Below, one piece after another: positions 1-62,821 of a DNA stretch of 62,821 nucleotides. The stretch's first letter is position 1. Every line of letters begins with the position of its first letter. The notes below the pieces were generated by a model. It was not told the DNA's origin and searched no databases. It was given only the letters and a program-made list of their open reading frames with translations. Source of the stretch: Porphyromonadaceae bacterium. Lineage in GTDB: Bacteria; Bacteroidota; Bacteroidia; Bacteroidales; UBA12481. The stretch covers positions 1-62,821 of the forward strand of contig QYQM01000034.1 of the NCBI GenBank assembly GCA_007280905.1. Reading direction: 5' to 3'. A program made the position numbers and the translations under genes.

Positions 1-530
1 CTATCATAGCATTTTGGGAGTGAAGAAGGAAGAGCCAAAGTTTCCCTTTCTTCAATCTGAAGCAAAAGGTAAAAAACTTTCAACAATTCGATGTAAAGCT
101 CAAGGCCGTTTAAAGACACCATCTTTTTGAGAGTGAGGCCCACTTTTTTCGTTTTTTCGCCTTTAAACCAAATCCCGTTACCGGCATTTTTCAGCAAGTC
201 TTCAACCTCCTCAAGTTCCGGGATATTAAAGAAATCTGAGCTTGTAATTTTCTCATAAAAATGAGTTACAATACACTCAGAAGTATTCTTCTGTCCTGGT
301 TCCAAAACATCCCAGCAATGCGGAATGGCAGGACCTAAAAGTACCAAGTCTCCTTCTGCATAACCCATAATACTATTACCAACGAACCTTTTCCCTGATC
401 CTGAAGTTATATAATTTAATTCAAAATTCTCATGGGAGTGTATCTTATGGGAATCCGGGTACATCTGCAATTTTCGCGTAATAAACGAATGCTTATGGGG
501 AACAAAGATCTTTTCGTAAATTATTTCCAT
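1..530 (-). CDS. AraC-type transcriptional regulator, N-terminal cupin part (runs off window)
   Basis: This reading frame starts at the ATG complementary to 528-530 and stays open to the window edge, giving about 176 residues. The translation begins MEIIYEKIFVPHKHSFITRK and continues with histidine-containing cupin strands (HKIHSHENFELNYITSGSG, then GDLVLLGPAIPHCWD). That pattern is typical of the ligand-sensing N-terminal half of AraC/XylS regulators. The C-terminal helix-turn-helix domain would lie outside the window, so the DNA-binding half is assumed. It is divergent from the aldolase/symporter genes at 749 across a 218-bp region with inverted repeats, so control of those genes is a reasonable inference. 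Confidence 0.8.
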   Translation of the reverse strand, partial: MEIIYEKIFVPHKHSFITRKLQMYPDSHKIHSHENFELNYITSGSGKRFVGNSIMGYAEGDLVLLGPAIPHCWDVLEPGQKNTSECIVTHFYEKITSSDFFNIPELEEVEDLLKNAGNGIWFKGEKTKKVGLTLKKMVSLNGLELYIELLKVFYLLLQIEERETLALPSSLPKCYD

Positions 531-604
531 GTTAATCTTTCTTAACTACCAACACAAATATACAAGATTCTTCTTAAAGAACAGTTAAAAAACAATGCAA
601 ACAG

Positions 605-669
605 AACAAGATAATACAAGTAAAACAAAACTTGATCTTGTTACTTTGTATTAGAATTTTAAATTCTAA
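605..669. promoter_or_regulatory. Inverted repeats in the divergent regulator/aldolase intergenic region
   Basis: Two dyads are visible. AACAAGAT at 605-612 pairs with ATCTTGTT at 635-642, and AATACAAGTAA at 613-623 nearly pairs with 641-652 (one extra T). Immediately downstream, TTAGAATTT (651-659) and AAATTCTAA (661-669) form a perfect 9-bp palindrome around one base. The position between a divergent AraC-type gene and a catabolic operon suggests operator or promoter function. No clear TAnnTTTG -7 box was found; TTACTTTG at 641-648 is close. Confidence 0.4.
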
Positions 670-748
670 AATGATAGGTCAATAGTTAGCTGGTGACAAC
701 GGACATAGATGCAACAAAAAAATGCATTATAAATAATACTACATAATC

Positions 749-1657
749 ATGAAATTACCATTAAAAGGAATTATTCCTCCGGTTATTACTCCTCTGATTG
801 ATAATTATACGCTTGATGTACATGGGTTTGAAAATCTAATAGAACACTTATTATCAGGTGGCGTACATGGATTATTTATACTCGGAACAACAGGTGAAGC
901 AACAAGCCTAAGTTATGAACTTCGTAAAGAACTTATAAAAAGAACCAGTGAACTTGTAAATCACAGAGTTCCGGTAGTAGTTGGTATTACAGACACTTCT
1001 CTGGATGGTTCTCTGAAAATCGCAGAATATTCAGCAGATATGGGATTAGATGCTGTAGTTATTGCCCCTCCATATTATATACCAATTGCACAAGAAGAGA
1101 TGAGGGTATATTTGGAAAATCTGGTTCCGGAATTGCCTTTACCTTTTTTAATGTATGATATGCCAGGTTACACAAAAATGCACATGTCTCTTGAAACGAT
1201 AAAAAAAGCAAAAGAATTGGGTGCCATAGGCGTAAAAGATAGCTCTGGCGATATGTCTTACCTGTTCTCGCTGATTCAAGAATTCAAAAGCTCACCGGAG
1301 TTTGCAATTATTGCAGGTACTGAATTGTTTTTGCCTGAGACAATCTTGTATGGCGGTCATGGAGCTGTTCCGGGCGGTGCAAATATATATCCCAGATTGT
1401 TTGTAGATTTATACAATGCATCAGTTGACAGAGATTTGGATAAAATTGCAATCCTTCGTGATAAAGTCATGATAATCAACAATACAATTTATAATGTTGG
1501 TAAACACACATCAAGGATTGCCAAGGGGATAAAATGTTCTTTATCGGTTATGAATATCTGCGATGATTACATGGCCCTGCCGCTTCGCAGGCATGGTAAG
1601 GAAGAACGCAATAAAATTGAACAATACTTAGTAAAACTGAAGGTAATCATGGCTTGA
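749..1657 (+). CDS. DapA/NanA family aldolase (dihydrodipicolinate synthase / N-acetylneuraminate lyase superfamily)
   Basis: The 302-residue length is the usual one for the family. Hallmarks seen are the GTTGE motif at 46-50, the tyrosine of FLMYDMPGY (Y136), and the Schiff-base lysine in GVKDSSGD (K163). Family members cleave or condense 2-keto acids with pyruvate, as in sialic acid lyase, KDG aldolase or dihydrodipicolinate synthase. The next gene is a sodium:solute symporter and a sialidase-fold protein follows, which favours a catabolic aldolase over lysine synthesis. The exact substrate cannot be read from the sequence, so no gene symbol is given. No signal peptide, so it is cytoplasmic. 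Confidence 0.88.
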   Translation: MKLPLKGIIPPVITPLIDNYTLDVHGFENLIEHLLSGGVHGLFILGTTGEATSLSYELRKELIKRTSELVNHRVPVVVGITDTSLDGSLKIAEYSADMGLDAVVIAPPYYIPIAQEEMRVYLENLVPELPLPFLMYDMPGYTKMHMSLETIKKAKELGAIGVKDSSGDMSYLFSLIQEFKSSPEFAIIAGTELFLPETILYGGHGAVPGGANIYPRLFVDLYNASVDRDLDKIAILRDKVMIINNTIYNVGKHTSRIAKGIKCSLSVMNICDDYMALPLRRHGKEERNKIEQYLVKLKVIMA

Positions 1658-1694
1658 TCATACAGGTTCTTTAACTTTAGATAAACTATTCCAA

Positions 1695-3185
1695 ATGAAA
1701 CTGCCTGTTCTGGATCTTATAGTCTTTATTGTACTGACTTTCGGAAATGTAATTTTTGGGGCCAGTTTTTTCTTTAAAAACAAGACTTCCAATCAATTTA
1801 CAGCAGGAGGCGGCAAGCTGCCTGCATGGGTAGTCGGGATGTCAATATTTGCAACCTTTGTCAGCAGTATTAGCTTTTTGGCGCTGCCTGGCAAAGCGTA
1901 TATGTCGAACTGGAATGCTTTTGTATTTAGCCTTTCAATTCCAATCGCTTCAATTCTTGCTGTTAAGTTTTTTGTTCCACTTTACCGGGGTATTGGAAGT
2001 ATCTCAGCATATAATTACCTGGAAATCCGTTTTGGGGCCTGGGCAAGGATTTATGCTTCAACATGTTATATGCTAACTCAACTGATGCGTACCGGAGCGA
2101 TCCTTTTATTGCTCGCTTTACCTATTAATGCTTTGTTTGGATGGGAAGTTAAAACAATAATTATTGTAACAGGAATAGCAGTTACTGTTTATTCGATGCT
2201 TGGTGGTATTCAGGCAGTTATCTGGACAGACGCTATCCAGGGCATTATCCTGATTGCAGGGGCAATTGTTTGTGCTATTATTTTGACCTTTTCCATGCCT
2301 GAAGGTCCGGGACAGGTTTTCGAGATTGCGGCTGCCAACCATAAATTTAGTTTGGGAAGTTTTGGAGCCAGCCTGACAGATTCTACTTTTTGGGTAATCC
2401 TGATTTATGGTTTGTTTATTAATCTCCAGAATTACGGCATCGATCAAAATTATGTGCAACGCTATATGACAACCAGTTCTGAAAAAGAGGCAAAGTCCTC
2501 AGCTTTATTTGGTTCTTTGTTGTATGTGCCCGTATCGATTGTGTTCTTTTATATCGGAACAGCACTCTTTGCCTATTACACTGCACAACCCGATTTGTTA
2601 CCTGCTGAACTTAAAGTTCCCGGTGCGGGAGATAAAGTTTTTCCGCATTTTATTGTGAATGGTCTTCCGGTTGGGGTAACCGGTCTGTTAATCGCCTCAA
2701 TATTTGCAGCTGGTATGAGCACGGTAGCTACCAGTATAAACAGTACAGCTACAATTATTCTTTCCGACTATTATAAACGCTATTTTAACAAGGAGGCTAA
2801 TGAAAAATCATCAATGAAGATTCTTTATGGCTCTTCCTTAATTTTTGGTGTTTCAGGTATAATTATCGCCTTGGCCCTGGTTGGTGTTGAAAGCGTGTTG
2901 GATGCATGGTGGGGTTTAGCCTCAATTTTTAGCGGTGGAATGCTCGGATTATTTCTTCTGGGATATCTTTCGAAGAGAGTGCGTAATATCGATGCTGTTA
3001 TTGGAGTGATCGTAGGAGCATTGATTATTATCTGGATGAGTTTGTCACCAATTTATTTTATCGATGGTGATCTGCTGGCTTTCAGAAGTCCGTTTCACAG
3101 CAACCTGACCATTGTATTCGGAACGCTTGCCATTTTCCTTGTCGGATTTGTATTGATGAAACTATTTTCAAAGAAAACAATTTGA
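1695..3185 (+). CDS. Sodium:solute symporter (SSS family)
   Basis: A 496-residue polytopic membrane protein with about 13 hydrophobic segments. The first helix begins at residue 8, and GMSIFATFVSSISFLALPGKAY (about residues 48-69) matches the conserved early helices of SSS transporters. GMSTVATSINSTATIILSDYY near residue 340 is a further family hallmark. SSS proteins import sugars, sialic acids or other small solutes with sodium across the inner membrane. It starts 38 bp after the aldolase and probably supplies that enzyme's substrate. Sialic acid or a uronic acid derivative is possible but not shown. Confidence 0.9.
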   Translation: MKLPVLDLIVFIVLTFGNVIFGASFFFKNKTSNQFTAGGGKLPAWVVGMSIFATFVSSISFLALPGKAYMSNWNAFVFSLSIPIASILAVKFFVPLYRGIGSISAYNYLEIRFGAWARIYASTCYMLTQLMRTGAILLLLALPINALFGWEVKTIIIVTGIAVTVYSMLGGIQAVIWTDAIQGIILIAGAIVCAIILTFSMPEGPGQVFEIAAANHKFSLGSFGASLTDSTFWVILIYGLFINLQNYGIDQNYVQRYMTTSSEKEAKSSALFGSLLYVPVSIVFFYIGTALFAYYTAQPDLLPAELKVPGAGDKVFPHFIVNGLPVGVTGLLIASIFAAGMSTVATSINSTATIILSDYYKRYFNKEANEKSSMKILYGSSLIFGVSGIIIALALVGVESVLDAWWGLASIFSGGMLGLFLLGYLSKRVRNIDAVIGVIVGALIIIWMSLSPIYFIDGDLLAFRSPFHSNLTIVFGTLAIFLVGFVLMKLFSKKTI

Positions 3186-3250
3186 TTTCATATCAGATTA
3201 GCGAACATGAACTTAATAAATATGTATTTTTTCAATTAAAAAAACAGATT

Positions 3251-4444
3251 ATGAAAATGATCCAACTATTTTTAGTTTTATTTCTGTTAACAGCCATAAG
3301 CGGGATGTCTCAAACAAGAAACGCGAAAAAAGTGATTGTCAGTGAAGAAATCATTTTCCCCTACCAAAATGAGCATGTCCATGGAAGCAGTATTGTAATG
3401 CTGCCAAATGGCGATCTTTTGGCAGCCTGGTTTCAGGGCAGCGGAGAACGCACTGCAGATGATGTCCGGATCATGGGGGCAAGGTTGAAGAAGGGGTTAA
3501 AAACATGGAGCGTTCCATTTTTGATGGCAGATACCAAAGGAATACCTGATTGCAATCCAGTTCTTTTTCTAAACCGGAAAGGCAAGTTATTTCTTTTTTG
3601 GGTGGCTGTCCTTGCCAATAAATGGGAAGATGCCATTCTGAGGTTCCGTACAACGACAAATTATATTGGTAATGAGGCTCCCGTTTGGGAATGGCAGGAT
3701 AACATCTTACTTAAGCCCGATGATAGTTTTGTAAAAGAGGTGGAAAAGAGATTTAAAGAAATGCCCGAAAGTCAGGCAGGATGGGCATCTTATGCTCCTC
3801 AATACGACAATATGATCAAAGAAGCGAGTAAAGATTTACTGAAAAGAAGCCTGGGATGGATGACCCGCATCCATCCGATTACACTGGAAAGTGGAAGAAT
3901 TCTTTTACCGCTGTATTCGGATGGTTTAAACTTTTCGATGGTTGCCATTTCAGACGATGAAGGAACAACTTGGAGACCGAGCCTTCCGATTGTTGGCCGA
4001 GGCCCTATCCAACCTGCCTTTGCTGTTAAAAAAAATGGGAAAATCGTTGCCTATATGCGCGATAGCGGTGATGCACCAAATAGAGTTCACACCAGTACTT
4101 CATCGGACAATGGGGAATCGTGGAGCCTCTCACAAAAAACTGACATTCCGAATGAAGCCAGTGTGGAAATCTGTGCAATGAAGGACGGTAAATGGGCATT
4201 TTTAGGGAATGACATCAATGACGGACGCTATCAATTATCAATCTACATCTCAGATGATGAAGGTTCAACCTGGAAATGGAAAGAATTAATTGAATACGAG
4301 GCTGATAAGAAAGGGAATTTTTCTTATCCCTGTTTGATACAGACCAGCGATGGCCTTTTAAATATTTCTTATTCCTATTCGTTAGGAGATGGAAAGAAAA
4401 CGATTAAACATGTGGTCATCGACCCTAAAAAGATAATGCAATGA
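3251..4444 (+). CDS. Secreted sialidase-fold (BNR/Asp-box) protein
   Basis: I place the start at the ATG at 3251 because MKMIQLFLVLFLLTAISGMSQ is a clean signal peptide. The frame is open back to 3182, but those 23 residues are not signal-like. The mature protein has Asp-box motifs (SDDEGTTW, SSDNGESW, SDDEGSTW) typical of the six-bladed sialidase propeller, and a start region HVHGSSIVMLPNGDLLAAWF common in BNR_2-type proteins. I did not find the RIP motif of classical bacterial sialidases, so sialidase activity is not certain; it could act on another acidic or deoxy sugar. It overlaps the next gene by 4 bp (ATGA), so the two are probably translationally coupled. Confidence 0.75.
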   Translation: MKMIQLFLVLFLLTAISGMSQTRNAKKVIVSEEIIFPYQNEHVHGSSIVMLPNGDLLAAWFQGSGERTADDVRIMGARLKKGLKTWSVPFLMADTKGIPDCNPVLFLNRKGKLFLFWVAVLANKWEDAILRFRTTTNYIGNEAPVWEWQDNILLKPDDSFVKEVEKRFKEMPESQAGWASYAPQYDNMIKEASKDLLKRSLGWMTRIHPITLESGRILLPLYSDGLNFSMVAISDDEGTTWRPSLPIVGRGPIQPAFAVKKNGKIVAYMRDSGDAPNRVHTSTSSDNGESWSLSQKTDIPNEASVEICAMKDGKWAFLGNDINDGRYQLSIYISDDEGSTWKWKELIEYEADKKGNFSYPCLIQTSDGLLNISYSYSLGDGKKTIKHVVIDPKKIMQ

Positions 4445-7400
4445 CGACCAACTCGTATTTGATCCGTTTATTTACTGGCTTGACAGTATTATTCTCGTTC
4501 CCAACCATACTATCTGCCCAGAAATTAGATTTAGAGTTAAAATGGGCCAGTAATCAGAAATGCTTTCTGGAAAGCTCCGCCACCGTTGCCGACATTGATA
4601 ACAATGGATGGGACGAGGCTTTGATCGCATCGCAGGAAGAGATGATCGCAGTAGGAAAAAATGGCAGTAGTTTGTGGCGATGGAAAACCAGAAGTCGTTT
4701 TATGACCTATCCAACCGTTTTGCAACGCTCAGGAGAACCCGCATTAATCTATGCTGCCGACAATAGCGGTCAATTGACCTGCCTGAATGGAAAAGGCCAG
4801 GTCGTTTGGCAAACTGATCTGGATGCCGGATCAGAATGGTCGGCAGGCGTTGTTGCGGATCTGGATGCAAATGGCTCATTTGAATTAGTCCAAACCGATT
4901 TAAAGGGAACCGTTTGGTTATTTGATGCGTTAAGTGGCAAGCTGATCAAAAAGGCCACGATATCCGGACAACCTGTAAGCCCTTCAGTTGGAGATCTAAA
5001 CGGTGACGGAAAATCAGAAATTGTGATTGCGGCAAACGATGGATCAATTACAGTTTTAGAAATTGATTTATCAGAGCTGTGGAAGTATAAAATCGGAGGA
5101 CCTACAGAAACCTGGTCAACATCCGCCCCGGTTATGTTTGCTGCTTCGGATGGGAAAGCCTATGTTGTTGCGGCTTCAAGCACCGGTGAAATATTTTGCT
5201 TCGATGCTCAGGGAAAACCCGTGTGGCAGTACCCGGCGAACGTGCCTGTTGCTTCATCCATATCGGTGGGGGATTTTGACCAGGATGGGCAAACTGATAT
5301 TTTTCTTATCACCCAAAAAGGGTTAATCTATCGTTTTAATGAAAATGGTAACGTTCTATGGAAGATCGATATGCAAGGACGCAGTTTAGCTCCCGGGGCA
5401 ATTGCAGATATTGACAACGACGGTCAACTGGAATATATACTTTCGACTCAGCAAGGCCATTTCTTAGTACTGAATCAGAATGGGGATGTGATTTTTGACC
5501 GTCAACTTCAATCGCGGACCATCAATGTCACACCTTCAATCGGAAGTATGACCGGGTATCCGGCGAAACTTGATCTGTTCCTAACCGGCGGTGAATCAGG
5601 CCTGACCTATTGCTTCGAAACTCCGGCTATAAAAAATTCGGCAGTACAATGGTCGAGCTACCGGGGCAACATCCATAATGCCGGATCATGGTTTGACTTG
5701 ACAAAATCGGATGAACTCCGCATGATCCCCCGGAATATGAAATGGAATGAGCTATTAGTCGGAGAACGAATACAATATTATATTTATAACCCAAACCCGG
5801 GACCAAATCCGTTAAAGGCTACAGCAGTTTGCATCTGCCCGGATGGATCCAAAATTTATGCGATTGCAAACATACAGGGGAAAGAGGGTCAATTGCTCCT
5901 TCCAGTTGATTTTACTCTTCCCGGCAATTATAAATTCACCTGGACCTTATCAAATAGTGAAGGCAGGGATTTGCTTTCGTCATCACGTGAAGTAACATTG
6001 CAGGCTTTTGTGAACGACCGGGCACTGGCAAAACATGCAGTCAGCGCATTAAACACTGCTGCGAACCAGGTTGAAAATGTATTACCATTATCGGCAAATG
6101 CACTTCGAAAAGAAGCTTTTGAACTTCAGTCAGCAGTAAATACGATTTCTTCACAGCAGGAAATGGTACCGGTGAGTGAAGCAGATTCAGTTCAGGCTAC
6201 CATTAAAAATACATCAAAACTTAATGAACAGGCCAAACGTGCGGTTCTGACCAGTCATATTGTAAGCGATGCTGCCCATCTTGGTGCAGGCACCAGTTTG
6301 GTTGCATTTGAAGGGAGTAAATGGGACAATCGCAATATAGACAAGCAGTTGCCAACCAAAGTTGCGAATCCTGTTTGGTTAAAACATGCAGTAGTTCCCG
6401 GTGAACATCATCCCGTTCCATTGATACTTTTTAATGTGACAGATCAATTTTTAAATGTAAGATTACTAATTGATAATCAAAATAATGCCATTAAAGTCAC
6501 GCCGTTGCGATCTATCAATACGCCCACCTCATTGGGCGAGGAGTCATGGGATGCATTGCCTGCAATCGATGAATCAGGAGTAATCAGTATCCCGTCACTT
6601 TCAAGCAGAGAAGTTTGGTTAGACATTGAAATCGGGAATATCAAATCAGGGAAACAGGATATTGATCTTACATTGCAGGCACTCAATGGTGCGGGAGTTT
6701 TGGATGCCCCGACTAATCCGCATGCAGTTCCGGCTCCGGAAACTAAAGTAAAGATCTCGCTTGATGTTCTTCCGTTCAGAATGGCCTCATCTGCTGAATT
6801 CAGACTATGCACCTGGTCTCCTTCCTCAGGTCCGGAAGTTGAAGGGTTACTTGCACATGGAAACAATGTATTCCTCTTGATTCCACCGATCTTGAAATAC
6901 AACGACCAAAAAGAATTGATTGGTTTTGATTATTCAGAGTTCGATAAAATTACAGATCAGTTTAAAGGCAAGGATGTATTCTTTTTAATTAACGGAATGC
7001 CTGATATCAAGGAAGAATTTGCCAGTGAAGGTTACAAAAAATATTTTGGTAAATATCTGAAAGATTTGGTGTCCCATTTAACAGATTCAGGAATCGGAAC
7101 CGATCACTTCGCGTTATATCCTATCGATGAACCTGGCGGAAGTGGGTGGAAAGCAGTAAATAAAGTGGTTCAATTCGGGGAAATGTCACATGCTGTAAAT
7201 CCTGAAGTCTTGCTGTATCAGGATGGTGGCGGCGAGTTGCCCATGTTCGAAGCGATGTCAAAATATCTTGATGTCTGGTGCCCTCCATTCGATTGGTTAG
7301 CTGATAAAAGCCCCGAAATGAATGTGATGCGGACTACAGGAAAATCGCTCTGGTCGTATAATTGTTCGTATAGTTCTTCGCGGCCGATTGGACCCAATAT

Positions 7401-8757
7401 CAAAAATATAAATCTTATCTATGAATACAGGACTGCAGCTCTTCTTGCCATGCGAAATGGTGCCACCGGGATCGGCTATTGGTGTTACAATTCAGTGAGT
7501 GAGAATCCATGGTCACGCATAAAATTGGAATACAACCTGGTTTATCCTGGAACAACAAAATCGATTACCAGCCGCCGATGGGAAGCAGTTCGTGAAGGAA
7601 TTGAGGATTACCGGATATTGGCAGCTTTAAAAGGATATCTAAAATCCGAGATGAAACTGGATGAAGATGCTCGCAAAAACATCGAACACTTATTCAATGT
7701 CAGCCTGCCAAATCTTGTTGATCCTGGATATCAGGCGATGAAACTGGGACAGTCTCGCGAGGTGTTTGACCTTGTCTGCAGCGATTCAACAATGGCAGAT
7801 TTCAGAGATGAGATGATTTCATGTATTCAATCAATTGTTGCGTCAAACCATACGAATCAGAAGAAAAAAACCTGGTCAGAGAAACTTGGATTTCCGCAAG
7901 GTAAGAAAGTGCTGCTCCTTCATATGGATGATGCAGGAATGTGCCCGGAAGCAAATACTGCGGTAGAACACTACATCGAAAAGGTTCATTTGCTATCTGC
8001 TGCAGTGATGATGCCCTGTCCCAATGCTGACTCGTTTATTGATTGGGCAAAAGGTCATCCTTTGGCCGATATCGGGGTACACCTTACTTTAACCAGTGAG
8101 TGGAAAAACTACCGTTGGGGACCACTTACAGAAACCGCAAAAGTTCCCGGCTTGGTTGATCCTGACGGAAAATTCTGGCATGAGGTCCCCGAAGTGGTTA
8201 TGCATGCCTCTGCTAAAGAAGTTAAAACAGAAATACGTGCACAGATAGAAAAAGTGCTGGCACTGGGTTTCAAACCAAGCCATATTGATACACACATGGG
8301 AACATTATATGGGTCTCCCGAATATGTAAAAGTGTTTCTAAAGGTCGCAGAGGAATATCATATCCCAGCTAACGTAATTGACCTTTCTGATCCGGAAGTT
8401 GCAGGTGCATTCAAGCAGGCCGGTTACCCTATTAACGATGATGTGATCAACCAGGTGGGTGAATATCATATGCCCAAATTAGATAATTTCACGAGTGTTC
8501 CGGAAGGCTCAACTTACGAAGAAAAACGCGCAAATTTCTTTATACTGGTAAAATCCTTAAATTCAGGATTAACTGAGATTATTTTCCATCCGGCTGCCCT
8601 TACTGAAAATTTAAAAACGATCACTGGTACATGGCAGCAACGGGTTTGGGAAGGAGAATTATTTGCAGATCCATTGGTTTATCAATTTTTTAAGGATGAG
8701 GGGATTATTATCACCAATTGGAAAGAGATCATGAAACGATTTGACGAGGGAAATTAA
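4441..8757 (+). CDS. Multidomain secreted enzyme: beta-propeller + GH123-like (DUF4091) + YdjC/ChbG deacetylase
   Basis: The 1438 residues appear to be three parts. After a signal peptide, residues of about 25-415 form an FG-GAP/PQQ-type propeller with repeated D-x-D-x-D-G calcium-loop-like strings (DIDNNGWDEA, DLNGDGKSE, DFDQDGQTD, DIDNDGQLE). Residues of about 640-1140 resemble the GH123/DUF4091 glycosidase barrel, with a catalytic-type Asp-Glu pair in PIDEPGG (D896-E897) and the RRWEAVREGIEDYRILAAL end motif. Residues of about 1155-1430 match the YdjC/ChbG carbohydrate deacetylase fold: HMDDAG (D1163/D1164), GVHLTL (H1214) and HIDTHMGTL (H1281, H1285). GH123 enzymes act on N-acetylgalactosamine linkages and ChbG removes N-acetyl groups, so a HexNAc-containing glycan is the likely target. 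Coupled by ATGA overlap to the sialidase-like gene. Confidence 0.75.
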   Translation: MTTNSYLIRLFTGLTVLFSFPTILSAQKLDLELKWASNQKCFLESSATVADIDNNGWDEALIASQEEMIAVGKNGSSLWRWKTRSRFMTYPTVLQRSGEPALIYAADNSGQLTCLNGKGQVVWQTDLDAGSEWSAGVVADLDANGSFELVQTDLKGTVWLFDALSGKLIKKATISGQPVSPSVGDLNGDGKSEIVIAANDGSITVLEIDLSELWKYKIGGPTETWSTSAPVMFAASDGKAYVVAASSTGEIFCFDAQGKPVWQYPANVPVASSISVGDFDQDGQTDIFLITQKGLIYRFNENGNVLWKIDMQGRSLAPGAIADIDNDGQLEYILSTQQGHFLVLNQNGDVIFDRQLQSRTINVTPSIGSMTGYPAKLDLFLTGGESGLTYCFETPAIKNSAVQWSSYRGNIHNAGSWFDLTKSDELRMIPRNMKWNELLVGERIQYYIYNPNPGPNPLKATAVCICPDGSKIYAIANIQGKEGQLLLPVDFTLPGNYKFTWTLSNSEGRDLLSSSREVTLQAFVNDRALAKHAVSALNTAANQVENVLPLSANALRKEAFELQSAVNTISSQQEMVPVSEADSVQATIKNTSKLNEQAKRAVLTSHIVSDAAHLGAGTSLVAFEGSKWDNRNIDKQLPTKVANPVWLKHAVVPGEHHPVPLILFNVTDQFLNVRLLIDNQNNAIKVTPLRSINTPTSLGEESWDALPAIDESGVISIPSLSSREVWLDIEIGNIKSGKQDIDLTLQALNGAGVLDAPTNPHAVPAPETKVKISLDVLPFRMASSAEFRLCTWSPSSGPEVEGLLAHGNNVFLLIPPILKYNDQKELIGFDYSEFDKITDQFKGKDVFFLINGMPDIKEEFASEGYKKYFGKYLKDLVSHLTDSGIGTDHFALYPIDEPGGSGWKAVNKVVQFGEMSHAVNPEVLLYQDGGGELPMFEAMSKYLDVWCPPFDWLADKSPEMNVMRTTGKSLWSYNCSYSSSRPIGPNIKNINLIYEYRTAALLAMRNGATGIGYWCYNSVSENPWSRIKLEYNLVYPGTTKSITSRRWEAVREGIEDYRILAALKGYLKSEMKLDEDARKNIEHLFNVSLPNLVDPGYQAMKLGQSREVFDLVCSDSTMADFRDEMISCIQSIVASNHTNQKKKTWSEKLGFPQGKKVLLLHMDDAGMCPEANTAVEHYIEKVHLLSAAVMMPCPNADSFIDWAKGHPLADIGVHLTLTSEWKNYRWGPLTETAKVPGLVDPDGKFWHEVPEVVMHASAKEVKTEIRAQIEKVLALGFKPSHIDTHMGTLYGSPEYVKVFLKVAEEYHIPANVIDLSDPEVAGAFKQAGYPINDDVINQVGEYHMPKLDNFTSVPEGSTYEEKRANFFILVKSLNSGLTEIIFHPAALTENLKTITGTWQQRVWEGELFADPLVYQFFKDEGIIITNWKEIMKRFDEGN

Positions 8758-8771
8758 TAAAGGATCCTGGC

Positions 8772-9605
8772 ATGGTAGGCAAAGAATTTAGGGACGCACT
8801 GCGTTCAGGGAAGAATGTCTATGGCACTCTTATAACCTCTGCATCTCCCAGGATGTTTGACATAACGACCAGCCTGGGGCTCGACTACGTTTTCTTTTGT
8901 CAAGAGCACATTTTTTACAATCCCGATACCTTGGGGTGGATGTGCAGGGCATATAAAGCTGCCGGGATTAACCCTGTTGTTCGTATTCCGGAACCCAGTC
9001 CATATCTGGCCACACAAGCCATGGATGCTGGTGCAGGCGCCATTCTGGCGCCTTATATTGAAAACATAGAGGATGTTTACGATCTCATCGGGGCAGTCAA
9101 GTATCGCCCATTGAAAGGGGAAAAGCTGAAGAAAATTCTTTGCGGCGAAGAAAAACCATCCCCAGAGCTCGAAGCCTATTTGAAGAACTATAATGAAAAT
9201 CACACACTGCTTCTCAACATCGAAAGCCCAACAGGAGTGAACAACATGAAGCAATTTTTTGCCATTCAATCTGTTGACGGACCTGGAGTTGACGGCATCC
9301 TTATTGGCCCCCACGATCTATCCGTGTCTTACGAGATGCCTGAAAAATTTCGAAGTGAAGCGTTCCTTGCTTTGACGTATGAAATTATCAGAAAAGCCAG
9401 AGCCTGTGGTGTTGCCGCAGGTTGCCACGGTGCTTCCAGGAGCAGCCTCGACATACAGTTAGAGTGGGCAAAAGCAGGCGCAAATATCATTATGCACAGC
9501 TCCGACATTTTCCTTTTTGCTGATAAATTGCAGGATGATTTGAATTGTATCCGTGAAGCGAAGGGGGGAGAAGTAAACACCGAACGGCCAGGAGGTATTG
9601 TTTGA
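8772..9605 (+). CDS. HpcH/HpaI-type class II aldolase
   Basis: A 277-residue cytoplasmic protein. It shows FRDALRSGKNVYGTLITSAS at the start, LGLDYVFFCQEH, MDAGAGAILAPYIENIEDV, NIESPTGVNNM, and GVDGILIGPHDLSVS, all in the order expected for the HpcH/HpaI barrel. Relatives are divalent-metal 2-keto-3-deoxy acid aldolases or reverse-condensing enzymes releasing pyruvate. It starts 15 bp after the deacetylase fusion and is probably part of the same transcript, giving the locus a second pyruvate-type aldolase besides the NanA/DapA homologue. The substrate is unknown; 2-keto-3-deoxy sugar acids are the usual class. Confidence 0.85.
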   Translation: MVGKEFRDALRSGKNVYGTLITSASPRMFDITTSLGLDYVFFCQEHIFYNPDTLGWMCRAYKAAGINPVVRIPEPSPYLATQAMDAGAGAILAPYIENIEDVYDLIGAVKYRPLKGEKLKKILCGEEKPSPELEAYLKNYNENHTLLLNIESPTGVNNMKQFFAIQSVDGPGVDGILIGPHDLSVSYEMPEKFRSEAFLALTYEIIRKARACGVAAGCHGASRSSLDIQLEWAKAGANIIMHSSDIFLFADKLQDDLNCIREAKGGEVNTERPGGIV

Positions 9606-9829
9606 AAATAAACCTTAAAAAGTCGATATTCACGGGAATCGAAGTCCTATTAATGGCCGGCTGCAGGTTTAATAATGGCAATAAAGCAAACCCTGATCAG
9701 TTGTTCCGCGAAGATCTTGGCAGGACAAAATACCAATACTGGGCAAAAGAGATGGGGTGCATCAGCCGATTCTGCCCCTACCCTCGGGCATTGATCAATA
9801 ATCAGTGTATTACAGATAAGATACCATAA
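9602..9829 (+). CDS. Short lipoprotein-like ORF, possibly a remnant
   Basis: A 75-residue frame starting with TTG that overlaps the aldolase stop (TTGA). The N-terminus (MKINLKKSIFTGIEVLLMAG then CRFNN) looks like a weak lipoprotein signal with a Cys at about residue 21. The remainder has no recognisable domain. It may be the 5' stub of a larger lipoprotein gene lost by deletion, or a spurious frame. Confidence 0.25.
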   Translation: MKINLKKSIFTGIEVLLMAGCRFNNGNKANPDQLFREDLGRTKYQYWAKEMGCISRFCPYPRALINNQCITDKIP

Positions 9830-9839
9830 GTTTTTTTTG

Positions 9840-9847
9840 TATATTTA
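9840..9847 (+). promoter_or_regulatory. Possible -7 element ahead of the PKD/SusC/SusD genes
   Basis: TATATTTA at 9840-9847 is one base off the Bacteroidota TAnnTTTG consensus. It lies 74-81 bp before the PKD lipoprotein start, in an AT-rich stretch with a T8 run (9831-9838) just upstream. No good -33 TTTG was found at the right spacing, so this is tentative. Confidence 0.25.
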
Positions 9848-9920
9848 CAATATCTATATAAAAGGATTAATGCATTTTTAACCTGTAAATAGCTAATTTA
9901 TTAACCAACTACCTATGATT

Positions 9921-10844
9921 ATGAAAAAACAATTTCTCATTTTGTGCATTTTCTTTGCCGTTGGAATGACTCTGTTCCAATCGTGCAAGAAGGAGGAACC
10001 AGCCGCACCGCCCAAAGCGGCTATTTTCTATAGCATTGTGGGTAAGCAGGCGGCATTCACTGCATTAACCAAACGTGTTGTAACCTGGAACTGGGATTTC
10101 GGGGATGGAAAAACAAGCACTGAAAAGGACCCTGTTCATGTTTATACAGATGGCGGGTATTACAAGGTCACCCTGACCGGAGCTGATGCTACCGGTCAAA
10201 CCGCTGTTGCAGATGCAGACCTGGCAGTTGCATTGACTCCTTATGTATTGCTGACCGGAGGTCCCACTGCTGCGAATGGAAAAACATGGAAACTTAGCAG
10301 TGCTCATTCATCCAAAGATGCTTTTGCAAATGCTGATAATACTTTTAGTGTTGTAGCAGCCCTTGCTACAGGTATACTTGGGGATGTCGGCATTGGCCTC
10401 GGGTGGGTTTATGATGATCAGTATACATTTAAATTCGATGGGTCCTACACGCATTCTCCACAACATGGCGGGGCTTTTGCCGGTCTTGTTAACACGATGA
10501 TAAAGGGAAAAACGATCCTTAAAGCCACCGAGACCAGTCAGCAATATGGCCTGTGCTATACCGCCTATACCCCGGAAGCCGGCGCAACTTTTACCTACGT
10601 TGAAAAAGAAGATTTCGCTGTGGGTTCTGTTTATGGCCCGGGAGGAGTTTTAACCTATCCTGGCGTCAGTACACTCGATTTTTCCGGAACCGAATTTGTT
10701 GGTTTTATGGATAATCAAAGAAAGGTTATTGTTCAGGAAGTAACGGATAACACGATGAGACTGGTTATGTTTATGACTGCCTCACCAAAGTATTATCCTT
10801 TGAACACTCATGCACTGATTATCACTTTCGAAGTAGTTAAATAA
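9921..10844 (+). CDS. PKD-domain surface lipoprotein
   Basis: MKKQFLILCIFFAVGMTLFQ followed by SCKKEE is a lipoprotein signal with the acceptor Cys at residue 22. ATG 9921 is preferred over the in-frame ATG at 9915 because it begins with the usual MKK. Residues of about 40-95 form a PKD beta-sandwich (WNWDFGDGKTS, then HVYTDGGYYKVTLT). The C-terminal 200 residues contain TGGPTAANGKTWKL and are rich in glycine and aromatics. Proteins of this kind often precede SusC/SusD pairs and are candidate surface glycan-binding proteins. It lies 36 bp upstream of susC. Confidence 0.8.
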   Translation: MKKQFLILCIFFAVGMTLFQSCKKEEPAAPPKAAIFYSIVGKQAAFTALTKRVVTWNWDFGDGKTSTEKDPVHVYTDGGYYKVTLTGADATGQTAVADADLAVALTPYVLLTGGPTAANGKTWKLSSAHSSKDAFANADNTFSVVAALATGILGDVGIGLGWVYDDQYTFKFDGSYTHSPQHGGAFAGLVNTMIKGKTILKATETSQQYGLCYTAYTPEAGATFTYVEKEDFAVGSVYGPGGVLTYPGVSTLDFSGTEFVGFMDNQRKVIVQEVTDNTMRLVMFMTASPKYYPLNTHALIITFEVVK

Positions 10845-10880
10845 ACTTATTTATTAGCAAAACTTACATAATAAGAAATC

Positions 10881-13800
10881 ATGAAAAACAAGTATTTAGC
10901 TATGATATACATAAAGCATATCTGGATGACAATGGCATTTATTACTTTGCTGTTGGGGACTGCATGGGCAAGTTCCGGATCCCCTGGACCAAAAGAGTTG
11001 CCAGCTAATTCAAAAACTCAGCAGGCTATTGTGGTTACCGGAAAGGTAACTTCAAAGGCTGATAAAACCGGTTTACCGGGGGTGACTATCCAGATTAAAG
11101 GAACTCAGACCGGAGCATTCACAAATTCTGAAGGAGCATATAGAATTGAGGTGCCAGAAAACAATTCGGTATTGATTTTTTCTTTTGTCGGATTTGAAAC
11201 GATAGAAGTTCCGGTGAATGGCCGTACAATTGTCAATGTTGAGATGACCGTAACTACTACAGCTCTTGATGAGGTAGTGGTTACGGCATTGGGTATTACG
11301 AGAAAGGAAAAGTCACTGGGTTATTCTGTAGGGAGAGTCAGTGGTGATAATATGACCAGGGTGGTTCAGGAAAATGCAATTAACTCGCTCGCCGGTAAGG
11401 TTTCGGGTGTCCAGATTAACTCAACAGGTGGAACAGGTTCGTCTGTCAGCATGGTGATCAGAGGTGCAAATTCCTTAAGTAACGATAATCAGCCTTTGTT
11501 TGTCGTTGATGGAGTCCCGATTGTTAATACACTGAACAATGTATCCGGATTCGGCAGTGATAACCGTGTGGATTATGGCAATGCAATTTCCGACATTAAT
11601 CCGGACGATATTGAAAGCGTAACTGTATTAAAAGGGCCAAGTGCAGCAGCATTATATGGTTCAAGGGCAGGAAACGGAGTGGTTCTGATCACTACCAAAT
11701 CAGGTAAGAAAAACAAAGGCGTTCAGGTGACCGTTAGTTCTAATACCGTATTCGACCAGCCCACCAAGTATTTTGCTGTCCAGAAAAAATTTGCAACCGG
11801 CTATTTTTCATTTACTCCCGAAGATCTTCCTCCCGGGACTATAATGAGAGTTAATCCCGCTGAAGCAGCCGGAGCAGGTATTGAACTGGATAAAGAATAC
11901 TTTGCAGTACAATGGAACAGTCCGCGGGATGCAAATGGAGTTCAGATTCCGACCGAGCTGGTATCCCATCCAAATAACGTAGCTAATTTTGTTCAAACCG
12001 GTATAACAACTACCAATGGTGTCTCAGTTTCAAACAATACCGATTTGATGAATTACAGGATTGGAGTAACGACCATGGGCAACAAAGGGATTATTCCTAA
12101 TTCCGATTTATACAGAAATAACCTGACAGCTGCTACTTCCATTAAGGTACGTGATAATTTTATGGTTAGTTCCAATATTAATGTCAACAGGTCGTGGTCA
12201 AATAACCGTCCTTCAAGTAACAGAGGTACCAATCCCCTGCAATGGGCATATAATGTTCCGCAAAATACCGATATTCTTGATCTGCAACAATATTGGGAGC
12301 CAGGGCAGGAGGGTATGGTGCAAAGGACTCCTTATAATGGGACCTATGAGAACCCTTACTACCTGGCATACGAAGTAAATAACAGTTTTAACAGGGATAG
12401 AATTTTTGGCAACTTCAAGGCAGACTGGCAAATAACCAAAGAATTTAGCCTGATGGGGCGATATTCACTCGACAAATTTTCTGAGACGCGTGAATCTAAA
12501 ATTGCACCAGGCTATACCAAAGAACCAAATAACGGAGCTTATGGTATCCAGGATATGATGAGCTATGAACAAAATATCGATTTCCTGGGTACCTACGCTA
12601 AACAATTGAGCAATTTCAACTTGTCATTATCTGCCGGAGGTAACTCTTTATACAAGAAGGGTTCGGTGATCAGCAATTCATCAATGTCAGGTGCCGGACT
12701 CATTGTACCAAACGTATATACTATCAGTAATATTAAATCAGGGTCTTTAAGTTATGGAAACGGGTGGTCTCAAAAAGCAATTTACAGCGTTTATGGCCTG
12801 GCAAACCTGGCATGGAAAGATATGATTTTTCTGGATCTGACTGCACGAAATGACTGGTCAAGTACATTGCCAAAAGAAAACCAGTCCTATTTTTATCCGT
12901 CGGCTTCACTGAGTCTTCTTTTAAATCAAATGATTAATTTAGGTGATAAGGTGGACTTAGTAAAAATCAGGGGTGGCTGGGCAAAGGCTGGTAACGATAC
13001 TGATCCATACCAACTGTACAATACCTATGGAAATGCCGGCCAATGGGGCGATGCTACCAGATTGGCCAAGTCGGGACAAATATTGACTCCCAATTTAAAA
13101 CCTGAAGAAGCTACTTCAAAGGAAGTTGGTGTCGATCTGAGGCTTTTTAAAAACAGGTTGAGGTTTGAAGGAACATATTACGAAATCGAAAATCGTAACC
13201 AGATATTAAGAAATATTCCGGTGGCAAGCTCAACAGGTTCCGATGCGGTCAATATCAATGCAGGATTAATAGAGAGTAAAGGTTGGGAATTTATGCTGGG
13301 AGGCACTCCGATTAAGACTAATAACTGGAATTGGGATATCAGTGCAAATTTCACACGAAACAGAACAAGGCTGTTAGAAATTTCCGAAGGAATTGATGTA
13401 ATTAAGTTCTGGGAAGATGCAAAAGGTGGTGCCTGGTCGTATGTTGGTGATGAGATAGGTGCTATTTACGATGCTGAAATACTTACAGTTACCGACGTAA
13501 ACTCTCCCTATTTTGGCTATCCGATAATTGGTTCCGAATTGGAATGGCAAGAGGTCCAGATCCAGGATACAAAAAATAAGATTGGCAATTATAATCCCAA
13601 TTTTATCCTGGGCTTACAATCCTCAATATCCTACAAGGCCTTTTCATTGAATTTCACCCTTGATTGGAGAAACGGTGGTCAATTTATCTCACAAACCCAG
13701 CGATATATGGCTGAAGACGGAAATTCTCAGCTCTGGCTGGATAATCTGATCAATCCTGGTGGACGAACCGGTAAAGAGCTTCGTGACTGGCTGGTGGCAA

Positions 13801-14327
13801 ATGAGGATATATACATCAAAAACGGATTTCACGTGGTTGGTGGGCCTACCGCCGAATATGGGGGATTTCGTGAAAACTACAGCGGGGTCTACGTAAGCGA
13901 CGGAATTTTCGTTCCGGGTGTTGTCGCAGTCTCTGATGGTAAAGGAGGAGTAACGTATATTGAAAATCTTGGAGAAAATAATGTGCTGCCATATGCCCCT
14001 TACGTAGTGAGTTATGCCTGGGGATTTGCAAAACCTTCCATGTTTGACGCAGATTTTATTAAACTAAGGGAAATCTCTCTTAGTTACCAGGTTCCCCGTA
14101 ACATCATTAACCGGATGCGCAAAATCCAGGACATATCCGTTTCACTCTATAGTCGAAATATTATGCTTTGGACAAAAAATAAAGCCGGATTAGATCCGGA
14201 ACGCGCGTTTCAGGCAGAATCGTCCACTGAAGGCAGAAGAGGTACCCAGTTTAAACAAGGGATAGAAAGGTATAATCTGGAACCTTGGGTGACTCCGATC
14301 GGTTTTAAGATTGACGTGACTTTTTAG
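10881..14327 (+). CDS. susC: SusC/RagA-type TonB-linked outer-membrane transporter
   Basis: A 1148-residue protein with an N-terminal signal sequence (about residues 12-31). A carboxypeptidase-regulatory-like domain follows (VTGKVTSKADKTGLPGVTIQ to VNVEMTV), then the DEVVVTALG junction and a TonB plug (ALYGSRAGNGVVLITTKSG). A long beta-barrel ends in phenylalanine (IGFKIDVTF), as outer-membrane barrels do. There is no STN domain, so direct signalling to an anti-sigma factor is not expected. It imports oligosaccharides together with the SusD partner encoded 21 bp downstream. The symbol is a family label, not an assignment to starch. Confidence 0.95.
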   Translation: MKNKYLAMIYIKHIWMTMAFITLLLGTAWASSGSPGPKELPANSKTQQAIVVTGKVTSKADKTGLPGVTIQIKGTQTGAFTNSEGAYRIEVPENNSVLIFSFVGFETIEVPVNGRTIVNVEMTVTTTALDEVVVTALGITRKEKSLGYSVGRVSGDNMTRVVQENAINSLAGKVSGVQINSTGGTGSSVSMVIRGANSLSNDNQPLFVVDGVPIVNTLNNVSGFGSDNRVDYGNAISDINPDDIESVTVLKGPSAAALYGSRAGNGVVLITTKSGKKNKGVQVTVSSNTVFDQPTKYFAVQKKFATGYFSFTPEDLPPGTIMRVNPAEAAGAGIELDKEYFAVQWNSPRDANGVQIPTELVSHPNNVANFVQTGITTTNGVSVSNNTDLMNYRIGVTTMGNKGIIPNSDLYRNNLTAATSIKVRDNFMVSSNINVNRSWSNNRPSSNRGTNPLQWAYNVPQNTDILDLQQYWEPGQEGMVQRTPYNGTYENPYYLAYEVNNSFNRDRIFGNFKADWQITKEFSLMGRYSLDKFSETRESKIAPGYTKEPNNGAYGIQDMMSYEQNIDFLGTYAKQLSNFNLSLSAGGNSLYKKGSVISNSSMSGAGLIVPNVYTISNIKSGSLSYGNGWSQKAIYSVYGLANLAWKDMIFLDLTARNDWSSTLPKENQSYFYPSASLSLLLNQMINLGDKVDLVKIRGGWAKAGNDTDPYQLYNTYGNAGQWGDATRLAKSGQILTPNLKPEEATSKEVGVDLRLFKNRLRFEGTYYEIENRNQILRNIPVASSTGSDAVNINAGLIESKGWEFMLGGTPIKTNNWNWDISANFTRNRTRLLEISEGIDVIKFWEDAKGGAWSYVGDEIGAIYDAEILTVTDVNSPYFGYPIIGSELEWQEVQIQDTKNKIGNYNPNFILGLQSSISYKAFSLNFTLDWRNGGQFISQTQRYMAEDGNSQLWLDNLINPGGRTGKELRDWLVANEDIYIKNGFHVVGGPTAEYGGFRENYSGVYVSDGIFVPGVVAVSDGKGGVTYIENLGENNVLPYAPYVVSYAWGFAKPSMFDADFIKLREISLSYQVPRNIINRMRKIQDISVSLYSRNIMLWTKNKAGLDPERAFQAESSTEGRRGTQFKQGIERYNLEPWVTPIGFKIDVTF

Positions 14328-14348
14328 AAATTATTAAAATCTGATATT

Positions 14349-16007
14349 ATGTACACAATAAAAAATAAGATTCCAGCAGCTTTGGTCCTGTTGATAGTTC
14401 TTCTGATCTCCTGTCAGAATCTGGAAGAAATGAATATAAACCCTAACGGTGTTGACCCAGCAAATGCACATCCCAATCTATTGATTAGTACTGTGATAAC
14501 CTACACCGGACAGACAGTAGTTGGTCTGGGTTTCGGTGATATCGCAGGTGTTATGCAACATACCCAGAAAGACGGTTGGGGCGGAGGCCATGACGGGTAT
14601 GAATGGTCAAATCAGAATTGGTCGGGACATTACGGTATCCTGCGCAACGCAGAGGAGTTATTAAAAAAATCGCGAAGCATGGGCCTTGAATTTCATCAAG
14701 GTGCAGCAATGGTTTTAAAGGCCTATAATTTTGGCTTAATAGCTGATTTATGGGGCGATGCTCCCTATTCCAAAGCACTTCTCGGAGAACTTGGCGGTGA
14801 GAATTTAAAACCGGTTTTTGATTCCCAAAAGGATATTTATATCGGAATCCTTGCTTCCCTCGATAGCGCTAACACTCTATTATCCAAAAGTCAGAGTGAA
14901 TATAAGGAAATTAACACCACTCAGGATGTACTGTATGATGGCGATGTTGCGAAATGGCAAAAATTTGCCAATTCCCTGGCTTTGAGATATTATATGAGGA
15001 TTTCAGCAAAAGAACCAGCCATTGCACAAGCAGGAATAGAGAAAATTGCAACCCATCCCGATCAATATCCGGTCATTCTGGATGCAGCAGATGATGCTGG
15101 TTTTGCTTATATTGGTAACAGCAGCGGAGATGCATGGCCATGTAATACAACTTACGATATCAGTGAAACCAACTACAGGAGGTTAAAAATGTGTTCGACG
15201 CTGGTTGAGAAGTTGCAGGCTTTGAATGATCCACGTATCGCAGTCTGGGCCAATAAGATACAAATTCCTCTTGTTATCGATCCGACAAGACCAGATAATT
15301 TCGACCAGATTATTGATGGGAAACGTATTATAGCTCAGAATGTTGCTGATAAATATACTGCAACATTTGGTGGACCGCTGGATTTGGATCCTGAATATGT
15401 AGGAATGCCACCTGCATGGTCAATTATTCCGCAATCATACAATTTAAGTCCGAATCTGGAACAGGCACCGCTTAATCCACACGTATCTCACCTGAATAGT
15501 ATGTATAAGCAGGCTGCCGGACCGCTTTTAAAGGCAAGGATAATGTCGGCTGCCGAAGTATGTTTTATCCTCTCCGAAGCGGCCCTCAAAGGGTGGTCAG
15601 TTAGTGGAACTACCGCTGATTATTACAACGCTGGTGTAAAAGCTTCGTTGGATGCCTGGGGTCTTAGTAATTCTTATTCATCATATCTAGCTCAACCTGG
15701 TGTGGTGAATAACGGAACTTTAGAGCAGATTATGGAGCAAAAATGGATTGCCAGCTGGAGTGCTGCAGCCGAAGCATGGTTCGATTACAGACGGACCGGG
15801 CTACCTAAATTAACAGCCGGGCCAGCAGCAAGAAGAACAGTATTGCCACTCAGGTTTTATTACGGTATAAATGAGTTGAGTTTTAACCCGTTGAATGCTC
15901 AAAATGCAGTAGATAAACTTGAAACTACTACTTATACAGCACCCGATGGGAAAAATAGCCCCTGGTCAAGATTCTGGCTTCTGCAGGGTACTGGCAAACC
16001 TTGGTAG
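14349..16007 (+). CDS. susD: SusD/RagB-type glycan-binding lipoprotein
   Basis: Signal peptide plus lipobox (AALVLLIVLLISC, Cys about residue 22), then NLEEMNINPNGVDPANAHPN, the characteristic start of SusD-like group 2 proteins. TPR-like helices follow, with conserved pieces such as ADLWGDAPYSKA and AEVCFILSEAALKGW, and the C-terminal region IMEQKWIASW. It forms the lid on the SusC barrel and captures glycans at the cell surface. A strong terminator follows directly, so PKD-susC-susD ends here. Family label only; substrate unknown. Confidence 0.95.
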   Translation: MYTIKNKIPAALVLLIVLLISCQNLEEMNINPNGVDPANAHPNLLISTVITYTGQTVVGLGFGDIAGVMQHTQKDGWGGGHDGYEWSNQNWSGHYGILRNAEELLKKSRSMGLEFHQGAAMVLKAYNFGLIADLWGDAPYSKALLGELGGENLKPVFDSQKDIYIGILASLDSANTLLSKSQSEYKEINTTQDVLYDGDVAKWQKFANSLALRYYMRISAKEPAIAQAGIEKIATHPDQYPVILDAADDAGFAYIGNSSGDAWPCNTTYDISETNYRRLKMCSTLVEKLQALNDPRIAVWANKIQIPLVIDPTRPDNFDQIIDGKRIIAQNVADKYTATFGGPLDLDPEYVGMPPAWSIIPQSYNLSPNLEQAPLNPHVSHLNSMYKQAAGPLLKARIMSAAEVCFILSEAALKGWSVSGTTADYYNAGVKASLDAWGLSNSYSSYLAQPGVVNNGTLEQIMEQKWIASWSAAAEAWFDYRRTGLPKLTAGPAARRTVLPLRFYYGINELSFNPLNAQNAVDKLETTTYTAPDGKNSPWSRFWLLQGTGKPW

Positions 16008-16023
16008 ATATCAACATGATTAC

Positions 16024-16065
16024 AATCAGGCAGGTGATATTTTATAATATCCCTGCCTGATTTTT
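16024..16065 (+). terminator. Rho-independent terminator after susD
   Basis: TCAGGCAGG (16026-16034) pairs perfectly with CCTGCCTGA (16052-16060), with additional pairing of GATATT/AATATC inside, followed by TTTTT at 16061-16065. It lies 17 bp after the susD stop. Confidence 0.85.
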
Positions 16066-16083
16066 ATGCCACAATAATTAAAT

Positions 16084-17445
16084 ATGAAAATGAGAAAAGT
16101 ATTATTTGGAATTCTGCTATTTTCTGTAGCTATTGTATTTTCTTGTTCGCGCAATCCTGTCACCCCTGAAACTGCACTTCAGTCATACCTTCATAATTCT
16201 GACAAATCATTTAAATGGGAAGTTCAGGATAAAACAAAGGCTGAAGGTGTAACATTATATCGTATTCTGTTTACATCTCAACAATGGCGCGGAATTAACT
16301 GGAATCATGAAATGGCCGTAATGGTACCCGATATTTTGAAGTATAATGATGCGTTGTTGTTTATCACAGGCGGCAGTGTGAAAAACGGAAAACCCAATAT
16401 ACATGAATGGAAGGAGGATTTAACGACTTCATTGAGCCAGGTGGCTAGGACTAATATGGCAATAGCAGCAATAGTCTGGCAAGTGCCCAATCAACCATTG
16501 TATAACGATCTGACTGAAGATGCTCTGATATCTTACACATTCCATAATTATCTGAATGATCATGATTTTACCTGGCCATTATTGTTTCCGATGACAAAAA
16601 GTGCTGTCAGGGCAATGGATGTTCTGCAGAAATTCGCTAAAAAGGAGGTGAAAAGAAAGGTAAATCATTTTATTGTATCGGGTGCATCAAAACGGGGATG
16701 GACAACCTGGTTGACCGGTGCAAATGATAGCCGCGTAAAAGCAATCGGACCTATGGTAATTGACGTGCTGAATATGCCTGTAAATATTGATTACCAAAAA
16801 GTGGTTTGGGGAGACTATAGTATCGAAATCGAGGATTATGTTAAATTGGGTATCGCTCAGCAACTTGGTACACCGGGCGGTGACGACCTGGTTAAAATGA
16901 TCGATCCATACTCCTACCGAAAAACGTTAACAATGCCAAAGATGTTATTCATGGGTACTAATGATCCATATTGGCCGGTAGATGCAGTAAAGAATTACAT
17001 CGACAGTATCCCGGGTGATAATCACATCTGTTATACTCCAAATGCCGGTCATGGTCTTGGCGATAAAAAAAAGGCATTTGCTTCTTTAAGTGCGTTTGTG
17101 GGAACAACAGTGACTGATGGAAAATACCCGGTCTGCAATTACTCAATTTCAGAAGGGAATGGCATTGTAACTTTGAAAATTGAATCCACCCTTGAACTAT
17201 TGGTTGACGCGATTTTATGGAGTGCCAATTCTAAAGATCAGGATTTTAGGGATGATATATGGTCAGATACAAAGCTGAATCCGGCAAATAAAGCTGAAAT
17301 CAAAGTCGAGATCAAATATCCAGAATCCGGTTTCAAAGCTTTTTATGTCGATTTGAAATACAAAGCCCCTTTCGGCGATGATTATACGCAGAGCACACGC
17401 ATGTTTGTCGCAAATGATAATAAGTTGCTGTTGAAAGCAAAGTAA
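16084..17445 (+). CDS. PhoPQ-activated pathogenicity-related (PqaA-type) lipoprotein hydrolase
   Basis: A 453-residue protein with a lipoprotein signal (FGILLFSVAIVFSC, Cys about 21). The body matches the PhoPQ-activated pathogenicity-related family (PqaA/AprA type): SYLHNSDKSFKWEV, then LLFITGGSVKNGKP, then VNHFIVSGASKRGWTTWLTG with a nucleophile-elbow-like GASKRG, then MLFMGTNDPYWPVDAVKNY and a late His (NAGHGLG). This resembles an alpha/beta hydrolase with a Ser-Asp-His arrangement. The substrate is not known; an esterase or peptidase role outside the inner membrane is plausible. It follows the susD terminator, so it probably has its own promoter. Confidence 0.8.
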   Translation: MKMRKVLFGILLFSVAIVFSCSRNPVTPETALQSYLHNSDKSFKWEVQDKTKAEGVTLYRILFTSQQWRGINWNHEMAVMVPDILKYNDALLFITGGSVKNGKPNIHEWKEDLTTSLSQVARTNMAIAAIVWQVPNQPLYNDLTEDALISYTFHNYLNDHDFTWPLLFPMTKSAVRAMDVLQKFAKKEVKRKVNHFIVSGASKRGWTTWLTGANDSRVKAIGPMVIDVLNMPVNIDYQKVVWGDYSIEIEDYVKLGIAQQLGTPGGDDLVKMIDPYSYRKTLTMPKMLFMGTNDPYWPVDAVKNYIDSIPGDNHICYTPNAGHGLGDKKKAFASLSAFVGTTVTDGKYPVCNYSISEGNGIVTLKIESTLELLVDAILWSANSKDQDFRDDIWSDTKLNPANKAEIKVEIKYPESGFKAFYVDLKYKAPFGDDYTQSTRMFVANDNKLLLKAK

Positions 17446-17449
17446 TAAA

Positions 17450-17482
17450 ATCAACCACAATAGACACATTAGATCACATTAG
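17450..17482 (+). repeat. Half-copy of CCACAATAGACACATTAG-type intergenic repeat
   Basis: The sequence from 17450 (ATCAACCACAATAGACAC and on to 17482) closely resembles the reverse complement of the right arm of the element at 46227-46340. Only one arm is present here, just after the PqaA-type gene. Confidence 0.5.
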
Positions 17483-17518
17483 CATGGTTTTATACCGAAC
17501 AAGAGAAATCCTTTTGAA

Positions 17519-19966
17519 ATGATAATCCTGACTTGTTCAAAGCAAAGTGTCACCATCCTTGTTTCAAGCCTGTTTTTATTTCAAGCTGGCTTTGCACAAA
17601 TTGTAGATTTTTCTAATGCTACCATTTTCTTCCCTGAAAAGAAGAATGTTCAACTGCAAAAAGCTGTTCAGGTTTTGCAGGATGAGATTCACAAACGAAC
17701 CAATCTCTTTCTTCCGGTTATTGATAAACCGTTATCTGAAGGCAACCAGATTATCGCTGTGGTAGTTGAAGGACGAATAGAAAAATTCCCCGAGCCTTAT
17801 AAAGCTGCAATCCTCAAACTGCCGCAAACGGGTAAAGACGGCTATAAAATTGTGCTGCTTGAAAGCAAAACTGTTATCATTGCGGGCCACGATGAACGGG
17901 GTGCTCTTTACGGCGTCGGCCGCCTTCTTCGTAAAATGGAACTGCTGAACGGCCAGATACTGGTTACTGATTTTTCAAACATCTCCTCAACGCCTGTTTT
18001 TCCTATCCGCGGACATCAGATGGGTTATCGTCCGAAGACGAATGCTTATGATGCATGGGATGTTGTGCAATTTGACAGATATATTCGTGACCTGGCGATT
18101 TTTGGGGCAAACAGCATCGAGATCATGCCACCGCGAACCGACGATGATTTTTCAAGTATCCACATGAAATTGCCTGCTATTAAGATGATTGCAGAGCAAT
18201 CGCGTATCTGTAAAGAGTATGGATTGGATGTGTGGATGTGGTATCCCAACATGGGCAGCGATTATACTTCGTCTGATTCCATCAGGAAAGAACTGAATGA
18301 GCGGGAAATCGTCTTCAGCGTACTGCCTAAATTGGATGCACTTTTTGTACCTGGAGGAGATCCCGGTGAACTTGAACCCGATGAACTGTTTAATTGGCTT
18401 GGGAAAGTGGCCGTTGTTCTGCATAAATATCACCCCAATGCCAAAATATGGGTTTCGCCCCAGGCGTTTAAACCAGGCAAAGAATGGTATGGTAAATTCT
18501 ATGAACATGTTAACCGGCAATATGATTGGTTTGGGGGAATCGTTTACGGTCCATGGATAAAGACACCGCTTCCTGAGGTGAAGAAACTGATCAATCCATC
18601 GGTTCCGGTCAGGTTATATCCTGATATTACGCACAGCCTGAGCTGCCAGTATCCTATACCCGACTGGGACATAGCCTACGCCATGACTTTAGGCCGCGAA
18701 TGTATTAACCCGCGTCCTGAAGATGAAAAGTATATCCATAACCTGTATGCGGGATTAGCTCAGGGAAGTATCAGCTATTCAGAAGGAACCAATGATGATG
18801 TGAATAAATTTGTTTGGAGCGATCAGGATTGGAATCCTTCAACAACCGTAATGGAAACCCTGCGCGATTATGCCCGTTACTTTATCGGACCAGATTACAC
18901 GGAGGGTGTGGCTCAGGGCTTGATGGATCTTGAACAAAATTTGCGGGGACCGCTTTTATCAAATGAGCAGGTACAACGAACACTTCAGCAATGGCAGGAT
19001 ATGGAGAAAACTGCTTCCACCACTGTTTTAAGCAATCCCCGTTTCCAAAACGGATTGATCAGGGCTTATTTCGATGCCTATACGCAAAGAAGGTTGATCT
19101 ATGAAACTCATCTGGAAGACCAGGCAAGGAATATTCTCGAACGTGCTGAACTAACAGGTTCAAAACCGGCCATTTCGGAGGCACAGAATATGCTTGCACT
19201 TGCCCATGAAAAACCGGTATCGCCTGAATTAAAACAACGATGTTATGCTCTGGCTGACTCACTGTTCCGCAGTATTGGTGCACAGCTCACCATAGAAAAA
19301 CACCATGCAGCTGGAGGACGGGGAAATTTCATAGATAACATTGATATTCCGCTTAACGATGCCTTGTGGATGTTGGATCAGCTATCCCTGATCGAAAAGT
19401 TAAGCAATGAACCCGAACGGCTGGAGGCAATTGATAAAATGCTTCACCGGACAGATCCTGGACCGGGTGGTTTTTATGACAACTTTGGCAATCCCGCTGC
19501 CTGGAAAAGGGTCAGAGCAAAAAAGACATGGGCCGAAGATCCAGGAAGCCTGGAATCACCCCGCGTAAGTTTCGGAATCGGATTAACCGGGGTCGACTGG
19601 GTACATGAAGTGGTTGCAAAAGGTTTTGAAGGACAGACTACCCCTTTGGCCTGGATGAACCAGATTAATACACTGTACGATACCCCATTGAAGATGGAAT
19701 ACAACAACCTTGATCCCAACGCTTTGTATACTTTGAGAATTGCCTATACCGGACGCTTCCGTTCAAATATGAAACTCATTGCCGATGGTGTTATGATCCA
19801 TGATTATATCCGGATGGGAACCCAACCTTTGTTTGAATTCTCTCTGCCTAAAGAAGTTACCCGGGATGGCAAAGTATCATTTACATGGACCTGCGGGCAG
19901 GATGATGGTGGCGAAGGTGAACGGGGCTCTCAGGTAGCTGAAATCTGGTTGATTAAAACATCGTAG
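17519..19966 (+). CDS. Secreted putative glycoside hydrolase with GH20b/GH67-type N-terminal domain
   Basis: An 815-residue protein with a signal peptide ending near FQAGFAQ. Residues of about 30-140 form the alpha/beta domain seen in front of many retaining glycosidase barrels (YKIVLLESKTVIIAGHDERGALYGVGRLLR). The barrel follows, with ANSIEIMPPRTDDDFSS, YGLDVWMWYPNMG, LDALFVPGGDPGE and IWVSPQAF. The C-terminal 150 residues contain a small beta-sandwich. I could not assign a numbered CAZy family. The stop codon lies inside a palindromic repeat, so the original C-terminus may have been altered. The following gene is also a putative glycosidase of similar layout. Confidence 0.65.
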   Translation: MIILTCSKQSVTILVSSLFLFQAGFAQIVDFSNATIFFPEKKNVQLQKAVQVLQDEIHKRTNLFLPVIDKPLSEGNQIIAVVVEGRIEKFPEPYKAAILKLPQTGKDGYKIVLLESKTVIIAGHDERGALYGVGRLLRKMELLNGQILVTDFSNISSTPVFPIRGHQMGYRPKTNAYDAWDVVQFDRYIRDLAIFGANSIEIMPPRTDDDFSSIHMKLPAIKMIAEQSRICKEYGLDVWMWYPNMGSDYTSSDSIRKELNEREIVFSVLPKLDALFVPGGDPGELEPDELFNWLGKVAVVLHKYHPNAKIWVSPQAFKPGKEWYGKFYEHVNRQYDWFGGIVYGPWIKTPLPEVKKLINPSVPVRLYPDITHSLSCQYPIPDWDIAYAMTLGRECINPRPEDEKYIHNLYAGLAQGSISYSEGTNDDVNKFVWSDQDWNPSTTVMETLRDYARYFIGPDYTEGVAQGLMDLEQNLRGPLLSNEQVQRTLQQWQDMEKTASTTVLSNPRFQNGLIRAYFDAYTQRRLIYETHLEDQARNILERAELTGSKPAISEAQNMLALAHEKPVSPELKQRCYALADSLFRSIGAQLTIEKHHAAGGRGNFIDNIDIPLNDALWMLDQLSLIEKLSNEPERLEAIDKMLHRTDPGPGGFYDNFGNPAAWKRVRAKKTWAEDPGSLESPRVSFGIGLTGVDWVHEVVAKGFEGQTTPLAWMNQINTLYDTPLKMEYNNLDPNALYTLRIAYTGRFRSNMKLIADGVMIHDYIRMGTQPLFEFSLPKEVTRDGKVSFTWTCGQDDGGEGERGSQVAEIWLIKTS

Positions 19967-20033
19967 GGACGCATATTTGCGTCCATACGGACCGTGGTTA
20001 ATGTATTGCGCGGACGCAAGTATGCGTCCCTAC
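19963..20033. repeat. Palindromic intergenic repeat GTAGGGACGCAT..., copy 1
   Basis: Left arm 19963-19984 and right arm 20012-20033 are 22-nt inverted repeats with one mismatch, beginning GTAGGGACGCAT and ending ATGCGTCCCTAC. Each arm is itself partly palindromic (GGACGCA/TGCGTCC). The TAG stop of the upstream gene (19964-19966) is part of the repeat. A second copy is at 24354-24426. Confidence 0.85.
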
Positions 20034-20084
20034 GTGAAGTTTGAGGCGATTTGGTATTAAATTCAACGACTTAGTCTATATCCA

Positions 20085-22652
20085 ATGAAAAAATTAGTAT
20101 TGGTGATCGTTTTTGCTGCATTGTTTTTCCAAAGCAATAACTGCGCACAGCAAATCTCACCGCAACCGGTAATACCCGGACAATGGATAAAGTCCTGGCT
20201 GCTAAGTGGACCCATTCCATTGCATGAACCAAAAGATGCCTCCTGGTCCTGGGATCACCTTGTTGGTTTTAACACTGACTACCTGATAAAAGCAGGCGGG
20301 GAACAGAATCTTCAGGTTAAAGCCGGTGATGTTGTTAGATTTGTTAAAGGATCAGTCAAATGGAAGCTATACGATTCACCCGATTCCATCATTGATCTGG
20401 ATAAAGCGGTGTCAAAAGAAGCTCCCGTGTTTGCCTATGCTTATACAGAAATTCAATCAGACGAAAACAAAATATGGGTCATCAGTCTTGGGACAAATGA
20501 TGGGGGCAAACTCTGGCTAAATGGGAGTATTGTATGGGATTACCAGCAAGGTCGCGGGCTTGTTTCTGATGATGATGTGATTCCCGTACTGCTTAAAAAG
20601 GGGAATAATACCCTGCTTTTAAAAGTGGAAGAACGGGGCAATAGTTGGGGATTTTGTGTTCGCTTTCTGCCCTTCTCAACAAGAAAACTGGCTGAAAGAG
20701 GTGAACTCTTTAGAATCACAACCAGTGAGGATGGAGAGGTCGCGATTGCTTCTGAATTCTCATTGCCTGTTTTGCAAAAACTTATTCAATATTTGAATAT
20801 TGAGATAGTCAACCACCAAAATCAGCCGGTTCTGAAAGAACAGCGTATCACGGGTTTCTGCGGGAAAATAAACCTAAAATCGAATGATTATCAATCTTAT
20901 ACCGGGTTAATGGATATTCGTTTAAAAAGCGGAGAAGATATTCAACGGAAATTTTCATTTTTTGCCTGCAAGCGAATGAATTATACCCTGTTTTCAAACG
21001 GGAAATCAGAATACAGGATAGCCCTCAGCGCTCTGGCATCAGAATCGGAGCAATGGGCTGCCGGGGAACTTCAGCATTGGCTCAAAGAGATCAGCGGTGT
21101 GGAATTGCCTGTTCAGAAGCTCGATCAGCCCCATAAAGGACCTCAGATAGTAATTGGCTACAATAATGCCATAAAAGAAAAAACAGGGACAAATGCACCG
21201 GCCGATGTGGATGAATCGTTTCGGTATTGCAATTCCGGTCCCGATATTTATATATATGGCGGAAAAATGCGCGGAACGATGTATGGTGTGATGTCTTTTC
21301 TCGAAAATGAGTTGGGCTGCAGGTGGTACACCCCCGCAGTAAGCGTTATTCCCGAAAGAAAAGAAATAAATTTCAGTTGGTACGACCATTCAGAAAAGCC
21401 AGGAATACGTGTGCGAAATGACTTCTATTTTGAAGCATTCGATCCGGTTTGGGCTGCCCGAAACCGGATGAACGGCACCATGGGATTCAGGCAACAACCC
21501 GGAGGTGTGGAGAGTTACTGGGCAGTGCACACTTTCTATCCGTTAATGCCACCATCGGAATTTTACGACAAACACCCGGAATACTATAGCCTGATCGACG
21601 GGAAACGGGTTCACGAACAAGCGCAGTTGTGCCTGTCAAATCCCGATGTATTGAAAATTATGACCGAAAGGATCAAGAATCGTATGCTCGAAAGTCCCGA
21701 GTATTTGATCTACGATGTATCACAGAATGACTGTTTTAATCCGTGCCAGTGTGATAAATGCCAGGCGATTGTGAAACGGGAGGGAAGCGAATCCGGGCTC
21801 ATGATCTGGTTTGTGAACCAGGTGGCTGAATCTGTCGAAAAGGAATTTCCTGATAAGTTCATCGGCACCCTGGCCTACCAGTATACACGCACGCCGCCGA
21901 AGGAAATACGTCCACGTAATAATGTGGTTGTCCGTTTGTGCAGCATTGAATGTTGCTTTGCACACGATTTCAAATCATGCCCCCAAAACAAATCCTTTCT
22001 TAAAGATCTTAAACAGTGGTCGGCGTTGGCACCTCACCTGTATATCTGGGATTATGTTGTAAATTTCAGCCATTACGTGATGCCGTATCCCAATTTTAAG
22101 GTCCTCCAATCCAACATTCAGACCTTGAGGGAAAATAATTCGATCGGCATCATGGAACAAGCTGCCTATCAGGGCCGTGGCGGTGAATTTTCCGAACTCA
22201 GGGCTTATCTGATTTCGCGGCTACTCTGGAATCCTGATTGTGATGTTGAGGAGGTTATCAATGATTTTATGTATGGCTATTACGGCAGGGCAGGGAAATT
22301 TGTCAGGCAGTATTTTGATTTACTGCATGGCCGGATCAATCAGGAAATCCATATTCACCTTGGATTATCGCCTGATGACCCGATCTTTTCGGACGATTTT
22401 GTCAGTGAGTCGTATCAACTTTTTGAACAGGCAGCGAAAGTGGCTGATAATGAAGAGATATTGCAGCGAGTTGAAATGGCTTCATTGCCTGTTTTGTACC
22501 TCAAATGCAAACGAACACCTGTTCTCGCAAAATATGATGGTACTTACTCAAAATTCTGTTCCATAGCTAAACGTGAAGGGGTTACTTATTATGCTGAAGC
22601 CGGCGAACCTCAACGGATCGAATTTCATAAGAGTGTGGAGGGGGCAAAGTGA
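20085..22652 (+). CDS. Secreted DUF4838-type putative glycosidase
   Basis: An 855-residue protein with an N-terminal signal peptide (to about residue 22). Residues of about 25-215 look like a ligand-binding beta-sandwich (IWVISLGTNDGGKLWLNGSI). Residues of about 300-430 form a GH67/GH20b-type alpha/beta domain (DIYIYGGKMRGTMYGVMSFL, then ENELGCRWYTP). The rest matches DUF4838 barrels: YYSLIDGKRV, YDVSQNDCFNPCQCDKCQAI with a CxxC pair, and LYIWDYVVNF. DUF4838 proteins are thought to be glycosidases, but activity is mostly unproven. A new start 118 bp after the previous stop, with the palindromic repeat between, suggests cotranscription or a weak own promoter. Confidence 0.72.
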   Translation: MKKLVLVIVFAALFFQSNNCAQQISPQPVIPGQWIKSWLLSGPIPLHEPKDASWSWDHLVGFNTDYLIKAGGEQNLQVKAGDVVRFVKGSVKWKLYDSPDSIIDLDKAVSKEAPVFAYAYTEIQSDENKIWVISLGTNDGGKLWLNGSIVWDYQQGRGLVSDDDVIPVLLKKGNNTLLLKVEERGNSWGFCVRFLPFSTRKLAERGELFRITTSEDGEVAIASEFSLPVLQKLIQYLNIEIVNHQNQPVLKEQRITGFCGKINLKSNDYQSYTGLMDIRLKSGEDIQRKFSFFACKRMNYTLFSNGKSEYRIALSALASESEQWAAGELQHWLKEISGVELPVQKLDQPHKGPQIVIGYNNAIKEKTGTNAPADVDESFRYCNSGPDIYIYGGKMRGTMYGVMSFLENELGCRWYTPAVSVIPERKEINFSWYDHSEKPGIRVRNDFYFEAFDPVWAARNRMNGTMGFRQQPGGVESYWAVHTFYPLMPPSEFYDKHPEYYSLIDGKRVHEQAQLCLSNPDVLKIMTERIKNRMLESPEYLIYDVSQNDCFNPCQCDKCQAIVKREGSESGLMIWFVNQVAESVEKEFPDKFIGTLAYQYTRTPPKEIRPRNNVVVRLCSIECCFAHDFKSCPQNKSFLKDLKQWSALAPHLYIWDYVVNFSHYVMPYPNFKVLQSNIQTLRENNSIGIMEQAAYQGRGGEFSELRAYLISRLLWNPDCDVEEVINDFMYGYYGRAGKFVRQYFDLLHGRINQEIHIHLGLSPDDPIFSDDFVSESYQLFEQAAKVADNEEILQRVEMASLPVLYLKCKRTPVLAKYDGTYSKFCSIAKREGVTYYAEAGEPQRIEFHKSVEGAK

Positions 22653-22683
22653 ATTTGTAATGTACCCACACCAAACCAGACTT

Positions 22684-22771
22684 AAAGTACCCACCCCCCC
22701 CTCCCTTTTTCAGGGAGGGGGGGGATAGGGTGTGTACCTAAAGTCCACTTGGCCAGGGTGGTGGGTACTTT
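22684..22771. repeat. Nested inverted repeat with C8/G8 hairpin
   Basis: AAAGTACCCACC (22684-22695) pairs with GGTGGGTACTTT (22760-22771). Inside is a perfect stem of C8-T-CCC (22694-22705) and GGG-A-G8 (22713-22724) around TTTTTCA. It follows the DUF4838 gene and could act as a terminator or be a mobile miniature repeat. Confidence 0.6.
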
Positions 22772-23562
22772 TTGAGCTCTTTGGGCCAGGGGGGCCGGCA
22801 CTTTCCGATACTTGATTCTTTAACTTCAAAATTCAGAACTGGTCTTCGAATCACTCAATTATTTCTTCGTTATCCGTAGCTCATAGATTCCCCACATTTA
22901 GCAATTTTACCAGTTATTTTTTTTGCGGCTATATGCTCCATACAGACATTCGCCCTTGACCTAATCCGTTTTTGCTCAAATAAGATGCTTCAGATCGGGG
23001 AACATGCTTTGACTCATTCCGAACTCATTTCTGTTGATATAGGAATATCCCCCGATCAAGCAAAACAGCTGCTGGACCTGGCAGTGAACGTTCTTATACT
23101 TATCGCATACAGTGAGCTAAGTATAAGCAAAATCTGGTTCCTATAGCGAGGTTGATTGTAAGGGGTTGAAAACCAAGAGTGATTAAAAATGAGCAACTTA
23201 TACTTTGTATAGAAGTGTAAGTTGGGGGCGAGAACCAGTTTCGCAACACAGTAAAGGGTGATTCTGGAAATCCTGATACCTCTCGTAATTTGACAATGGC
23301 AGGTTCGGATCATACCGTTTCTTGGTGAGGAAGAGTTCTGATTGGGTACGAAAATTTTGTTATTAACTTTCTTAAATTGTGTCCATTTAGAACAAAACAC
23401 TTATCTTAGTGGGTATGAGCACTATTCCTAAAATACAATCGACCGGAACCCCTCAGGTTAATCCAATTGGACTCAGTCAATACCTAATTTTTTGGTTATG
23501 AATCTTGGCCAAAACACATCAGATGCGTATGTACAAACGTTGCGGCAACTTAAAAGACAACA
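22772..23562. other. Gene-poor stretch with degraded sequence and hairpins
   Basis: No convincing gene was found. A short open frame without a good start crosses 22985 (MLQIGEHALTHSELISVDIG). The opposite strand reads briefly through coding-like sequence (ANVCMEHIAAKKITGK), so this may be decayed coding DNA. A hairpin with arms CTTATACTTA/TAAGTATAAG lies at 23093-23127, and a direct-repeat copy lies at 23188-23280. A 24-codon frame begins at 23415 (MSTIPKIQSTGTPQVNPIGL) and looks like a fragment. Confidence 0.5.
23188..23280 (+). repeat. Direct repeat copy A flanking the Crp-like gene
   Basis: It begins with ATGAGCAACTTATACTTTG and forms a hairpin (AACTTATACTT with AAGTGTAAGTT, 23195-23223). 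The following roughly 60 bases align, with many substitutions, to the copy at 24135-24225 in the same orientation. Confidence 0.6.
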
Positions 23563-24099
23563 ATGGACAACAAGCTTGTAAAATATTTTTCAAGAATTAC
23601 TCCTCTTTCAGATCAAGAATCTAGGGCATTAGAGGACAGTATGGTTATCAAGAAATTTAAGAAAGGTACTTTTTTGCTGAAAGAAGGTCAAATCTCGGTT
23701 GACAGCTATTTTATTTTAGAAGGTTGCATCCGCCAATATGCTATTATTGATGGAGAAGAAAAAACTACTGATTTTTTCACAGAAGAACAGTGGGTAATTT
23801 CGTTAAATAGCTTTACTCGAAAAAATCCAGCTACTTATTTTTGGGTTTGCAACGAGGATACTACTTTGGTTGTTGGCAATGAACAAAAAGCACAGGAATT
23901 GTTTAAGCAGTTCCAAAGATTTGAAACCATTTCTCGAGAAGTAATGGAAGTAGTATTTGCTGAACAACAGAATAAAATGACTTCATTCATGACAGACACA
24001 CCTGAACAGCGTTACTTGAATTTATTAAAATCAAGACCCGATTTATTCCAAAGAATACCCCAATATCAAATTGCTAGCGTTAAGTTAAACTTGAATTGA
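23563..24099 (+). pseudogene. Crp/Fnr-type regulator, C-terminal helix-turn-helix truncated
   Basis: The 178 residues contain a cyclic-nucleotide-binding-type barrel (GTFLLKEGQISVDSYFILEG, DGEEKTTDFFTEEQWVISL) and the long dimer helix. The C-terminal domain begins normally (TPEQRYLNLLKSRPDLFQRI, PQYQIAS) and then reads VKLNLN-stop. In intact Bacteroidota relatives IAS is followed by YLG...PESLSRIRKR, the recognition helix. Here that helix is replaced by the left arm of a 19-bp palindrome (24074-24124), and the stop lies in the palindrome loop. The protein should therefore be unable to bind DNA normally. Direct repeats flank the gene at 23188 and 24135. Confidence 0.75.
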
Positions 24100-24124
24100 C
24101 GGATAAAGTTTAACTTAACACTAG
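24074..24124. repeat. 19-bp palindrome truncating the Crp-like gene
   Basis: CTAGCGTTAAGTTAAACTT (24074-24092) and AAGTTTAACTTAACACTAG (24106-24124) are inverted with one mismatch and a 13-nt loop. The left arm encodes the abnormal C-terminus of the Crp-like protein. Confidence 0.8.
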
Positions 24125-24134
24125 TTCAGAAAAT

Positions 24135-24225
24135 GATGAGCAACTTACACTTTTGTAATAAGTATAAGTTGGAGGAAAGAATTAGCTCAGCACTATAGGA
24201 AATAGTGATTGAGGAACCATCCACA
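24135..24225 (+). repeat. Direct repeat copy B flanking the Crp-like gene
   Basis: It begins ATGAGCAACTTACACTTTTG and forms a hairpin with AAGTATAAGTT (24142-24170). It is a diverged, same-orientation copy of 23188-23280. The 128 bp between it and the repeat at 24354 hold no gene I can support. Confidence 0.6.
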
Positions 24226-24353
24226 CGATTAAACCGCTCCCCGTAGAAAAATAGGGGCACGAAATGGGCTTTTCCCCGACCCCCGAGGAATAAGTCCAAC
24301 AAATTCTGTCTGAATTTTCTAAGGCTTCCCGGCTCCATCCGCCAATGAACAAC

Positions 24354-24426
24354 GTAGAGACGCATAATTACGTCTTCTTAGCCCCCCCGGTGATGATGTG
24401 GAACTGACGCAAATATGCGTCCCTAC
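24354..24426. repeat. Palindromic intergenic repeat GTAGGGACGCAT..., copy 2
   Basis: Arms 24354-24374 and 24406-24426 are inverted with three mismatches. The right arm ends AAATATGCGTCCCTAC, like copy 1 at 19963-20033. It lies 6 bp beyond the stop of the minus-strand oxidoreductase-like gene. Confidence 0.8.
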
Positions 24427-24432
24427 ATAATA

Positions 24433-25698
24433 TCAATATTGATATTGCGGAATTTTCATCAGTTCCCCGTCTTTTAATGCGGATTCATGCGCAACTATGC
24501 CCGAAACCGTCAGATTAAGCGCTATAGCTATATCCACCAATGGTTTACGATCCTGTATAATGGCACTGATAAACTCGTTGGTCAGGTGGCCGTGAGAACC
24601 GCCATGTCCGCCTGGCGAAACACCGGGAGGGAGTGGAGGGCGGTTCAAACCGGGAAGCGATTTTTCAAGTCCTTCGTACTTCCCGTAAAATGAGCCTTTT
24701 TGCCCCCGGATGCGGCCTTTTTCACCGCTATCGCCCGGGGTATCCCAACTGACACCCATACGCGACATGCCCCCGATACTGGTTCGAAAAAGTGCGATTT
24801 CAGTGCCAAACGGGTTCCTGTAGCGATTATTTGCTGGCTTTAAATGGTCAATCAGGCTCGGCATCCCGAAACAGGAGACTTCGGTAAAACTGCCGGCGGT
24901 TACGCCGATTTCGTAAGCATTGGAATGTGTCGGGTACCATTGCGGAGGAAGGCCCACGCGCCAATCCTTATAGGAAGGCAAAGGTTCGGGCATATAGTGA
25001 TAATACTCCCCTTCGGAGTAAATGAGTTTGCCCAAACCACCGGCTGTATAAATCTGGCGCATGGCATATAGGTCCTCGTGAAAGCAGGAGGTTTCGAACA
25101 TCATATACTTAAGACCGCTGGTTTTGACTGTTTCGAAAAGCTTGTCGGCATCTTCCAGCGATCCGAATATTGCCGGCACTGCGGAGGCCACGTGTTTTCC
25201 ATGCCTGAGTACTTCGATCGCATGTCTGGCGTGGCTCGGCGCATCTGTAGCAATAAACACCGCTTCAATAGTATCGTCTTTGACCAGTTCCTCCAATGAA
25301 GGGTAAGTTTTAGAGCAGTTACATGCTTTTGCGAGTGCAGCGCAACGATCAGGAATCAGATCACTTACAGCCACAACCTCCACATTCGGGTGATTCTGGA
25401 AATCAAACACGGCCCCGAACTGGCAATAACCGTATCCAACGATACCCACGCGAATCTTTCGATCCGAAATGGGTAACCAGCCTTTGGAGAGGTCCGCATC
25501 CTCCGGTGCCTTCTCGAATCCCTGGATAACCGTTTTCTTTCCTGTGGTACAGGAAAAACCAAGGGCTGCGGCTCCGATGGAGGCCGTTTGCAAAAACCAG
25601 CGCCGTGAAATGCTATGGGCTGCTTCCGGGTTGAAGGAAGCTTTCTCCTTATTGCCTTCATCAGAGAGTAAAGAGGATTTAATTATTTCGGATTTCAT
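24433..25698 (-). CDS. Gfo/Idh/MocA family protein with Tat-type signal
   Basis: I set the start at the ATG complementary to 25696-25698. The upstream in-frame codons do not look like signal sequence. The N-terminus has a twin-arginine motif (SRRWFLQTASIGAAALGFSC), suggesting Tat export and possibly lipidation at the Cys. The Rossmann fold follows (RVGIVGYGYCQFGAVF, then VVAVSDLIPDRC), with DDTIEAVFIATDAPSHARHA and GKHVASAVP. Exported members in Bacteroidota include GH109-type NAD-dependent glycosidases, but the GH109 signature is not clear here. It lies 45 bp downstream of GH31 on the same strand and probably shares its transcript. Confidence 0.8.
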   Translation of the reverse strand: MKSEIIKSSLLSDEGNKEKASFNPEAAHSISRRWFLQTASIGAAALGFSCTTGKKTVIQGFEKAPEDADLSKGWLPISDRKIRVGIVGYGYCQFGAVFDFQNHPNVEVVAVSDLIPDRCAALAKACNCSKTYPSLEELVKDDTIEAVFIATDAPSHARHAIEVLRHGKHVASAVPAIFGSLEDADKLFETVKTSGLKYMMFETSCFHEDLYAMRQIYTAGGLGKLIYSEGEYYHYMPEPLPSYKDWRVGLPPQWYPTHSNAYEIGVTAGSFTEVSCFGMPSLIDHLKPANNRYRNPFGTEIALFRTSIGGMSRMGVSWDTPGDSGEKGRIRGQKGSFYGKYEGLEKSLPGLNRPPLPPGVSPGGHGGSHGHLTNEFISAIIQDRKPLVDIAIALNLTVSGIVAHESALKDGELMKIPQYQY

Positions 25699-25743
25699 AA
25701 TCAAGGAATTAACAATTTTGGTTTGAAAACAGTTCAATAATGG

Positions 25744-27474
25744 CTATTTATATATAGTATATTTTCCGGCACTGTAATTATCGGTTCTGATAACCAACTT
25801 ATTATGTTTCTCATCAAACCGGTAATTCACAGAATCTAAAAGAATAGTATCATCGAGTTCAACCTTTTCCGGCTTTGTATTCAGGTTTATCTTCAGGATA
25901 TGCGATTTATGGATATCTCCTAGAGAGATATTAATCCTGTCCGGTTGATCTTCCATCACGACCAGGGTGCTTCCGCTTTGATCCGGATGACGAACAGTGA
26001 ATTCATTTTTACCATCCGGATAGATCAGCAGTGTTAAATATCCGGCTGAGTTTTTATCTCCGATTCCGGTATAATCACGCTTAATATCCATTGGCACGAT
26101 CGCTCCTTCACGGATATACACCGGATATTCATCAAGCGGAAACTCACGTTCAAATGTTACCGGACCTTCAATAACTTCCTTATCATGAAAAAAATATCTC
26201 CATTTCCCTTCCGGCAGCGAAATTTTATTCATTAATTGATCTTTGTAAATGGGAGCGACAAGAAAATTATCGCCGAAAAGATAGTGGTATTTACCTTTCA
26301 CGGGTCGCTGTAGTAGCTTTCCCCCATTATGTGCGTTAACAACATACGTGTACATATATGGGATTAATTCGGTATGCAGCCATGAAAATTTACGGATGAT
26401 CTCCAGTTCCTGTTGCGACCGTTTCCACAAAGCCCTTTCGCCATGGCCACCATTGAGAAACAATCCGCAAAACGCAGAAAATTGTGCCCACCGGATATAC
26501 AGCCGGGGTGGGATCACACTTCCCGAGAAACCGGCCACATCGGAACCAATAATGTTGTATCCGACCCTGGCACTGGCCATAATATTACGCATCGCCAATT
26601 CAATTCCATCGTTCGACTCCCAGGTGTGCTTTTGGTCTCCAACCCAGGTTACCGGGGCAGCATCGATCGGAGCAAATCCCTCGGGATGGTAACCACGGTC
26701 AATCGCCCGGGCCAGCGTAACGAATTCAGCATTCTGCGTTAGTCCGTGTAAATATTCATCCCGGTAATAATGGTCCATGTAGGTGCGTGTGGTCATCAAT
26801 CCTTTTTGCGTTGTTTTATAGAAAAACGGAACGGGTCCGATTAATGTATAGAAAAGCGTTGCGGTCCCGTCGAGTTTCCATCCGTCGATCCCATAATCGA
26901 AAACCTTTTGCTGCAAACCGCGCCACCAATTTACTGCCTCCGGATTGGTGTAATCAATAAAACCTCCTTTCCCTTTCCACCATTTAATCTGGTCACCCTT
27001 ACCGACTAAATAGCCCTTTGCTCGGGCCTCATTAAACCAGGATTCAGACTCTTTGAGCCTGGTGTCCTTGCTTTTGCTATTGACCATCGAGGTCATCCAA
27101 AGCACAACCCGGTAACCTTCTCCCTGCAACTTTCTGAACCACTCTTCCGGATTTGGATACAGCGTTGTATCCACCTGAAAATCATTATAGCACGTACTCC
27201 AGGGACTATCCAACAGGATTGTGCGCACAGGAATATCATGTTTCGAATAGGCTTCGAGCAGTGTATCAACCCGTTGGGCAGTATTGGCATCATCTTCCCA
27301 GAGCCAGCATTCCAATGCCCACACCGGAGTCAGGGGTGGATTTCCATGTCGCTCAGCATCAAACGGGACCCCACGAAAAGGGAATGCAAAACCGAAATAA
27401 TAAATCAATGCCAAAATGGTAATCATAATCAAGAAATATTTAATGATTTTCCGGGTTCTTGCTGGCTTTGTCAT
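25744..27474 (-). CDS. GH31 family alpha-glycosidase, membrane-anchored
   Basis: 576 residues with an N-terminal transmembrane segment (about 11-31). Catalytic hallmarks are the nucleophile Asp in DGWKLDGTA (D202) and the acid/base Asp in TWVGDQKHTW (D280), plus NIIGSDVAGF. GH31 enzymes are retaining alpha-glucosidases, alpha-xylosidases, sulfoquinovosidases and relatives; specificity is not determined here. The usual long N-terminal beta-domain is absent, so the barrel follows the anchor almost at once. It diverges from the ceramidase-like gene across 117 bp containing the three-copy conserved element. Confidence 0.88.
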   Translation of the reverse strand: MTKPARTRKIIKYFLIMITILALIYYFGFAFPFRGVPFDAERHGNPPLTPVWALECWLWEDDANTAQRVDTLLEAYSKHDIPVRTILLDSPWSTCYNDFQVDTTLYPNPEEWFRKLQGEGYRVVLWMTSMVNSKSKDTRLKESESWFNEARAKGYLVGKGDQIKWWKGKGGFIDYTNPEAVNWWRGLQQKVFDYGIDGWKLDGTATLFYTLIGPVPFFYKTTQKGLMTTRTYMDHYYRDEYLHGLTQNAEFVTLARAIDRGYHPEGFAPIDAAPVTWVGDQKHTWESNDGIELAMRNIMASARVGYNIIGSDVAGFSGSVIPPRLYIRWAQFSAFCGLFLNGGHGERALWKRSQQELEIIRKFSWLHTELIPYMYTYVVNAHNGGKLLQRPVKGKYHYLFGDNFLVAPIYKDQLMNKISLPEGKWRYFFHDKEVIEGPVTFEREFPLDEYPVYIREGAIVPMDIKRDYTGIGDKNSAGYLTLLIYPDGKNEFTVRHPDQSGSTLVVMEDQPDRINISLGDIHKSHILKINLNTKPEKVELDDTILLDSVNYRFDEKHNKLVIRTDNYSAGKYTIYK

Positions 27475-27518
27475 GATATTCCGGATGATCAGTAAGATTG
27501 AATTATGTTAATGCGTTT

Positions 27519-27590
27519 CTGCTCTATACAAGTTTAATGAATTATCGTATATTATAATATAGATTTGTCAAGTCAAATGAAAAGGTCAAC
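27519..27590. promoter_or_regulatory. Conserved ~71-bp non-coding element, copy 1 of 3
   Basis: It runs from CTGCTCTATACAAGT through GAATTATCG to TCAAATGAAAAGGTCAAC. It aligns with elements at 46334-46404 (minus) and 58737-58807 (plus), most strongly at both ends. Here it fills the divergent region between GH31 (minus) and the ceramidase-like gene (plus). TAGATTTG at 27560-27567 fits TAnnTTTG for the plus gene. A bidirectional promoter or operator is the likeliest role. Confidence 0.65.
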
Positions 27591-27591
27591 C

Positions 27592-28992
27592 ATGATTAAA
27601 CGATTCGAAATCATTTTGGGTATTATTCTGCTGAGCGTGATGCTGGTTTCCTGCTTCAGCACTTCCCGGGTTGAACGAACCTCCTATCTTCGCGCCGACT
27701 ATTATCAAAAATCCGTGGCACGGATCGATAGCCTTAAATCAGCAACGGAAATCGTAATTGGCACGATAAAAGCTGGTTTTGCAAAGGTTAGTATCACTCC
27801 GGGCTTGAATAATATTAAAGATATTTATTCGGAAGGGAAATTCATTGAGGTGCCGCTTGCCGGTTATGGGGCACGAAAAGGGAAATCAGCCACCGGTATT
27901 CACGACAGCATTTTTGTCAAGGCAGTAGCACTGAAAGTCGATCGGCAAACCCTTGTTTTTGTGAGTGCTGATCTGTTGATCATGCCACCCAATATTATCG
28001 ATTCAGTAACCATACTTCTTTCCAAACAAGGAATCCGGCGGGAGCAACTGTTTTTTTCAGCAACTCACAGTCATTCAAGCATTGGTGGATGGGCGAATGG
28101 TTATGTGGGAAAAGAATTTGCAGGGAACGAGAATAAAAACCTGCAAAGATGGCTTGTTCTGCAGATCTCAAAAGCTGTTACTTCAGCAATTGCAGATTTA
28201 AGGCCTGCCCGGATTGGATCCGGATGGTTTAATGCGGATAGCTACACGCGAAATCGTGTCATAGGCGAATCAGGTACAAAAAACAATGATTTCAGTTTTA
28301 TTGCCCTTGAGCAAATCGGATATAGGAAAGCAATAATAGGTTCATTTTCTGCACATTCAACAACTATGGGATCAGACAATATGGAAATCAGCGCCGATTA
28401 TCCGGGTTACTGGGAACGTAAAATCGAAGGTACCTCTGCCGATCTGGCCCTCTTTTTTGCTGGGTCCGTGGGAAGTCAAAGCCCTGTTGGAAAGGGAGAT
28501 GGCTTCGACAGACCCAGATTTATCGGGGAATCTTTGGCCGATAGCCTGAATGAGCACCTGCCCCAGGTGGTTCTTAATGATAAAATAACATTTTCCGCTA
28601 TTTCATTAAAAGTGCAATTACCGGGTTACCATATTCGGTTGACCACAAAAATCAGCCTTTCCTCTTTTTTAAGTAAGAAATTGATGCCGTTTCCGGAAAA
28701 TGTTTACCTGCAGGCTTTACGAATAGGAAATATGATATGGATTACCACCCCGTGTGATTTCAGCGGCGAATATGCGCTCCAGATCAAGAATTCTCTGGCT
28801 TCAAAAGGGTTTAATGTAATCGTTACCAGTTTCAATGGCAGTTATGTCGGGTATGTTGTTCCCGGCCGTTATTTTTACTACGATCAATACGAATCGAAAC
28901 TAATGGGTTGGTTTGGGCCCAATATGGGCGAATATACCATGGATTTAATCCGCCAGATCTCAAAAATCGTGACTCATACCGAGAACATTTAA
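27592..28992 (+). CDS. Neutral ceramidase-like lipoprotein hydrolase
   Basis: I prefer ATG 27592 (MIKRFEIILGIILLSVMLVS then Cys) because the upstream ATG at 27577 lies inside a repeat element that is non-coding elsewhere. The body matches the N-terminal domain of neutral/alkaline non-lysosomal ceramidases: IKAGFAKVSITP, PLAGYGARKG, ALKVDRQTLVFVSADLL and the zinc-ligand motif ATHSHSSIGGW. Neutral ceramidases cleave the amide bond of ceramide, but many bacterial members are untested and may act on other esters or amides. Followed 13 bp later by a PHP-like gene. Confidence 0.75.
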   Translation: MIKRFEIILGIILLSVMLVSCFSTSRVERTSYLRADYYQKSVARIDSLKSATEIVIGTIKAGFAKVSITPGLNNIKDIYSEGKFIEVPLAGYGARKGKSATGIHDSIFVKAVALKVDRQTLVFVSADLLIMPPNIIDSVTILLSKQGIRREQLFFSATHSHSSIGGWANGYVGKEFAGNENKNLQRWLVLQISKAVTSAIADLRPARIGSGWFNADSYTRNRVIGESGTKNNDFSFIALEQIGYRKAIIGSFSAHSTTMGSDNMEISADYPGYWERKIEGTSADLALFFAGSVGSQSPVGKGDGFDRPRFIGESLADSLNEHLPQVVLNDKITFSAISLKVQLPGYHIRLTTKISLSSFLSKKLMPFPENVYLQALRIGNMIWITTPCDFSGEYALQIKNSLASKGFNVIVTSFNGSYVGYVVPGRYFYYDQYESKLMGWFGPNMGEYTMDLIRQISKIVTHTENI

Positions 28993-29005
28993 CGATGATC
29001 TCAAA

Positions 29006-30307
29006 ATGGTAAGAAAAATGTTAAAATATCTGCTCCTTGCTGTTTCCGGATTTTTTCTGATTACACTTTTTGGGCTGTTTACTCCCGCTGTGTGGCATCA
29101 TTGGGTTACCTATCCCCGACTTGAAAAGCAGGTGAATGAGTTTCAGAAACTGCGAAAAGAACCTGCCCCGCTAACAAAACTCCATACCTACCGTGGAGCC
29201 CTTCATGTTCATAGTTACTGGTCGCACGACAGTGAAGGAACTTTATATGACATTATTCCGGCCGCAAAAAGCGCTGGTGTTGAATTTATATTCCTGACGG
29301 ATCACCCCCGTGGCAATATAGATACCCTGCCAAGGGGATATAAGGGATATTATGATGGGGTTCTGATTGAGCCGGGCAGCGAAAAGCAGGGTTTTGATAC
29401 CTGGTCACTTGATTCGGTAATCATTAACTGGAATCTGGATAAAGATTCCATAGCAAAAAATATCGTGTCGCAGGGAGGAATAATCTTTTATGCGCATACC
29501 GAAGAGCCTCATAATTGGGGCAATCCCGATTTTCAGGGAATGGAAATATATAATTTTCATACGGATACCAAAGATGAATCGTTAACTCCGCAGATCATCA
29601 ATTTTATCGTTAATGGAAATAAATACCGTCATTGGGCTCTGCGCGAAATGTTTGATGAGCAGACTTCTATCCTTGCTTTGTGGGATTCATTAAATACAAA
29701 AAGGAAGATTGTTGGGTTTTCTGCCGAAGATACTCATGAGAACCAGAATATCCGGGCAAGGTATTTAAAAGATGGCCGGGTTGAATGGGTTGGACCCAAT
29801 GCAAATGTTATTGATACTATGGATGTTAAATTTTGGAACAAGTGGCTTTTTCAACAACCTGATGCAAACGGTTGGGTTTTTAAGTGGATGATCGATACCT
29901 ATAAGGAAGGGTTCAATTATATCACAAACTATATACTTGCTGACACGTTATCGGTGCCATCACTAACCCATCACTTGCTAAAAGGGCATCTTTATTCAGC
30001 TTTTAAAAGCCTTGGCGATGCCAAAGGGTTTATGTATTATTCCGAAAATCAAGTAGATAGTATTAGCGGTATTCTTGGCGATTCCGTTAAAATGGATCAG
30101 GTAAAAACTCTCAATGCAGTATCTCCGTTGCCTGGTCAATTCCGACTGATACATGATGGCAAAACCGTTAATGTTACGACCAGTGATAATTATCAATATG
30201 CCTGGTCAGAACCGGTAGAAAAAGGTGCCTACCGGATCGAAATGCATATTAAATTGAAAGGGAAATATGTCCCATGGATTTATTCAAATCCGATATATAT
30301 CTATTAA
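29006..30307 (+). CDS. Membrane-anchored PHP-like metal-dependent hydrolase
   Basis: 433 residues with one N-terminal transmembrane anchor (about 5-27). The start of the fold shows GALHVHSYWSHDSEGT (HxH metal ligands) and EFIFLTDHPRGN, the first motifs of the PHP phosphoesterase family. A later GFSAEDTHEN could supply further ligands. The C-terminal 100 residues look like a beta-sandwich. PHP enzymes usually hydrolyse phosphate esters. It sits between two ceramidase-like genes, so action on a phospholipid-like or glycolipid substrate is possible but not proven. Confidence 0.7.
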   Translation: MVRKMLKYLLLAVSGFFLITLFGLFTPAVWHHWVTYPRLEKQVNEFQKLRKEPAPLTKLHTYRGALHVHSYWSHDSEGTLYDIIPAAKSAGVEFIFLTDHPRGNIDTLPRGYKGYYDGVLIEPGSEKQGFDTWSLDSVIINWNLDKDSIAKNIVSQGGIIFYAHTEEPHNWGNPDFQGMEIYNFHTDTKDESLTPQIINFIVNGNKYRHWALREMFDEQTSILALWDSLNTKRKIVGFSAEDTHENQNIRARYLKDGRVEWVGPNANVIDTMDVKFWNKWLFQQPDANGWVFKWMIDTYKEGFNYITNYILADTLSVPSLTHHLLKGHLYSAFKSLGDAKGFMYYSENQVDSISGILGDSVKMDQVKTLNAVSPLPGQFRLIHDGKTVNVTTSDNYQYAWSEPVEKGAYRIEMHIKLKGKYVPWIYSNPIYIY

Positions 30308-30333
30308 TATTTATTGCCTGACGCGGTTATATT

Positions 30334-31611
30334 ATGAAATTAAAATTATTCTCGCTTGGATTGTTTGCGTTGATATTTTGTGGAAACGTCACTGCACAAA
30401 CATTTAAAGCCAGTGCAGCCTTAAGGGTTATAACTCCAGAGAATTTAATCCCTATATCCGGTGGAATGGGAACACCTGTAATACCAACAGGCAAAAAGGG
30501 TGATCTTTTTGTCCGTGCTTTTGTATTAGAAAAGGGCCAAACAAGAATAGCCATTGTAAGTGTTGATAATCTTGGATGGCCTGCCTATCTGGGCGACCGG
30601 TCGCGCAAGTTGATCAAAGGCATAGCTCCTGAAAATGTGCTGATTGGTGCCACTCATGCCCATAGTGCTCCGGATGCTTATGGTTTTCCGGATGAAAAGG
30701 GAAATACTGGTGCTGATCTTAAATATCTCGACTGGTGCGTAATCCAGATCGCTGATGCTGTTAACGAAGCTGTAGCCAAACTTGAACCTGCCTCTCTTAA
30801 AACGGCTGTTGGTGAGGCGAAAGGAAAGATCGCCTTCAACTATTATGCAGATAAATTGTATGATCCGCGTTGCGGAATTATTCAGGCAATAGCCACTTCA
30901 GGAGCAAACAAAGGAAAACCGATTGTCACCCTTGTCAATTATGCCATTCATCCTGAAATACTGGGTACCGACCGTAAATTAATCAGCCCCGATTTATGCG
31001 GTCCGCTTTATGACCGGATTGAATCAAAAGTCGGTGGTATCGCAATTTTTATGAATAGTGCCCAGGGTGGAATGGTTACTGCCGACACCAGGCGGGAGAA
31101 TGGCAAAGAGGCGAACGACTGGGATGAGTGTATTCGAATTGGTAACCTGCTGGCTGATGAAGCTTTACGGATTATTGAACCAGCTCCTGTTCAGGAAAAT
31201 CCTGAAATTTATTGTGCTTCGAGAATGATCCGCCTTCCTATTGATTCAGAGATTATGCGGTTTGTGTTTAAAAATTCACCTCTCGCGGCTGAAGCGGGTA
31301 AAAATAATGATTTCTCTAATGTATCAACACGCCTGAACCTTCTGAATATCGGGAAAGCCCAGGTAATAACCATTCCCGGGGAAGCTTTGCCCAATATCGG
31401 GTTCTATTTAAAAAGGAAAATGAAAAGCGATCAACCCTTTCTTTTCGGCCTTACAAACGATGCATTTGGTTATATTCTGACGAAAGAAGATTTTGGGGGA
31501 TTCGAGCGTTATAACTACATCAGCCGAACATCACTCGGCGAAATGACCGGTAGTATTTATGAGGAAGAGGCACTGAAGTTGATCCATAAAAGCCCGGCTC
31601 CTGCGAAGTAA
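30334..31611 (+). CDS. Neutral ceramidase-like secreted hydrolase
   Basis: 425 residues with a signal peptide ending near GNVTAQ. ALRVITP, GKKGDLFVRAFVLEKGQTR, ATHAHSAPDAY (His metal ligands) and IFMNSAQGGMVTAD mark the ceramidase N-terminal family. The long C-terminal ceramidase domain of the eukaryotic and Pseudomonas enzymes is absent. The deleted paralogue at 54997-55641 matches this protein almost throughout its remaining length. It lies 26 bp after the PHP-like gene. Confidence 0.77.
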   Translation: MKLKLFSLGLFALIFCGNVTAQTFKASAALRVITPENLIPISGGMGTPVIPTGKKGDLFVRAFVLEKGQTRIAIVSVDNLGWPAYLGDRSRKLIKGIAPENVLIGATHAHSAPDAYGFPDEKGNTGADLKYLDWCVIQIADAVNEAVAKLEPASLKTAVGEAKGKIAFNYYADKLYDPRCGIIQAIATSGANKGKPIVTLVNYAIHPEILGTDRKLISPDLCGPLYDRIESKVGGIAIFMNSAQGGMVTADTRRENGKEANDWDECIRIGNLLADEALRIIEPAPVQENPEIYCASRMIRLPIDSEIMRFVFKNSPLAAEAGKNNDFSNVSTRLNLLNIGKAQVITIPGEALPNIGFYLKRKMKSDQPFLFGLTNDAFGYILTKEDFGGFERYNYISRTSLGEMTGSIYEEEALKLIHKSPAPAK

Positions 31612-31635
31612 TTGTAGCGATAAATCAAGCATTTA

Positions 31636-32727
31636 ATGAAAAGTAAACGAGAAACAATGGCAATCAAAACAATTCCAACGCTAAAAATAGGTGATCTGGA
31701 AATTAATCCTCCAATCATTCAGGGAGGGATGGGTGTAAGAGTATCAGGCTCAAGCCTGGCATCGGCGGTTGCCAATGAGGGCTGTGCGGGTATTATTGCC
31801 AGTGTTGGCTTAGGTGCTTTTGAGGATGCATCGGCCTCGAAATTTGTTGAGGTAAATAACGATGCATTAAGGTCACAAATAAGAAAAGCAAGGTCGCTTT
31901 CCACGGGAATAATCGGTGTGAATGTGATGGTCGTGCTTTCGAACTACGAGGAACTGGTAAAGATTTGTGTGGAAGAAAAAGTTGATATGATCATTTGCGG
32001 ATCGGGTCTTCCATTAGATCTGCCAAAACAAACCGCAGGTTCAAATATTAAATTAATTCCTATAGTTTCGTCAGCAAGAGCTTTAAATATCATTTACCGG
32101 AAGTGGAAACAAAACTATAACCGTGTTCCGGATGCAGTAATCCTCGAAGGTCCGATGGCTGGCGGGCACCTTGGGTTCTCTCACGACGACCTGATCAATG
32201 GAAAAACGCGTACGCTTGAGGAACTGGTGAAAGAATTGGTGGATTTCGTGGCCACACTTGAAGAAACCATTCCGGTTATTGCCGCGGGCGGCATATTTGA
32301 CGGGGGTGATATTGCTAAATTTTTGAAGATTGGAGCATCGGGCGTTCAAATGGCAACCCGGTTTGTTTGTACTACCGAATGCGATGTTCACGATGATTTT
32401 AAGCAGGCTTACATTTCTGCAACCAAGGATGATATTGTCATTATCAATAGTCCTGTTGGATTGCCAGGCAGGGTTATCAGGAGTGAGTTTACCGAAAGAG
32501 CCATGAAAGGCGAGACAATACCGTTTAAATGTCCCCATCATTGTTTAAGATCATGCAATCCGCGTACAGCACCTTATTGTATAGCCAAGGTATTGGCAGA
32601 TGCTTCAAAAGGCAGGTTGCTCAACTCGTTTGTATTTGCCGGATCCAATGCATACAGGTGTACCGAAATTGTATCGGTAAAAACACTCATCGATCAGTTG
32701 AAGGAGGAGCTAAGTAATTCATTGTAA
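31636..32727 (+). CDS. Nitronate monooxygenase / FabK-like FMN enzyme
   Basis: 363 residues without signal peptide. NPPIIQGGMGVRVSGSSLASAVANEG is the FMN-barrel start of the nitronate monooxygenase/2-nitropropane dioxygenase family. EGPMAGGHLGFSHDD carries the conserved AGGH, and IPVIAAGGIFDGGDIAKFL and GVQMATRF are the phosphate-binding strands. A cysteine-rich stretch (CPHHCLRSCNPRTAPYC) near residues 297-313 is unusual for a plain FMN barrel. Physiological substrate unknown. Its position at the end of a ceramidase-like/PHP operon is not explained by known pathways. Confidence 0.83.
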   Translation: MKSKRETMAIKTIPTLKIGDLEINPPIIQGGMGVRVSGSSLASAVANEGCAGIIASVGLGAFEDASASKFVEVNNDALRSQIRKARSLSTGIIGVNVMVVLSNYEELVKICVEEKVDMIICGSGLPLDLPKQTAGSNIKLIPIVSSARALNIIYRKWKQNYNRVPDAVILEGPMAGGHLGFSHDDLINGKTRTLEELVKELVDFVATLEETIPVIAAGGIFDGGDIAKFLKIGASGVQMATRFVCTTECDVHDDFKQAYISATKDDIVIINSPVGLPGRVIRSEFTERAMKGETIPFKCPHHCLRSCNPRTAPYCIAKVLADASKGRLLNSFVFAGSNAYRCTEIVSVKTLIDQLKEELSNSL

Positions 32728-32778
32728 CATTTTCAGCAAGTTCAATATTTAATACAGGCTATATTCGCTCTTTTGGAG

Positions 32779-33774
32779 TTATTTCAGATATTTCTCAAAA
32801 AAATCGTTCATCTTCAACTGACTAAAATCATTTACCCGCTTTACTATGTCCATGGTATGAGGCCACAATGGTACACGGTAATAAGCATTTGGAACACCCA
32901 GACTGTCGAGCCGTGCTTTTAACAGATCGGACTGGCTGATTGGAACAAGTTCATCAGATGTTCCGTGAAGGATCATCGTGGGAGGATCATTTTTATCCAA
33001 ATAATTTATGGGAGAGGCTTCTCTGTAAAGCTCCGGTGCCTCTTCAAAGGAATGCGCAATAAAAGAGGTTACCAACGGTTGGGTTCTGGCATATTCGGTT
33101 GTCAGGTCAACAGGGCCGTATATGTCAACAACTGCTTTTATCCTATGATTGTTTTCAGGAACTTCTGTAGTGTCACCGTTTACCGCAGATCTTTTCCACC
33201 CATAAGATGCCAGAAGAGCCAGGTGCGCTCCTGCAGAGCCTCCGATCAGGGCAATCCGATCGGGATCATAACCATATTTTTCGCCATTGCTGTAAAACCA
33301 ACGGACAGCATCGGTAATATCTTCAGCACAGGCAGGATAAGGCGCATCTTCAAGCAGCCGGTATGAAACCGTAGCTGTAATATACCCCCTTTTCGCAAAG
33401 TCGACCAGGTATATCAGATAATCCGATCGGTTGCCACCCTTCCATCCGCCTCCGTGAATAAAAACCAATAATGGCGCAGGTTTTCTGATGTTTTTGGGAA
33501 TATAGATATCTAATTGAAGTGATTTCCCATCAATTCTTTTATATTCAATGTTTTTAATTTCTTCAATATCTTCAGGAATATCAGGGGTTTTATTTACCAG
33601 CTCCTCCAGGCCAATCCCGATTGCCAGATAAGCAGGAGCCACAAAATGATAACCCAGCGGAGGTTTATTCGGATTTAATGCCGACCAAATCCGGGGCGTG
33701 ACCATCAGGAGGCAGCCGAAAATAACGATGATCAGCAGACCCCAGAGACCGCGTTTTAAAAGTTTAGATTTCAT
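32779..33774 (-). CDS. Alpha/beta hydrolase (BD-FAE / hormone-sensitive-lipase type esterase)
   Basis: 331 residues with an N-terminal hydrophobic segment (about 8-27). LLVFIHGGGWKGG supplies the oxyanion hole HGGGW, IALIGGSAGAHLALLASYG the nucleophile elbow GGSAGAH, and MILHGTSDELVP and PLWPHTMD the Asp and His of the triad. Relatives are carbohydrate esterases and lipases. It is the downstream gene of the ceramidase-like gene at 33786 (11 bp gap) and converges with the FMN-enzyme gene. Confidence 0.87.
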   Translation of the reverse strand: MKSKLLKRGLWGLLIIVIFGCLLMVTPRIWSALNPNKPPLGYHFVAPAYLAIGIGLEELVNKTPDIPEDIEEIKNIEYKRIDGKSLQLDIYIPKNIRKPAPLLVFIHGGGWKGGNRSDYLIYLVDFAKRGYITATVSYRLLEDAPYPACAEDITDAVRWFYSNGEKYGYDPDRIALIGGSAGAHLALLASYGWKRSAVNGDTTEVPENNHRIKAVVDIYGPVDLTTEYARTQPLVTSFIAHSFEEAPELYREASPINYLDKNDPPTMILHGTSDELVPISQSDLLKARLDSLGVPNAYYRVPLWPHTMDIVKRVNDFSQLKMNDFFEKYLK

Positions 33775-33785
33775 AAGTTTATATA

Positions 33786-35360
33786 TCAGTGTTCCATTTT
33801 CTTTAATTCAGTCAGCATTTCTTTTAGATTTCTATGCAACACAGGTGCAGTTTCGGGACCTAATGAATTCTTTTCGCCGTAAGGAGCTCCCTCTTTTTTG
33901 TAAGTATAAGGGGCCTTAACATCCCACTGACTTTTGGGTATGATATAGCCAATTTCATCGTTGGCAAGACAAAAAATAAATTTGTATTTCCCGGCCATCA
34001 TCTCCCTGACTGATGGCACTTCAACGGGCTCGATTTTAAAATCCCGGCCTTCAGGTGCTTCTACTCCTCCGTTAATAATTTCGGGATAAGCCTCCCCCGG
34101 AATGGTGGCAAACGAAAGCGGCCCAATCTTGAAAACTGAAAGCTCTGAGCGCATTTTCATCCAGCCTGAAGTCCCCCGATCTAAAATGCCAAGAGCTGTT
34201 CCCAGTTTAAACATCGTATTGTTAATGGGTAAAGAAAGAGTTCGTACAATGAGCGAAATACATGCGGAATCAACCTCTTCGACCGGGTTATCCATAGAAT
34301 TCAGCGCAAGCAGCGCCAATTGTTTCCCTTGTGCTGCTGCCTTTTCAAAAGTCGGTTCCTTAAATTCCTGACCTGTAAAAGGGTCTGTAACTGTCAGACT
34401 TGGATGGGTAGTCATTAAGCCGCCGATTGCCCCATTAATATAAACTGCAACGCCTCCATTGCCTGGCTTAACCAGACTATCGCATTTGAAAACCCCCTTT
34501 TCAACTCCTTCACGAACGTAATGAGGGAAATCTGAAGTAACGAGCAAATTGTTACTCCATAAGGTTTCCGCGTGATCAGCCCAGGCAATCAATGATCCAA
34601 GGATGTTGCCATTTTCTTTGTCGATAGCTTTAATGATTCTCAGACCGGAATCAAAGACTTCCGGTTTTCTGGTATCCTTGACCAATGGAATGGCTCCGGT
34701 CAGATCCTCAGATATTGATAAACGTGCCGGACGAATATTCTTTACTGCCGTAACAACAGACTTAGCAATCTGATTTTTCACATATTCCATATATTCCTTA
34801 TTGATACCGCTTTTAAAAGGAGTTCTACCCCAGAGGCCCAATAAGTCAGGACCTTCGTGTGTATGTGTTGAGGAAATAATCGTATAGGTAACTCCTGCTT
34901 CAGTAGGAATCCGTTTCCTGGCATCAATTATATCATCGTTCATAAAACCGATAGCATCGAGCACAACAATGGCCAGACGTGTTTTACCGTCGTCTATCAC
35001 CATGGTTCTGGACCAGAGATCATCATGTATCCCATTGGCTGCCCTGCTGTTGCTAAAACCTGCAATCCAAACCGGATCAAAAACACCATTGCCGTTGCCG
35101 TCAGTAAAAGTATCGCCGTCTTTTGGGTTATACTCTGCATCCCCGTTTTTATCAATCCAGCGATCGGGGACTTCAGGTGTAATCGGAATAGCGGCAAATC
35201 CCGCATTTAATGCTGCAGGATTTCCATTGACAATCTTTAAATCTGCTTTGTATCCGGGATGGCGGTCCTTCAGGTTTGAACAGGTCCAAAAAAATAATCC
35301 AATGATTAATACGAGGAATAATAACCCAAGTCCCTTAAATACAGGTTTTATAAGTTTCAT
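33786..35360 (-). CDS. Neutral ceramidase-like lipoprotein hydrolase with calcium-loop insert
   Basis: 524 residues. A hydrophobic N-terminus ends in FFWTCSN, suggesting a lipoprotein or membrane anchor. After FAAIPITPEVPDRW there is an insert with EF-hand-like Asp/Asn strings (DKNGDAEYNPKDGD, DGNGNGVFDP). Then come DDLWSRTMVIDDGKTRLAIV and the metal motif STHTHEGPDLLGLWG. The family is the same as the genes at 27592 and 30334, but sequence similarity is clearly lower. Substrate unknown. Confidence 0.75.
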   Translation of the reverse strand: MKLIKPVFKGLGLLFLVLIIGLFFWTCSNLKDRHPGYKADLKIVNGNPAALNAGFAAIPITPEVPDRWIDKNGDAEYNPKDGDTFTDGNGNGVFDPVWIAGFSNSRAANGIHDDLWSRTMVIDDGKTRLAIVVLDAIGFMNDDIIDARKRIPTEAGVTYTIISSTHTHEGPDLLGLWGRTPFKSGINKEYMEYVKNQIAKSVVTAVKNIRPARLSISEDLTGAIPLVKDTRKPEVFDSGLRIIKAIDKENGNILGSLIAWADHAETLWSNNLLVTSDFPHYVREGVEKGVFKCDSLVKPGNGGVAVYINGAIGGLMTTHPSLTVTDPFTGQEFKEPTFEKAAAQGKQLALLALNSMDNPVEEVDSACISLIVRTLSLPINNTMFKLGTALGILDRGTSGWMKMRSELSVFKIGPLSFATIPGEAYPEIINGGVEAPEGRDFKIEPVEVPSVREMMAGKYKFIFCLANDEIGYIIPKSQWDVKAPYTYKKEGAPYGEKNSLGPETAPVLHRNLKEMLTELKKMEH

Positions 35361-35365
35361 ATGAT

Positions 35366-35755
35366 TTATTTTTTATAATGTACTTCACGTTCAACATCTT
35401 CATTATCTATTGGTTGGCCTTGTTCAATTTTGCGCCAGTCGATGGTGCGATTATATTTTTTCATCGCTTTTTCTGCATCAAATATCCGTGAATCATGCAA
35501 TTCCATGGTATATGAAGTATAATCGGGCAGAGGAGTGAAGAAATCCTGTAACAACGAAGCTGTAACATCAAACTGGTTTACATAAGGTACATTTAGAATG
35601 TTGTATATTGTTTTCAGGATAGATCCGAAATTCGCATGGGTATGAGATACATATCCTTTTTTTACATAAGGACCGGCCATCATTAATACAGAGCGGTGTG
35701 CGTCGATATGATCCACTCCTCCCTGGGGATCATCTTCTGTTATGATGACCAGCAT
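35366..35755 (-). CDS. Phosphoesterase, 3' part after frameshift
   Basis: 129 residues that continue the phosphoesterase domain of the upstream frame: MLVIITEDDPQGGVDHIDAH, the DD metal-ligand region of AcpA/phospholipase C-type (PF04185) enzymes, then YVKKGYVSHTHANFGS. Restoring one T in the TTTT run complementary to 35783-35786 joins GFYIF to LSRTKYWKNMLVIITED in one frame. Alone this piece lacks the N-terminal ENR ligands and cannot be active unless a frameshift is programmed or the indel is a sequencing error. Confidence 0.7.
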   Translation of the reverse strand: MLVIITEDDPQGGVDHIDAHRSVLMMAGPYVKKGYVSHTHANFGSILKTIYNILNVPYVNQFDVTASLLQDFFTPLPDYTSYTMELHDSRIFDAEKAMKKYNRTIDWRKIEQGQPIDNEDVEREVHYKK

Positions 35756-37875
35756 ATTTTTCCAATATTTTGTTCGTGACAGAAAATGTAAAATCCGGCA
35801 TAATTATGACTGGTTCTGCCGAACAATGCTTTTTGCATGGGAACCATTACTCCGTGGGCCGCACCGGTATTCGTATCGAACCATTCTTCGCGGACATGCG
35901 CTGTTTCATTTGCTTCTCCAAAGTTGTAAAAGGATACTTTCTGCCTGTCGAGGGCCTCCCAAAGACCGCCAATTTCCGCGTAATCTTCAGGGTCAATACT
36001 TCCGGTTGTACCCGGGAAGCGCCGTCCGGGAGCCTTTGAAAAAAGACTGGCAGTTTTTGTGACGCTGGAGTTTGTTTCTACCCATTCGTTTGGTATCACA
36101 CCCATCATCCAATGATGGCCATGGATTGATGCATCACTATCGCAGTAATAATTATCTGAAAATGAGAACTGTTTGGCTACTTTATGATGATTGGGACTAA
36201 TTCTTAGGTTTGGGAATTTCTTTTTTAGTGAATCAGGCAAGGTGTATTCGTTATTTACACCAAAACGGGCAAGGGTGCTGTCTCCTGCGGCATTTTTGAA
36301 CTGACCAAAAATCTCATCATAGGTTCGGTTCTCTTTGGTGATATATACAATATATTTTATGGGAGAGTTCCGCAAGCCAGGCAATGCAGGTAAAGGATTT
36401 TTTCCATCATCTGTCACGCTTAAACTTTTAAAAGTATTGTTAATTGATTGTTTCGTATAAGTTGCCAATTGATCTGCATCAGGCATGATTACTTTTTGGA
36501 AACTACCCAATTGTATATCACCAACATAATATCCTTGAATAGGGGAAACAAAACCATTACCGCCATTAGGGCCTGCACCAAGCCCCCTGCAGGAAATAAT
36601 ATACATTTCCCTTTCATCTTTGGACAATTTAACCCGTGTAGGCCCCCAGCCAGTTGGAATTAATCCGATAGTTTTTCCGGACTGAACATCAATTACTGCA
36701 ACAGCATTAAATCCTAATAATGCAGCATAAAGCGTTTTTTCATCTTTGCTTAGTGTTAAGCCAAAAGGAAGCAATCCGCGATATTTGTCAATTCGCTTAT
36801 CAACCAAAATCGGAATATGACCGATGATCTTATGATTTTTGTAGTCGATGATTGAAATATTGTCATTCGTCGCATTCGACACATAAGCAAATTGTTCTCC
36901 AACTGCTATCGAATTAGGGCTGGCGCCCCCCACCACTTCTGCATCTTCAATCATATGCCCGATTTGATGGCCTGTTTTGAATTTATCCATTACCTCATTA
37001 GTCTGCAAATCGATGGTAAACACGCTCATCGCGTCAGGATGCAGAGGACTGCCAACGCCGGGAATTTTACGTCCTTCAACCACAGTACCATTGATCGACT
37101 CACTGGTATTATCTCCGTAAGGATGGTGAGAAATCAATATGGAATCGTAATTGGAAGGAGTAGCTCCCGTGATTAACGGATATTCATACATGCCTACATT
37201 CGCAACAAATGCTGTTTTTCTGTCCGGGCTAAGGGTTAAACCAAAAGGCAGTCTGCCGACTCTGATCGATGCTGTAATTCTATTTGTGGCTAAGTTGATG
37301 CGTACCATCCTGAAATTGCCTCTGTCTAATACAAGCAACTCATTGTCCGGTTCATTTAGAACCAGGTCTGAAGTAAAACTGTCATTATATTCAGTGCCAT
37401 CAACCGGACCATTTAATGAAATAGAATCGAGACGGGTTAAACTTTCGATGTCGTATTTTATTATCGCACCATTATCTCCACCACTTAAGTAAACTGTTTT
37501 TGAATCTTTTGAAAGGGCAACCCCAAGATAAGATCCCTTGGATAAAGGAGACTTAATCTTATTATCGTAGCTGGGGACCCTGATTGAACCTAATGACTGG
37601 ATATCAATAATGGTAAAGACCCCATCATGGAGGGTCACTGCTTTTTTGCCATCGGGTGAAATTGCCAATCCGAACGGGTCATCCGTTATTCGAATCAAAT
37701 TACCAGCCGGTGTTGCAAATCGTCCGCTGGGCAAAATTGCAGTACCTGTACTATTTATTTCCGTAAATTTATTTTCTGCAGGAACAGTCAAGATTTCAAC
37801 TTTATTTTGGGAAAATCCAAATTTACAAATAGTTGCAAAAATGAAAATGAGTGTAAAGCGCGAAAATCGAATCAT
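35740..37875 (-). CDS. YncE-type beta-propeller fused to AcpA-like phosphoesterase, 5' part (frameshifted)
   Basis: 711 residues. A signal peptide ends near FGFSQ. Residues of about 50-450 form a seven-bladed YncE/40-residue-type propeller (PFGLAISPDGKKAV, LPFGLTLSPDRKTAFVANV, LPFGLTLSKDEKTLYAALL). Residues of about 505-690 start the PF04185 phosphoesterase domain: YIVYITKENRTYDEIFGQ, FSDNYYCDSDASIHGHHWMMG. The frame then runs into FCHEQNIGKICWSS-stop, while the true continuation is in the next frame (35366-35755). PF04185 enzymes include acid phosphatases and phospholipase C. The full gene would span 35366-37875, about 830 residues. Confidence 0.8.
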   Translation of the reverse strand: MIRFSRFTLIFIFATICKFGFSQNKVEILTVPAENKFTEINSTGTAILPSGRFATPAGNLIRITDDPFGLAISPDGKKAVTLHDGVFTIIDIQSLGSIRVPSYDNKIKSPLSKGSYLGVALSKDSKTVYLSGGDNGAIIKYDIESLTRLDSISLNGPVDGTEYNDSFTSDLVLNEPDNELLVLDRGNFRMVRINLATNRITASIRVGRLPFGLTLSPDRKTAFVANVGMYEYPLITGATPSNYDSILISHHPYGDNTSESINGTVVEGRKIPGVGSPLHPDAMSVFTIDLQTNEVMDKFKTGHQIGHMIEDAEVVGGASPNSIAVGEQFAYVSNATNDNISIIDYKNHKIIGHIPILVDKRIDKYRGLLPFGLTLSKDEKTLYAALLGFNAVAVIDVQSGKTIGLIPTGWGPTRVKLSKDEREMYIISCRGLGAGPNGGNGFVSPIQGYYVGDIQLGSFQKVIMPDADQLATYTKQSINNTFKSLSVTDDGKNPLPALPGLRNSPIKYIVYITKENRTYDEIFGQFKNAAGDSTLARFGVNNEYTLPDSLKKKFPNLRISPNHHKVAKQFSFSDNYYCDSDASIHGHHWMMGVIPNEWVETNSSVTKTASLFSKAPGRRFPGTTGSIDPEDYAEIGGLWEALDRQKVSFYNFGEANETAHVREEWFDTNTGAAHGVMVPMQKALFGRTSHNYAGFYIFCHEQNIGKICWSS

Positions 37876-37878
37876 AGC

Positions 37879-39264
37879 TTATTCATTTGAAAACAAATTA
37901 ATAACAAATATCTGTTTCTTTTGATCATTTTTTCCTTCAACCGGAACTAAACGATTGAAAGCAATTGTTGTTCCATCATTTGACCAAACAAGGTTTGATG
38001 GAACTTCGTCTGTTCTTTCTGTTAGTCTTTTATATCTTTTCGCAAAAGGGCGATCAGATATTTCACAAATTACAATACTGTTATCCCAAATGTAGGCAAT
38101 AGATTTATTTTCATTGCTCCATCTGGCAGCGGATTGAACATCAGAATTATGCACCGTAATCTGGATCGGATCTCCACCTAGCGGGGAAATCAAAAAGATT
38201 TGCCGGATGCCATTCTTATCTTTAGATAGATAGGCTATTCGACTACCGTCCGGAGAGGAGCGAACGACTCCGCCGCATCCGGGATATTTGGTGTTTGCCG
38301 TAAAGGTCAATCTTCTTTGCACGGTTCCTTTGGGTGGCATCGGAAAAGAACTCTGAGTTCCTTCGAGCGGGCTAAATTCTCCGGGAATATTGATCGAATC
38401 GGGAATGTCGACAACAAAAAGTTCGTCAACCGGCTGGCCATCCTTATCGCGTACCTTACCAAGGAAAGCTCTGGCAACCTGCATGGTACCATCAGTTTTA
38501 TTATAGCCGCCTGTTCCAATCCAACTGTCGGAAGCAGCATTGCTGATTTCATCACTTCCGGGTTCAGGATCGGGAACCACCCTGACAACCACCGCACTAT
38601 ACCAGGTCCCGTCGACATTCTCACCAGCCTCATCTTTGTCGGTCGCGACCGGATGTTGCTGATTTGATACAGCAATTGTCCTCAGGTTCCATTTGATGCC
38701 GGTTGAGTCTTCCAATTTCTTCATGATGGCATCATTGTAAGTATATCCAATCCATTTGCCATCGCGGCTCCATTCGTGCCGGTGGGTTCCCCCCCTCAAT
38801 GCGCCGGGTGTATATGGGAATGTCACATCCCTTGAATCCATATTTATAGGAACATTTGGTTGGTTGTCTCTAACAATCACGCCTGTACGACGCCATTGCT
38901 GGTAAGGATTCTTTTCGGTACAAACCGGTAATCCATGAATAAAAATCACCTTGTTTTCTATCGGATGATAACTGGCAGCCCCTGCTCCGGGTCCATAATC
39001 ATGGTTATCCTGAATTTCAAAAAGAACTTCGGTTTCCCCGGTTTTGATGTTTACCCTTTCTATGGAAGGACTCGCTCCAATTCCGCCGGTACTGGTTCGT
39101 GTATCATAAACCAACCATTTTCCGTCAGGAGAAAAATTGTCGTTATTGTCGAGATCATGGTGCTTCGAAGTATCATGCGTCACCTGAATTTCTTTGAGAA
39201 AAGATTCAGGGGTGAAACACGATCCTAAAATTAGTATTCCTGCTATAATCAATTTGTGCTTCAT
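37879..39264 (-). CDS. YidR-like (DUF3748) beta-propeller lipoprotein
   Basis: Start chosen at the ATG complementary to 39262-39264, giving MKHKLIIAGILILGSC, a short lipoprotein signal. The sequence resembles E. coli YidR/DUF3748: FSPDGKWLVYDTR, IERVNIKTGETEVL, GVIVRDNQPNVPINMDSRDV, FTPGALRGG-type FPYTPGALRGGTHRHEW, PGSDEI and GTVQRRLTF. These are TolB-like propellers of unknown function. It lies 3 bp upstream of the propeller/phosphoesterase gene, so they are likely cotranscribed. Recognised from memory of YidR, not by alignment. Confidence 0.8.
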   Translation of the reverse strand: MKHKLIIAGILILGSCFTPESFLKEIQVTHDTSKHHDLDNNDNFSPDGKWLVYDTRTSTGGIGASPSIERVNIKTGETEVLFEIQDNHDYGPGAGAASYHPIENKVIFIHGLPVCTEKNPYQQWRRTGVIVRDNQPNVPINMDSRDVTFPYTPGALRGGTHRHEWSRDGKWIGYTYNDAIMKKLEDSTGIKWNLRTIAVSNQQHPVATDKDEAGENVDGTWYSAVVVRVVPDPEPGSDEISNAASDSWIGTGGYNKTDGTMQVARAFLGKVRDKDGQPVDELFVVDIPDSINIPGEFSPLEGTQSSFPMPPKGTVQRRLTFTANTKYPGCGGVVRSSPDGSRIAYLSKDKNGIRQIFLISPLGGDPIQITVHNSDVQSAARWSNENKSIAYIWDNSIVICEISDRPFAKRYKRLTERTDEVPSNLVWSNDGTTIAFNRLVPVEGKNDQKKQIFVINLFSNE

Positions 39265-39285
39265 GTGTTTATATCGATTTCCCAT

Positions 39286-41139
39286 TTATAAATCTGATTT
39301 TACTTTGAAATCATCCAGATAAAACTCAGCTATTGAAACGGGTTCGTCGGCTCCGGTCAGAGGTGGTGCCGGGTCCTGGTTTGGGGTCAGGCGGTTTGGC
39401 TGATCACGATACGGACCGGTTCTGAAAGAAATTCTTTCAACAGATTGCACTGCCTCAGCGAGCTTGGCATTTTTCAAAAGCTGCGTTCCATTTACTGAGA
39501 GTCTGAAAGAACCAAACGGCTGTGCATCAATGCTTATTTTCAGGTCGTACCAACTACCTGGTTTATATGATTGTATAACTACTTCTTCGCTGCCGTCGAC
39601 TGCCTTGATTTTTCCATCGGCGTCGAACCTGATCCGCACCGGACGATTTCCATAACGATCGGTTACATCGATTTCCAGTAATCCGCTTTCTGCTTGTTTA
39701 GGGAAAACCTTAACCTCAATTACTGCTTTCTTTGATTCTTTAAAAACACGGATAGCCCTGGCATAATCATACGGGTCCTTATCTTGTAAAAGAAGGCTTT
39801 TGTTCTTTGCGGCAGGGAATTCAGCCACTTCAACAGGGCACCACTTCGGACTGTATATATTCCAATCGGTAACGGCTCCTCCTGTTTCCAATTGATCGAA
39901 ATTGTCATCTACATTGCCTTCAACCCTGTAACGAATTGGGAGAGGGACTCTGCTCACCCAAATATCTTCTTTATTCATGCTGTAGGTGAGCCACATATCA
40001 TTTCCCGGCGGGTTCCCGTTTCCTTCAACAATTCCCCGGGTGTAACATGGTCCGAAATCTTTCCAGCGTCCCATAAAACGGCGGGGAGGCACTTCCCCCT
40101 GAAGCAGCAGCATATTGTCATAAATAATGCCATCATCGCTGGATATCACAATCAACGGGTATCGATATTCGTCCAGTTCGATAGGATTGTAACAAATGGC
40201 AAAACGGCCGTCTTCAGTTGCCTGCCCCCACATTTTACCTCCGGCCATAATCAGTGTAGATGATTTTACCGGTATACTAAAATGTACCCCATCACCGGAC
40301 AAAGCGCAAAGTGAACGTTTCCATAAGCCGGTTACTTTACCATCTTTCCTATGGTAATAATTAAATGCGCTCCCTGCTTCGGTAATAGAATAAAATCCGT
40401 CCAAACCATGATCCTCATCCCACCACTGCATTGTTTTTAGCTTATCAGCAAGCAAAGCATTACAAGCATCTACAAATCCTTTGTCATCTGATTTTGTATA
40501 GAACGGATAACTGGTATTGCTTTCATCCCATTTAGTATGGCTACTGTATCGAATAAAATAGGTAGGACCGTAAGTTCCGTTGTTATAAGCTTCGCGCACC
40601 ACACGTCCGATCCCTCCTTCAAGGAAAGGATCTTCAGCATGCCCGTAAAATGCCAGAACCAGCAACCTTCCTTTCGGGGCAATGTAAAAACCCATTCTCT
40701 GGTGCATCATGTATCCGGTGTAACCTTCAGGGATTATAACCCCGGCGGGTGCTTTATACGGAGGAAAAACAACTTCCGGTTTTTTCCAGTTACGTCCGTC
40801 AACAGATGTAGTGACGAGTGTTTGTCCGGGTGCAATATGCTCATCCACCGGATTGCTCAGGTATTGCTGATAAAACTTACCGTTCCAGTAGCATAGGTTC
40901 GATGCATGGTTGTAAGTCCAGCCATAACCATCCGACCACTCGGGATGCGTACGGTTTGTTCTCACAGTCTGACGGCTTTCAGATCCGATGGCATATCGCA
41001 GCCGCCCTTCATGAACGTTAGGATCGATAGTTACTCCACCAATATAACGTATGGGTTCATTCACACTACCTGTTTGGGCAAAACCGGTATAGGCAATGCT
41101 TTGTGATAATAGCAAAAGCGAGATTGCGGTAATTTTCAT
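39286..41139 (-). CDS. Secreted propeller protein with C-terminal concanavalin-like domain
   Basis: The start at the ATG complementary to 41137-41139 gives MKITAISLLLLSQSIAYTGF and a signal peptide. Residues of about 30-420 look like a sialidase-fold or related propeller (LVTTSVDGRNWKKPEVVF, LCALSGDGVHFSIP, LIVISSDDGIIYDNMLL, MWLTYSMNKEDIWVSRVPLP). Residues of about 430-610 resemble a laminin-G/concanavalin-like sandwich (GSFRLSVNGTQLL). Similar folds occur in sialidases, GH145 and some polysaccharide lyases; I could not decide between them. It is the first gene of a minus-strand run. Confidence 0.6.
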   Translation of the reverse strand: MKITAISLLLLSQSIAYTGFAQTGSVNEPIRYIGGVTIDPNVHEGRLRYAIGSESRQTVRTNRTHPEWSDGYGWTYNHASNLCYWNGKFYQQYLSNPVDEHIAPGQTLVTTSVDGRNWKKPEVVFPPYKAPAGVIIPEGYTGYMMHQRMGFYIAPKGRLLVLAFYGHAEDPFLEGGIGRVVREAYNNGTYGPTYFIRYSSHTKWDESNTSYPFYTKSDDKGFVDACNALLADKLKTMQWWDEDHGLDGFYSITEAGSAFNYYHRKDGKVTGLWKRSLCALSGDGVHFSIPVKSSTLIMAGGKMWGQATEDGRFAICYNPIELDEYRYPLIVISSDDGIIYDNMLLLQGEVPPRRFMGRWKDFGPCYTRGIVEGNGNPPGNDMWLTYSMNKEDIWVSRVPLPIRYRVEGNVDDNFDQLETGGAVTDWNIYSPKWCPVEVAEFPAAKNKSLLLQDKDPYDYARAIRVFKESKKAVIEVKVFPKQAESGLLEIDVTDRYGNRPVRIRFDADGKIKAVDGSEEVVIQSYKPGSWYDLKISIDAQPFGSFRLSVNGTQLLKNAKLAEAVQSVERISFRTGPYRDQPNRLTPNQDPAPPLTGADEPVSIAEFYLDDFKVKSDL

Positions 41140-41175
41140 GATTATTTTGTTAATAACCAATTATATTTTCGGGGC

Positions 41176-41183
41176 CAAACATA
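41176..41183 (-). promoter_or_regulatory. Candidate -7 box TATGTTTG upstream of the propeller gene
   Basis: On the minus strand TATGTTTG exactly fits TAnnTTTG, 37 bp before the gene start at 41139. No good -33 TTTG at the right spacing. It lies in the 146-bp divergent region with the PHP-like gene. Confidence 0.35.
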
Positions 41184-41285
41184 TATTTCGAAGATAGAAA
41201 AAAAACTTAACTTTCTTCCCTGGAAATAGGGTATATTATAGACACACCGTTTCAATTCAAATTTAAACTAACATAAGTTATTCTA

Positions 41286-42260
41286 ATGAACACAAGCGCC
41301 TGTCTGATTCTAATGTTAAGTCTGACGATTTCAGCAACATATCCCATTAAAGCACAGGAAAGAACAACGGGAAAATCCTTAAAAGAGGGACTGTTTCAGC
41401 TGAATGAAATTGACTTGCATGTTCATGCAGGAAAAGAACGTCCACTCCCGCTTAATGAATGGATAGATCTTTTCGCCCGTGATGGAAGAAAAGTAATTCT
41501 TTTGTTGGACCACCTGGAACTTTACCGTATGGATGACAAAGAGCACAAAGAGTGGATAAAGGAAAATAATTTCAATGACTGGTATCCTAAAACAACAACT
41601 GGTAAATATGATTTCATAAAAGAAATGTCAACAGTTGAAAGTCGAAATGATGTTCTTACTTTCAGAGGTTGGGAAATATGGGAAGGAGAATTTGAAGAGG
41701 GGCTGGAAAAGCCACCTATGAAAGAGGCTGAAGTTATTGGCTGGCATATGTCTAAAGCAGCCTGGAATGGTAAAGCACCTGTAGGTAAAGAACTTATATT
41801 CAGGGCTAGACAAATTGTTGGTATTCAAAAAGAGTTCCCTGTTCCTATGATAATTTTTCATCCATTTATCGGGCGGATAAAGGCAGTTAGGGAAGCTGCA
41901 GCTAAATCCGGTCGCAACCTTTCTTCTATTAAAAAAGAAGAATACCGCTATTTCACGCCAACCGAACAAAAGGAACTCATTGAAATCTTAAACGGAAGTT
42001 CTATATATATTGAAATTTCGAGAGGTTGGTCCACCCTTTGGAGCGATCCGGTTGTGCGTGAGGCATTTATAGAGGACATTCGCCCGCTTGCAGAAGGTGG
42101 TGTAAAATTCACTGTTTCGACCGATGCTCATGGTACAAGTAGCTTTGATGAATCCTATAATCCGGAACTCTATTGTAAAGATTTGAGAATTACTCCTGAA
42201 GATGTAAATACTATAATCAGAGAATTGCTTGCTATCAGGGCGAAAAGGAATTTAAGGTAA
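41286..42260 (+). CDS. Secreted PHP-like metal-dependent hydrolase
   Basis: 324 residues with a signal peptide ending near YPIKAQ. NEIDLHVHAGKERPLP gives the HxH ligands, VILLLDHLELY the next strand, and KFTVSTDAHGTS the late Asp/His pair of PHP phosphoesterases. It is unlike the other PHP-like protein (29006) outside these motifs. Divergent from the propeller gene and convergent with the fucosidase (9-bp gap). Phosphatase or phosphodiesterase activity is a family expectation only. Confidence 0.68.
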   Translation: MNTSACLILMLSLTISATYPIKAQERTTGKSLKEGLFQLNEIDLHVHAGKERPLPLNEWIDLFARDGRKVILLLDHLELYRMDDKEHKEWIKENNFNDWYPKTTTGKYDFIKEMSTVESRNDVLTFRGWEIWEGEFEEGLEKPPMKEAEVIGWHMSKAAWNGKAPVGKELIFRARQIVGIQKEFPVPMIIFHPFIGRIKAVREAAAKSGRNLSSIKKEEYRYFTPTEQKELIEILNGSSIYIEISRGWSTLWSDPVVREAFIEDIRPLAEGGVKFTVSTDAHGTSSFDESYNPELYCKDLRITPEDVNTIIRELLAIRAKRNLR

Positions 42261-42269
42261 CAAAAAATG

Positions 42270-43553
42270 TTATCGGTAAGCAGGCTCAGATGCTTGGGGT
42301 TCACCATCAAAAGTCAACTCTATGACGTTTAAAAAGGGATCCGGCGGATATTGCGGCAAATCGTGAAGCCAAACACGATCGCCCTTTTGCTCGATTCGGG
42401 CGTATTGACCGGTTGCCAGCAAGCAAGCAGATTTCACCTTACTGCCGCACCATGCAAACGGTACAGAAGAGCCTGGCCATCTTTGTATCAGGAGATAAAT
42501 TTTATCTTTAACCCTGGTTGTCAATCCGAGATTTGCAGCAACCACCGGGGAGGGACCTGCTCCATATATAGCACTGCCATTGACTTGCATCCATTTGCCA
42601 ATATTGTTCAGCATTTCGATTTGTTCAACAGGTATTGTTCCTTCACCATCCGGGCTGACATTCAATAAAAAATTACCACTCTGTGAAGCACAGGAAGCAA
42701 GCAACCGAAGAACTTCATGGACAGGCTTGTAATTACGATCATAGAGCGCATATCCCCACGTACGATTCATGCAAAAGCATGATTCCCAAGGCCTCGGCTG
42801 TGCTGCAACAATATTTTCCGGTGTGGCAAAATCACCAGGCAGACCAGCCCGGTCATTGATGAGGATATTGGGTTGCAGTTTTCGCGCCATATCCAAGAGT
42901 TCCCGTGAACGCCAGCGTTCCGGATCATTTGGAGTCAATCCGTCGAACCACAAAATGTCAACCACACCATAATTGGTGAGCAACTCACGAACCTGGGCAT
43001 GAGCTTGTTCGACAAGTAACTTCATAGTCGACGCCGAAACCGGATTTCCTTGCGGTAAGACACCTGGGAAATGCCAGTCCTGTAAGGAATAGTAAAAACC
43101 CATACGCATTCCGGAAGCATGACAGGCCGATGCAAATTCTGCAATAAGGTCGCGCCTGGCTGCGGTTTTAGGTGCGGTAAAATCCGAAACTTTGCTATCA
43201 AACAGACAAAAGCCATCGTGATGCCTTGTCGTCAGAATAATATATTTCATTCCAGCTTCTTTGGCTTTCGTTACCCATTCTTTCGGGTGATACTCCTGAG
43301 GATTGAATTGATCAGCCAGGGAAGAGTATTCAGAAAATGGGATATGCTCTTGATACATAAGCCATTCACCACGTCCTGGAACGGCATAGACACCCCAATG
43401 GATAAACATTCCGAATTTGGCATCTTTCCACCATTGCAGCTTCGAATTATTTTGTTCTGAAACCGCAACCTTATCAACATTCTGGGGAAACGAATTATTG
43501 ATCAATGCAAAAAAAACAAGTGTCATTATCAACAATCTCAATGTCAGCTTCAT
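42270..43553 (-). CDS. GH29 alpha-L-fucosidase
   Basis: Start at the ATG complementary to 43551-43553 (signal peptide MKLTLRLLIMTLVFFALINN). Family hallmarks: WWKDAKFGMFIHWGVYAVPG, YIILTTRHHDGFCLFDS, MGFYYSLQDWHFP, and the nucleophile Asp in DILWFDGLTP (D204). The HNYx-type linker is replaced by NRTWGYALYDRNYKPVHE, usual for bacterial GH29. GH29 enzymes are retaining alpha-fucosidases releasing terminal fucose. It is the last gene of a minus-strand run beginning at 46174. Confidence 0.93.
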   Translation of the reverse strand: MKLTLRLLIMTLVFFALINNSFPQNVDKVAVSEQNNSKLQWWKDAKFGMFIHWGVYAVPGRGEWLMYQEHIPFSEYSSLADQFNPQEYHPKEWVTKAKEAGMKYIILTTRHHDGFCLFDSKVSDFTAPKTAARRDLIAEFASACHASGMRMGFYYSLQDWHFPGVLPQGNPVSASTMKLLVEQAHAQVRELLTNYGVVDILWFDGLTPNDPERWRSRELLDMARKLQPNILINDRAGLPGDFATPENIVAAQPRPWESCFCMNRTWGYALYDRNYKPVHEVLRLLASCASQSGNFLLNVSPDGEGTIPVEQIEMLNNIGKWMQVNGSAIYGAGPSPVVAANLGLTTRVKDKIYLLIQRWPGSSVPFAWCGSKVKSACLLATGQYARIEQKGDRVWLHDLPQYPPDPFLNVIELTFDGEPQASEPAYR

Positions 43554-43606
43554 ACTGTTATTTTTTTGTTTATTTTTTTTAAAAATCATTTAATCTGCTA
43601 AATTCA

Positions 43607-45739
43607 TTATTTCCTATTTCTTAAAAATTCAATTAAAGCGGCCGGATTGTCAGTCTGAATCCCATCAGTGCCCCAATTAATAATTTGTTCCCATTCTTCC
43701 TTTGTTCCTTTTTCTTCATCAACAAAAACCTTTGATTTATTGGTATGGGCAGTTTTTACAAAGCTTTCACTCAAATTGCGCATATCACTTGCAATTACCC
43801 GTGGTTGAACCTGTCTTTCTACCTCTTTGATATTCTTTTCTTCTCCTGGATCGGGCATTGGCACGCATTGATAGCAAAGTTTTTTCAACTCTTTAATTAA
43901 ATCCATATGTGATGCGGGAATATACCAGACAATATTACGCTCAATATCATATTTATTAATGATCTGGATCAATTCCGGAACTAAAGGTTCTTTAAGATCG
44001 AGGTAAATGCCAATTTGGCCGCGACATAACTGCATTATGTCCTCAATTGTAGGGATGCGTGTATTCTTCCATTCCAATCCGGTTTTTTCTCCGATATCCA
44101 TCTGCTTCAGTTCTGCCAGAGTAAAATCTTTAACCTTCCCTGTTTTTCCAACCACATATTGATCAATTGTAGCGTTGTGAACACTTACTATTTTCCCGTC
44201 TTTAGTTGCTCTTGTATCAATCTCGACAAAGTCACAACCCAGATCTATTGCTTTTTGAAATGCTGCCAGTGAATTCTCCGGGATACCAATGTGTGCACCC
44301 CGGTGAGCAATTACATATATATCACCATTTTTCGGTTTTGGAAAATAGTCTTTTACTTCTGCCTGAACTTTGCCGTCAGGATCTCTGGCAACAGCCCATT
44401 CAGGAACAGCTTTTATCGCGTCCATAAAATTATGTATGACATCTGTATGGCAGTCTTCCTGCCATCCTCCTTCTCTCAGCCAGTGCCATTCTCCGGTCTG
44501 ATCACAGACAATGCCATCTTCGCGAATAAAATAAGTCATCCATGATAAGTTTCTGAATGCCATTTCCCGGTACTTTTCTCCTCCGCCTGCGGCGTAGAAC
44601 ATTGCTGCTACCGCTCCAAATGTAGAATTGATCCCTCCCCATGCACGCTTGTCTGTATCTTGTTCGCCGACACAAATGACTCCGCCTGGACGTTCCATCC
44701 CAAAATTCTTCACAGCAAATTGGATGCATAACTCTGCGTGCTCCTTCCAAAGCGGATCGAGGGTTTCTTTCTTTTCAATCAGGTAGCGGGCCATGTTCAG
44801 CGGAGCCCAGGCATTTCTATTATCTTCATTTGGCTGATCTTCAAAGAACTGAACCCACAAACACTTATCTTTATCATCAGGAGCTTTCAACTGGCAGTTA
44901 ATTATCCATCCCCATAATTCATCGCGTGAGTTCCTGAATTCGCGATATCCCATATCAAGCAATGAATCAAACAGACGTAATATGTATACCATATTACCAC
45001 TGCGTTCGCCCCAATATTTACCACTGACTGCATCTACCCGAAAGGGCCAGGGAGAATGAAGTGCATCCCCCTTTCGCCTGTTTTTCAGCAAAATCCGGGC
45101 ATTATGGATCGCCTGATCGAAAAAGCTTTTATCCTTGGTCACTTTAAATAGCTCTAAAAGAGCATAACCTGCAATACCTCCTTTATCCGGTTCAATTACA
45201 TCTTTTCCGTAATCGGCATCATTCTGGGCACTTTGTTTCAAAGGAAAATCGGTGATTATACCAGTAGAGCGTGTGAAATTGGGATAAACACCCTCATTTG
45301 CAGTATTTGCTTCCTTTACGAGATAATCTCCCATCTTTTTTGCAACATCCAGCACCCTGGTATCATTTCTCCCTTTATACTCCCAATATTTCAGGTAAGA
45401 GATAATGCCCATCCCATTTTGTGTGGCAGGAATAAAATCTTTCCTGTATGGTTGATAATCCTCATCCATAAAAGTGATGTATACATAGGAAGGATAACCA
45501 TGTTCGTTTACCGGAGCTTTTAAATACCAATTCATTTCCCTTTCAAGTGCATTGTCCCAGGTAGTCCAGGGAACCAGCTTTGGTTCCTTTTTGTTGTCGT
45601 CATAAACTGCTTCATGCCAGCCAATTTTTGTTGGCATATAATTCAAGCCGGATTGAGCAGATAACTCTTTTTGATGTACTAAAATCAAAGAGGTAACAGT
45701 CAAAAGGATAATTAAAAAAATGCGCGGTGGAGTTTTCAT
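43607..45739 (-). CDS. Fusion of alpha/alpha-barrel glycosidase-like domain and glycerophosphodiester phosphodiesterase
   Basis: 710 residues with a signal peptide. Residues of about 30-460 look like an (alpha/alpha)6 barrel (WYLKAPVNEHGYPSY, QNGMGIISYLKYWEY, GGIAGYALLELFKVTKD, GGINSTFGAVAAMFYAAGG), as in GH88/GH105-like or epimerase-like proteins. From about residue 475 a full GDPD domain follows: VIAHRGAHIGIPENSLAAF, DFVEIDTRATKDGKIVSVHN (Glu/Asp/His catalytic set), IPTIEDIMQLC and GIYLDLKEP. GDPD enzymes hydrolyse glycerol- or inositol-type phosphodiesters. The pairing suggests a phosphodiester-bearing glycan. Eight or so bases separate it from neighbours on either side, so it is in an operon. 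Confidence 0.8.
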   Translation of the reverse strand: MKTPPRIFLIILLTVTSLILVHQKELSAQSGLNYMPTKIGWHEAVYDDNKKEPKLVPWTTWDNALEREMNWYLKAPVNEHGYPSYVYITFMDEDYQPYRKDFIPATQNGMGIISYLKYWEYKGRNDTRVLDVAKKMGDYLVKEANTANEGVYPNFTRSTGIITDFPLKQSAQNDADYGKDVIEPDKGGIAGYALLELFKVTKDKSFFDQAIHNARILLKNRRKGDALHSPWPFRVDAVSGKYWGERSGNMVYILRLFDSLLDMGYREFRNSRDELWGWIINCQLKAPDDKDKCLWVQFFEDQPNEDNRNAWAPLNMARYLIEKKETLDPLWKEHAELCIQFAVKNFGMERPGGVICVGEQDTDKRAWGGINSTFGAVAAMFYAAGGGEKYREMAFRNLSWMTYFIREDGIVCDQTGEWHWLREGGWQEDCHTDVIHNFMDAIKAVPEWAVARDPDGKVQAEVKDYFPKPKNGDIYVIAHRGAHIGIPENSLAAFQKAIDLGCDFVEIDTRATKDGKIVSVHNATIDQYVVGKTGKVKDFTLAELKQMDIGEKTGLEWKNTRIPTIEDIMQLCRGQIGIYLDLKEPLVPELIQIINKYDIERNIVWYIPASHMDLIKELKKLCYQCVPMPDPGEEKNIKEVERQVQPRVIASDMRNLSESFVKTAHTNKSKVFVDEEKGTKEEWEQIINWGTDGIQTDNPAALIEFLRNRK

Positions 45740-45742
45740 TTT

Positions 45743-46174
45743 CTATAGTGTAATAATCTTCCATTTCCCGTTTTGCTTAACATGCGCCAAACCTTTGTAA
45801 CAGCACGAACCATGGTAGTTGTAGGCGTTTTCATAGATGGGAGCGATAACCTCTTTCCCTTCTTTATCAATGAATCCATATTTATCACCTTTCTTCACGG
45901 CCGCAAATCCACCAATAAACTTCCAGGTATTATCATACTTTGGTGGAATGAGCTCTCTTCCTTTTTGGTCCACGTAGCCATACTTTCCATTCAGCCTGAC
46001 AGCAGCCATTCCTTCCTCAACCGAGTATGCCAGATCATATTTAGGTGCGACTATAACTATACCTTTTGGGTCTTTATATCCATATTTGTCATTCGTGCTT
46101 GAATAAAAAGGAACGACCTGTGCCTTCAGCATGGTACCATATATTATGGTGAATAGCAAAACTACTATTTTCAT
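45743..46174 (-). CDS. Secreted WG-repeat protein
   Basis: Start at the ATG complementary to 46172-46174 (MKIVVLLFTIIYGTMLKAQ signal peptide). Three to four WG-type repeats are visible: KYGYKDPKGIVIVAPKYD, KYGYVDQKGRELIPPKYD, KYGFIDKEGKEVIAPIYE, and KWKIITL at the end. WG proteins are beta-rich and of unclear, possibly binding, function. It is 3 bp upstream of the GDPD fusion gene and therefore likely in the same transcript. Confidence 0.85.
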   Translation of the reverse strand: MKIVVLLFTIIYGTMLKAQVVPFYSSTNDKYGYKDPKGIVIVAPKYDLAYSVEEGMAAVRLNGKYGYVDQKGRELIPPKYDNTWKFIGGFAAVKKGDKYGFIDKEGKEVIAPIYENAYNYHGSCCYKGLAHVKQNGKWKIITL

Positions 46175-46226
46175 TTTTACGCTATTATTTGAATAAAATA
46201 TTTTTCGTTTCATTTTTCATTATTTT

Positions 46227-46340
46227 ACCACATTAGGCACAATAGTTCACAATAGAAGGACAAAAAGCAATAAAACTGAACTTTTTGCCACATTACCAGG
46301 AGGATTCTATTGTGACCTAGTCTGTCTATTGTAGTTGGTT
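46227..46340. repeat. Inverted-repeat element of the CCACAATAGACACATTAG type
   Basis: Left arm ACCACATTAGGCACAATAG... (46227-46255) and right arm at 46307-46339 are diverged inverted copies. The middle contains CAAAAAG (46261-46267) and CTTTTTG (46281-46287). A single arm of the same family is at 17450-17482. It partly overlaps the conserved element at 46334. Confidence 0.6.
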
Positions 46341-46404
46341 TTTTCATTTGACAAAACAATGTGTTTAATAATGAACGATAATTCTTTTTACTTGTATGAA
46401 GCAG
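46334..46404. promoter_or_regulatory. Conserved ~71-bp non-coding element, copy 2 of 3
   Basis: On the minus strand it reads CTGCTTCATACAAGTAAAAA to GTCAAATGAAAAAACCAAC. Ungapped comparison with copy 3 (58737-58807) gives 60 of 71 identical positions by eye. It lies between the 3' end of the 2002-residue fusion and the start of the WG-repeat gene, on the boundary of the GH92 block. Similarity continues a few bases to about 46417. Confidence 0.7.
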
Positions 46405-46424
46405 ATGGGCAGTTGATTCAATTA

Positions 46425-49400
46425 TTAATTACCAATTTTCCCTGGCAGATCTTCCGCCTTCGTTCCCCAGGTTTCAGAGGGCTTGCTAGCCATGTAAAAC
46501 ACTAACTCTCCGCCGTTCATAATATCCGAATGTTTGATAAATGATTTGGTATAAGGGATTCCGTTCAGAGTTGCCTTTTGGATATATATATTTTGCTTAC
46601 TCAGGTTTTCAGCTTTAACTACAAAGTACTTTCCGTTGCTGAGCTTAAATTCTGATTGATCCGCCAAAGGGCTGCCAAAAATGTATTCACCATTGGCCGG
46701 ATTTACAGGATAGAAACCTATTGAACTAAATACATACCATGCACTCATTTGCCCGCAATCGTCGTTGCCACACAAGCCATTTGGTAGATTACTATAAAAT
46801 TGGGTAAGAATATGGTTCACCCTTTCTGCCGTTTGCCAGGGCTTGCCCACGTAACTATACAGATAGGGAACATGATGGCTTGGTTCGTTAGAAAACTCAG
46901 ATAACCCGTAGAATCCATGATTTTTTATATCCCTGTAGGGTGCATCAGGCGCATTATACAGAGAATCTAATCTTTGAGCAAATAGATCACCTCCCATGGC
47001 ATGAACTAAACCATACACATCTTGCGGAACATACCAGGTGTAAATCCAGGCATTGCCCTCCTGAAAGCCAATGGATTCTTTGGGATTGAAAGGAAGTATC
47101 CAATTACCTTTTGAATTTTTAGGCCTGACAAAGCCAGTCGTTGAATCAAAAACATTTTTCCAATACTCACTTCTTTTCATGAATTCATTGTATTCGGATC
47201 GGCGGTTCATTTTTTTTGCCACCTGTGCAATACACCAATCATCAAAAGCATATTCTACCGTTTTGGTTACCCCTCTCTGCCTGGGATCGAGGTCATCGGG
47301 CACGTACCCATATTTGCGATAGACATCAGATTCGCGAGTATCCTGGTTGGCTGTTTCTTTCATCGCTTCGAGAGCAAAATGGTAATCAAAGCCCTCAATA
47401 TCCTTTAAAATAGCATCGGCAATAATTGGAACAGCATGATAGCCAGGCATAACATTAGCCTCATTGAAATATAGCTCCCAGGAAGGAAGAAGGCCATATT
47501 GCTTGTAGAATTCAAGGTATGAATTAATAATTGCCGGCAATCGCCCGGTTTGTGTTATTGTAAATAAAGGAGCTGTTGCACGGTAGGTGTCCCACAATGA
47601 GCTAAGTGTGTAGATGTCCTTGCCCTCGTGGATTTTTTTATCTGCACCGGTATATTTCCCCAAAGCATCGTCAAAGCGAAATGGTGCAAAGCAGCAGTGA
47701 TAAACTGAGGTGTAGAATGTTTCCTTGAATGCCCGATCTCCGGAGGTCACTTTTATTTTGCCCAACTCGTCCTCCCAGGCATCTTCAGCATTCTTCTTTA
47801 CAGTTTCAAAGTCCCAATCTTTTACCTCCTGCAAGCCTTCCATTGCCCCTTCGATATTCGCAGAGCTGATAGCTACTTTCACCAATACCTGTTCGCCGTT
47901 TTTTGTTGCAGGAAAAGAAAGGTAAGAACTAACCCTGACTGCTCTTGCCTCCTGCTTCGAGTTCACCCTGGTGCTATCTGCAAAAATCACCATGTCATCA
48001 AAAGGCTTGCTGGTTTGAGCGGCAAAGTAAACACAGCGTTCGCCGGCAAAACCAATGGAACGACGAAATCCAACAACGGTGTTATTGTCGATTTTTTTGA
48101 TATAGCACTCCAAAGGCAAATTGCCATTATGACCAACCCGGGCTTCCATTCCGTTTCCAAAGCCTAAATCAAATTTAATAACAGGTTTTTTACTTTCCGG
48201 AAAGGTGTAGCGATGCAGACCGCAATGCAGGGTGGCCGTGAGCTCGGCGCAGATATTAAAAGTTTTGAGCAACACCGAGTAATATCCAGGTTTGGCTGTC
48301 TCCTCTTCATGCGAAAATTCGCTTCTGACAGAGTTTGGTGTAGCCTCGGTATTGACTAATGGAAACAGCGAAATATCGCACAGATCTTCGGCTCCTGTTC
48401 CGCTAAAATGCGTGTGGCTAAAGCCTGTAATGTTTTTGCTGGTATAGTGGTAACCGCTGCACCAGTTGTAGCCATGGTCTCCATTGTCAGGACTCAATTG
48501 TACCATTCCAAAAGGAACAAGGGCTCCAGGAAAGGTGTGGCCATCTTCGTCGGTTCCTATAAAAGGGTTGACGTAATCAGTCATACGTTCTTCAAGATGG
48601 AACAATGCACTTGCAGGTATTTGCTGTTGATCAATATCGGGGCCATCCCAGCTAACGATGTTAAATTTCTTAGCACCCAGCTGGAAATACTTTTCACGAA
48701 TTTGATATTTGCCTTTCCGAAGTGCAACCGTTCTGAAACCTCCCCGCAGAAATTCTTTGCCATCGATGTATATGGTACATTTATCATTTACTTTTATGGA
48801 GAAGGTATAAATGCCATCTCTTGGAATATCCAGATACCCGGAATAGATATAGCCAAAATAGTCTTCACGTTTACGGTTTTCGATCGTAAATCCTGAAATA
48901 ATACCAGTTTCCAGCGGAGGTAATGTATCCAGGTCATCTTCTTCCATTACCTGGGCATGGTAATACTTATAATTCAGTCCCTTAACAAATCGGCCTTTAC
49001 CCTCGTAATTTTGAAAGTCCTCAAATTCCAATTTTTTTACGTTAACAGATACAGGTATACTTGGTAATAACCCAACTCGAAATGCTGAAAATCGCAAGCC
49101 TGTAGTTTGGCCTAATGTAATTGGTTTTGTGTACGGCGATGATTTTTCGGTGGGTCGGCTTCCATCGGTTGTGTAATAGATCTTCGCCTCTTTGTCATCA
49201 CAAATAAGCGTCACCTTCCCTGTATGAAGGAAGTATTCGTCGGTGGTAACTGCGTAAGGAAGTTTTACTGCCGGTTCAAATTTTTCGCTAACCGGCCGGT
49301 CTTCTTTTGCTGCTCCCCACTCTTGATTGGGTGATGATCCCATTTCGAAAGCCAGTTCGGAGCCAGTCAGAATGTCTTCGTGAGTAAACCACGATCTGGA

Positions 49401-52400
49401 ATAAGGTGTCCCGTTGAGAGTTGCACTTTGAATATATTTATTGTTGGCTGACACATTATTTGCCCGAATGATAAATTTCTTGTCATTTTCGAGATTGATT
49501 ATTACTTTAGCAAAAATCGGACTTCCGATAACATAATCCGGGGTTCCCGGACATACCTGATAAAATCCCATAGCGCTTAAAATGTACCAGGCCGACATTT
49601 GTCCGCAATCTTCATTTCCACTTAATCCATCAGGTTGATCGTCGTACAGGGTATCCAAAATTTGTCTGACCATTGCCTGAGTTTTCCAGGGAACACCGGC
49701 ATAATTGTACAAATAGGCCATGTGGTGACTGGGCTCATTGCCGTGTGCATATTGCCCGATCAGCCCTGATGCGTCAATTACATTTTCGTCGTGCTTCGAT
49801 TGTTTTGTGAAAAGCGTATCCATCCAGGCGATAAATTTCTGGTCGCCACCGATCAGGTCAATCAATCCATTAACATCATGCGGTGCAAACAGACTGTATT
49901 GATAGGAGTTTCCCTCAACGAAATGTTCGCTCCCTTCCGAAGGATCAAAAGGGGTAACCCAGGTTCGATCGGAATTTTTCGGCCGCATAAACCCGGTTAA
50001 TGCGTCGAACAGGTTTTTATAAAATTGAGCCCGATAAATATAGTCCTGATAATCTTCCTCTTTACCCAGCAATTTTGCCATGCGGGCAACACTCCAATCG
50101 TTATAGGAATACTCCATAACCATGGAAACAGAACCTCCAACCTTATCGGCAGGAATAAATCCAAGATCTTTATAATAGCCAATATCCTGAACACGCTTTT
50201 TCATTGCTTCAAAAGCTAATTCTTCATCAAAACCACGTATCCCTTTCACATATCCATCCAATATAACCGAGTGGGTATGGTAACCGATCATGGTAGCTGT
50301 ATTATTTCCAGCCAGCTCCCATTGAGGCAGCACACCCCCGATATGGTACATTTCCAGAAAAGTTTTTATGAAATCCGTATATCGCAGTGGATCAATAATC
50401 GTGTAAAGGGGCATATTCGCACGAAAAGTATCCCATAAGGAAAAGACCGTGTAATTGGTAAATCCTTCAGCCTTGTGAATTTTGTGATCAATACCACGAT
50501 ATCTTTTGTCGACATCCATAAACTCATTAGGAGCTATAGCGGTATGATACAGGCCAGTATAGAAAATCCTCCATTGCTTTTCGGTTCCTCCCTCCACCTC
50601 AATTTTCGACAAGAAACTGTTCCATTTTTCTTTTGCATCTTCCGCTACACGCTCAAAATCCCAATCCGGGTTTTCCGCTTCGAGATTCTTTTTTGCCCCA
50701 TCAATATCTACCGCCGAGATCCCGATTTTAACAAGAATTCCTTCTTGCTCCTTCGTCAGAAATTGCACAAATGCCCTGATATTCTTCCCTTCTGCTTTAT
50801 TAATGCCATCTAACAGTTTGTCATCAAGAGCAATGCCATAAGAACTAAACGGTTTTGAAAATTTCGCATAGAAATAGACATACTGATCATCTGCCCAACG
50901 TTTGGACCTTCGCAGTCCCTGGATCACTGTATCACCTATGATTTCGATATTGGATTCAAGCACGTGATCCCTGTTCTTCAAATCAATAATAATATTTGCA
51001 CTTTCGGAAGCGGGGAAAGTATAGCGATGCAATCCCGAACGGGTTGTGGCAGTCAATTCAGCTTTTATCTTATCATCGTCAAGAATAACACTATAATATC
51101 CCGGGGAAGCATGCTCATTTTCGTGGCTGAACGCCGAGCGGTATCCTGTTTTCGAATCGTTTTCATCACCGGGTAAGATCTGAACATCACCAACGGTGGG
51201 CATCAAAAGTACATCACAGTATTCCGGAGCGCCTGTTCCGCTCAAATGCGTTTGACTGAATCCCATAATTGTTTTATCGGAATAATGATAGCCGGAAGAG
51301 CCATCCCAATTTTCCCAGCGTGTATCGGGGCTGATTTGTACCATCCCAAACGGGACAGTTGCCCCCGGGAAAGTATGGCCATGACCGCCGGTGCCGATGA
51401 ACGGATCGACAAGAGAGGTATAATCAGTTTTATAATAGGCATCGATGCGTTGTTTTACATTATGCCTGATATTCATCCAGAAAAGGTTGTAATCGTAAAT
51501 ATGGAGGTTCTTAGGCTTTTCTGCATTCTCTTCAATAGTTCCTTGAATATCAACCCACAGGATTCTGGTAGCCGGTTCAATCCCAGCGCCAGCAGTATGG
51601 GGTATGATGGTTTCAAACCCGTTCATAACACCCTGGTGAAGCTCCGGTGATGCCCATTGTACCGAGGTTGTCCATGTTAAGGGGTTGACGCAAACCGAAT
51701 TCCCGTTCTCTGCTTGAACCCCTTTTGGAATCTCCCCCTTCACATAGCTGCGCCATCCGACCAAACAACCGGTTTGATCAGCACTTTCTCCAACCGGAAT
51801 TTCTTTAAACGCGTTTTTCGCAATTTGATAACCAACCACATAAGCACAAACTAATCTTTTTTGTAAAGGTGTCCCATCAAAAAATTCCTGCAATAGTCTT
51901 AAGGCATGAAGGCTTCCCTGACTGTGGGACGCAATGATGATAGGACGGTTTTCGTTGTAATTTTCCAGAAAATAGAGAAAGGCTTTCCTTACATCGCTGT
52001 AAGCCAGATCAAAAGCCTCTTTGGCAATGGGTTTTCCAAGAACATAAAAGGCTTTCATATTAGCCTGACGGTAGCGCGGTGCAAAAACCCGGCAACTGCC
52101 GTTGAACACGGTTGCCTGATAGAGTATCGACCTGAAATCGGTTTCCAGATTGACTGTCGAATCGTTCAAATCAGCATTCCAGGCAGCGGAGTCTCCCTCA
52201 GCGAAAAAGGAGGTCGGATGGATAAAAAACACATCGGCACGCTGGTCCCTGATCTCATATTTCAGAAATCTCGGGATGCTGTCGCTGGTATCTGATTTAA
52301 AAGGTGATGCTGCCCAGTTATTCAGCTTGCTGTAATCAGGACCGGCTGCTTCCTGAACGGTGCTCCTGCTTTGGGCAATAGCAGAAGAGAGCAGAAGAGA

Positions 52401-52433
52401 AGCAAAAATCAAAAAGAGAACAGCTTTTTTCAT
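46425..52433 (-). CDS. Giant fusion: DUF3089 lipase-like + GH92 + CHB_HEX/PA14 + GH92
   Basis: 2002 residues with signal peptide (MKKAVLFLIFASLLLSSAIA). Residues of about 30-330 are a DUF3089-type alpha/beta hydrolase with nucleophile elbow IIIASHSQGSLHAL (S171). Residues of about 338-1040 form a first GH92 domain (VDPFIGTGGHGHTFPGATVP, GNEPSHH with E900, GNEDCGQMSAWY). Residues of about 1075-1125 form a chitobiase C-terminal-like strand set (EAKIYYTTDGSRPTEKSSP), and about 1180-1280 a PA14 domain (DGIYTFSIKVNDKCTIYIDG). Residues of about 1281-2002 are a second complete GH92 (VNPFIGTDEDGHTFPGALVP, SNEPSHH with E1850, GNDDCGQMSAWY). GH92 enzymes are calcium-dependent inverting alpha-mannosidases. 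Both domains keep the expected acid Glu, so both may be active. Confidence 0.85.
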   Translation of the reverse strand: MKKAVLFLIFASLLLSSAIAQSRSTVQEAAGPDYSKLNNWAASPFKSDTSDSIPRFLKYEIRDQRADVFFIHPTSFFAEGDSAAWNADLNDSTVNLETDFRSILYQATVFNGSCRVFAPRYRQANMKAFYVLGKPIAKEAFDLAYSDVRKAFLYFLENYNENRPIIIASHSQGSLHALRLLQEFFDGTPLQKRLVCAYVVGYQIAKNAFKEIPVGESADQTGCLVGWRSYVKGEIPKGVQAENGNSVCVNPLTWTTSVQWASPELHQGVMNGFETIIPHTAGAGIEPATRILWVDIQGTIEENAEKPKNLHIYDYNLFWMNIRHNVKQRIDAYYKTDYTSLVDPFIGTGGHGHTFPGATVPFGMVQISPDTRWENWDGSSGYHYSDKTIMGFSQTHLSGTGAPEYCDVLLMPTVGDVQILPGDENDSKTGYRSAFSHENEHASPGYYSVILDDDKIKAELTATTRSGLHRYTFPASESANIIIDLKNRDHVLESNIEIIGDTVIQGLRRSKRWADDQYVYFYAKFSKPFSSYGIALDDKLLDGINKAEGKNIRAFVQFLTKEQEGILVKIGISAVDIDGAKKNLEAENPDWDFERVAEDAKEKWNSFLSKIEVEGGTEKQWRIFYTGLYHTAIAPNEFMDVDKRYRGIDHKIHKAEGFTNYTVFSLWDTFRANMPLYTIIDPLRYTDFIKTFLEMYHIGGVLPQWELAGNNTATMIGYHTHSVILDGYVKGIRGFDEELAFEAMKKRVQDIGYYKDLGFIPADKVGGSVSMVMEYSYNDWSVARMAKLLGKEEDYQDYIYRAQFYKNLFDALTGFMRPKNSDRTWVTPFDPSEGSEHFVEGNSYQYSLFAPHDVNGLIDLIGGDQKFIAWMDTLFTKQSKHDENVIDASGLIGQYAHGNEPSHHMAYLYNYAGVPWKTQAMVRQILDTLYDDQPDGLSGNEDCGQMSAWYILSAMGFYQVCPGTPDYVIGSPIFAKVIINLENDKKFIIRANNVSANNKYIQSATLNGTPYSRSWFTHEDILTGSELAFEMGSSPNQEWGAAKEDRPVSEKFEPAVKLPYAVTTDEYFLHTGKVTLICDDKEAKIYYTTDGSRPTEKSSPYTKPITLGQTTGLRFSAFRVGLLPSIPVSVNVKKLEFEDFQNYEGKGRFVKGLNYKYYHAQVMEEDDLDTLPPLETGIISGFTIENRKREDYFGYIYSGYLDIPRDGIYTFSIKVNDKCTIYIDGKEFLRGGFRTVALRKGKYQIREKYFQLGAKKFNIVSWDGPDIDQQQIPASALFHLEERMTDYVNPFIGTDEDGHTFPGALVPFGMVQLSPDNGDHGYNWCSGYHYTSKNITGFSHTHFSGTGAEDLCDISLFPLVNTEATPNSVRSEFSHEEETAKPGYYSVLLKTFNICAELTATLHCGLHRYTFPESKKPVIKFDLGFGNGMEARVGHNGNLPLECYIKKIDNNTVVGFRRSIGFAGERCVYFAAQTSKPFDDMVIFADSTRVNSKQEARAVRVSSYLSFPATKNGEQVLVKVAISSANIEGAMEGLQEVKDWDFETVKKNAEDAWEDELGKIKVTSGDRAFKETFYTSVYHCCFAPFRFDDALGKYTGADKKIHEGKDIYTLSSLWDTYRATAPLFTITQTGRLPAIINSYLEFYKQYGLLPSWELYFNEANVMPGYHAVPIIADAILKDIEGFDYHFALEAMKETANQDTRESDVYRKYGYVPDDLDPRQRGVTKTVEYAFDDWCIAQVAKKMNRRSEYNEFMKRSEYWKNVFDSTTGFVRPKNSKGNWILPFNPKESIGFQEGNAWIYTWYVPQDVYGLVHAMGGDLFAQRLDSLYNAPDAPYRDIKNHGFYGLSEFSNEPSHHVPYLYSYVGKPWQTAERVNHILTQFYSNLPNGLCGNDDCGQMSAWYVFSSIGFYPVNPANGEYIFGSPLADQSEFKLSNGKYFVVKAENLSKQNIYIQKATLNGIPYTKSFIKHSDIMNGGELVFYMASKPSETWGTKAEDLPGKIGN

Positions 52434-52474
52434 TGATATTTAATTGAACCATTTAGCAGGGATAGAAATAAAAA

Positions 52475-52633
52475 ACCACGGAGACACAGAGAGCACGGAG
52501 TCCCACGGAGTTTAACCTTCTTGTTATCCTGTTAGTTTCAAATGTAACAGAAGTTTTCATCACCAAATATGCTTCATTAACGATTCGGGAATTCTTCTCT
52601 GTGCATCTCTGTGTTCTCCGTGCCTCCGTTGTG
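52475..52633. repeat. Inverted repeat CCACGGAGACACAGAG type, overlapping a GH92 3' end
   Basis: The left arm (52475-52510, ACCACGGAGACACAGAGAGC...) and the right arm (52595-52633, ending CTCCGTGCCTCCGTTGTG) are inverted. The right arm lies inside the coding sequence of the GH92 gene whose stop is at 52577. Confidence 0.7.
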
Positions 52634-54997
52634 AGTATTAGTGGGTTTATCGCTCATCTCAAAACGTAATATGCCTCCTTGCGCAATCTCAGCATGCTTA
52701 AACCAGAATCGTTCGAGAAGGACATCATTTAACCACACCTTACGAACATATTTATTATCTGCAGAATAATTATCCGCCACAATGGTGAGAAGTTTATCTC
52801 CAATTTTCATTTCAGCCTTTTCGAAAAGAGGAGCTCCAATCTGATATAGATCAGATCCGGCCACCGGATAAAAACCCAGAGCGCTGAATACGTACCATGA
52901 TGATAATGTTCCGGCGTCATCATCTCCGTCAATACCATCGTATCCCGCGCCGTATTTATTATCAAGGATCCAGCGCACCCATTTCTGGGTCAGATCGGGC
53001 CGGCCGGCCGTGTTGAACAGGTATGCAGCGTGCAGATCAGGTTCATTGCCATGCCAATAATAAGAACCGGGATTCCAGCTTCCCCGTGACGAATCAGAAA
53101 GAGCAAAAAAATCATTGAGCTCATTCACAAAATATTCCTGGTCTTTAAAGAGGGAAATCAAACCTTCGGGATCAAAGAATACCGCCCACCGCCATTGCAG
53201 GGCACTTCCTTCAACATAGTCGTCGGTATATTCACGATTAAAATCAAGATAAGTTAATCTGAGCGGTTTAAATTTTTTAACAAACTCACCTGAAGCATTT
53301 CGAGGGTGGAAGTATTGGCTCTCCGGATTCCAAACATTGCGATAATACTTTGAATGTTTGGCAAATAATTCGGCATCTTCATTGTACCCAAGCACCTTTG
53401 CCAGTTTTGCGATGGCATCGTCGGCATAAGCATATTCAAGTGTTTTGCTGACTGCTTCATCCATCAGATCAGCAGGACAGTAGTGATATTCCAGACATTC
53501 CCTCATGCCTTCTCTTGGCTTAAAACCTTCCTTTGGGATATCAATGCCCAAAGCAGCTTTACGCATGGCCTGATAAGCTGTTTCCACATTAAAATCCCGG
53601 ATCCCTTTCAGATAAGACTCCGCAATCACAATATCGGCAGAAGCGCCAAGCATGGAGCCTGTGTAGCCATATCCGGAAGGCCATCTTGGAAGGACTCCGC
53701 CCTGCTCACACATTTTTACCAGCGACACCATCATATCGCGCTGGTCTTTTGGTGCAATTAAGGTAAAGAGCGGATGTATGGTACGGAATGTATCCCACAA
53801 AGACAGATCGGTAAAATACCGGTAATCAGTCACTTTATGAACCTTCTTGTCAAAACCCATGTAATCGCCATTCACATCATTGAAGAGAGTAGGCATTTGC
53901 AGTGAATGGTATAGGGCGGTATAAAATATTTTCCTTTGCTCATCGCTTCCTCCTTCGATTTTGATAAGGGATAGTTTCTCTTCCCAGGCCTGTTTCGCTT
54001 TCGAAAGCATATCATCAAAACTAATTTCACCCGCTTCCTCATCCAGATTGGTCCGTGCGTTTTCTATACTCACATACGAGATACCCAGCTTTAGCTCAAT
54101 AATTTGCCTGGATCCGGCTTTATTAAAACTTAAATCAACCCCGATCTGATTACCGTCAACAGATGTTTGATTTTTGAAAAGGTTATTGCCCGACCATACA
54201 CAATAAGCAGAGAAAGGCTGATCAAAACGGGCTGCGAAATAAACCCTGATGCCTCCATACCGGCCGGCAAATGATCCGAATGTCCGTATGGTTCCCACAA
54301 CCTCTTGTTGTTCAGGATATATCTGCACTTCGCCCTCGGTCGTTTTACCATGTCCTAAAGCACTGGATACATCAATAAGTATATGCGGTGTTTCATCCGA
54401 TGAAAAGGTATATCGGTGCATGCCCACACGTTCGCTCGCTGTCAGTTCGGCAAGTATTCCCTGTTTAGGAAGTTTTACAGCATAATAGCCAGGAAAAGCG
54501 ACTTCTTCTTTATGAGAGAATTTGCTATACCTGCCTTTCCGATAATTCTCCTGTCCCTTGTCACCAATGGCAGGAATAACTCTGAAATGACCTCCTTCAA
54601 AGGCTCCGGTACCAATCATCCGGGTATGACTGAATCCGATTATTCTGTTATCACCATAATAATATCCGGCAGTACTAACCGTCTTTCCCTGGGTGAAGTT
54701 GGAACCCAGAAAAAATTCTGTATCGGGGCTCAACCGGACCATCCCGTATGGACGCGTTGCCCCCGGTATATCATCACCACTGGTATAAGCGGGAAAACCA
54801 CCTGTACCGATAAAAGGATTCACCCATTGTCCCATTTCACCCGGTCTGGCAGTAACATTCAACCGCCCCGGCTGGGCACCCACCGTACTCTGATACCTGA
54901 TGAAAAAGGACAGAATCACAATTGATAAGACCAACAGTAAAGCTGCAATCCCATAAATCAGGTACCTAAATATCGTTTTAATTAGTTTCATATTCAT
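52577..54997 (-). CDS. Membrane-anchored GH92 alpha-mannosidase-like protein
   Basis: 806 residues with an N-terminal transmembrane segment (about 10-32). GH92 features: QWVNPFIGTGGFPAYTSGDD, GATRPYGMVRLSPDT, DLSLWDTFRTIHPL, YWHGNEPDLHAAYLFN (acid Glu E652) and GDDDAGTLSSWYVFSALGFY. The motifs differ from the other GH92 domains here (NEPDLH for NEPSHH; GDDDAG for GNEDCG), pointing to a different linkage specificity. The last 18 or so residues (THNGGTENTEMHREEFPNR) are encoded by an intergenic repeat. Its start overlaps the upstream stop (TAATG), implying coupling. Confidence 0.87.
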   Translation of the reverse strand: MNMKLIKTIFRYLIYGIAALLLVLSIVILSFFIRYQSTVGAQPGRLNVTARPGEMGQWVNPFIGTGGFPAYTSGDDIPGATRPYGMVRLSPDTEFFLGSNFTQGKTVSTAGYYYGDNRIIGFSHTRMIGTGAFEGGHFRVIPAIGDKGQENYRKGRYSKFSHKEEVAFPGYYAVKLPKQGILAELTASERVGMHRYTFSSDETPHILIDVSSALGHGKTTEGEVQIYPEQQEVVGTIRTFGSFAGRYGGIRVYFAARFDQPFSAYCVWSGNNLFKNQTSVDGNQIGVDLSFNKAGSRQIIELKLGISYVSIENARTNLDEEAGEISFDDMLSKAKQAWEEKLSLIKIEGGSDEQRKIFYTALYHSLQMPTLFNDVNGDYMGFDKKVHKVTDYRYFTDLSLWDTFRTIHPLFTLIAPKDQRDMMVSLVKMCEQGGVLPRWPSGYGYTGSMLGASADIVIAESYLKGIRDFNVETAYQAMRKAALGIDIPKEGFKPREGMRECLEYHYCPADLMDEAVSKTLEYAYADDAIAKLAKVLGYNEDAELFAKHSKYYRNVWNPESQYFHPRNASGEFVKKFKPLRLTYLDFNREYTDDYVEGSALQWRWAVFFDPEGLISLFKDQEYFVNELNDFFALSDSSRGSWNPGSYYWHGNEPDLHAAYLFNTAGRPDLTQKWVRWILDNKYGAGYDGIDGDDDAGTLSSWYVFSALGFYPVAGSDLYQIGAPLFEKAEMKIGDKLLTIVADNYSADNKYVRKVWLNDVLLERFWFKHAEIAQGGILRFEMSDKPTNTHNGGTENTEMHREEFPNR

Positions 54998-55641
54998 TAT
55001 TGGTCTGGTTTTGGATGTGATTTCACCATTTCCAGGGCTTCCTCAATGAAAATCTCCCCGGTCATTTCACCCAAACTGGTCCGACTTATATAATTATATC
55101 GTGTAAAGCTGTTAAAATCTACTTTTGTCAGTATATATGCAAAAGCATCATTTGTATTTCCAAAAAGAAATGGCTGATTGCTGTTCATGTTTCGCTTGAT
55201 ATAGTAGCCAATATTGGGTAAAGCTTCTCCGGGAACGGTTAAAATCTGAGCAGTGCCAATGTTCACTAAATTTATTTGGGTAGTAACATTGTAATTATCA
55301 TCTACATTATATTTTAAAGGAGAATTTTTAAAAATGAATCGCATCATTTCAGATTCTATCGGAAATTGAATATTTTTTGCTGCACAATAAAGTCCGGGGA
55401 TTTCCTGAACTTTAGCTTCATTGATTATTCGTAAAGCTTCATCGGCCAATAGTTCTCCGATACGGATGCATTCCTCCCATGTTTTATCCTCACCTCCACC
55501 CTCCTTTCGAATGTCAGCAGTCACCATTCCACCTTGTGTGCTACCCATGAAAATTGCAACACCGGCCTTAAATGATTCGGCAAAAATAGATATCGCTGTA
55601 AATAAACCTATCAGAATAAAAAATCCACATGCTCTTTTCAT
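54997..55641 (-). pseudogene. Ceramidase-like gene with internal in-frame deletion
   Basis: The start at the ATG complementary to 55639-55641 gives a signal peptide (MKRACGFFILIGLFTAISIF). ESFKAGVA, the normal start of the ceramidase domain, is joined directly to IFMGSTQGGMVTADIRKEGG. The latter aligns to IFMNSAQGGMVTADTRRENG of the 30334 protein, near its residue 235. The region between, with the THAHS metal motif, is missing, so ceramidase activity should be lost. From the junction onward similarity is high (FKNSPL, VPGEALPNIGYY, YNYISRTSLGEMTG). The frame is intact, so a protein may still be made. It overlaps the GH92 genes on both sides. Confidence 0.75.
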
Positions 55642-55667
55642 TGCTACTCTCTTTTTGCCAAACATCT

Positions 55668-58667
55668 TCACTGCTTTTTATGAAACAAAACCGAGGCAGG
55701 TATTTCCTGTTTTTCGATTCCCGGACCCTGCCACGAAACAATCAATCCGTTAGTTCCTCCTTCCTGAAAATATTTAACGGAAATTGGATGAAGTCCCGCC
55801 TTTAATGCAACTGGCTTATAAATTTCGATCAAAGGATGTAACCCATCATTATTGATCAAACATATATCGTCGATATACAACCGACCGCCATCGTTCGTGG
55901 TAAGATAGATTGTATATAATCCATCTTTTGGAATACGGATAAATCCTTCGAAATCGAAAGCAAAAAACTGCTCTTTTTCACGTGGTTCAATAGTGAAAAC
56001 AGGAACAACTCCGGTTTTCACGGGCTTTATGGTTTGAAAATCATTCACCATACGGAAATTCCCGTGAATATACCGGTATGAAAGACCAGGTTCCACTTCT
56101 CCAGTGAGAACCGGCTTGCTCATACCTGTCTTTTTTATTTCAGCCAGGGCAGGCAAACTCTTTTGATCACCCCGGTACGCCATCATTCTAATGCTTGTGG
56201 TTTTATTTACCACAAACGGTTCCTTATATAACCGGGAATTCTTATCAGGTTGTGAACCATCAAGGGTATAATATATTTCAGCTCGTTCAGTATCGCATGC
56301 CAGTTTAACCGATTTATCCTTCAAAAAGATTTTATCCGTGTCGATAATATACGGTGTGGTTACAATCGGGTCGATATCCATTATTTGTGGATGCTCGCTG
56401 GTTGAAGCCCACGCTTTATCGGGTTCAGGGCCCATGTTCAAAATAAGTCTTCCTCCTTTTACCAGCTCGGAATGTTTGATCCAGAATTTTTTCAATTCTT
56501 TACCGTTAAAAGTTGCAGATTGAATATATCTGTTTTCAGAAGAAGCATTTTTTGCTTCAATAATAAATTTGCTGCCTTTATAATAATCAGGATCGAGTTG
56601 GATAGTAATTTTTTTAAAGATAGGGCCTGATATTTCATAGACGGGGTCAGATGAAGCTCCCCCATCCATCTCGAAAAGGCCCATGGCACTCATGACATAC
56701 CATGCTCCCATCTGCCCCTCATCTTCATCACCCGGATACCCGTCGAAAGGATTAGTTCCGTAATAATGGTCAAGGATTTCTCTCACCCAGTATTGCGTAA
56801 GCCAGGGTTTTCCTGAATAGTTGAAAAGCCAGGCAGCCTGCATGTTTGGCTGATTGCTGTGGTTTACAAATTCGCTGGTAAAAACCGGCCGCGACTTTTT
56901 GAATCCTTCCTCCAACCGGTTATTAAATTCATCGACGCCCATTAAATGAATCAGTCCTTTCAGGTCATGCGGAACGAACCAGGTATATTGCCAGGCATTG
57001 GCTTCAACATAATCCCTGGTTCCGAAATTATCTTCTTTACCAACAGCGCTCTTAACCGGGGAAAACTCTTCCAGCCAGGGACCTCCTTCATATTTTGGTC
57101 TTATATAGCCTGTAGAATGGTCAAAAACATTCCGGTAATTTTGTGCCCGCTGCATAAAGTATTTGTAATCATCCGTTTTGCCCAGGGATTTGGCCATCTG
57201 CGCCACGCACCAGTCGTTGTAGGCATATTCAAGGGTATTGGATACGGGGCCGTCGTCAGCGGGAACGTATCCCATGGCCATATAGGGCACTAAATTCCTG
57301 TTACCAACAAATCCGCCGCATTCATGCGGCCGGGCCGGAGTCATCTGAATTTCTTTCATGGCTTTATAAGCCTTCTTGCCATCAAAATTCCGGATCCCTT
57401 TTTGCCAGGCACCCACAATAAGAGGTATTTCGTGTTCTGCAACCATAATACCTGAATATTCAATTCCTGCAGGGCCGTTGGACAGCCATCCTCCTCTGTC
57501 ATAGATCTCAAGTAACGACTTCACCCACTTTTCGTTAACATCAGGGGTAACCAGTCCCCACAGCTGGTTCAGGTTCCAGAATGTCATCCAGAATGCATCA
57601 CAGCCATAAACCGGTGAATCAGGATCGGGCAGTTGCCTGACTTTTTCGCACATATCCACATATAGCCCGTTTACATCGCTATAAATGGTGCGGGCACTAT
57701 AGGAATGGTATAAGTTGGTATAAAATTTCACTTTGTCGGTCTCGGTCCCTCCTTCCACTTTTATTTTTCCCAACAGATTATTCCATATATCTCTTGCATT
57801 TTTATGAACAGCATCAAAGTCCCACTGAAACTTATCAATCTCTGATTCCATATTTAACCTTGCCTGCCGGGTACTTACATATGAAATACCCGTTTTCATT
57901 AATACTACCGGATCATTCCCTAACTTAAAATTCAGTAATGCCCCGATATCGGAGTCTTCAGTTACGCGAACCTCATCCGTTTGATTCAGAATATTTGCTC
58001 CCTGCCATCCTCCCAGCGATTCGAAAGGACGATTGAAACGTGCAACAAAATGGAGGATATATTCATTCCATCCGGCTACACGCTTCACATACCCTTCAAT
58101 TTCGGTATTACTAACTTTCTTTATGGAAGCCTCGATTATTGTCGGTTTATCTTCTTCCGGCACCTGCAGGTCGAAAAGTATGTGCCCGTTTTCTACTTTC
58201 GGGAACGTATACCTCTGAAATCCTCCTCGTGTTGTTGCAGTTAATTCTGCTTTTATTCCATAATCTTCCAATAAAACAGAATAATATCCCGGTGAAGCCT
58301 TTTCGGTATCATGGTTAATTCTTGAGCGATATCCTGAATCAGGATCATCTTTTGTGCCTGGCAATATCTTTATTTCCCCGGTTGCCGGCATAGTTAAAAA
58401 ACTCCCCATCGCCCATGAATGGACATGCCCGAATCCGGCAATGCTGTTGATTTTATATTCGTAGCCAGCATCCATCACGTAATCGTCGGTATTGTCCGGA
58501 CTTAACTTTACCATGCCAAAGGGCAAACATGGCCCGGGGAAAAGCATCCAACGGTTGCCGGAAGTTCCGATAAATGGATCTACATAATCAACGGGTTGTT
58601 TTTGTTTGATACATCCCGAAGCGGCGACAATACTAAAGAATATAATAAACCTATATATATTTTTCAT
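55668..58667 (-). CDS. GH92-CHB_HEX-PA14 lipoprotein with Gln at the catalytic-acid position
   Basis: Start at the ATG complementary to 58665-58667 (MKNIYRFIIFFSIVAASGC, lipoprotein signal); 999 residues. GH92 domain of about 25-760 with YVDPFIGTSGNRW, GPCLPFGMVKLSPDN and GDEDEGQMGAWYVMSAMG. The position of the general acid, normally NEPSHH, reads SNQPNMQAAWLF, so Glu is Gln (Q606, codon CAG at 56850-56852). A chitobiase-type segment (AEIYYTLDGSQPDKNSRLYK, about 785-840) and PA14 (DGLYTIYLTTNDGGRLYIDD, about 890-990) follow, as in the middle of the 2002-residue fusion. From memory, the Glu-to-Gln change is known in GH92 enzymes cleaving mannose-1-phosphate diesters. Confidence 0.87.
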   Translation of the reverse strand: MKNIYRFIIFFSIVAASGCIKQKQPVDYVDPFIGTSGNRWMLFPGPCLPFGMVKLSPDNTDDYVMDAGYEYKINSIAGFGHVHSWAMGSFLTMPATGEIKILPGTKDDPDSGYRSRINHDTEKASPGYYSVLLEDYGIKAELTATTRGGFQRYTFPKVENGHILFDLQVPEEDKPTIIEASIKKVSNTEIEGYVKRVAGWNEYILHFVARFNRPFESLGGWQGANILNQTDEVRVTEDSDIGALLNFKLGNDPVVLMKTGISYVSTRQARLNMESEIDKFQWDFDAVHKNARDIWNNLLGKIKVEGGTETDKVKFYTNLYHSYSARTIYSDVNGLYVDMCEKVRQLPDPDSPVYGCDAFWMTFWNLNQLWGLVTPDVNEKWVKSLLEIYDRGGWLSNGPAGIEYSGIMVAEHEIPLIVGAWQKGIRNFDGKKAYKAMKEIQMTPARPHECGGFVGNRNLVPYMAMGYVPADDGPVSNTLEYAYNDWCVAQMAKSLGKTDDYKYFMQRAQNYRNVFDHSTGYIRPKYEGGPWLEEFSPVKSAVGKEDNFGTRDYVEANAWQYTWFVPHDLKGLIHLMGVDEFNNRLEEGFKKSRPVFTSEFVNHSNQPNMQAAWLFNYSGKPWLTQYWVREILDHYYGTNPFDGYPGDEDEGQMGAWYVMSAMGLFEMDGGASSDPVYEISGPIFKKITIQLDPDYYKGSKFIIEAKNASSENRYIQSATFNGKELKKFWIKHSELVKGGRLILNMGPEPDKAWASTSEHPQIMDIDPIVTTPYIIDTDKIFLKDKSVKLACDTERAEIYYTLDGSQPDKNSRLYKEPFVVNKTTSIRMMAYRGDQKSLPALAEIKKTGMSKPVLTGEVEPGLSYRYIHGNFRMVNDFQTIKPVKTGVVPVFTIEPREKEQFFAFDFEGFIRIPKDGLYTIYLTTNDGGRLYIDDICLINNDGLHPLIEIYKPVALKAGLHPISVKYFQEGGTNGLIVSWQGPGIEKQEIPASVLFHKKQ

Positions 58668-58736
58668 GGTTAAAATGCTTATGGTTAGTACTAAAACCTC
58701 GACAAATATTGATGTAAATATATGATAACTGCTTAT

Positions 58737-58807
58737 CTGCTTCATACAGGTAAAAAGAATTATCGATCATTATAGCATGCCTTATCTTGTCCAATGAAAA
58801 AACCAAC
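58737..58807. promoter_or_regulatory. Conserved ~71-bp non-coding element, copy 3 of 3
   Basis: On the plus strand it reads CTGCTTCATACAGGTAAAAA to CCAATGAAAAAACCAAC. On the minus strand it contains a TATAAT and lies 70 bp upstream of the GH92 gene start at 58667, just after the GHMP-kinase stop. It is inverted relative to copy 2, so the two copies bracket the GH92 block. Confidence 0.7.
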
Positions 58808-58810
58808 CAG

Positions 58811-60208
58811 CTATTCATTGATTTTTAGAATGCCAAAGGTGTCAGCACCGTCAGAGCTTCCTTCAAAAAGGTAGGGATCACCCATACCTGATTGAGCGTA
58901 AAGGTCGAAAACCCGGTGAACCACCTCAGAGGCACTTTTTTCAGCCAGGATAGCGACAGTTCCACCGGCACCTCCACCGGTTATTTTGGCACCGTAGATT
59001 CCGTGGCGAATGCCTTCAACCCTGAGAAGGCTTACAAGATAATCAGTAGCTTTTGCACCTAAACCGCATTCAGTATAAGAGTAATGCGACTGATACATCA
59101 GTTCCCCCATCATTTTAAACGCCCTTTTGGAGGATATCAGAGATGCACCTCTCGACAATTCGGAGAATAGCTGAACCCGGTAGTTTTCCTCGACAGCATA
59201 TTTTGTATTGGCACGAATGGAATAGATTACTCCGTCTTTCAAAGGTGTGTATGGATCAACATGAAAAGAGTGCCCGGACAGAAACTCACTGCGATTCATT
59301 GTGACAGGTAGTTTACCTTCGTATTTTTCATGAAAAACAGAAAACGATAAGTTGGCCAGATATCCATCCCAATGTTGATCGGTATAGCGTTCGATCTCAC
59401 TTCGATCATCCACAGTAACTGCGATTTGCTCCAGATCGCAAATCATTTTGTAACCCATAAATGCTGCGGCACGCGCAGCTTCGTACTCAATTCCGGATAC
59501 CTCATGGCTTACTCCCGAATCGATTCCCCAGATTTGCAACTCCCCGGGAAGTTGTATCAGGGGTTCGGGCAAACAAGGCTGGCAAACCAAAGGCAAAATA
59601 CATCCCTCTTTCCCTGCTACAACGGCAATCTGGTCCATGATCCCGCAAGCTGATTCAGCAATCACATTTTCCACCCACTGACAGGCTAGGGCAAGTTCAA
59701 TTCCTTTAAGATCAAGCCCGTAAGCAGCTGCAGCTGCTTTCATAACTGAAACCTCGATGGCAGCTGAAGAACTGACGCCCCTATTTAAAGGAACGGTCGA
59801 TTCCGTGTAAATCTGAATGCCTGAGTGTATTTGTTCAGGAAATTTCTTTCTAAGATAATACAGGGTTCCAAGTACATAGGCAGTCCAACGGATTGAGGGC
59901 GAGCTGTTGATATAAGTTCTGACAGAAGACTCATCATGCAGTTCTGCGAAAGTGGTAATCACATCACCCTGCCATCCGGCTTCTGAAGCTGTCTGGTTTT
60001 TCAAAACGATCAGTTGATCAGTTCGAAGCTGGGCAGCGGCATAAGTAGCTTCCCGGATGGTGGATTCAAAGACCAATCCACCGGTGTAGTCATCGTTTCC
60101 ACCCATCAGATCGAGCCGGCCGGGTGAGCGGGCTATAAAAACCGGAATGGAAGGGGATAAGAAACCGTCGTTCCTGATCAAAGAGTTAACATGATCTACA
60201 AATTCCAT
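58811..60208 (-). CDS. GHMP sugar kinase, L-arabinokinase-like
   Basis: 465 residues, cytoplasmic. FIARSPGRLDLMGGNDDYTGG with FESTIREATYAA resembles plant L-arabinokinase (APGRLDVMGG...DYSGSL...IREAC) more than galactokinase (GRVNLIGEHTDYN). The ATP loop is VPLNRGVSSSAAIEV and the C-terminal GHMP motif is GAKITGGGAGGTVAIL. The reaction is probably ATP-dependent phosphorylation of a sugar at C1. It lies 41 bp downstream of the DegT aminotransferase gene on the same strand. Confidence 0.82.
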   Translation of the reverse strand: MEFVDHVNSLIRNDGFLSPSIPVFIARSPGRLDLMGGNDDYTGGLVFESTIREATYAAAQLRTDQLIVLKNQTASEAGWQGDVITTFAELHDESSVRTYINSSPSIRWTAYVLGTLYYLRKKFPEQIHSGIQIYTESTVPLNRGVSSSAAIEVSVMKAAAAAYGLDLKGIELALACQWVENVIAESACGIMDQIAVVAGKEGCILPLVCQPCLPEPLIQLPGELQIWGIDSGVSHEVSGIEYEAARAAAFMGYKMICDLEQIAVTVDDRSEIERYTDQHWDGYLANLSFSVFHEKYEGKLPVTMNRSEFLSGHSFHVDPYTPLKDGVIYSIRANTKYAVEENYRVQLFSELSRGASLISSKRAFKMMGELMYQSHYSYTECGLGAKATDYLVSLLRVEGIRHGIYGAKITGGGAGGTVAILAEKSASEVVHRVFDLYAQSGMGDPYLFEGSSDGADTFGILKINE

Positions 60209-60249
60209 GTCCAGATAATTTACAGTTTGTTTCCTCGAATCGTTGATAG

Positions 60250-61440
60250 CTATGATCTGACTGCTTTGATGCTGTTCACCAGATACTCCAAAGCCTCTTC
60301 CGTCTGGCGTGGATTAATCGGGAGCGTAACCAATTGATCGTCCAGTTTTTCTGCATTTGGGAATTGACCTTTCCTGAATCCACGGTTTTTGAATGCAGTA
60401 GAGTAGTGAAGCGGAATATAATGAAATCCGGCTTTGATGCCAAACTTGTGCAGCATATCGTAGATAAAATCCTCCTTGCTCATTCCGAACTCTTTGGCAT
60501 GAATGACCACAGGATAGAGATGAAAAACATGTTTGTTGTATGGCCGGACTGTTGGCAGAGTCAGGCCGGGAACGCCTTCTAATCCATGAGTGATGTATGC
60601 GGCATTGTCGATGCGGCACTGGTTCAGCTGATCTAATTTTTTCAATTGTTCAATGCCCACTGCTGCCTGAATATCCGTCATACGGAAGTTATATCCGCAA
60701 TCATCAAAATCCTGCCACCAGAATTTTTTCCCTATAGGAAATTTTTCCGTGTCCAGGGTGCAATATTTAGTACTGGTGCCATGAACCCTTGTGCAATGAG
60801 AACGATAGAGCGAGATGCGTTCGAAGATCTTGCCGTCATTGGTCAGGATGATGCCTCCTTCGCCCAGAGTGGAGATGTTCTTTTGCTCATGAAAGCTAAA
60901 GCATCCGGTTGCGCCAAAGGTACCCACCTTTTTTCCCTTATATTCTGCGCCGATGGCATGGGCTGCATCTTCGACCACTGCGAAGTTGTGCTTTTCTGAT
61001 AAGGCCATAATCTCATCCATTTCGCAGGCTTGTCCATAAAGGTGAACAGGAATGACAACTTTGGTATTGGGAGTCAACTTATCTTCTAATTGATTGGGAT
61101 CCAGGTTGTGAGTGATTGGATCAATATCAACAAAGTCAACAACAGCGCCCAGTGTTGCAGGAGCTGCGGCTGTGGCAATCCAGGTAACCGGGGTGGTCAG
61201 AACACGGTCGCCCGGACGGAGGCCAATGCCAATCATGGAAAGGAAAAGAGCAGCAGTTCCGTTGTTGACTACCCTGGCATACTTTGCTCCCGAGTATTCC
61301 GCAAACATTTTTTCAAACGCGATGCATTCGTCTCCGCTGGTGGGTGCGTTGTTGCGCAGTACTTTTAAAACGGCTTCTTCTTCCTCTTTCCCGTATTGTG
61401 TGCCAAACTTAATTTCTAAGCCGAACTTAATTTTACTCAT
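60250..61440 (-). CDS. DegT/DnrJ/EryC1/StrS-type PLP aminotransferase
   Basis: 396 residues. VVNNGTAALFLSMIGIGLRPGD, TTPVTWIATAAAPATLGAVVDFVD, VVEDAAHAIGAEYKGKKVG, and FSFHEQKNISTLGEGGIILT with the PLP lysine (K187) are all in family order. These enzymes aminate keto-sugars on nucleotide carriers or, in some cases, act as dehydratases or epimerases. Upstream (12 bp) is a dTDP-4-dehydrorhamnose reductase-like gene, suggesting sugar modification. Substrate not determinable here. Confidence 0.9.
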   Translation of the reverse strand: MSKIKFGLEIKFGTQYGKEEEEAVLKVLRNNAPTSGDECIAFEKMFAEYSGAKYARVVNNGTAALFLSMIGIGLRPGDRVLTTPVTWIATAAAPATLGAVVDFVDIDPITHNLDPNQLEDKLTPNTKVVIPVHLYGQACEMDEIMALSEKHNFAVVEDAAHAIGAEYKGKKVGTFGATGCFSFHEQKNISTLGEGGIILTNDGKIFERISLYRSHCTRVHGTSTKYCTLDTEKFPIGKKFWWQDFDDCGYNFRMTDIQAAVGIEQLKKLDQLNQCRIDNAAYITHGLEGVPGLTLPTVRPYNKHVFHLYPVVIHAKEFGMSKEDFIYDMLHKFGIKAGFHYIPLHYSTAFKNRGFRKGQFPNAEKLDDQLVTLPINPRQTEEALEYLVNSIKAVRS

Positions 61441-61452
61441 TGTATTTGTCTT

Positions 61453-62340
61453 TCAGATTTTAAAATTCATGGTTAACTCCAACCCTTCAGAAAGAGTGCG
61501 CATTGGAGTTTTCAAGATTTTCTTGGCAAGAGAATTGTCCATGGAGGCATCGTTCGGCCTGGGTGCCCTTCCCTCCATTGCATTGGAGTCGCTGCTGATG
61601 ATCAGCTCTGGTGAGTAACCTAATGTAGTGGCTATTGCTCTTGCCATCTCATAGCGGTTGATCTTAGTGCTCCCCGCAAGGTGAATAATTCCACCGTACT
61701 GATTTCCGGCCAGTTCAACCAAAGCACTTCCCAGGGTAATCACATCAAGAGGAGTACGGATTTCGTTGGCTGGAAAGGGAACCTGGACACCCATTTTCAG
61801 CTTTTCAATGGTATCAGCCAGGAACGAGTTTCCTTGTCCCATTACCGGAAGTCCCATCACCAATGACAAACGTGCCACAACATTATTATTGGACGCTGAC
61901 AAAACGATCTGCTCCGCTTTTACCTTGGTTTCTGCATAGAAATTAACAGGATGCGGAGCGTCAGTTTCAGTGTAGTTCCCTTTTTTCCCGTCAAAAACGG
62001 TATCGGTGGAACAAAAGATCATTTTAGCTCCTGACTCCTGGCAAAGCCGGGCAATGGCTTTTGTGATCCCTGTATTGACCTGTTCGGCTCTTTCCTGATT
62101 GTTCTGGCATAGGTCGATGTTGGCCATAGCGGCAGTATGAATGACTGCATACGGACGAATTTCGTTAAAAATATCAGTGAGTTTTTGATCATTCAGTAAA
62201 TCCATGGTATGATAAAAAACTGTAGGTTCATTGACAGGACTCTCTGCGATGTCGATACCGTGAACTTCCCATTTTCCTTTGGCATGTGCGATAACGCTGC
62301 CTGCCACAAATCCGTTAAAACCGGTCAGAAGTAATTTCAT
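61453..62340 (-). CDS. RmlD-like (dTDP-4-dehydrorhamnose reductase type) SDR
   Basis: Start at ATG complementary to 62338-62340 (MKLLLTGFNGFVAGSVIAHA); the frame opens slightly earlier with TTG. The NAD(P)-binding GFNGFVAG motif, AVIHTAAMANIDLCQNNQER, the STDTVFDG strand and the active-site YAETK (Tyr-x-x-x-Lys) match extended SDRs of the RmlD type. Later GGIIHLAGSTKINRYEMA is also typical. It reduces a nucleotide-linked keto-sugar or a related substrate. Confidence 0.87.
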   Translation of the reverse strand: MKLLLTGFNGFVAGSVIAHAKGKWEVHGIDIAESPVNEPTVFYHTMDLLNDQKLTDIFNEIRPYAVIHTAAMANIDLCQNNQERAEQVNTGITKAIARLCQESGAKMIFCSTDTVFDGKKGNYTETDAPHPVNFYAETKVKAEQIVLSASNNNVVARLSLVMGLPVMGQGNSFLADTIEKLKMGVQVPFPANEIRTPLDVITLGSALVELAGNQYGGIIHLAGSTKINRYEMARAIATTLGYSPELIISSDSNAMEGRAPRPNDASMDNSLAKKILKTPMRTLSEGLELTMNFKI

Positions 62341-62370
62341 TGTCAATACACTCTTTTGTAATAAACCTTT

Positions 62371-62775
62371 TTATTCAATCTCCTTTCCATCAAATTGTTC
62401 TGTCAGAAGCCGATCAATTTTCTCCCGTAACTTTAGTCCGGCTTCAGTATTACAACTTGAAATATAGCTTCGAACCACTCCTTTTTCGTTTGTACCAGTC
62501 CGAACATAGGCAGCATACCAGTCATCTTTTAGGTTGATCTTTCCAGAATGAAGTTCTATCCCTTTGTAAACCACTGTTCCTTCAAGGTCGTCACCATTCT
62601 CAGAGTGTGTTGTCATTCGGGCCTGATCGTTTTCAAATAATGAAATTACGGCATTCATCGCCTGATCTCTTATGGCGTCATCAGAAAATTCGAAATTAAA
62701 TTCTCCACTGGTGTAGATTTCGTCCTGAAGTGCTCTGATTTCATTGATGATGGCCTTGTTTTGGTGAACCGACAT
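62371..62775 (-). CDS. Small hypothetical protein
   Basis: 134 residues, no signal peptide, no membrane segment and no domain I recognise. It begins MSVHQNKAIINEIRALQDEI and contains an acidic middle and GTNEKGVVRSYISSCNTEAG. It lies 30 bp upstream of the RmlD-like gene on the same strand and may be part of that transcript. The remaining 46 bases to the window end hold nothing I can identify. Confidence 0.6.
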   Translation of the reverse strand: MSVHQNKAIINEIRALQDEIYTSGEFNFEFSDDAIRDQAMNAVISLFENDQARMTTHSENGDDLEGTVVYKGIELHSGKINLKDDWYAAYVRTGTNEKGVVRSYISSCNTEAGLKLREKIDRLLTEQFDGKEIE

Positions 62776-62821
62776 CAGAAAAAGAAGTATGGTATAAGTA
62801 GAATTTTCACCTGATACATCC

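Follow-up and report, generated by a model that had tools for sequence, protein, structure and literature searches.

The stretch of DNA analysed here (the window), a 62,821-nucleotide contig of a Porphyromonadaceae bacterium, carries three copies of a short non-coding repeat, each beside genes with predicted roles in hydrolysis. Copy a (58727..58807, plus strand) lies between the stop of a GHMP-type kinase gene (58811..60208, minus strand; Pfam GHMP_kinases_N), whose 3′ end adjoins it, and the start of a GH92 gene (55668..58667, minus strand; Pfam Glyco_hydro_92), which lies downstream of the copy in the reverse sense. Copy b (46334..46414, minus strand) adjoins on one side the 3′ end of a 2002-aa GH92 gene (46425..52433, minus strand; Pfam Glyco_hydro_92) and on the other a hairpin, beyond which stands a WG-repeat gene (45743..46213, minus strand; Pfam WG_beta_rep). 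Copy c (27512..27592, plus strand), which is diverged, is situated between a GH31 gene (25744..27474, minus strand; Pfam Glyco_hydro_31) and a ceramidase-like gene (27592..28992, plus strand; Pfam Ceramidase_alk). The 2002-aa frame at 46425-52433 encodes a single chain with DUF3089 and two stretches of GH92, and a 224-aa open frame located between two GH92 genes (54997-55671) has no Pfam match.

The initial annotation had described a non-coding repeat of about 71 bp at three places of the window, and its copies 1, 2 and 3, which correspond to c, b and a, respectively, are real. As it reported, copies a (58737-58807, plus) and b (46334-46404, minus) are identical at 60 of 71 positions without gaps, while the best ungapped match of copy a in 60 first-order Markov versions of the window reached only 34-39 of 71. 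A repeat finder extends this inverted pair to 81 nt at 84% identity (46334-46414 and 58727-58807), and the genome-wide search returned the a/b match with an E-value of 8e-19. The conserved ends and variable middle attributed to these two copies were also confirmed, since nine of their 11 mismatches fall within columns 38-57, a clustering equalled in 32 of 20,000 random placements when the position of the column window was scanned; between copy a and the copy on contig C36 (see below) the pattern is weaker (8 of 16 mismatches, P 0.03). Copy c aligns to the others only with small indels. Nevertheless, a profile built from a, b and the C36 copy, and thus free of c, recovered it at 27512-27592 with an E-value of 1.2e-7, the second-best match of this profile in the window having an E-value of only 0.35.

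The genome-wide search for the element that had been recommended yielded one further full copy, a half copy and a deleted copy outside the window. The fourth full copy (G000:C36:10028-10110, in this 4.39-Mb genome, G000; E 1.7e-14) precedes a GH30 gene, the half copy (C168:11717-11768) precedes tilS, so assigned by NCBIfam, and the deleted copy (C130:19190-19284) was found by profile search with an E-value of 0.0075. Each of the four full copies matches the element profile with an E-value of 5e-23 or lower. The possibility of an RNA element was considered and rejected: in six foldings, the 71-72-nt copies did not outperform shuffled sequences (z 0.35 to 1.98), and Rfam at gathering scores gave zero matches in the window.

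The positions of the copies relative to gene starts are those originally given, and two further orientations were found. In its forward reading copy a runs towards the kinase gene, entering it at the 3′ end, and copy b does likewise with the 2002-aa GH92 gene when read in reverse. When a, c and the C36 copy are read in reverse, that is, away from the hairpin, the start of a glycosidase gene in the same sense follows at about 25-70 bp, as is the case for three of the four full copies. On its other side copy c directly adjoins the start of the ceramidase-like gene, and copy b is separated from the start of the WG-repeat gene by at least 120 bp, with the hairpin in between. A predicted hydrolase gene adjoins all four full copies, and the genes that have the homologous element upstream (GH92, GH31 together with the ceramidase-like gene, and GH30) are not homologous to one another.

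The hairpin next to copy b (46227-46335) is a second repeat, missed in the earlier reading, that adjoins the copy directly. It was detected as an inverted repeat with 31-nt arms at 46227-46257 and 46305-46335, which are 81% complementary and delimit a unit of about 110 bp; terminal inverted repeats of the type known from MITEs are thus present in the hairpin, and none were seen in the element itself. The family is dispersed, with 29 matches in the genome that we group into about 22 places. Its arms consist mostly of three CACAWTAG-like units set 1-2 bases apart, whereas the interiors differ in length and sequence. Single half terminal repeats also occur in the genome; one is present in the window at 17454..17482 (plus strand), between two co-directional genes and adjacent to a weak profile match (E 0.06). 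As single-stranded DNA, the hairpin at copy b folds well, with a z-score of -3.85. Paired changes that keep the arms complementary, as in REPIN/RAYT elements, were not seen among 15 hairpins (one per place), whose own arms match no better than swapped ones (9855 of 10,000 permutations were as good or better), which suggests that the arms are conserved for their sequence, as a recognition site, and not for the structure they form.

Hairpin and element are physically linked. Copy b, the C36 copy, the half copy and the deleted copy all adjoin hairpins with terminal inverted repeats of about 30 bp, and in b and C36 the two parts are continuous across the same junction, with 83% identity over 133 query bases in the hairpin and 78% over 91 in the element, hereafter the tail. 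The complete unit, as seen in these two copies, comprises a hairpin of about 110 bp followed by a tail of about 80 bp, some 200 bp in total. Copies a and c consist of the tail alone, without a hairpin; by eye, both begin with TGGTT, the last bases of the hairpin end, although an agreement of five bases is perhaps due to chance. The motif at the outer end of the tail was then scored in the 26 flanks of 13 hairpins against 235 intergenic control segments, leaving out b and C36, from which the motif was derived, as well as places with single or incomplete hairpins. Seven of the 26 flanks exceeded the 95th percentile (1.3 expected), at varied distances from the hairpin. Five, among them the already known deleted copy on C130, exceeded the 99th (0.26 expected), and every one of these points outward from its hairpin. 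Some of the controls came from loci chosen for similarity to the element, which biases the test against enrichment. One flank, at L037, faces inward and lies above the 95% line of a control set that was not limited to intergenic DNA.

Relatives allow sites with and without the element to be compared, the comparison being between species and not between strains. An ortholog of the GH30 gene exists in four of seven congeners (74-79% identity; G007 has two further GH30 genes at 44-46%), and all four retain the upstream gene and a terminator without either hairpin or element. The intergenic spacing at this site amounts to 166, 65, 67 and 78 bp in the congeners versus 269 bp here, and the extra length corresponds to the hairpin and tail, placed between the terminator and the start codon. 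At the site of copy a, a near ortholog of the GH92 gene was found in one congener, G005 (82%), where the element is absent. The order kinase-GH92-GH92 is conserved in that genome (kinase, 75% over the 85 residues compared; second GH92, 71%), with a kinase-GH92 spacing of 37 bp versus 143 bp here. The 224-aa frame mentioned above has no match in the 286 bp between the two GH92 matches of G005. The ceramidase-like gene has an ortholog in G005 only (75%), which lacks the element upstream; its neighbourhood is different and GH31 is absent from the stretch compared, which makes this weak evidence. For the site of copy b, the GDPD neighbour gave no match at an E-value of 1e-40 in the seven congeners. 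Filled and empty sites are therefore available for hairpin plus tail at GH30 (empty in 4 of 4 congeners) and for the tail only at GH92 (empty in 1 of 1). Because the intergenic DNA of the congeners is too diverged, neither a target-site duplication nor the exact point of insertion can be read.

Beyond these sites, the element profile yielded no convincing copy in 11 other genomes of the family, the best E-value being 0.083; weak matches in nine of them (E 0.083 to 0.5) were taken as noise. BLAST against 60 genomes returned this genome and only a short match in G034 (33 query bases, E 4.8e-4). Of the 11 family genomes, G007 alone gave matches to the hairpin (11 in number), and those that were examined end in a different flanking sequence.

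The most probable reading of these observations, at roughly 0.68, is that of an intergenic repeat dispersed in few copies: the element would form the outer tail of a MITE-like family of hairpins and would have entered its sites in the lineage of this species. The comparison with relatives points to gain of the element in this lineage rather than to an old operator. At the site of copy a there is a counterpoint, namely that the single congener compared may instead have lost it. A hairpin-plus-tail element would have spread in this lineage, probably moved by a transposase acting in trans, and some of its copies would have been reduced to the tail, which would keep a fixed outward direction from the hairpin. 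Three copies (a, c and C36) place the outward tail before glycosidase starts, c adjoining the start of the ceramidase-like gene as well, and b directs it at the 3′ end of a GH92 gene; such a mixture is expected of insertions more than of an operator. We infer that the inverted pair around the GH92 block reflects the chance placement of two insertions.

Under this reading the tail might also act on the genes that it adjoins, as a putative promoter or activator site that would give the neighbouring gene new expression, while the hairpin would limit read-through from the preceding gene. Since the insert separates the kinase from GH92, and the terminator from GH30, the downstream gene may now depend on it, and a promoter role of the tail is possible. 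A bolder version, which we regard as speculative, holds that the unit is a portable two-part cassette in which the hairpin limits transcription coming from the upstream gene and the outward tail starts that of the next one; it would make co-directional partners (kinase/GH92; terminator/GH30) independently controlled glycan-degradation genes within one species. It has been reported that TAnnTTTG is the primary -7 box of Bacteroidota (PMC7366714, in the portion consulted), but on neither strand do the four full copies have in common an 8-mer that matches it at five or more of the six positions; TTCATTTG, a five-of-six match on the reverse strand, is shared by b and c only. A primary-sigma promoter with a common -7 box was accordingly rejected, the box not being common to the four copies.

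Among the alternatives, the one that survives best, although we consider it unlikely, is that one promoter region reached other loci through gene conversion or recombination between intergenic regions, with no transposition involved, as in promoter reuse. This would account for the differing extent of the copies, either tail alone or hairpin plus tail, and for the lack of a visible target duplication. It accounts less well for a hairpin family with terminal repeats that is dispersed like a transposable element, or for the joint occurrence of tail and hairpin in two full and two partial copies.

Somewhat less probable still is an operator or activator site of a glycan-degradation regulon (GH92, GH31, GH30 and the ceramidase-like gene), in which one transcription factor would bind the conserved ends and switch the genes together. 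All four full copies stand beside predicted hydrolase genes, with a, c and C36 at the short distances from glycosidase starts given above; the ends are conserved and the middle variable between a and b, and the tail lacks RNA structure, as a DNA site would. Yet the element is missing at these sites in congeners that have the same genes, copy b faces the 3′ end of a gene in the sense concerned, and the shared stretch, some 80 bp at roughly 80% identity, is long for an operator and is joined to a hairpin in two of the four full copies. The proposal that the repeat is a shared operator co-regulating these modules is weakened in consequence, since lack of conservation in relatives with the same genes, named at the outset as evidence against it, was what we found for the genes on which it could be tested (GH92, GH30 and ceramidase-like). 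Conserved ends fit binding of a protein, be it a transposase or a regulator; together with the variable middle they also fit selection on a binding site, a point against the MITE-like reading. An element that spread only recently might still co-regulate genes of this species.

The remaining proposal, in which the inverted pair, bracketing three GH92 genes as it does, delimits a mobile or duplicated block of 12 kb, is highly improbable, being contradicted by the kinase-GH92-GH92 order that G005 has without the element (so that the junction of the block at the kinase end is independent of it), by the single C36 copy, which brackets nothing that we could see, and by a GC content of 0.429 resembling that of the surroundings (0.421 and 0.452). 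The comparison with relatives that had been suggested for such a block thus revealed absence of the element beside GH92, GH30 and ceramidase-like orthologs and did not bear out the block as a moving unit; the hint that something moves here holds for the short element with its hairpin, which looks mobile.

Several known systems resemble the hairpin-plus-tail element. BrickBuilt, a MITE of Porphyromonas gingivalis, is intergenic and present in 19 copies in one strain, and its authors report promoter activity and raise a putative role as a mobile promoter (PMC4596501, in the sections consulted). Both systems belong to Bacteroidota and share an intergenic location, leader and tail segments, small inverted-repeat ends, partial copies, and filled and empty sites, which in BrickBuilt are between strains. 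They differ in that the 12-bp ends and 23-nt inner repeats of BrickBuilt are unlike the three CACAWTAG units found here, that target duplications accompany some BrickBuilt copies and none are readable here, and that promoter activity, reported for BrickBuilt, is putative here (PMC4596501).

The element is likewise found beside unrelated genes in one genome, with a hairpin repeat attached in some copies and a promoter activity that is only putative. Both features set it apart from the putative mobile promoters of Matus-Garcia et al. (2012), reportedly intergenic sequences that resemble one another and occur beside unrelated genes of a genome.

The REPIN/RAYT system is likewise built on a short dispersed repeat that occurs as inverted doublets and as single halves (PMC8049555, in the part consulted). 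A further likeness is a Y1 transposase gene of this genome (C168:4540-4971; L101 541-972), which is preceded, at a distance of 262 bp, by a half terminal repeat of the hairpin family; it is the only one of three Y1 matches in the genome near such a half repeat. Its product belongs to IS200/IS605 by NCBIfam (71.2 bits, cut-off 55) and, as a difference from RAYTs, falls below the REP-associated cut-off (REP_Tyr_transpos, 34.1 bits, cut-off 80). By eye, moreover, the half unit here shows no obvious palindrome of its own, which differs from the structure of REPs. Y1 genes are present in all seven congeners, and the hairpin was not detected in six of the seven, in a further departure from REPIN/RAYT; the C168 gene is hence only a lead, and a search of the Y1 family found no transposase with these terminal repeats. 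The modular ends, with their three spaced CACAWTAG units, and the separable tail could help to find the mobilising enzyme. Should the tail drive transcription, the element would offer a natural example, with known empty sites, of hydrolase genes rewired by short mobile DNA within a single lineage; otherwise it would still constitute a MITE-like family that went unrecognised in the searches described here.

Wider collections were also searched, in which records of this genome were possibly excluded from both contig sets: the core of the tail had no match in viral_contigs and matched exactly once in genome_contigs, within a coding repeat, a match that we attribute to chance. Among plasmids and phages, the composite gave no match at an E-value of 0.01. 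The pattern TATGAAGCAGATAA, allowing two mismatches, returned 93 matches versus 14 for the reversed control and was set aside because it reads as a run of common codons. In viral_contigs the pattern of the hairpin end has a single occurrence, on L192. This contig of the viral collection encodes a reverse transcriptase (2252-3247), whose best NCBIfam match, a group II intron reverse transcriptase, is below the cut-off; by eye, its neighbours are phage-like on one side and chromosomal-looking on the other.
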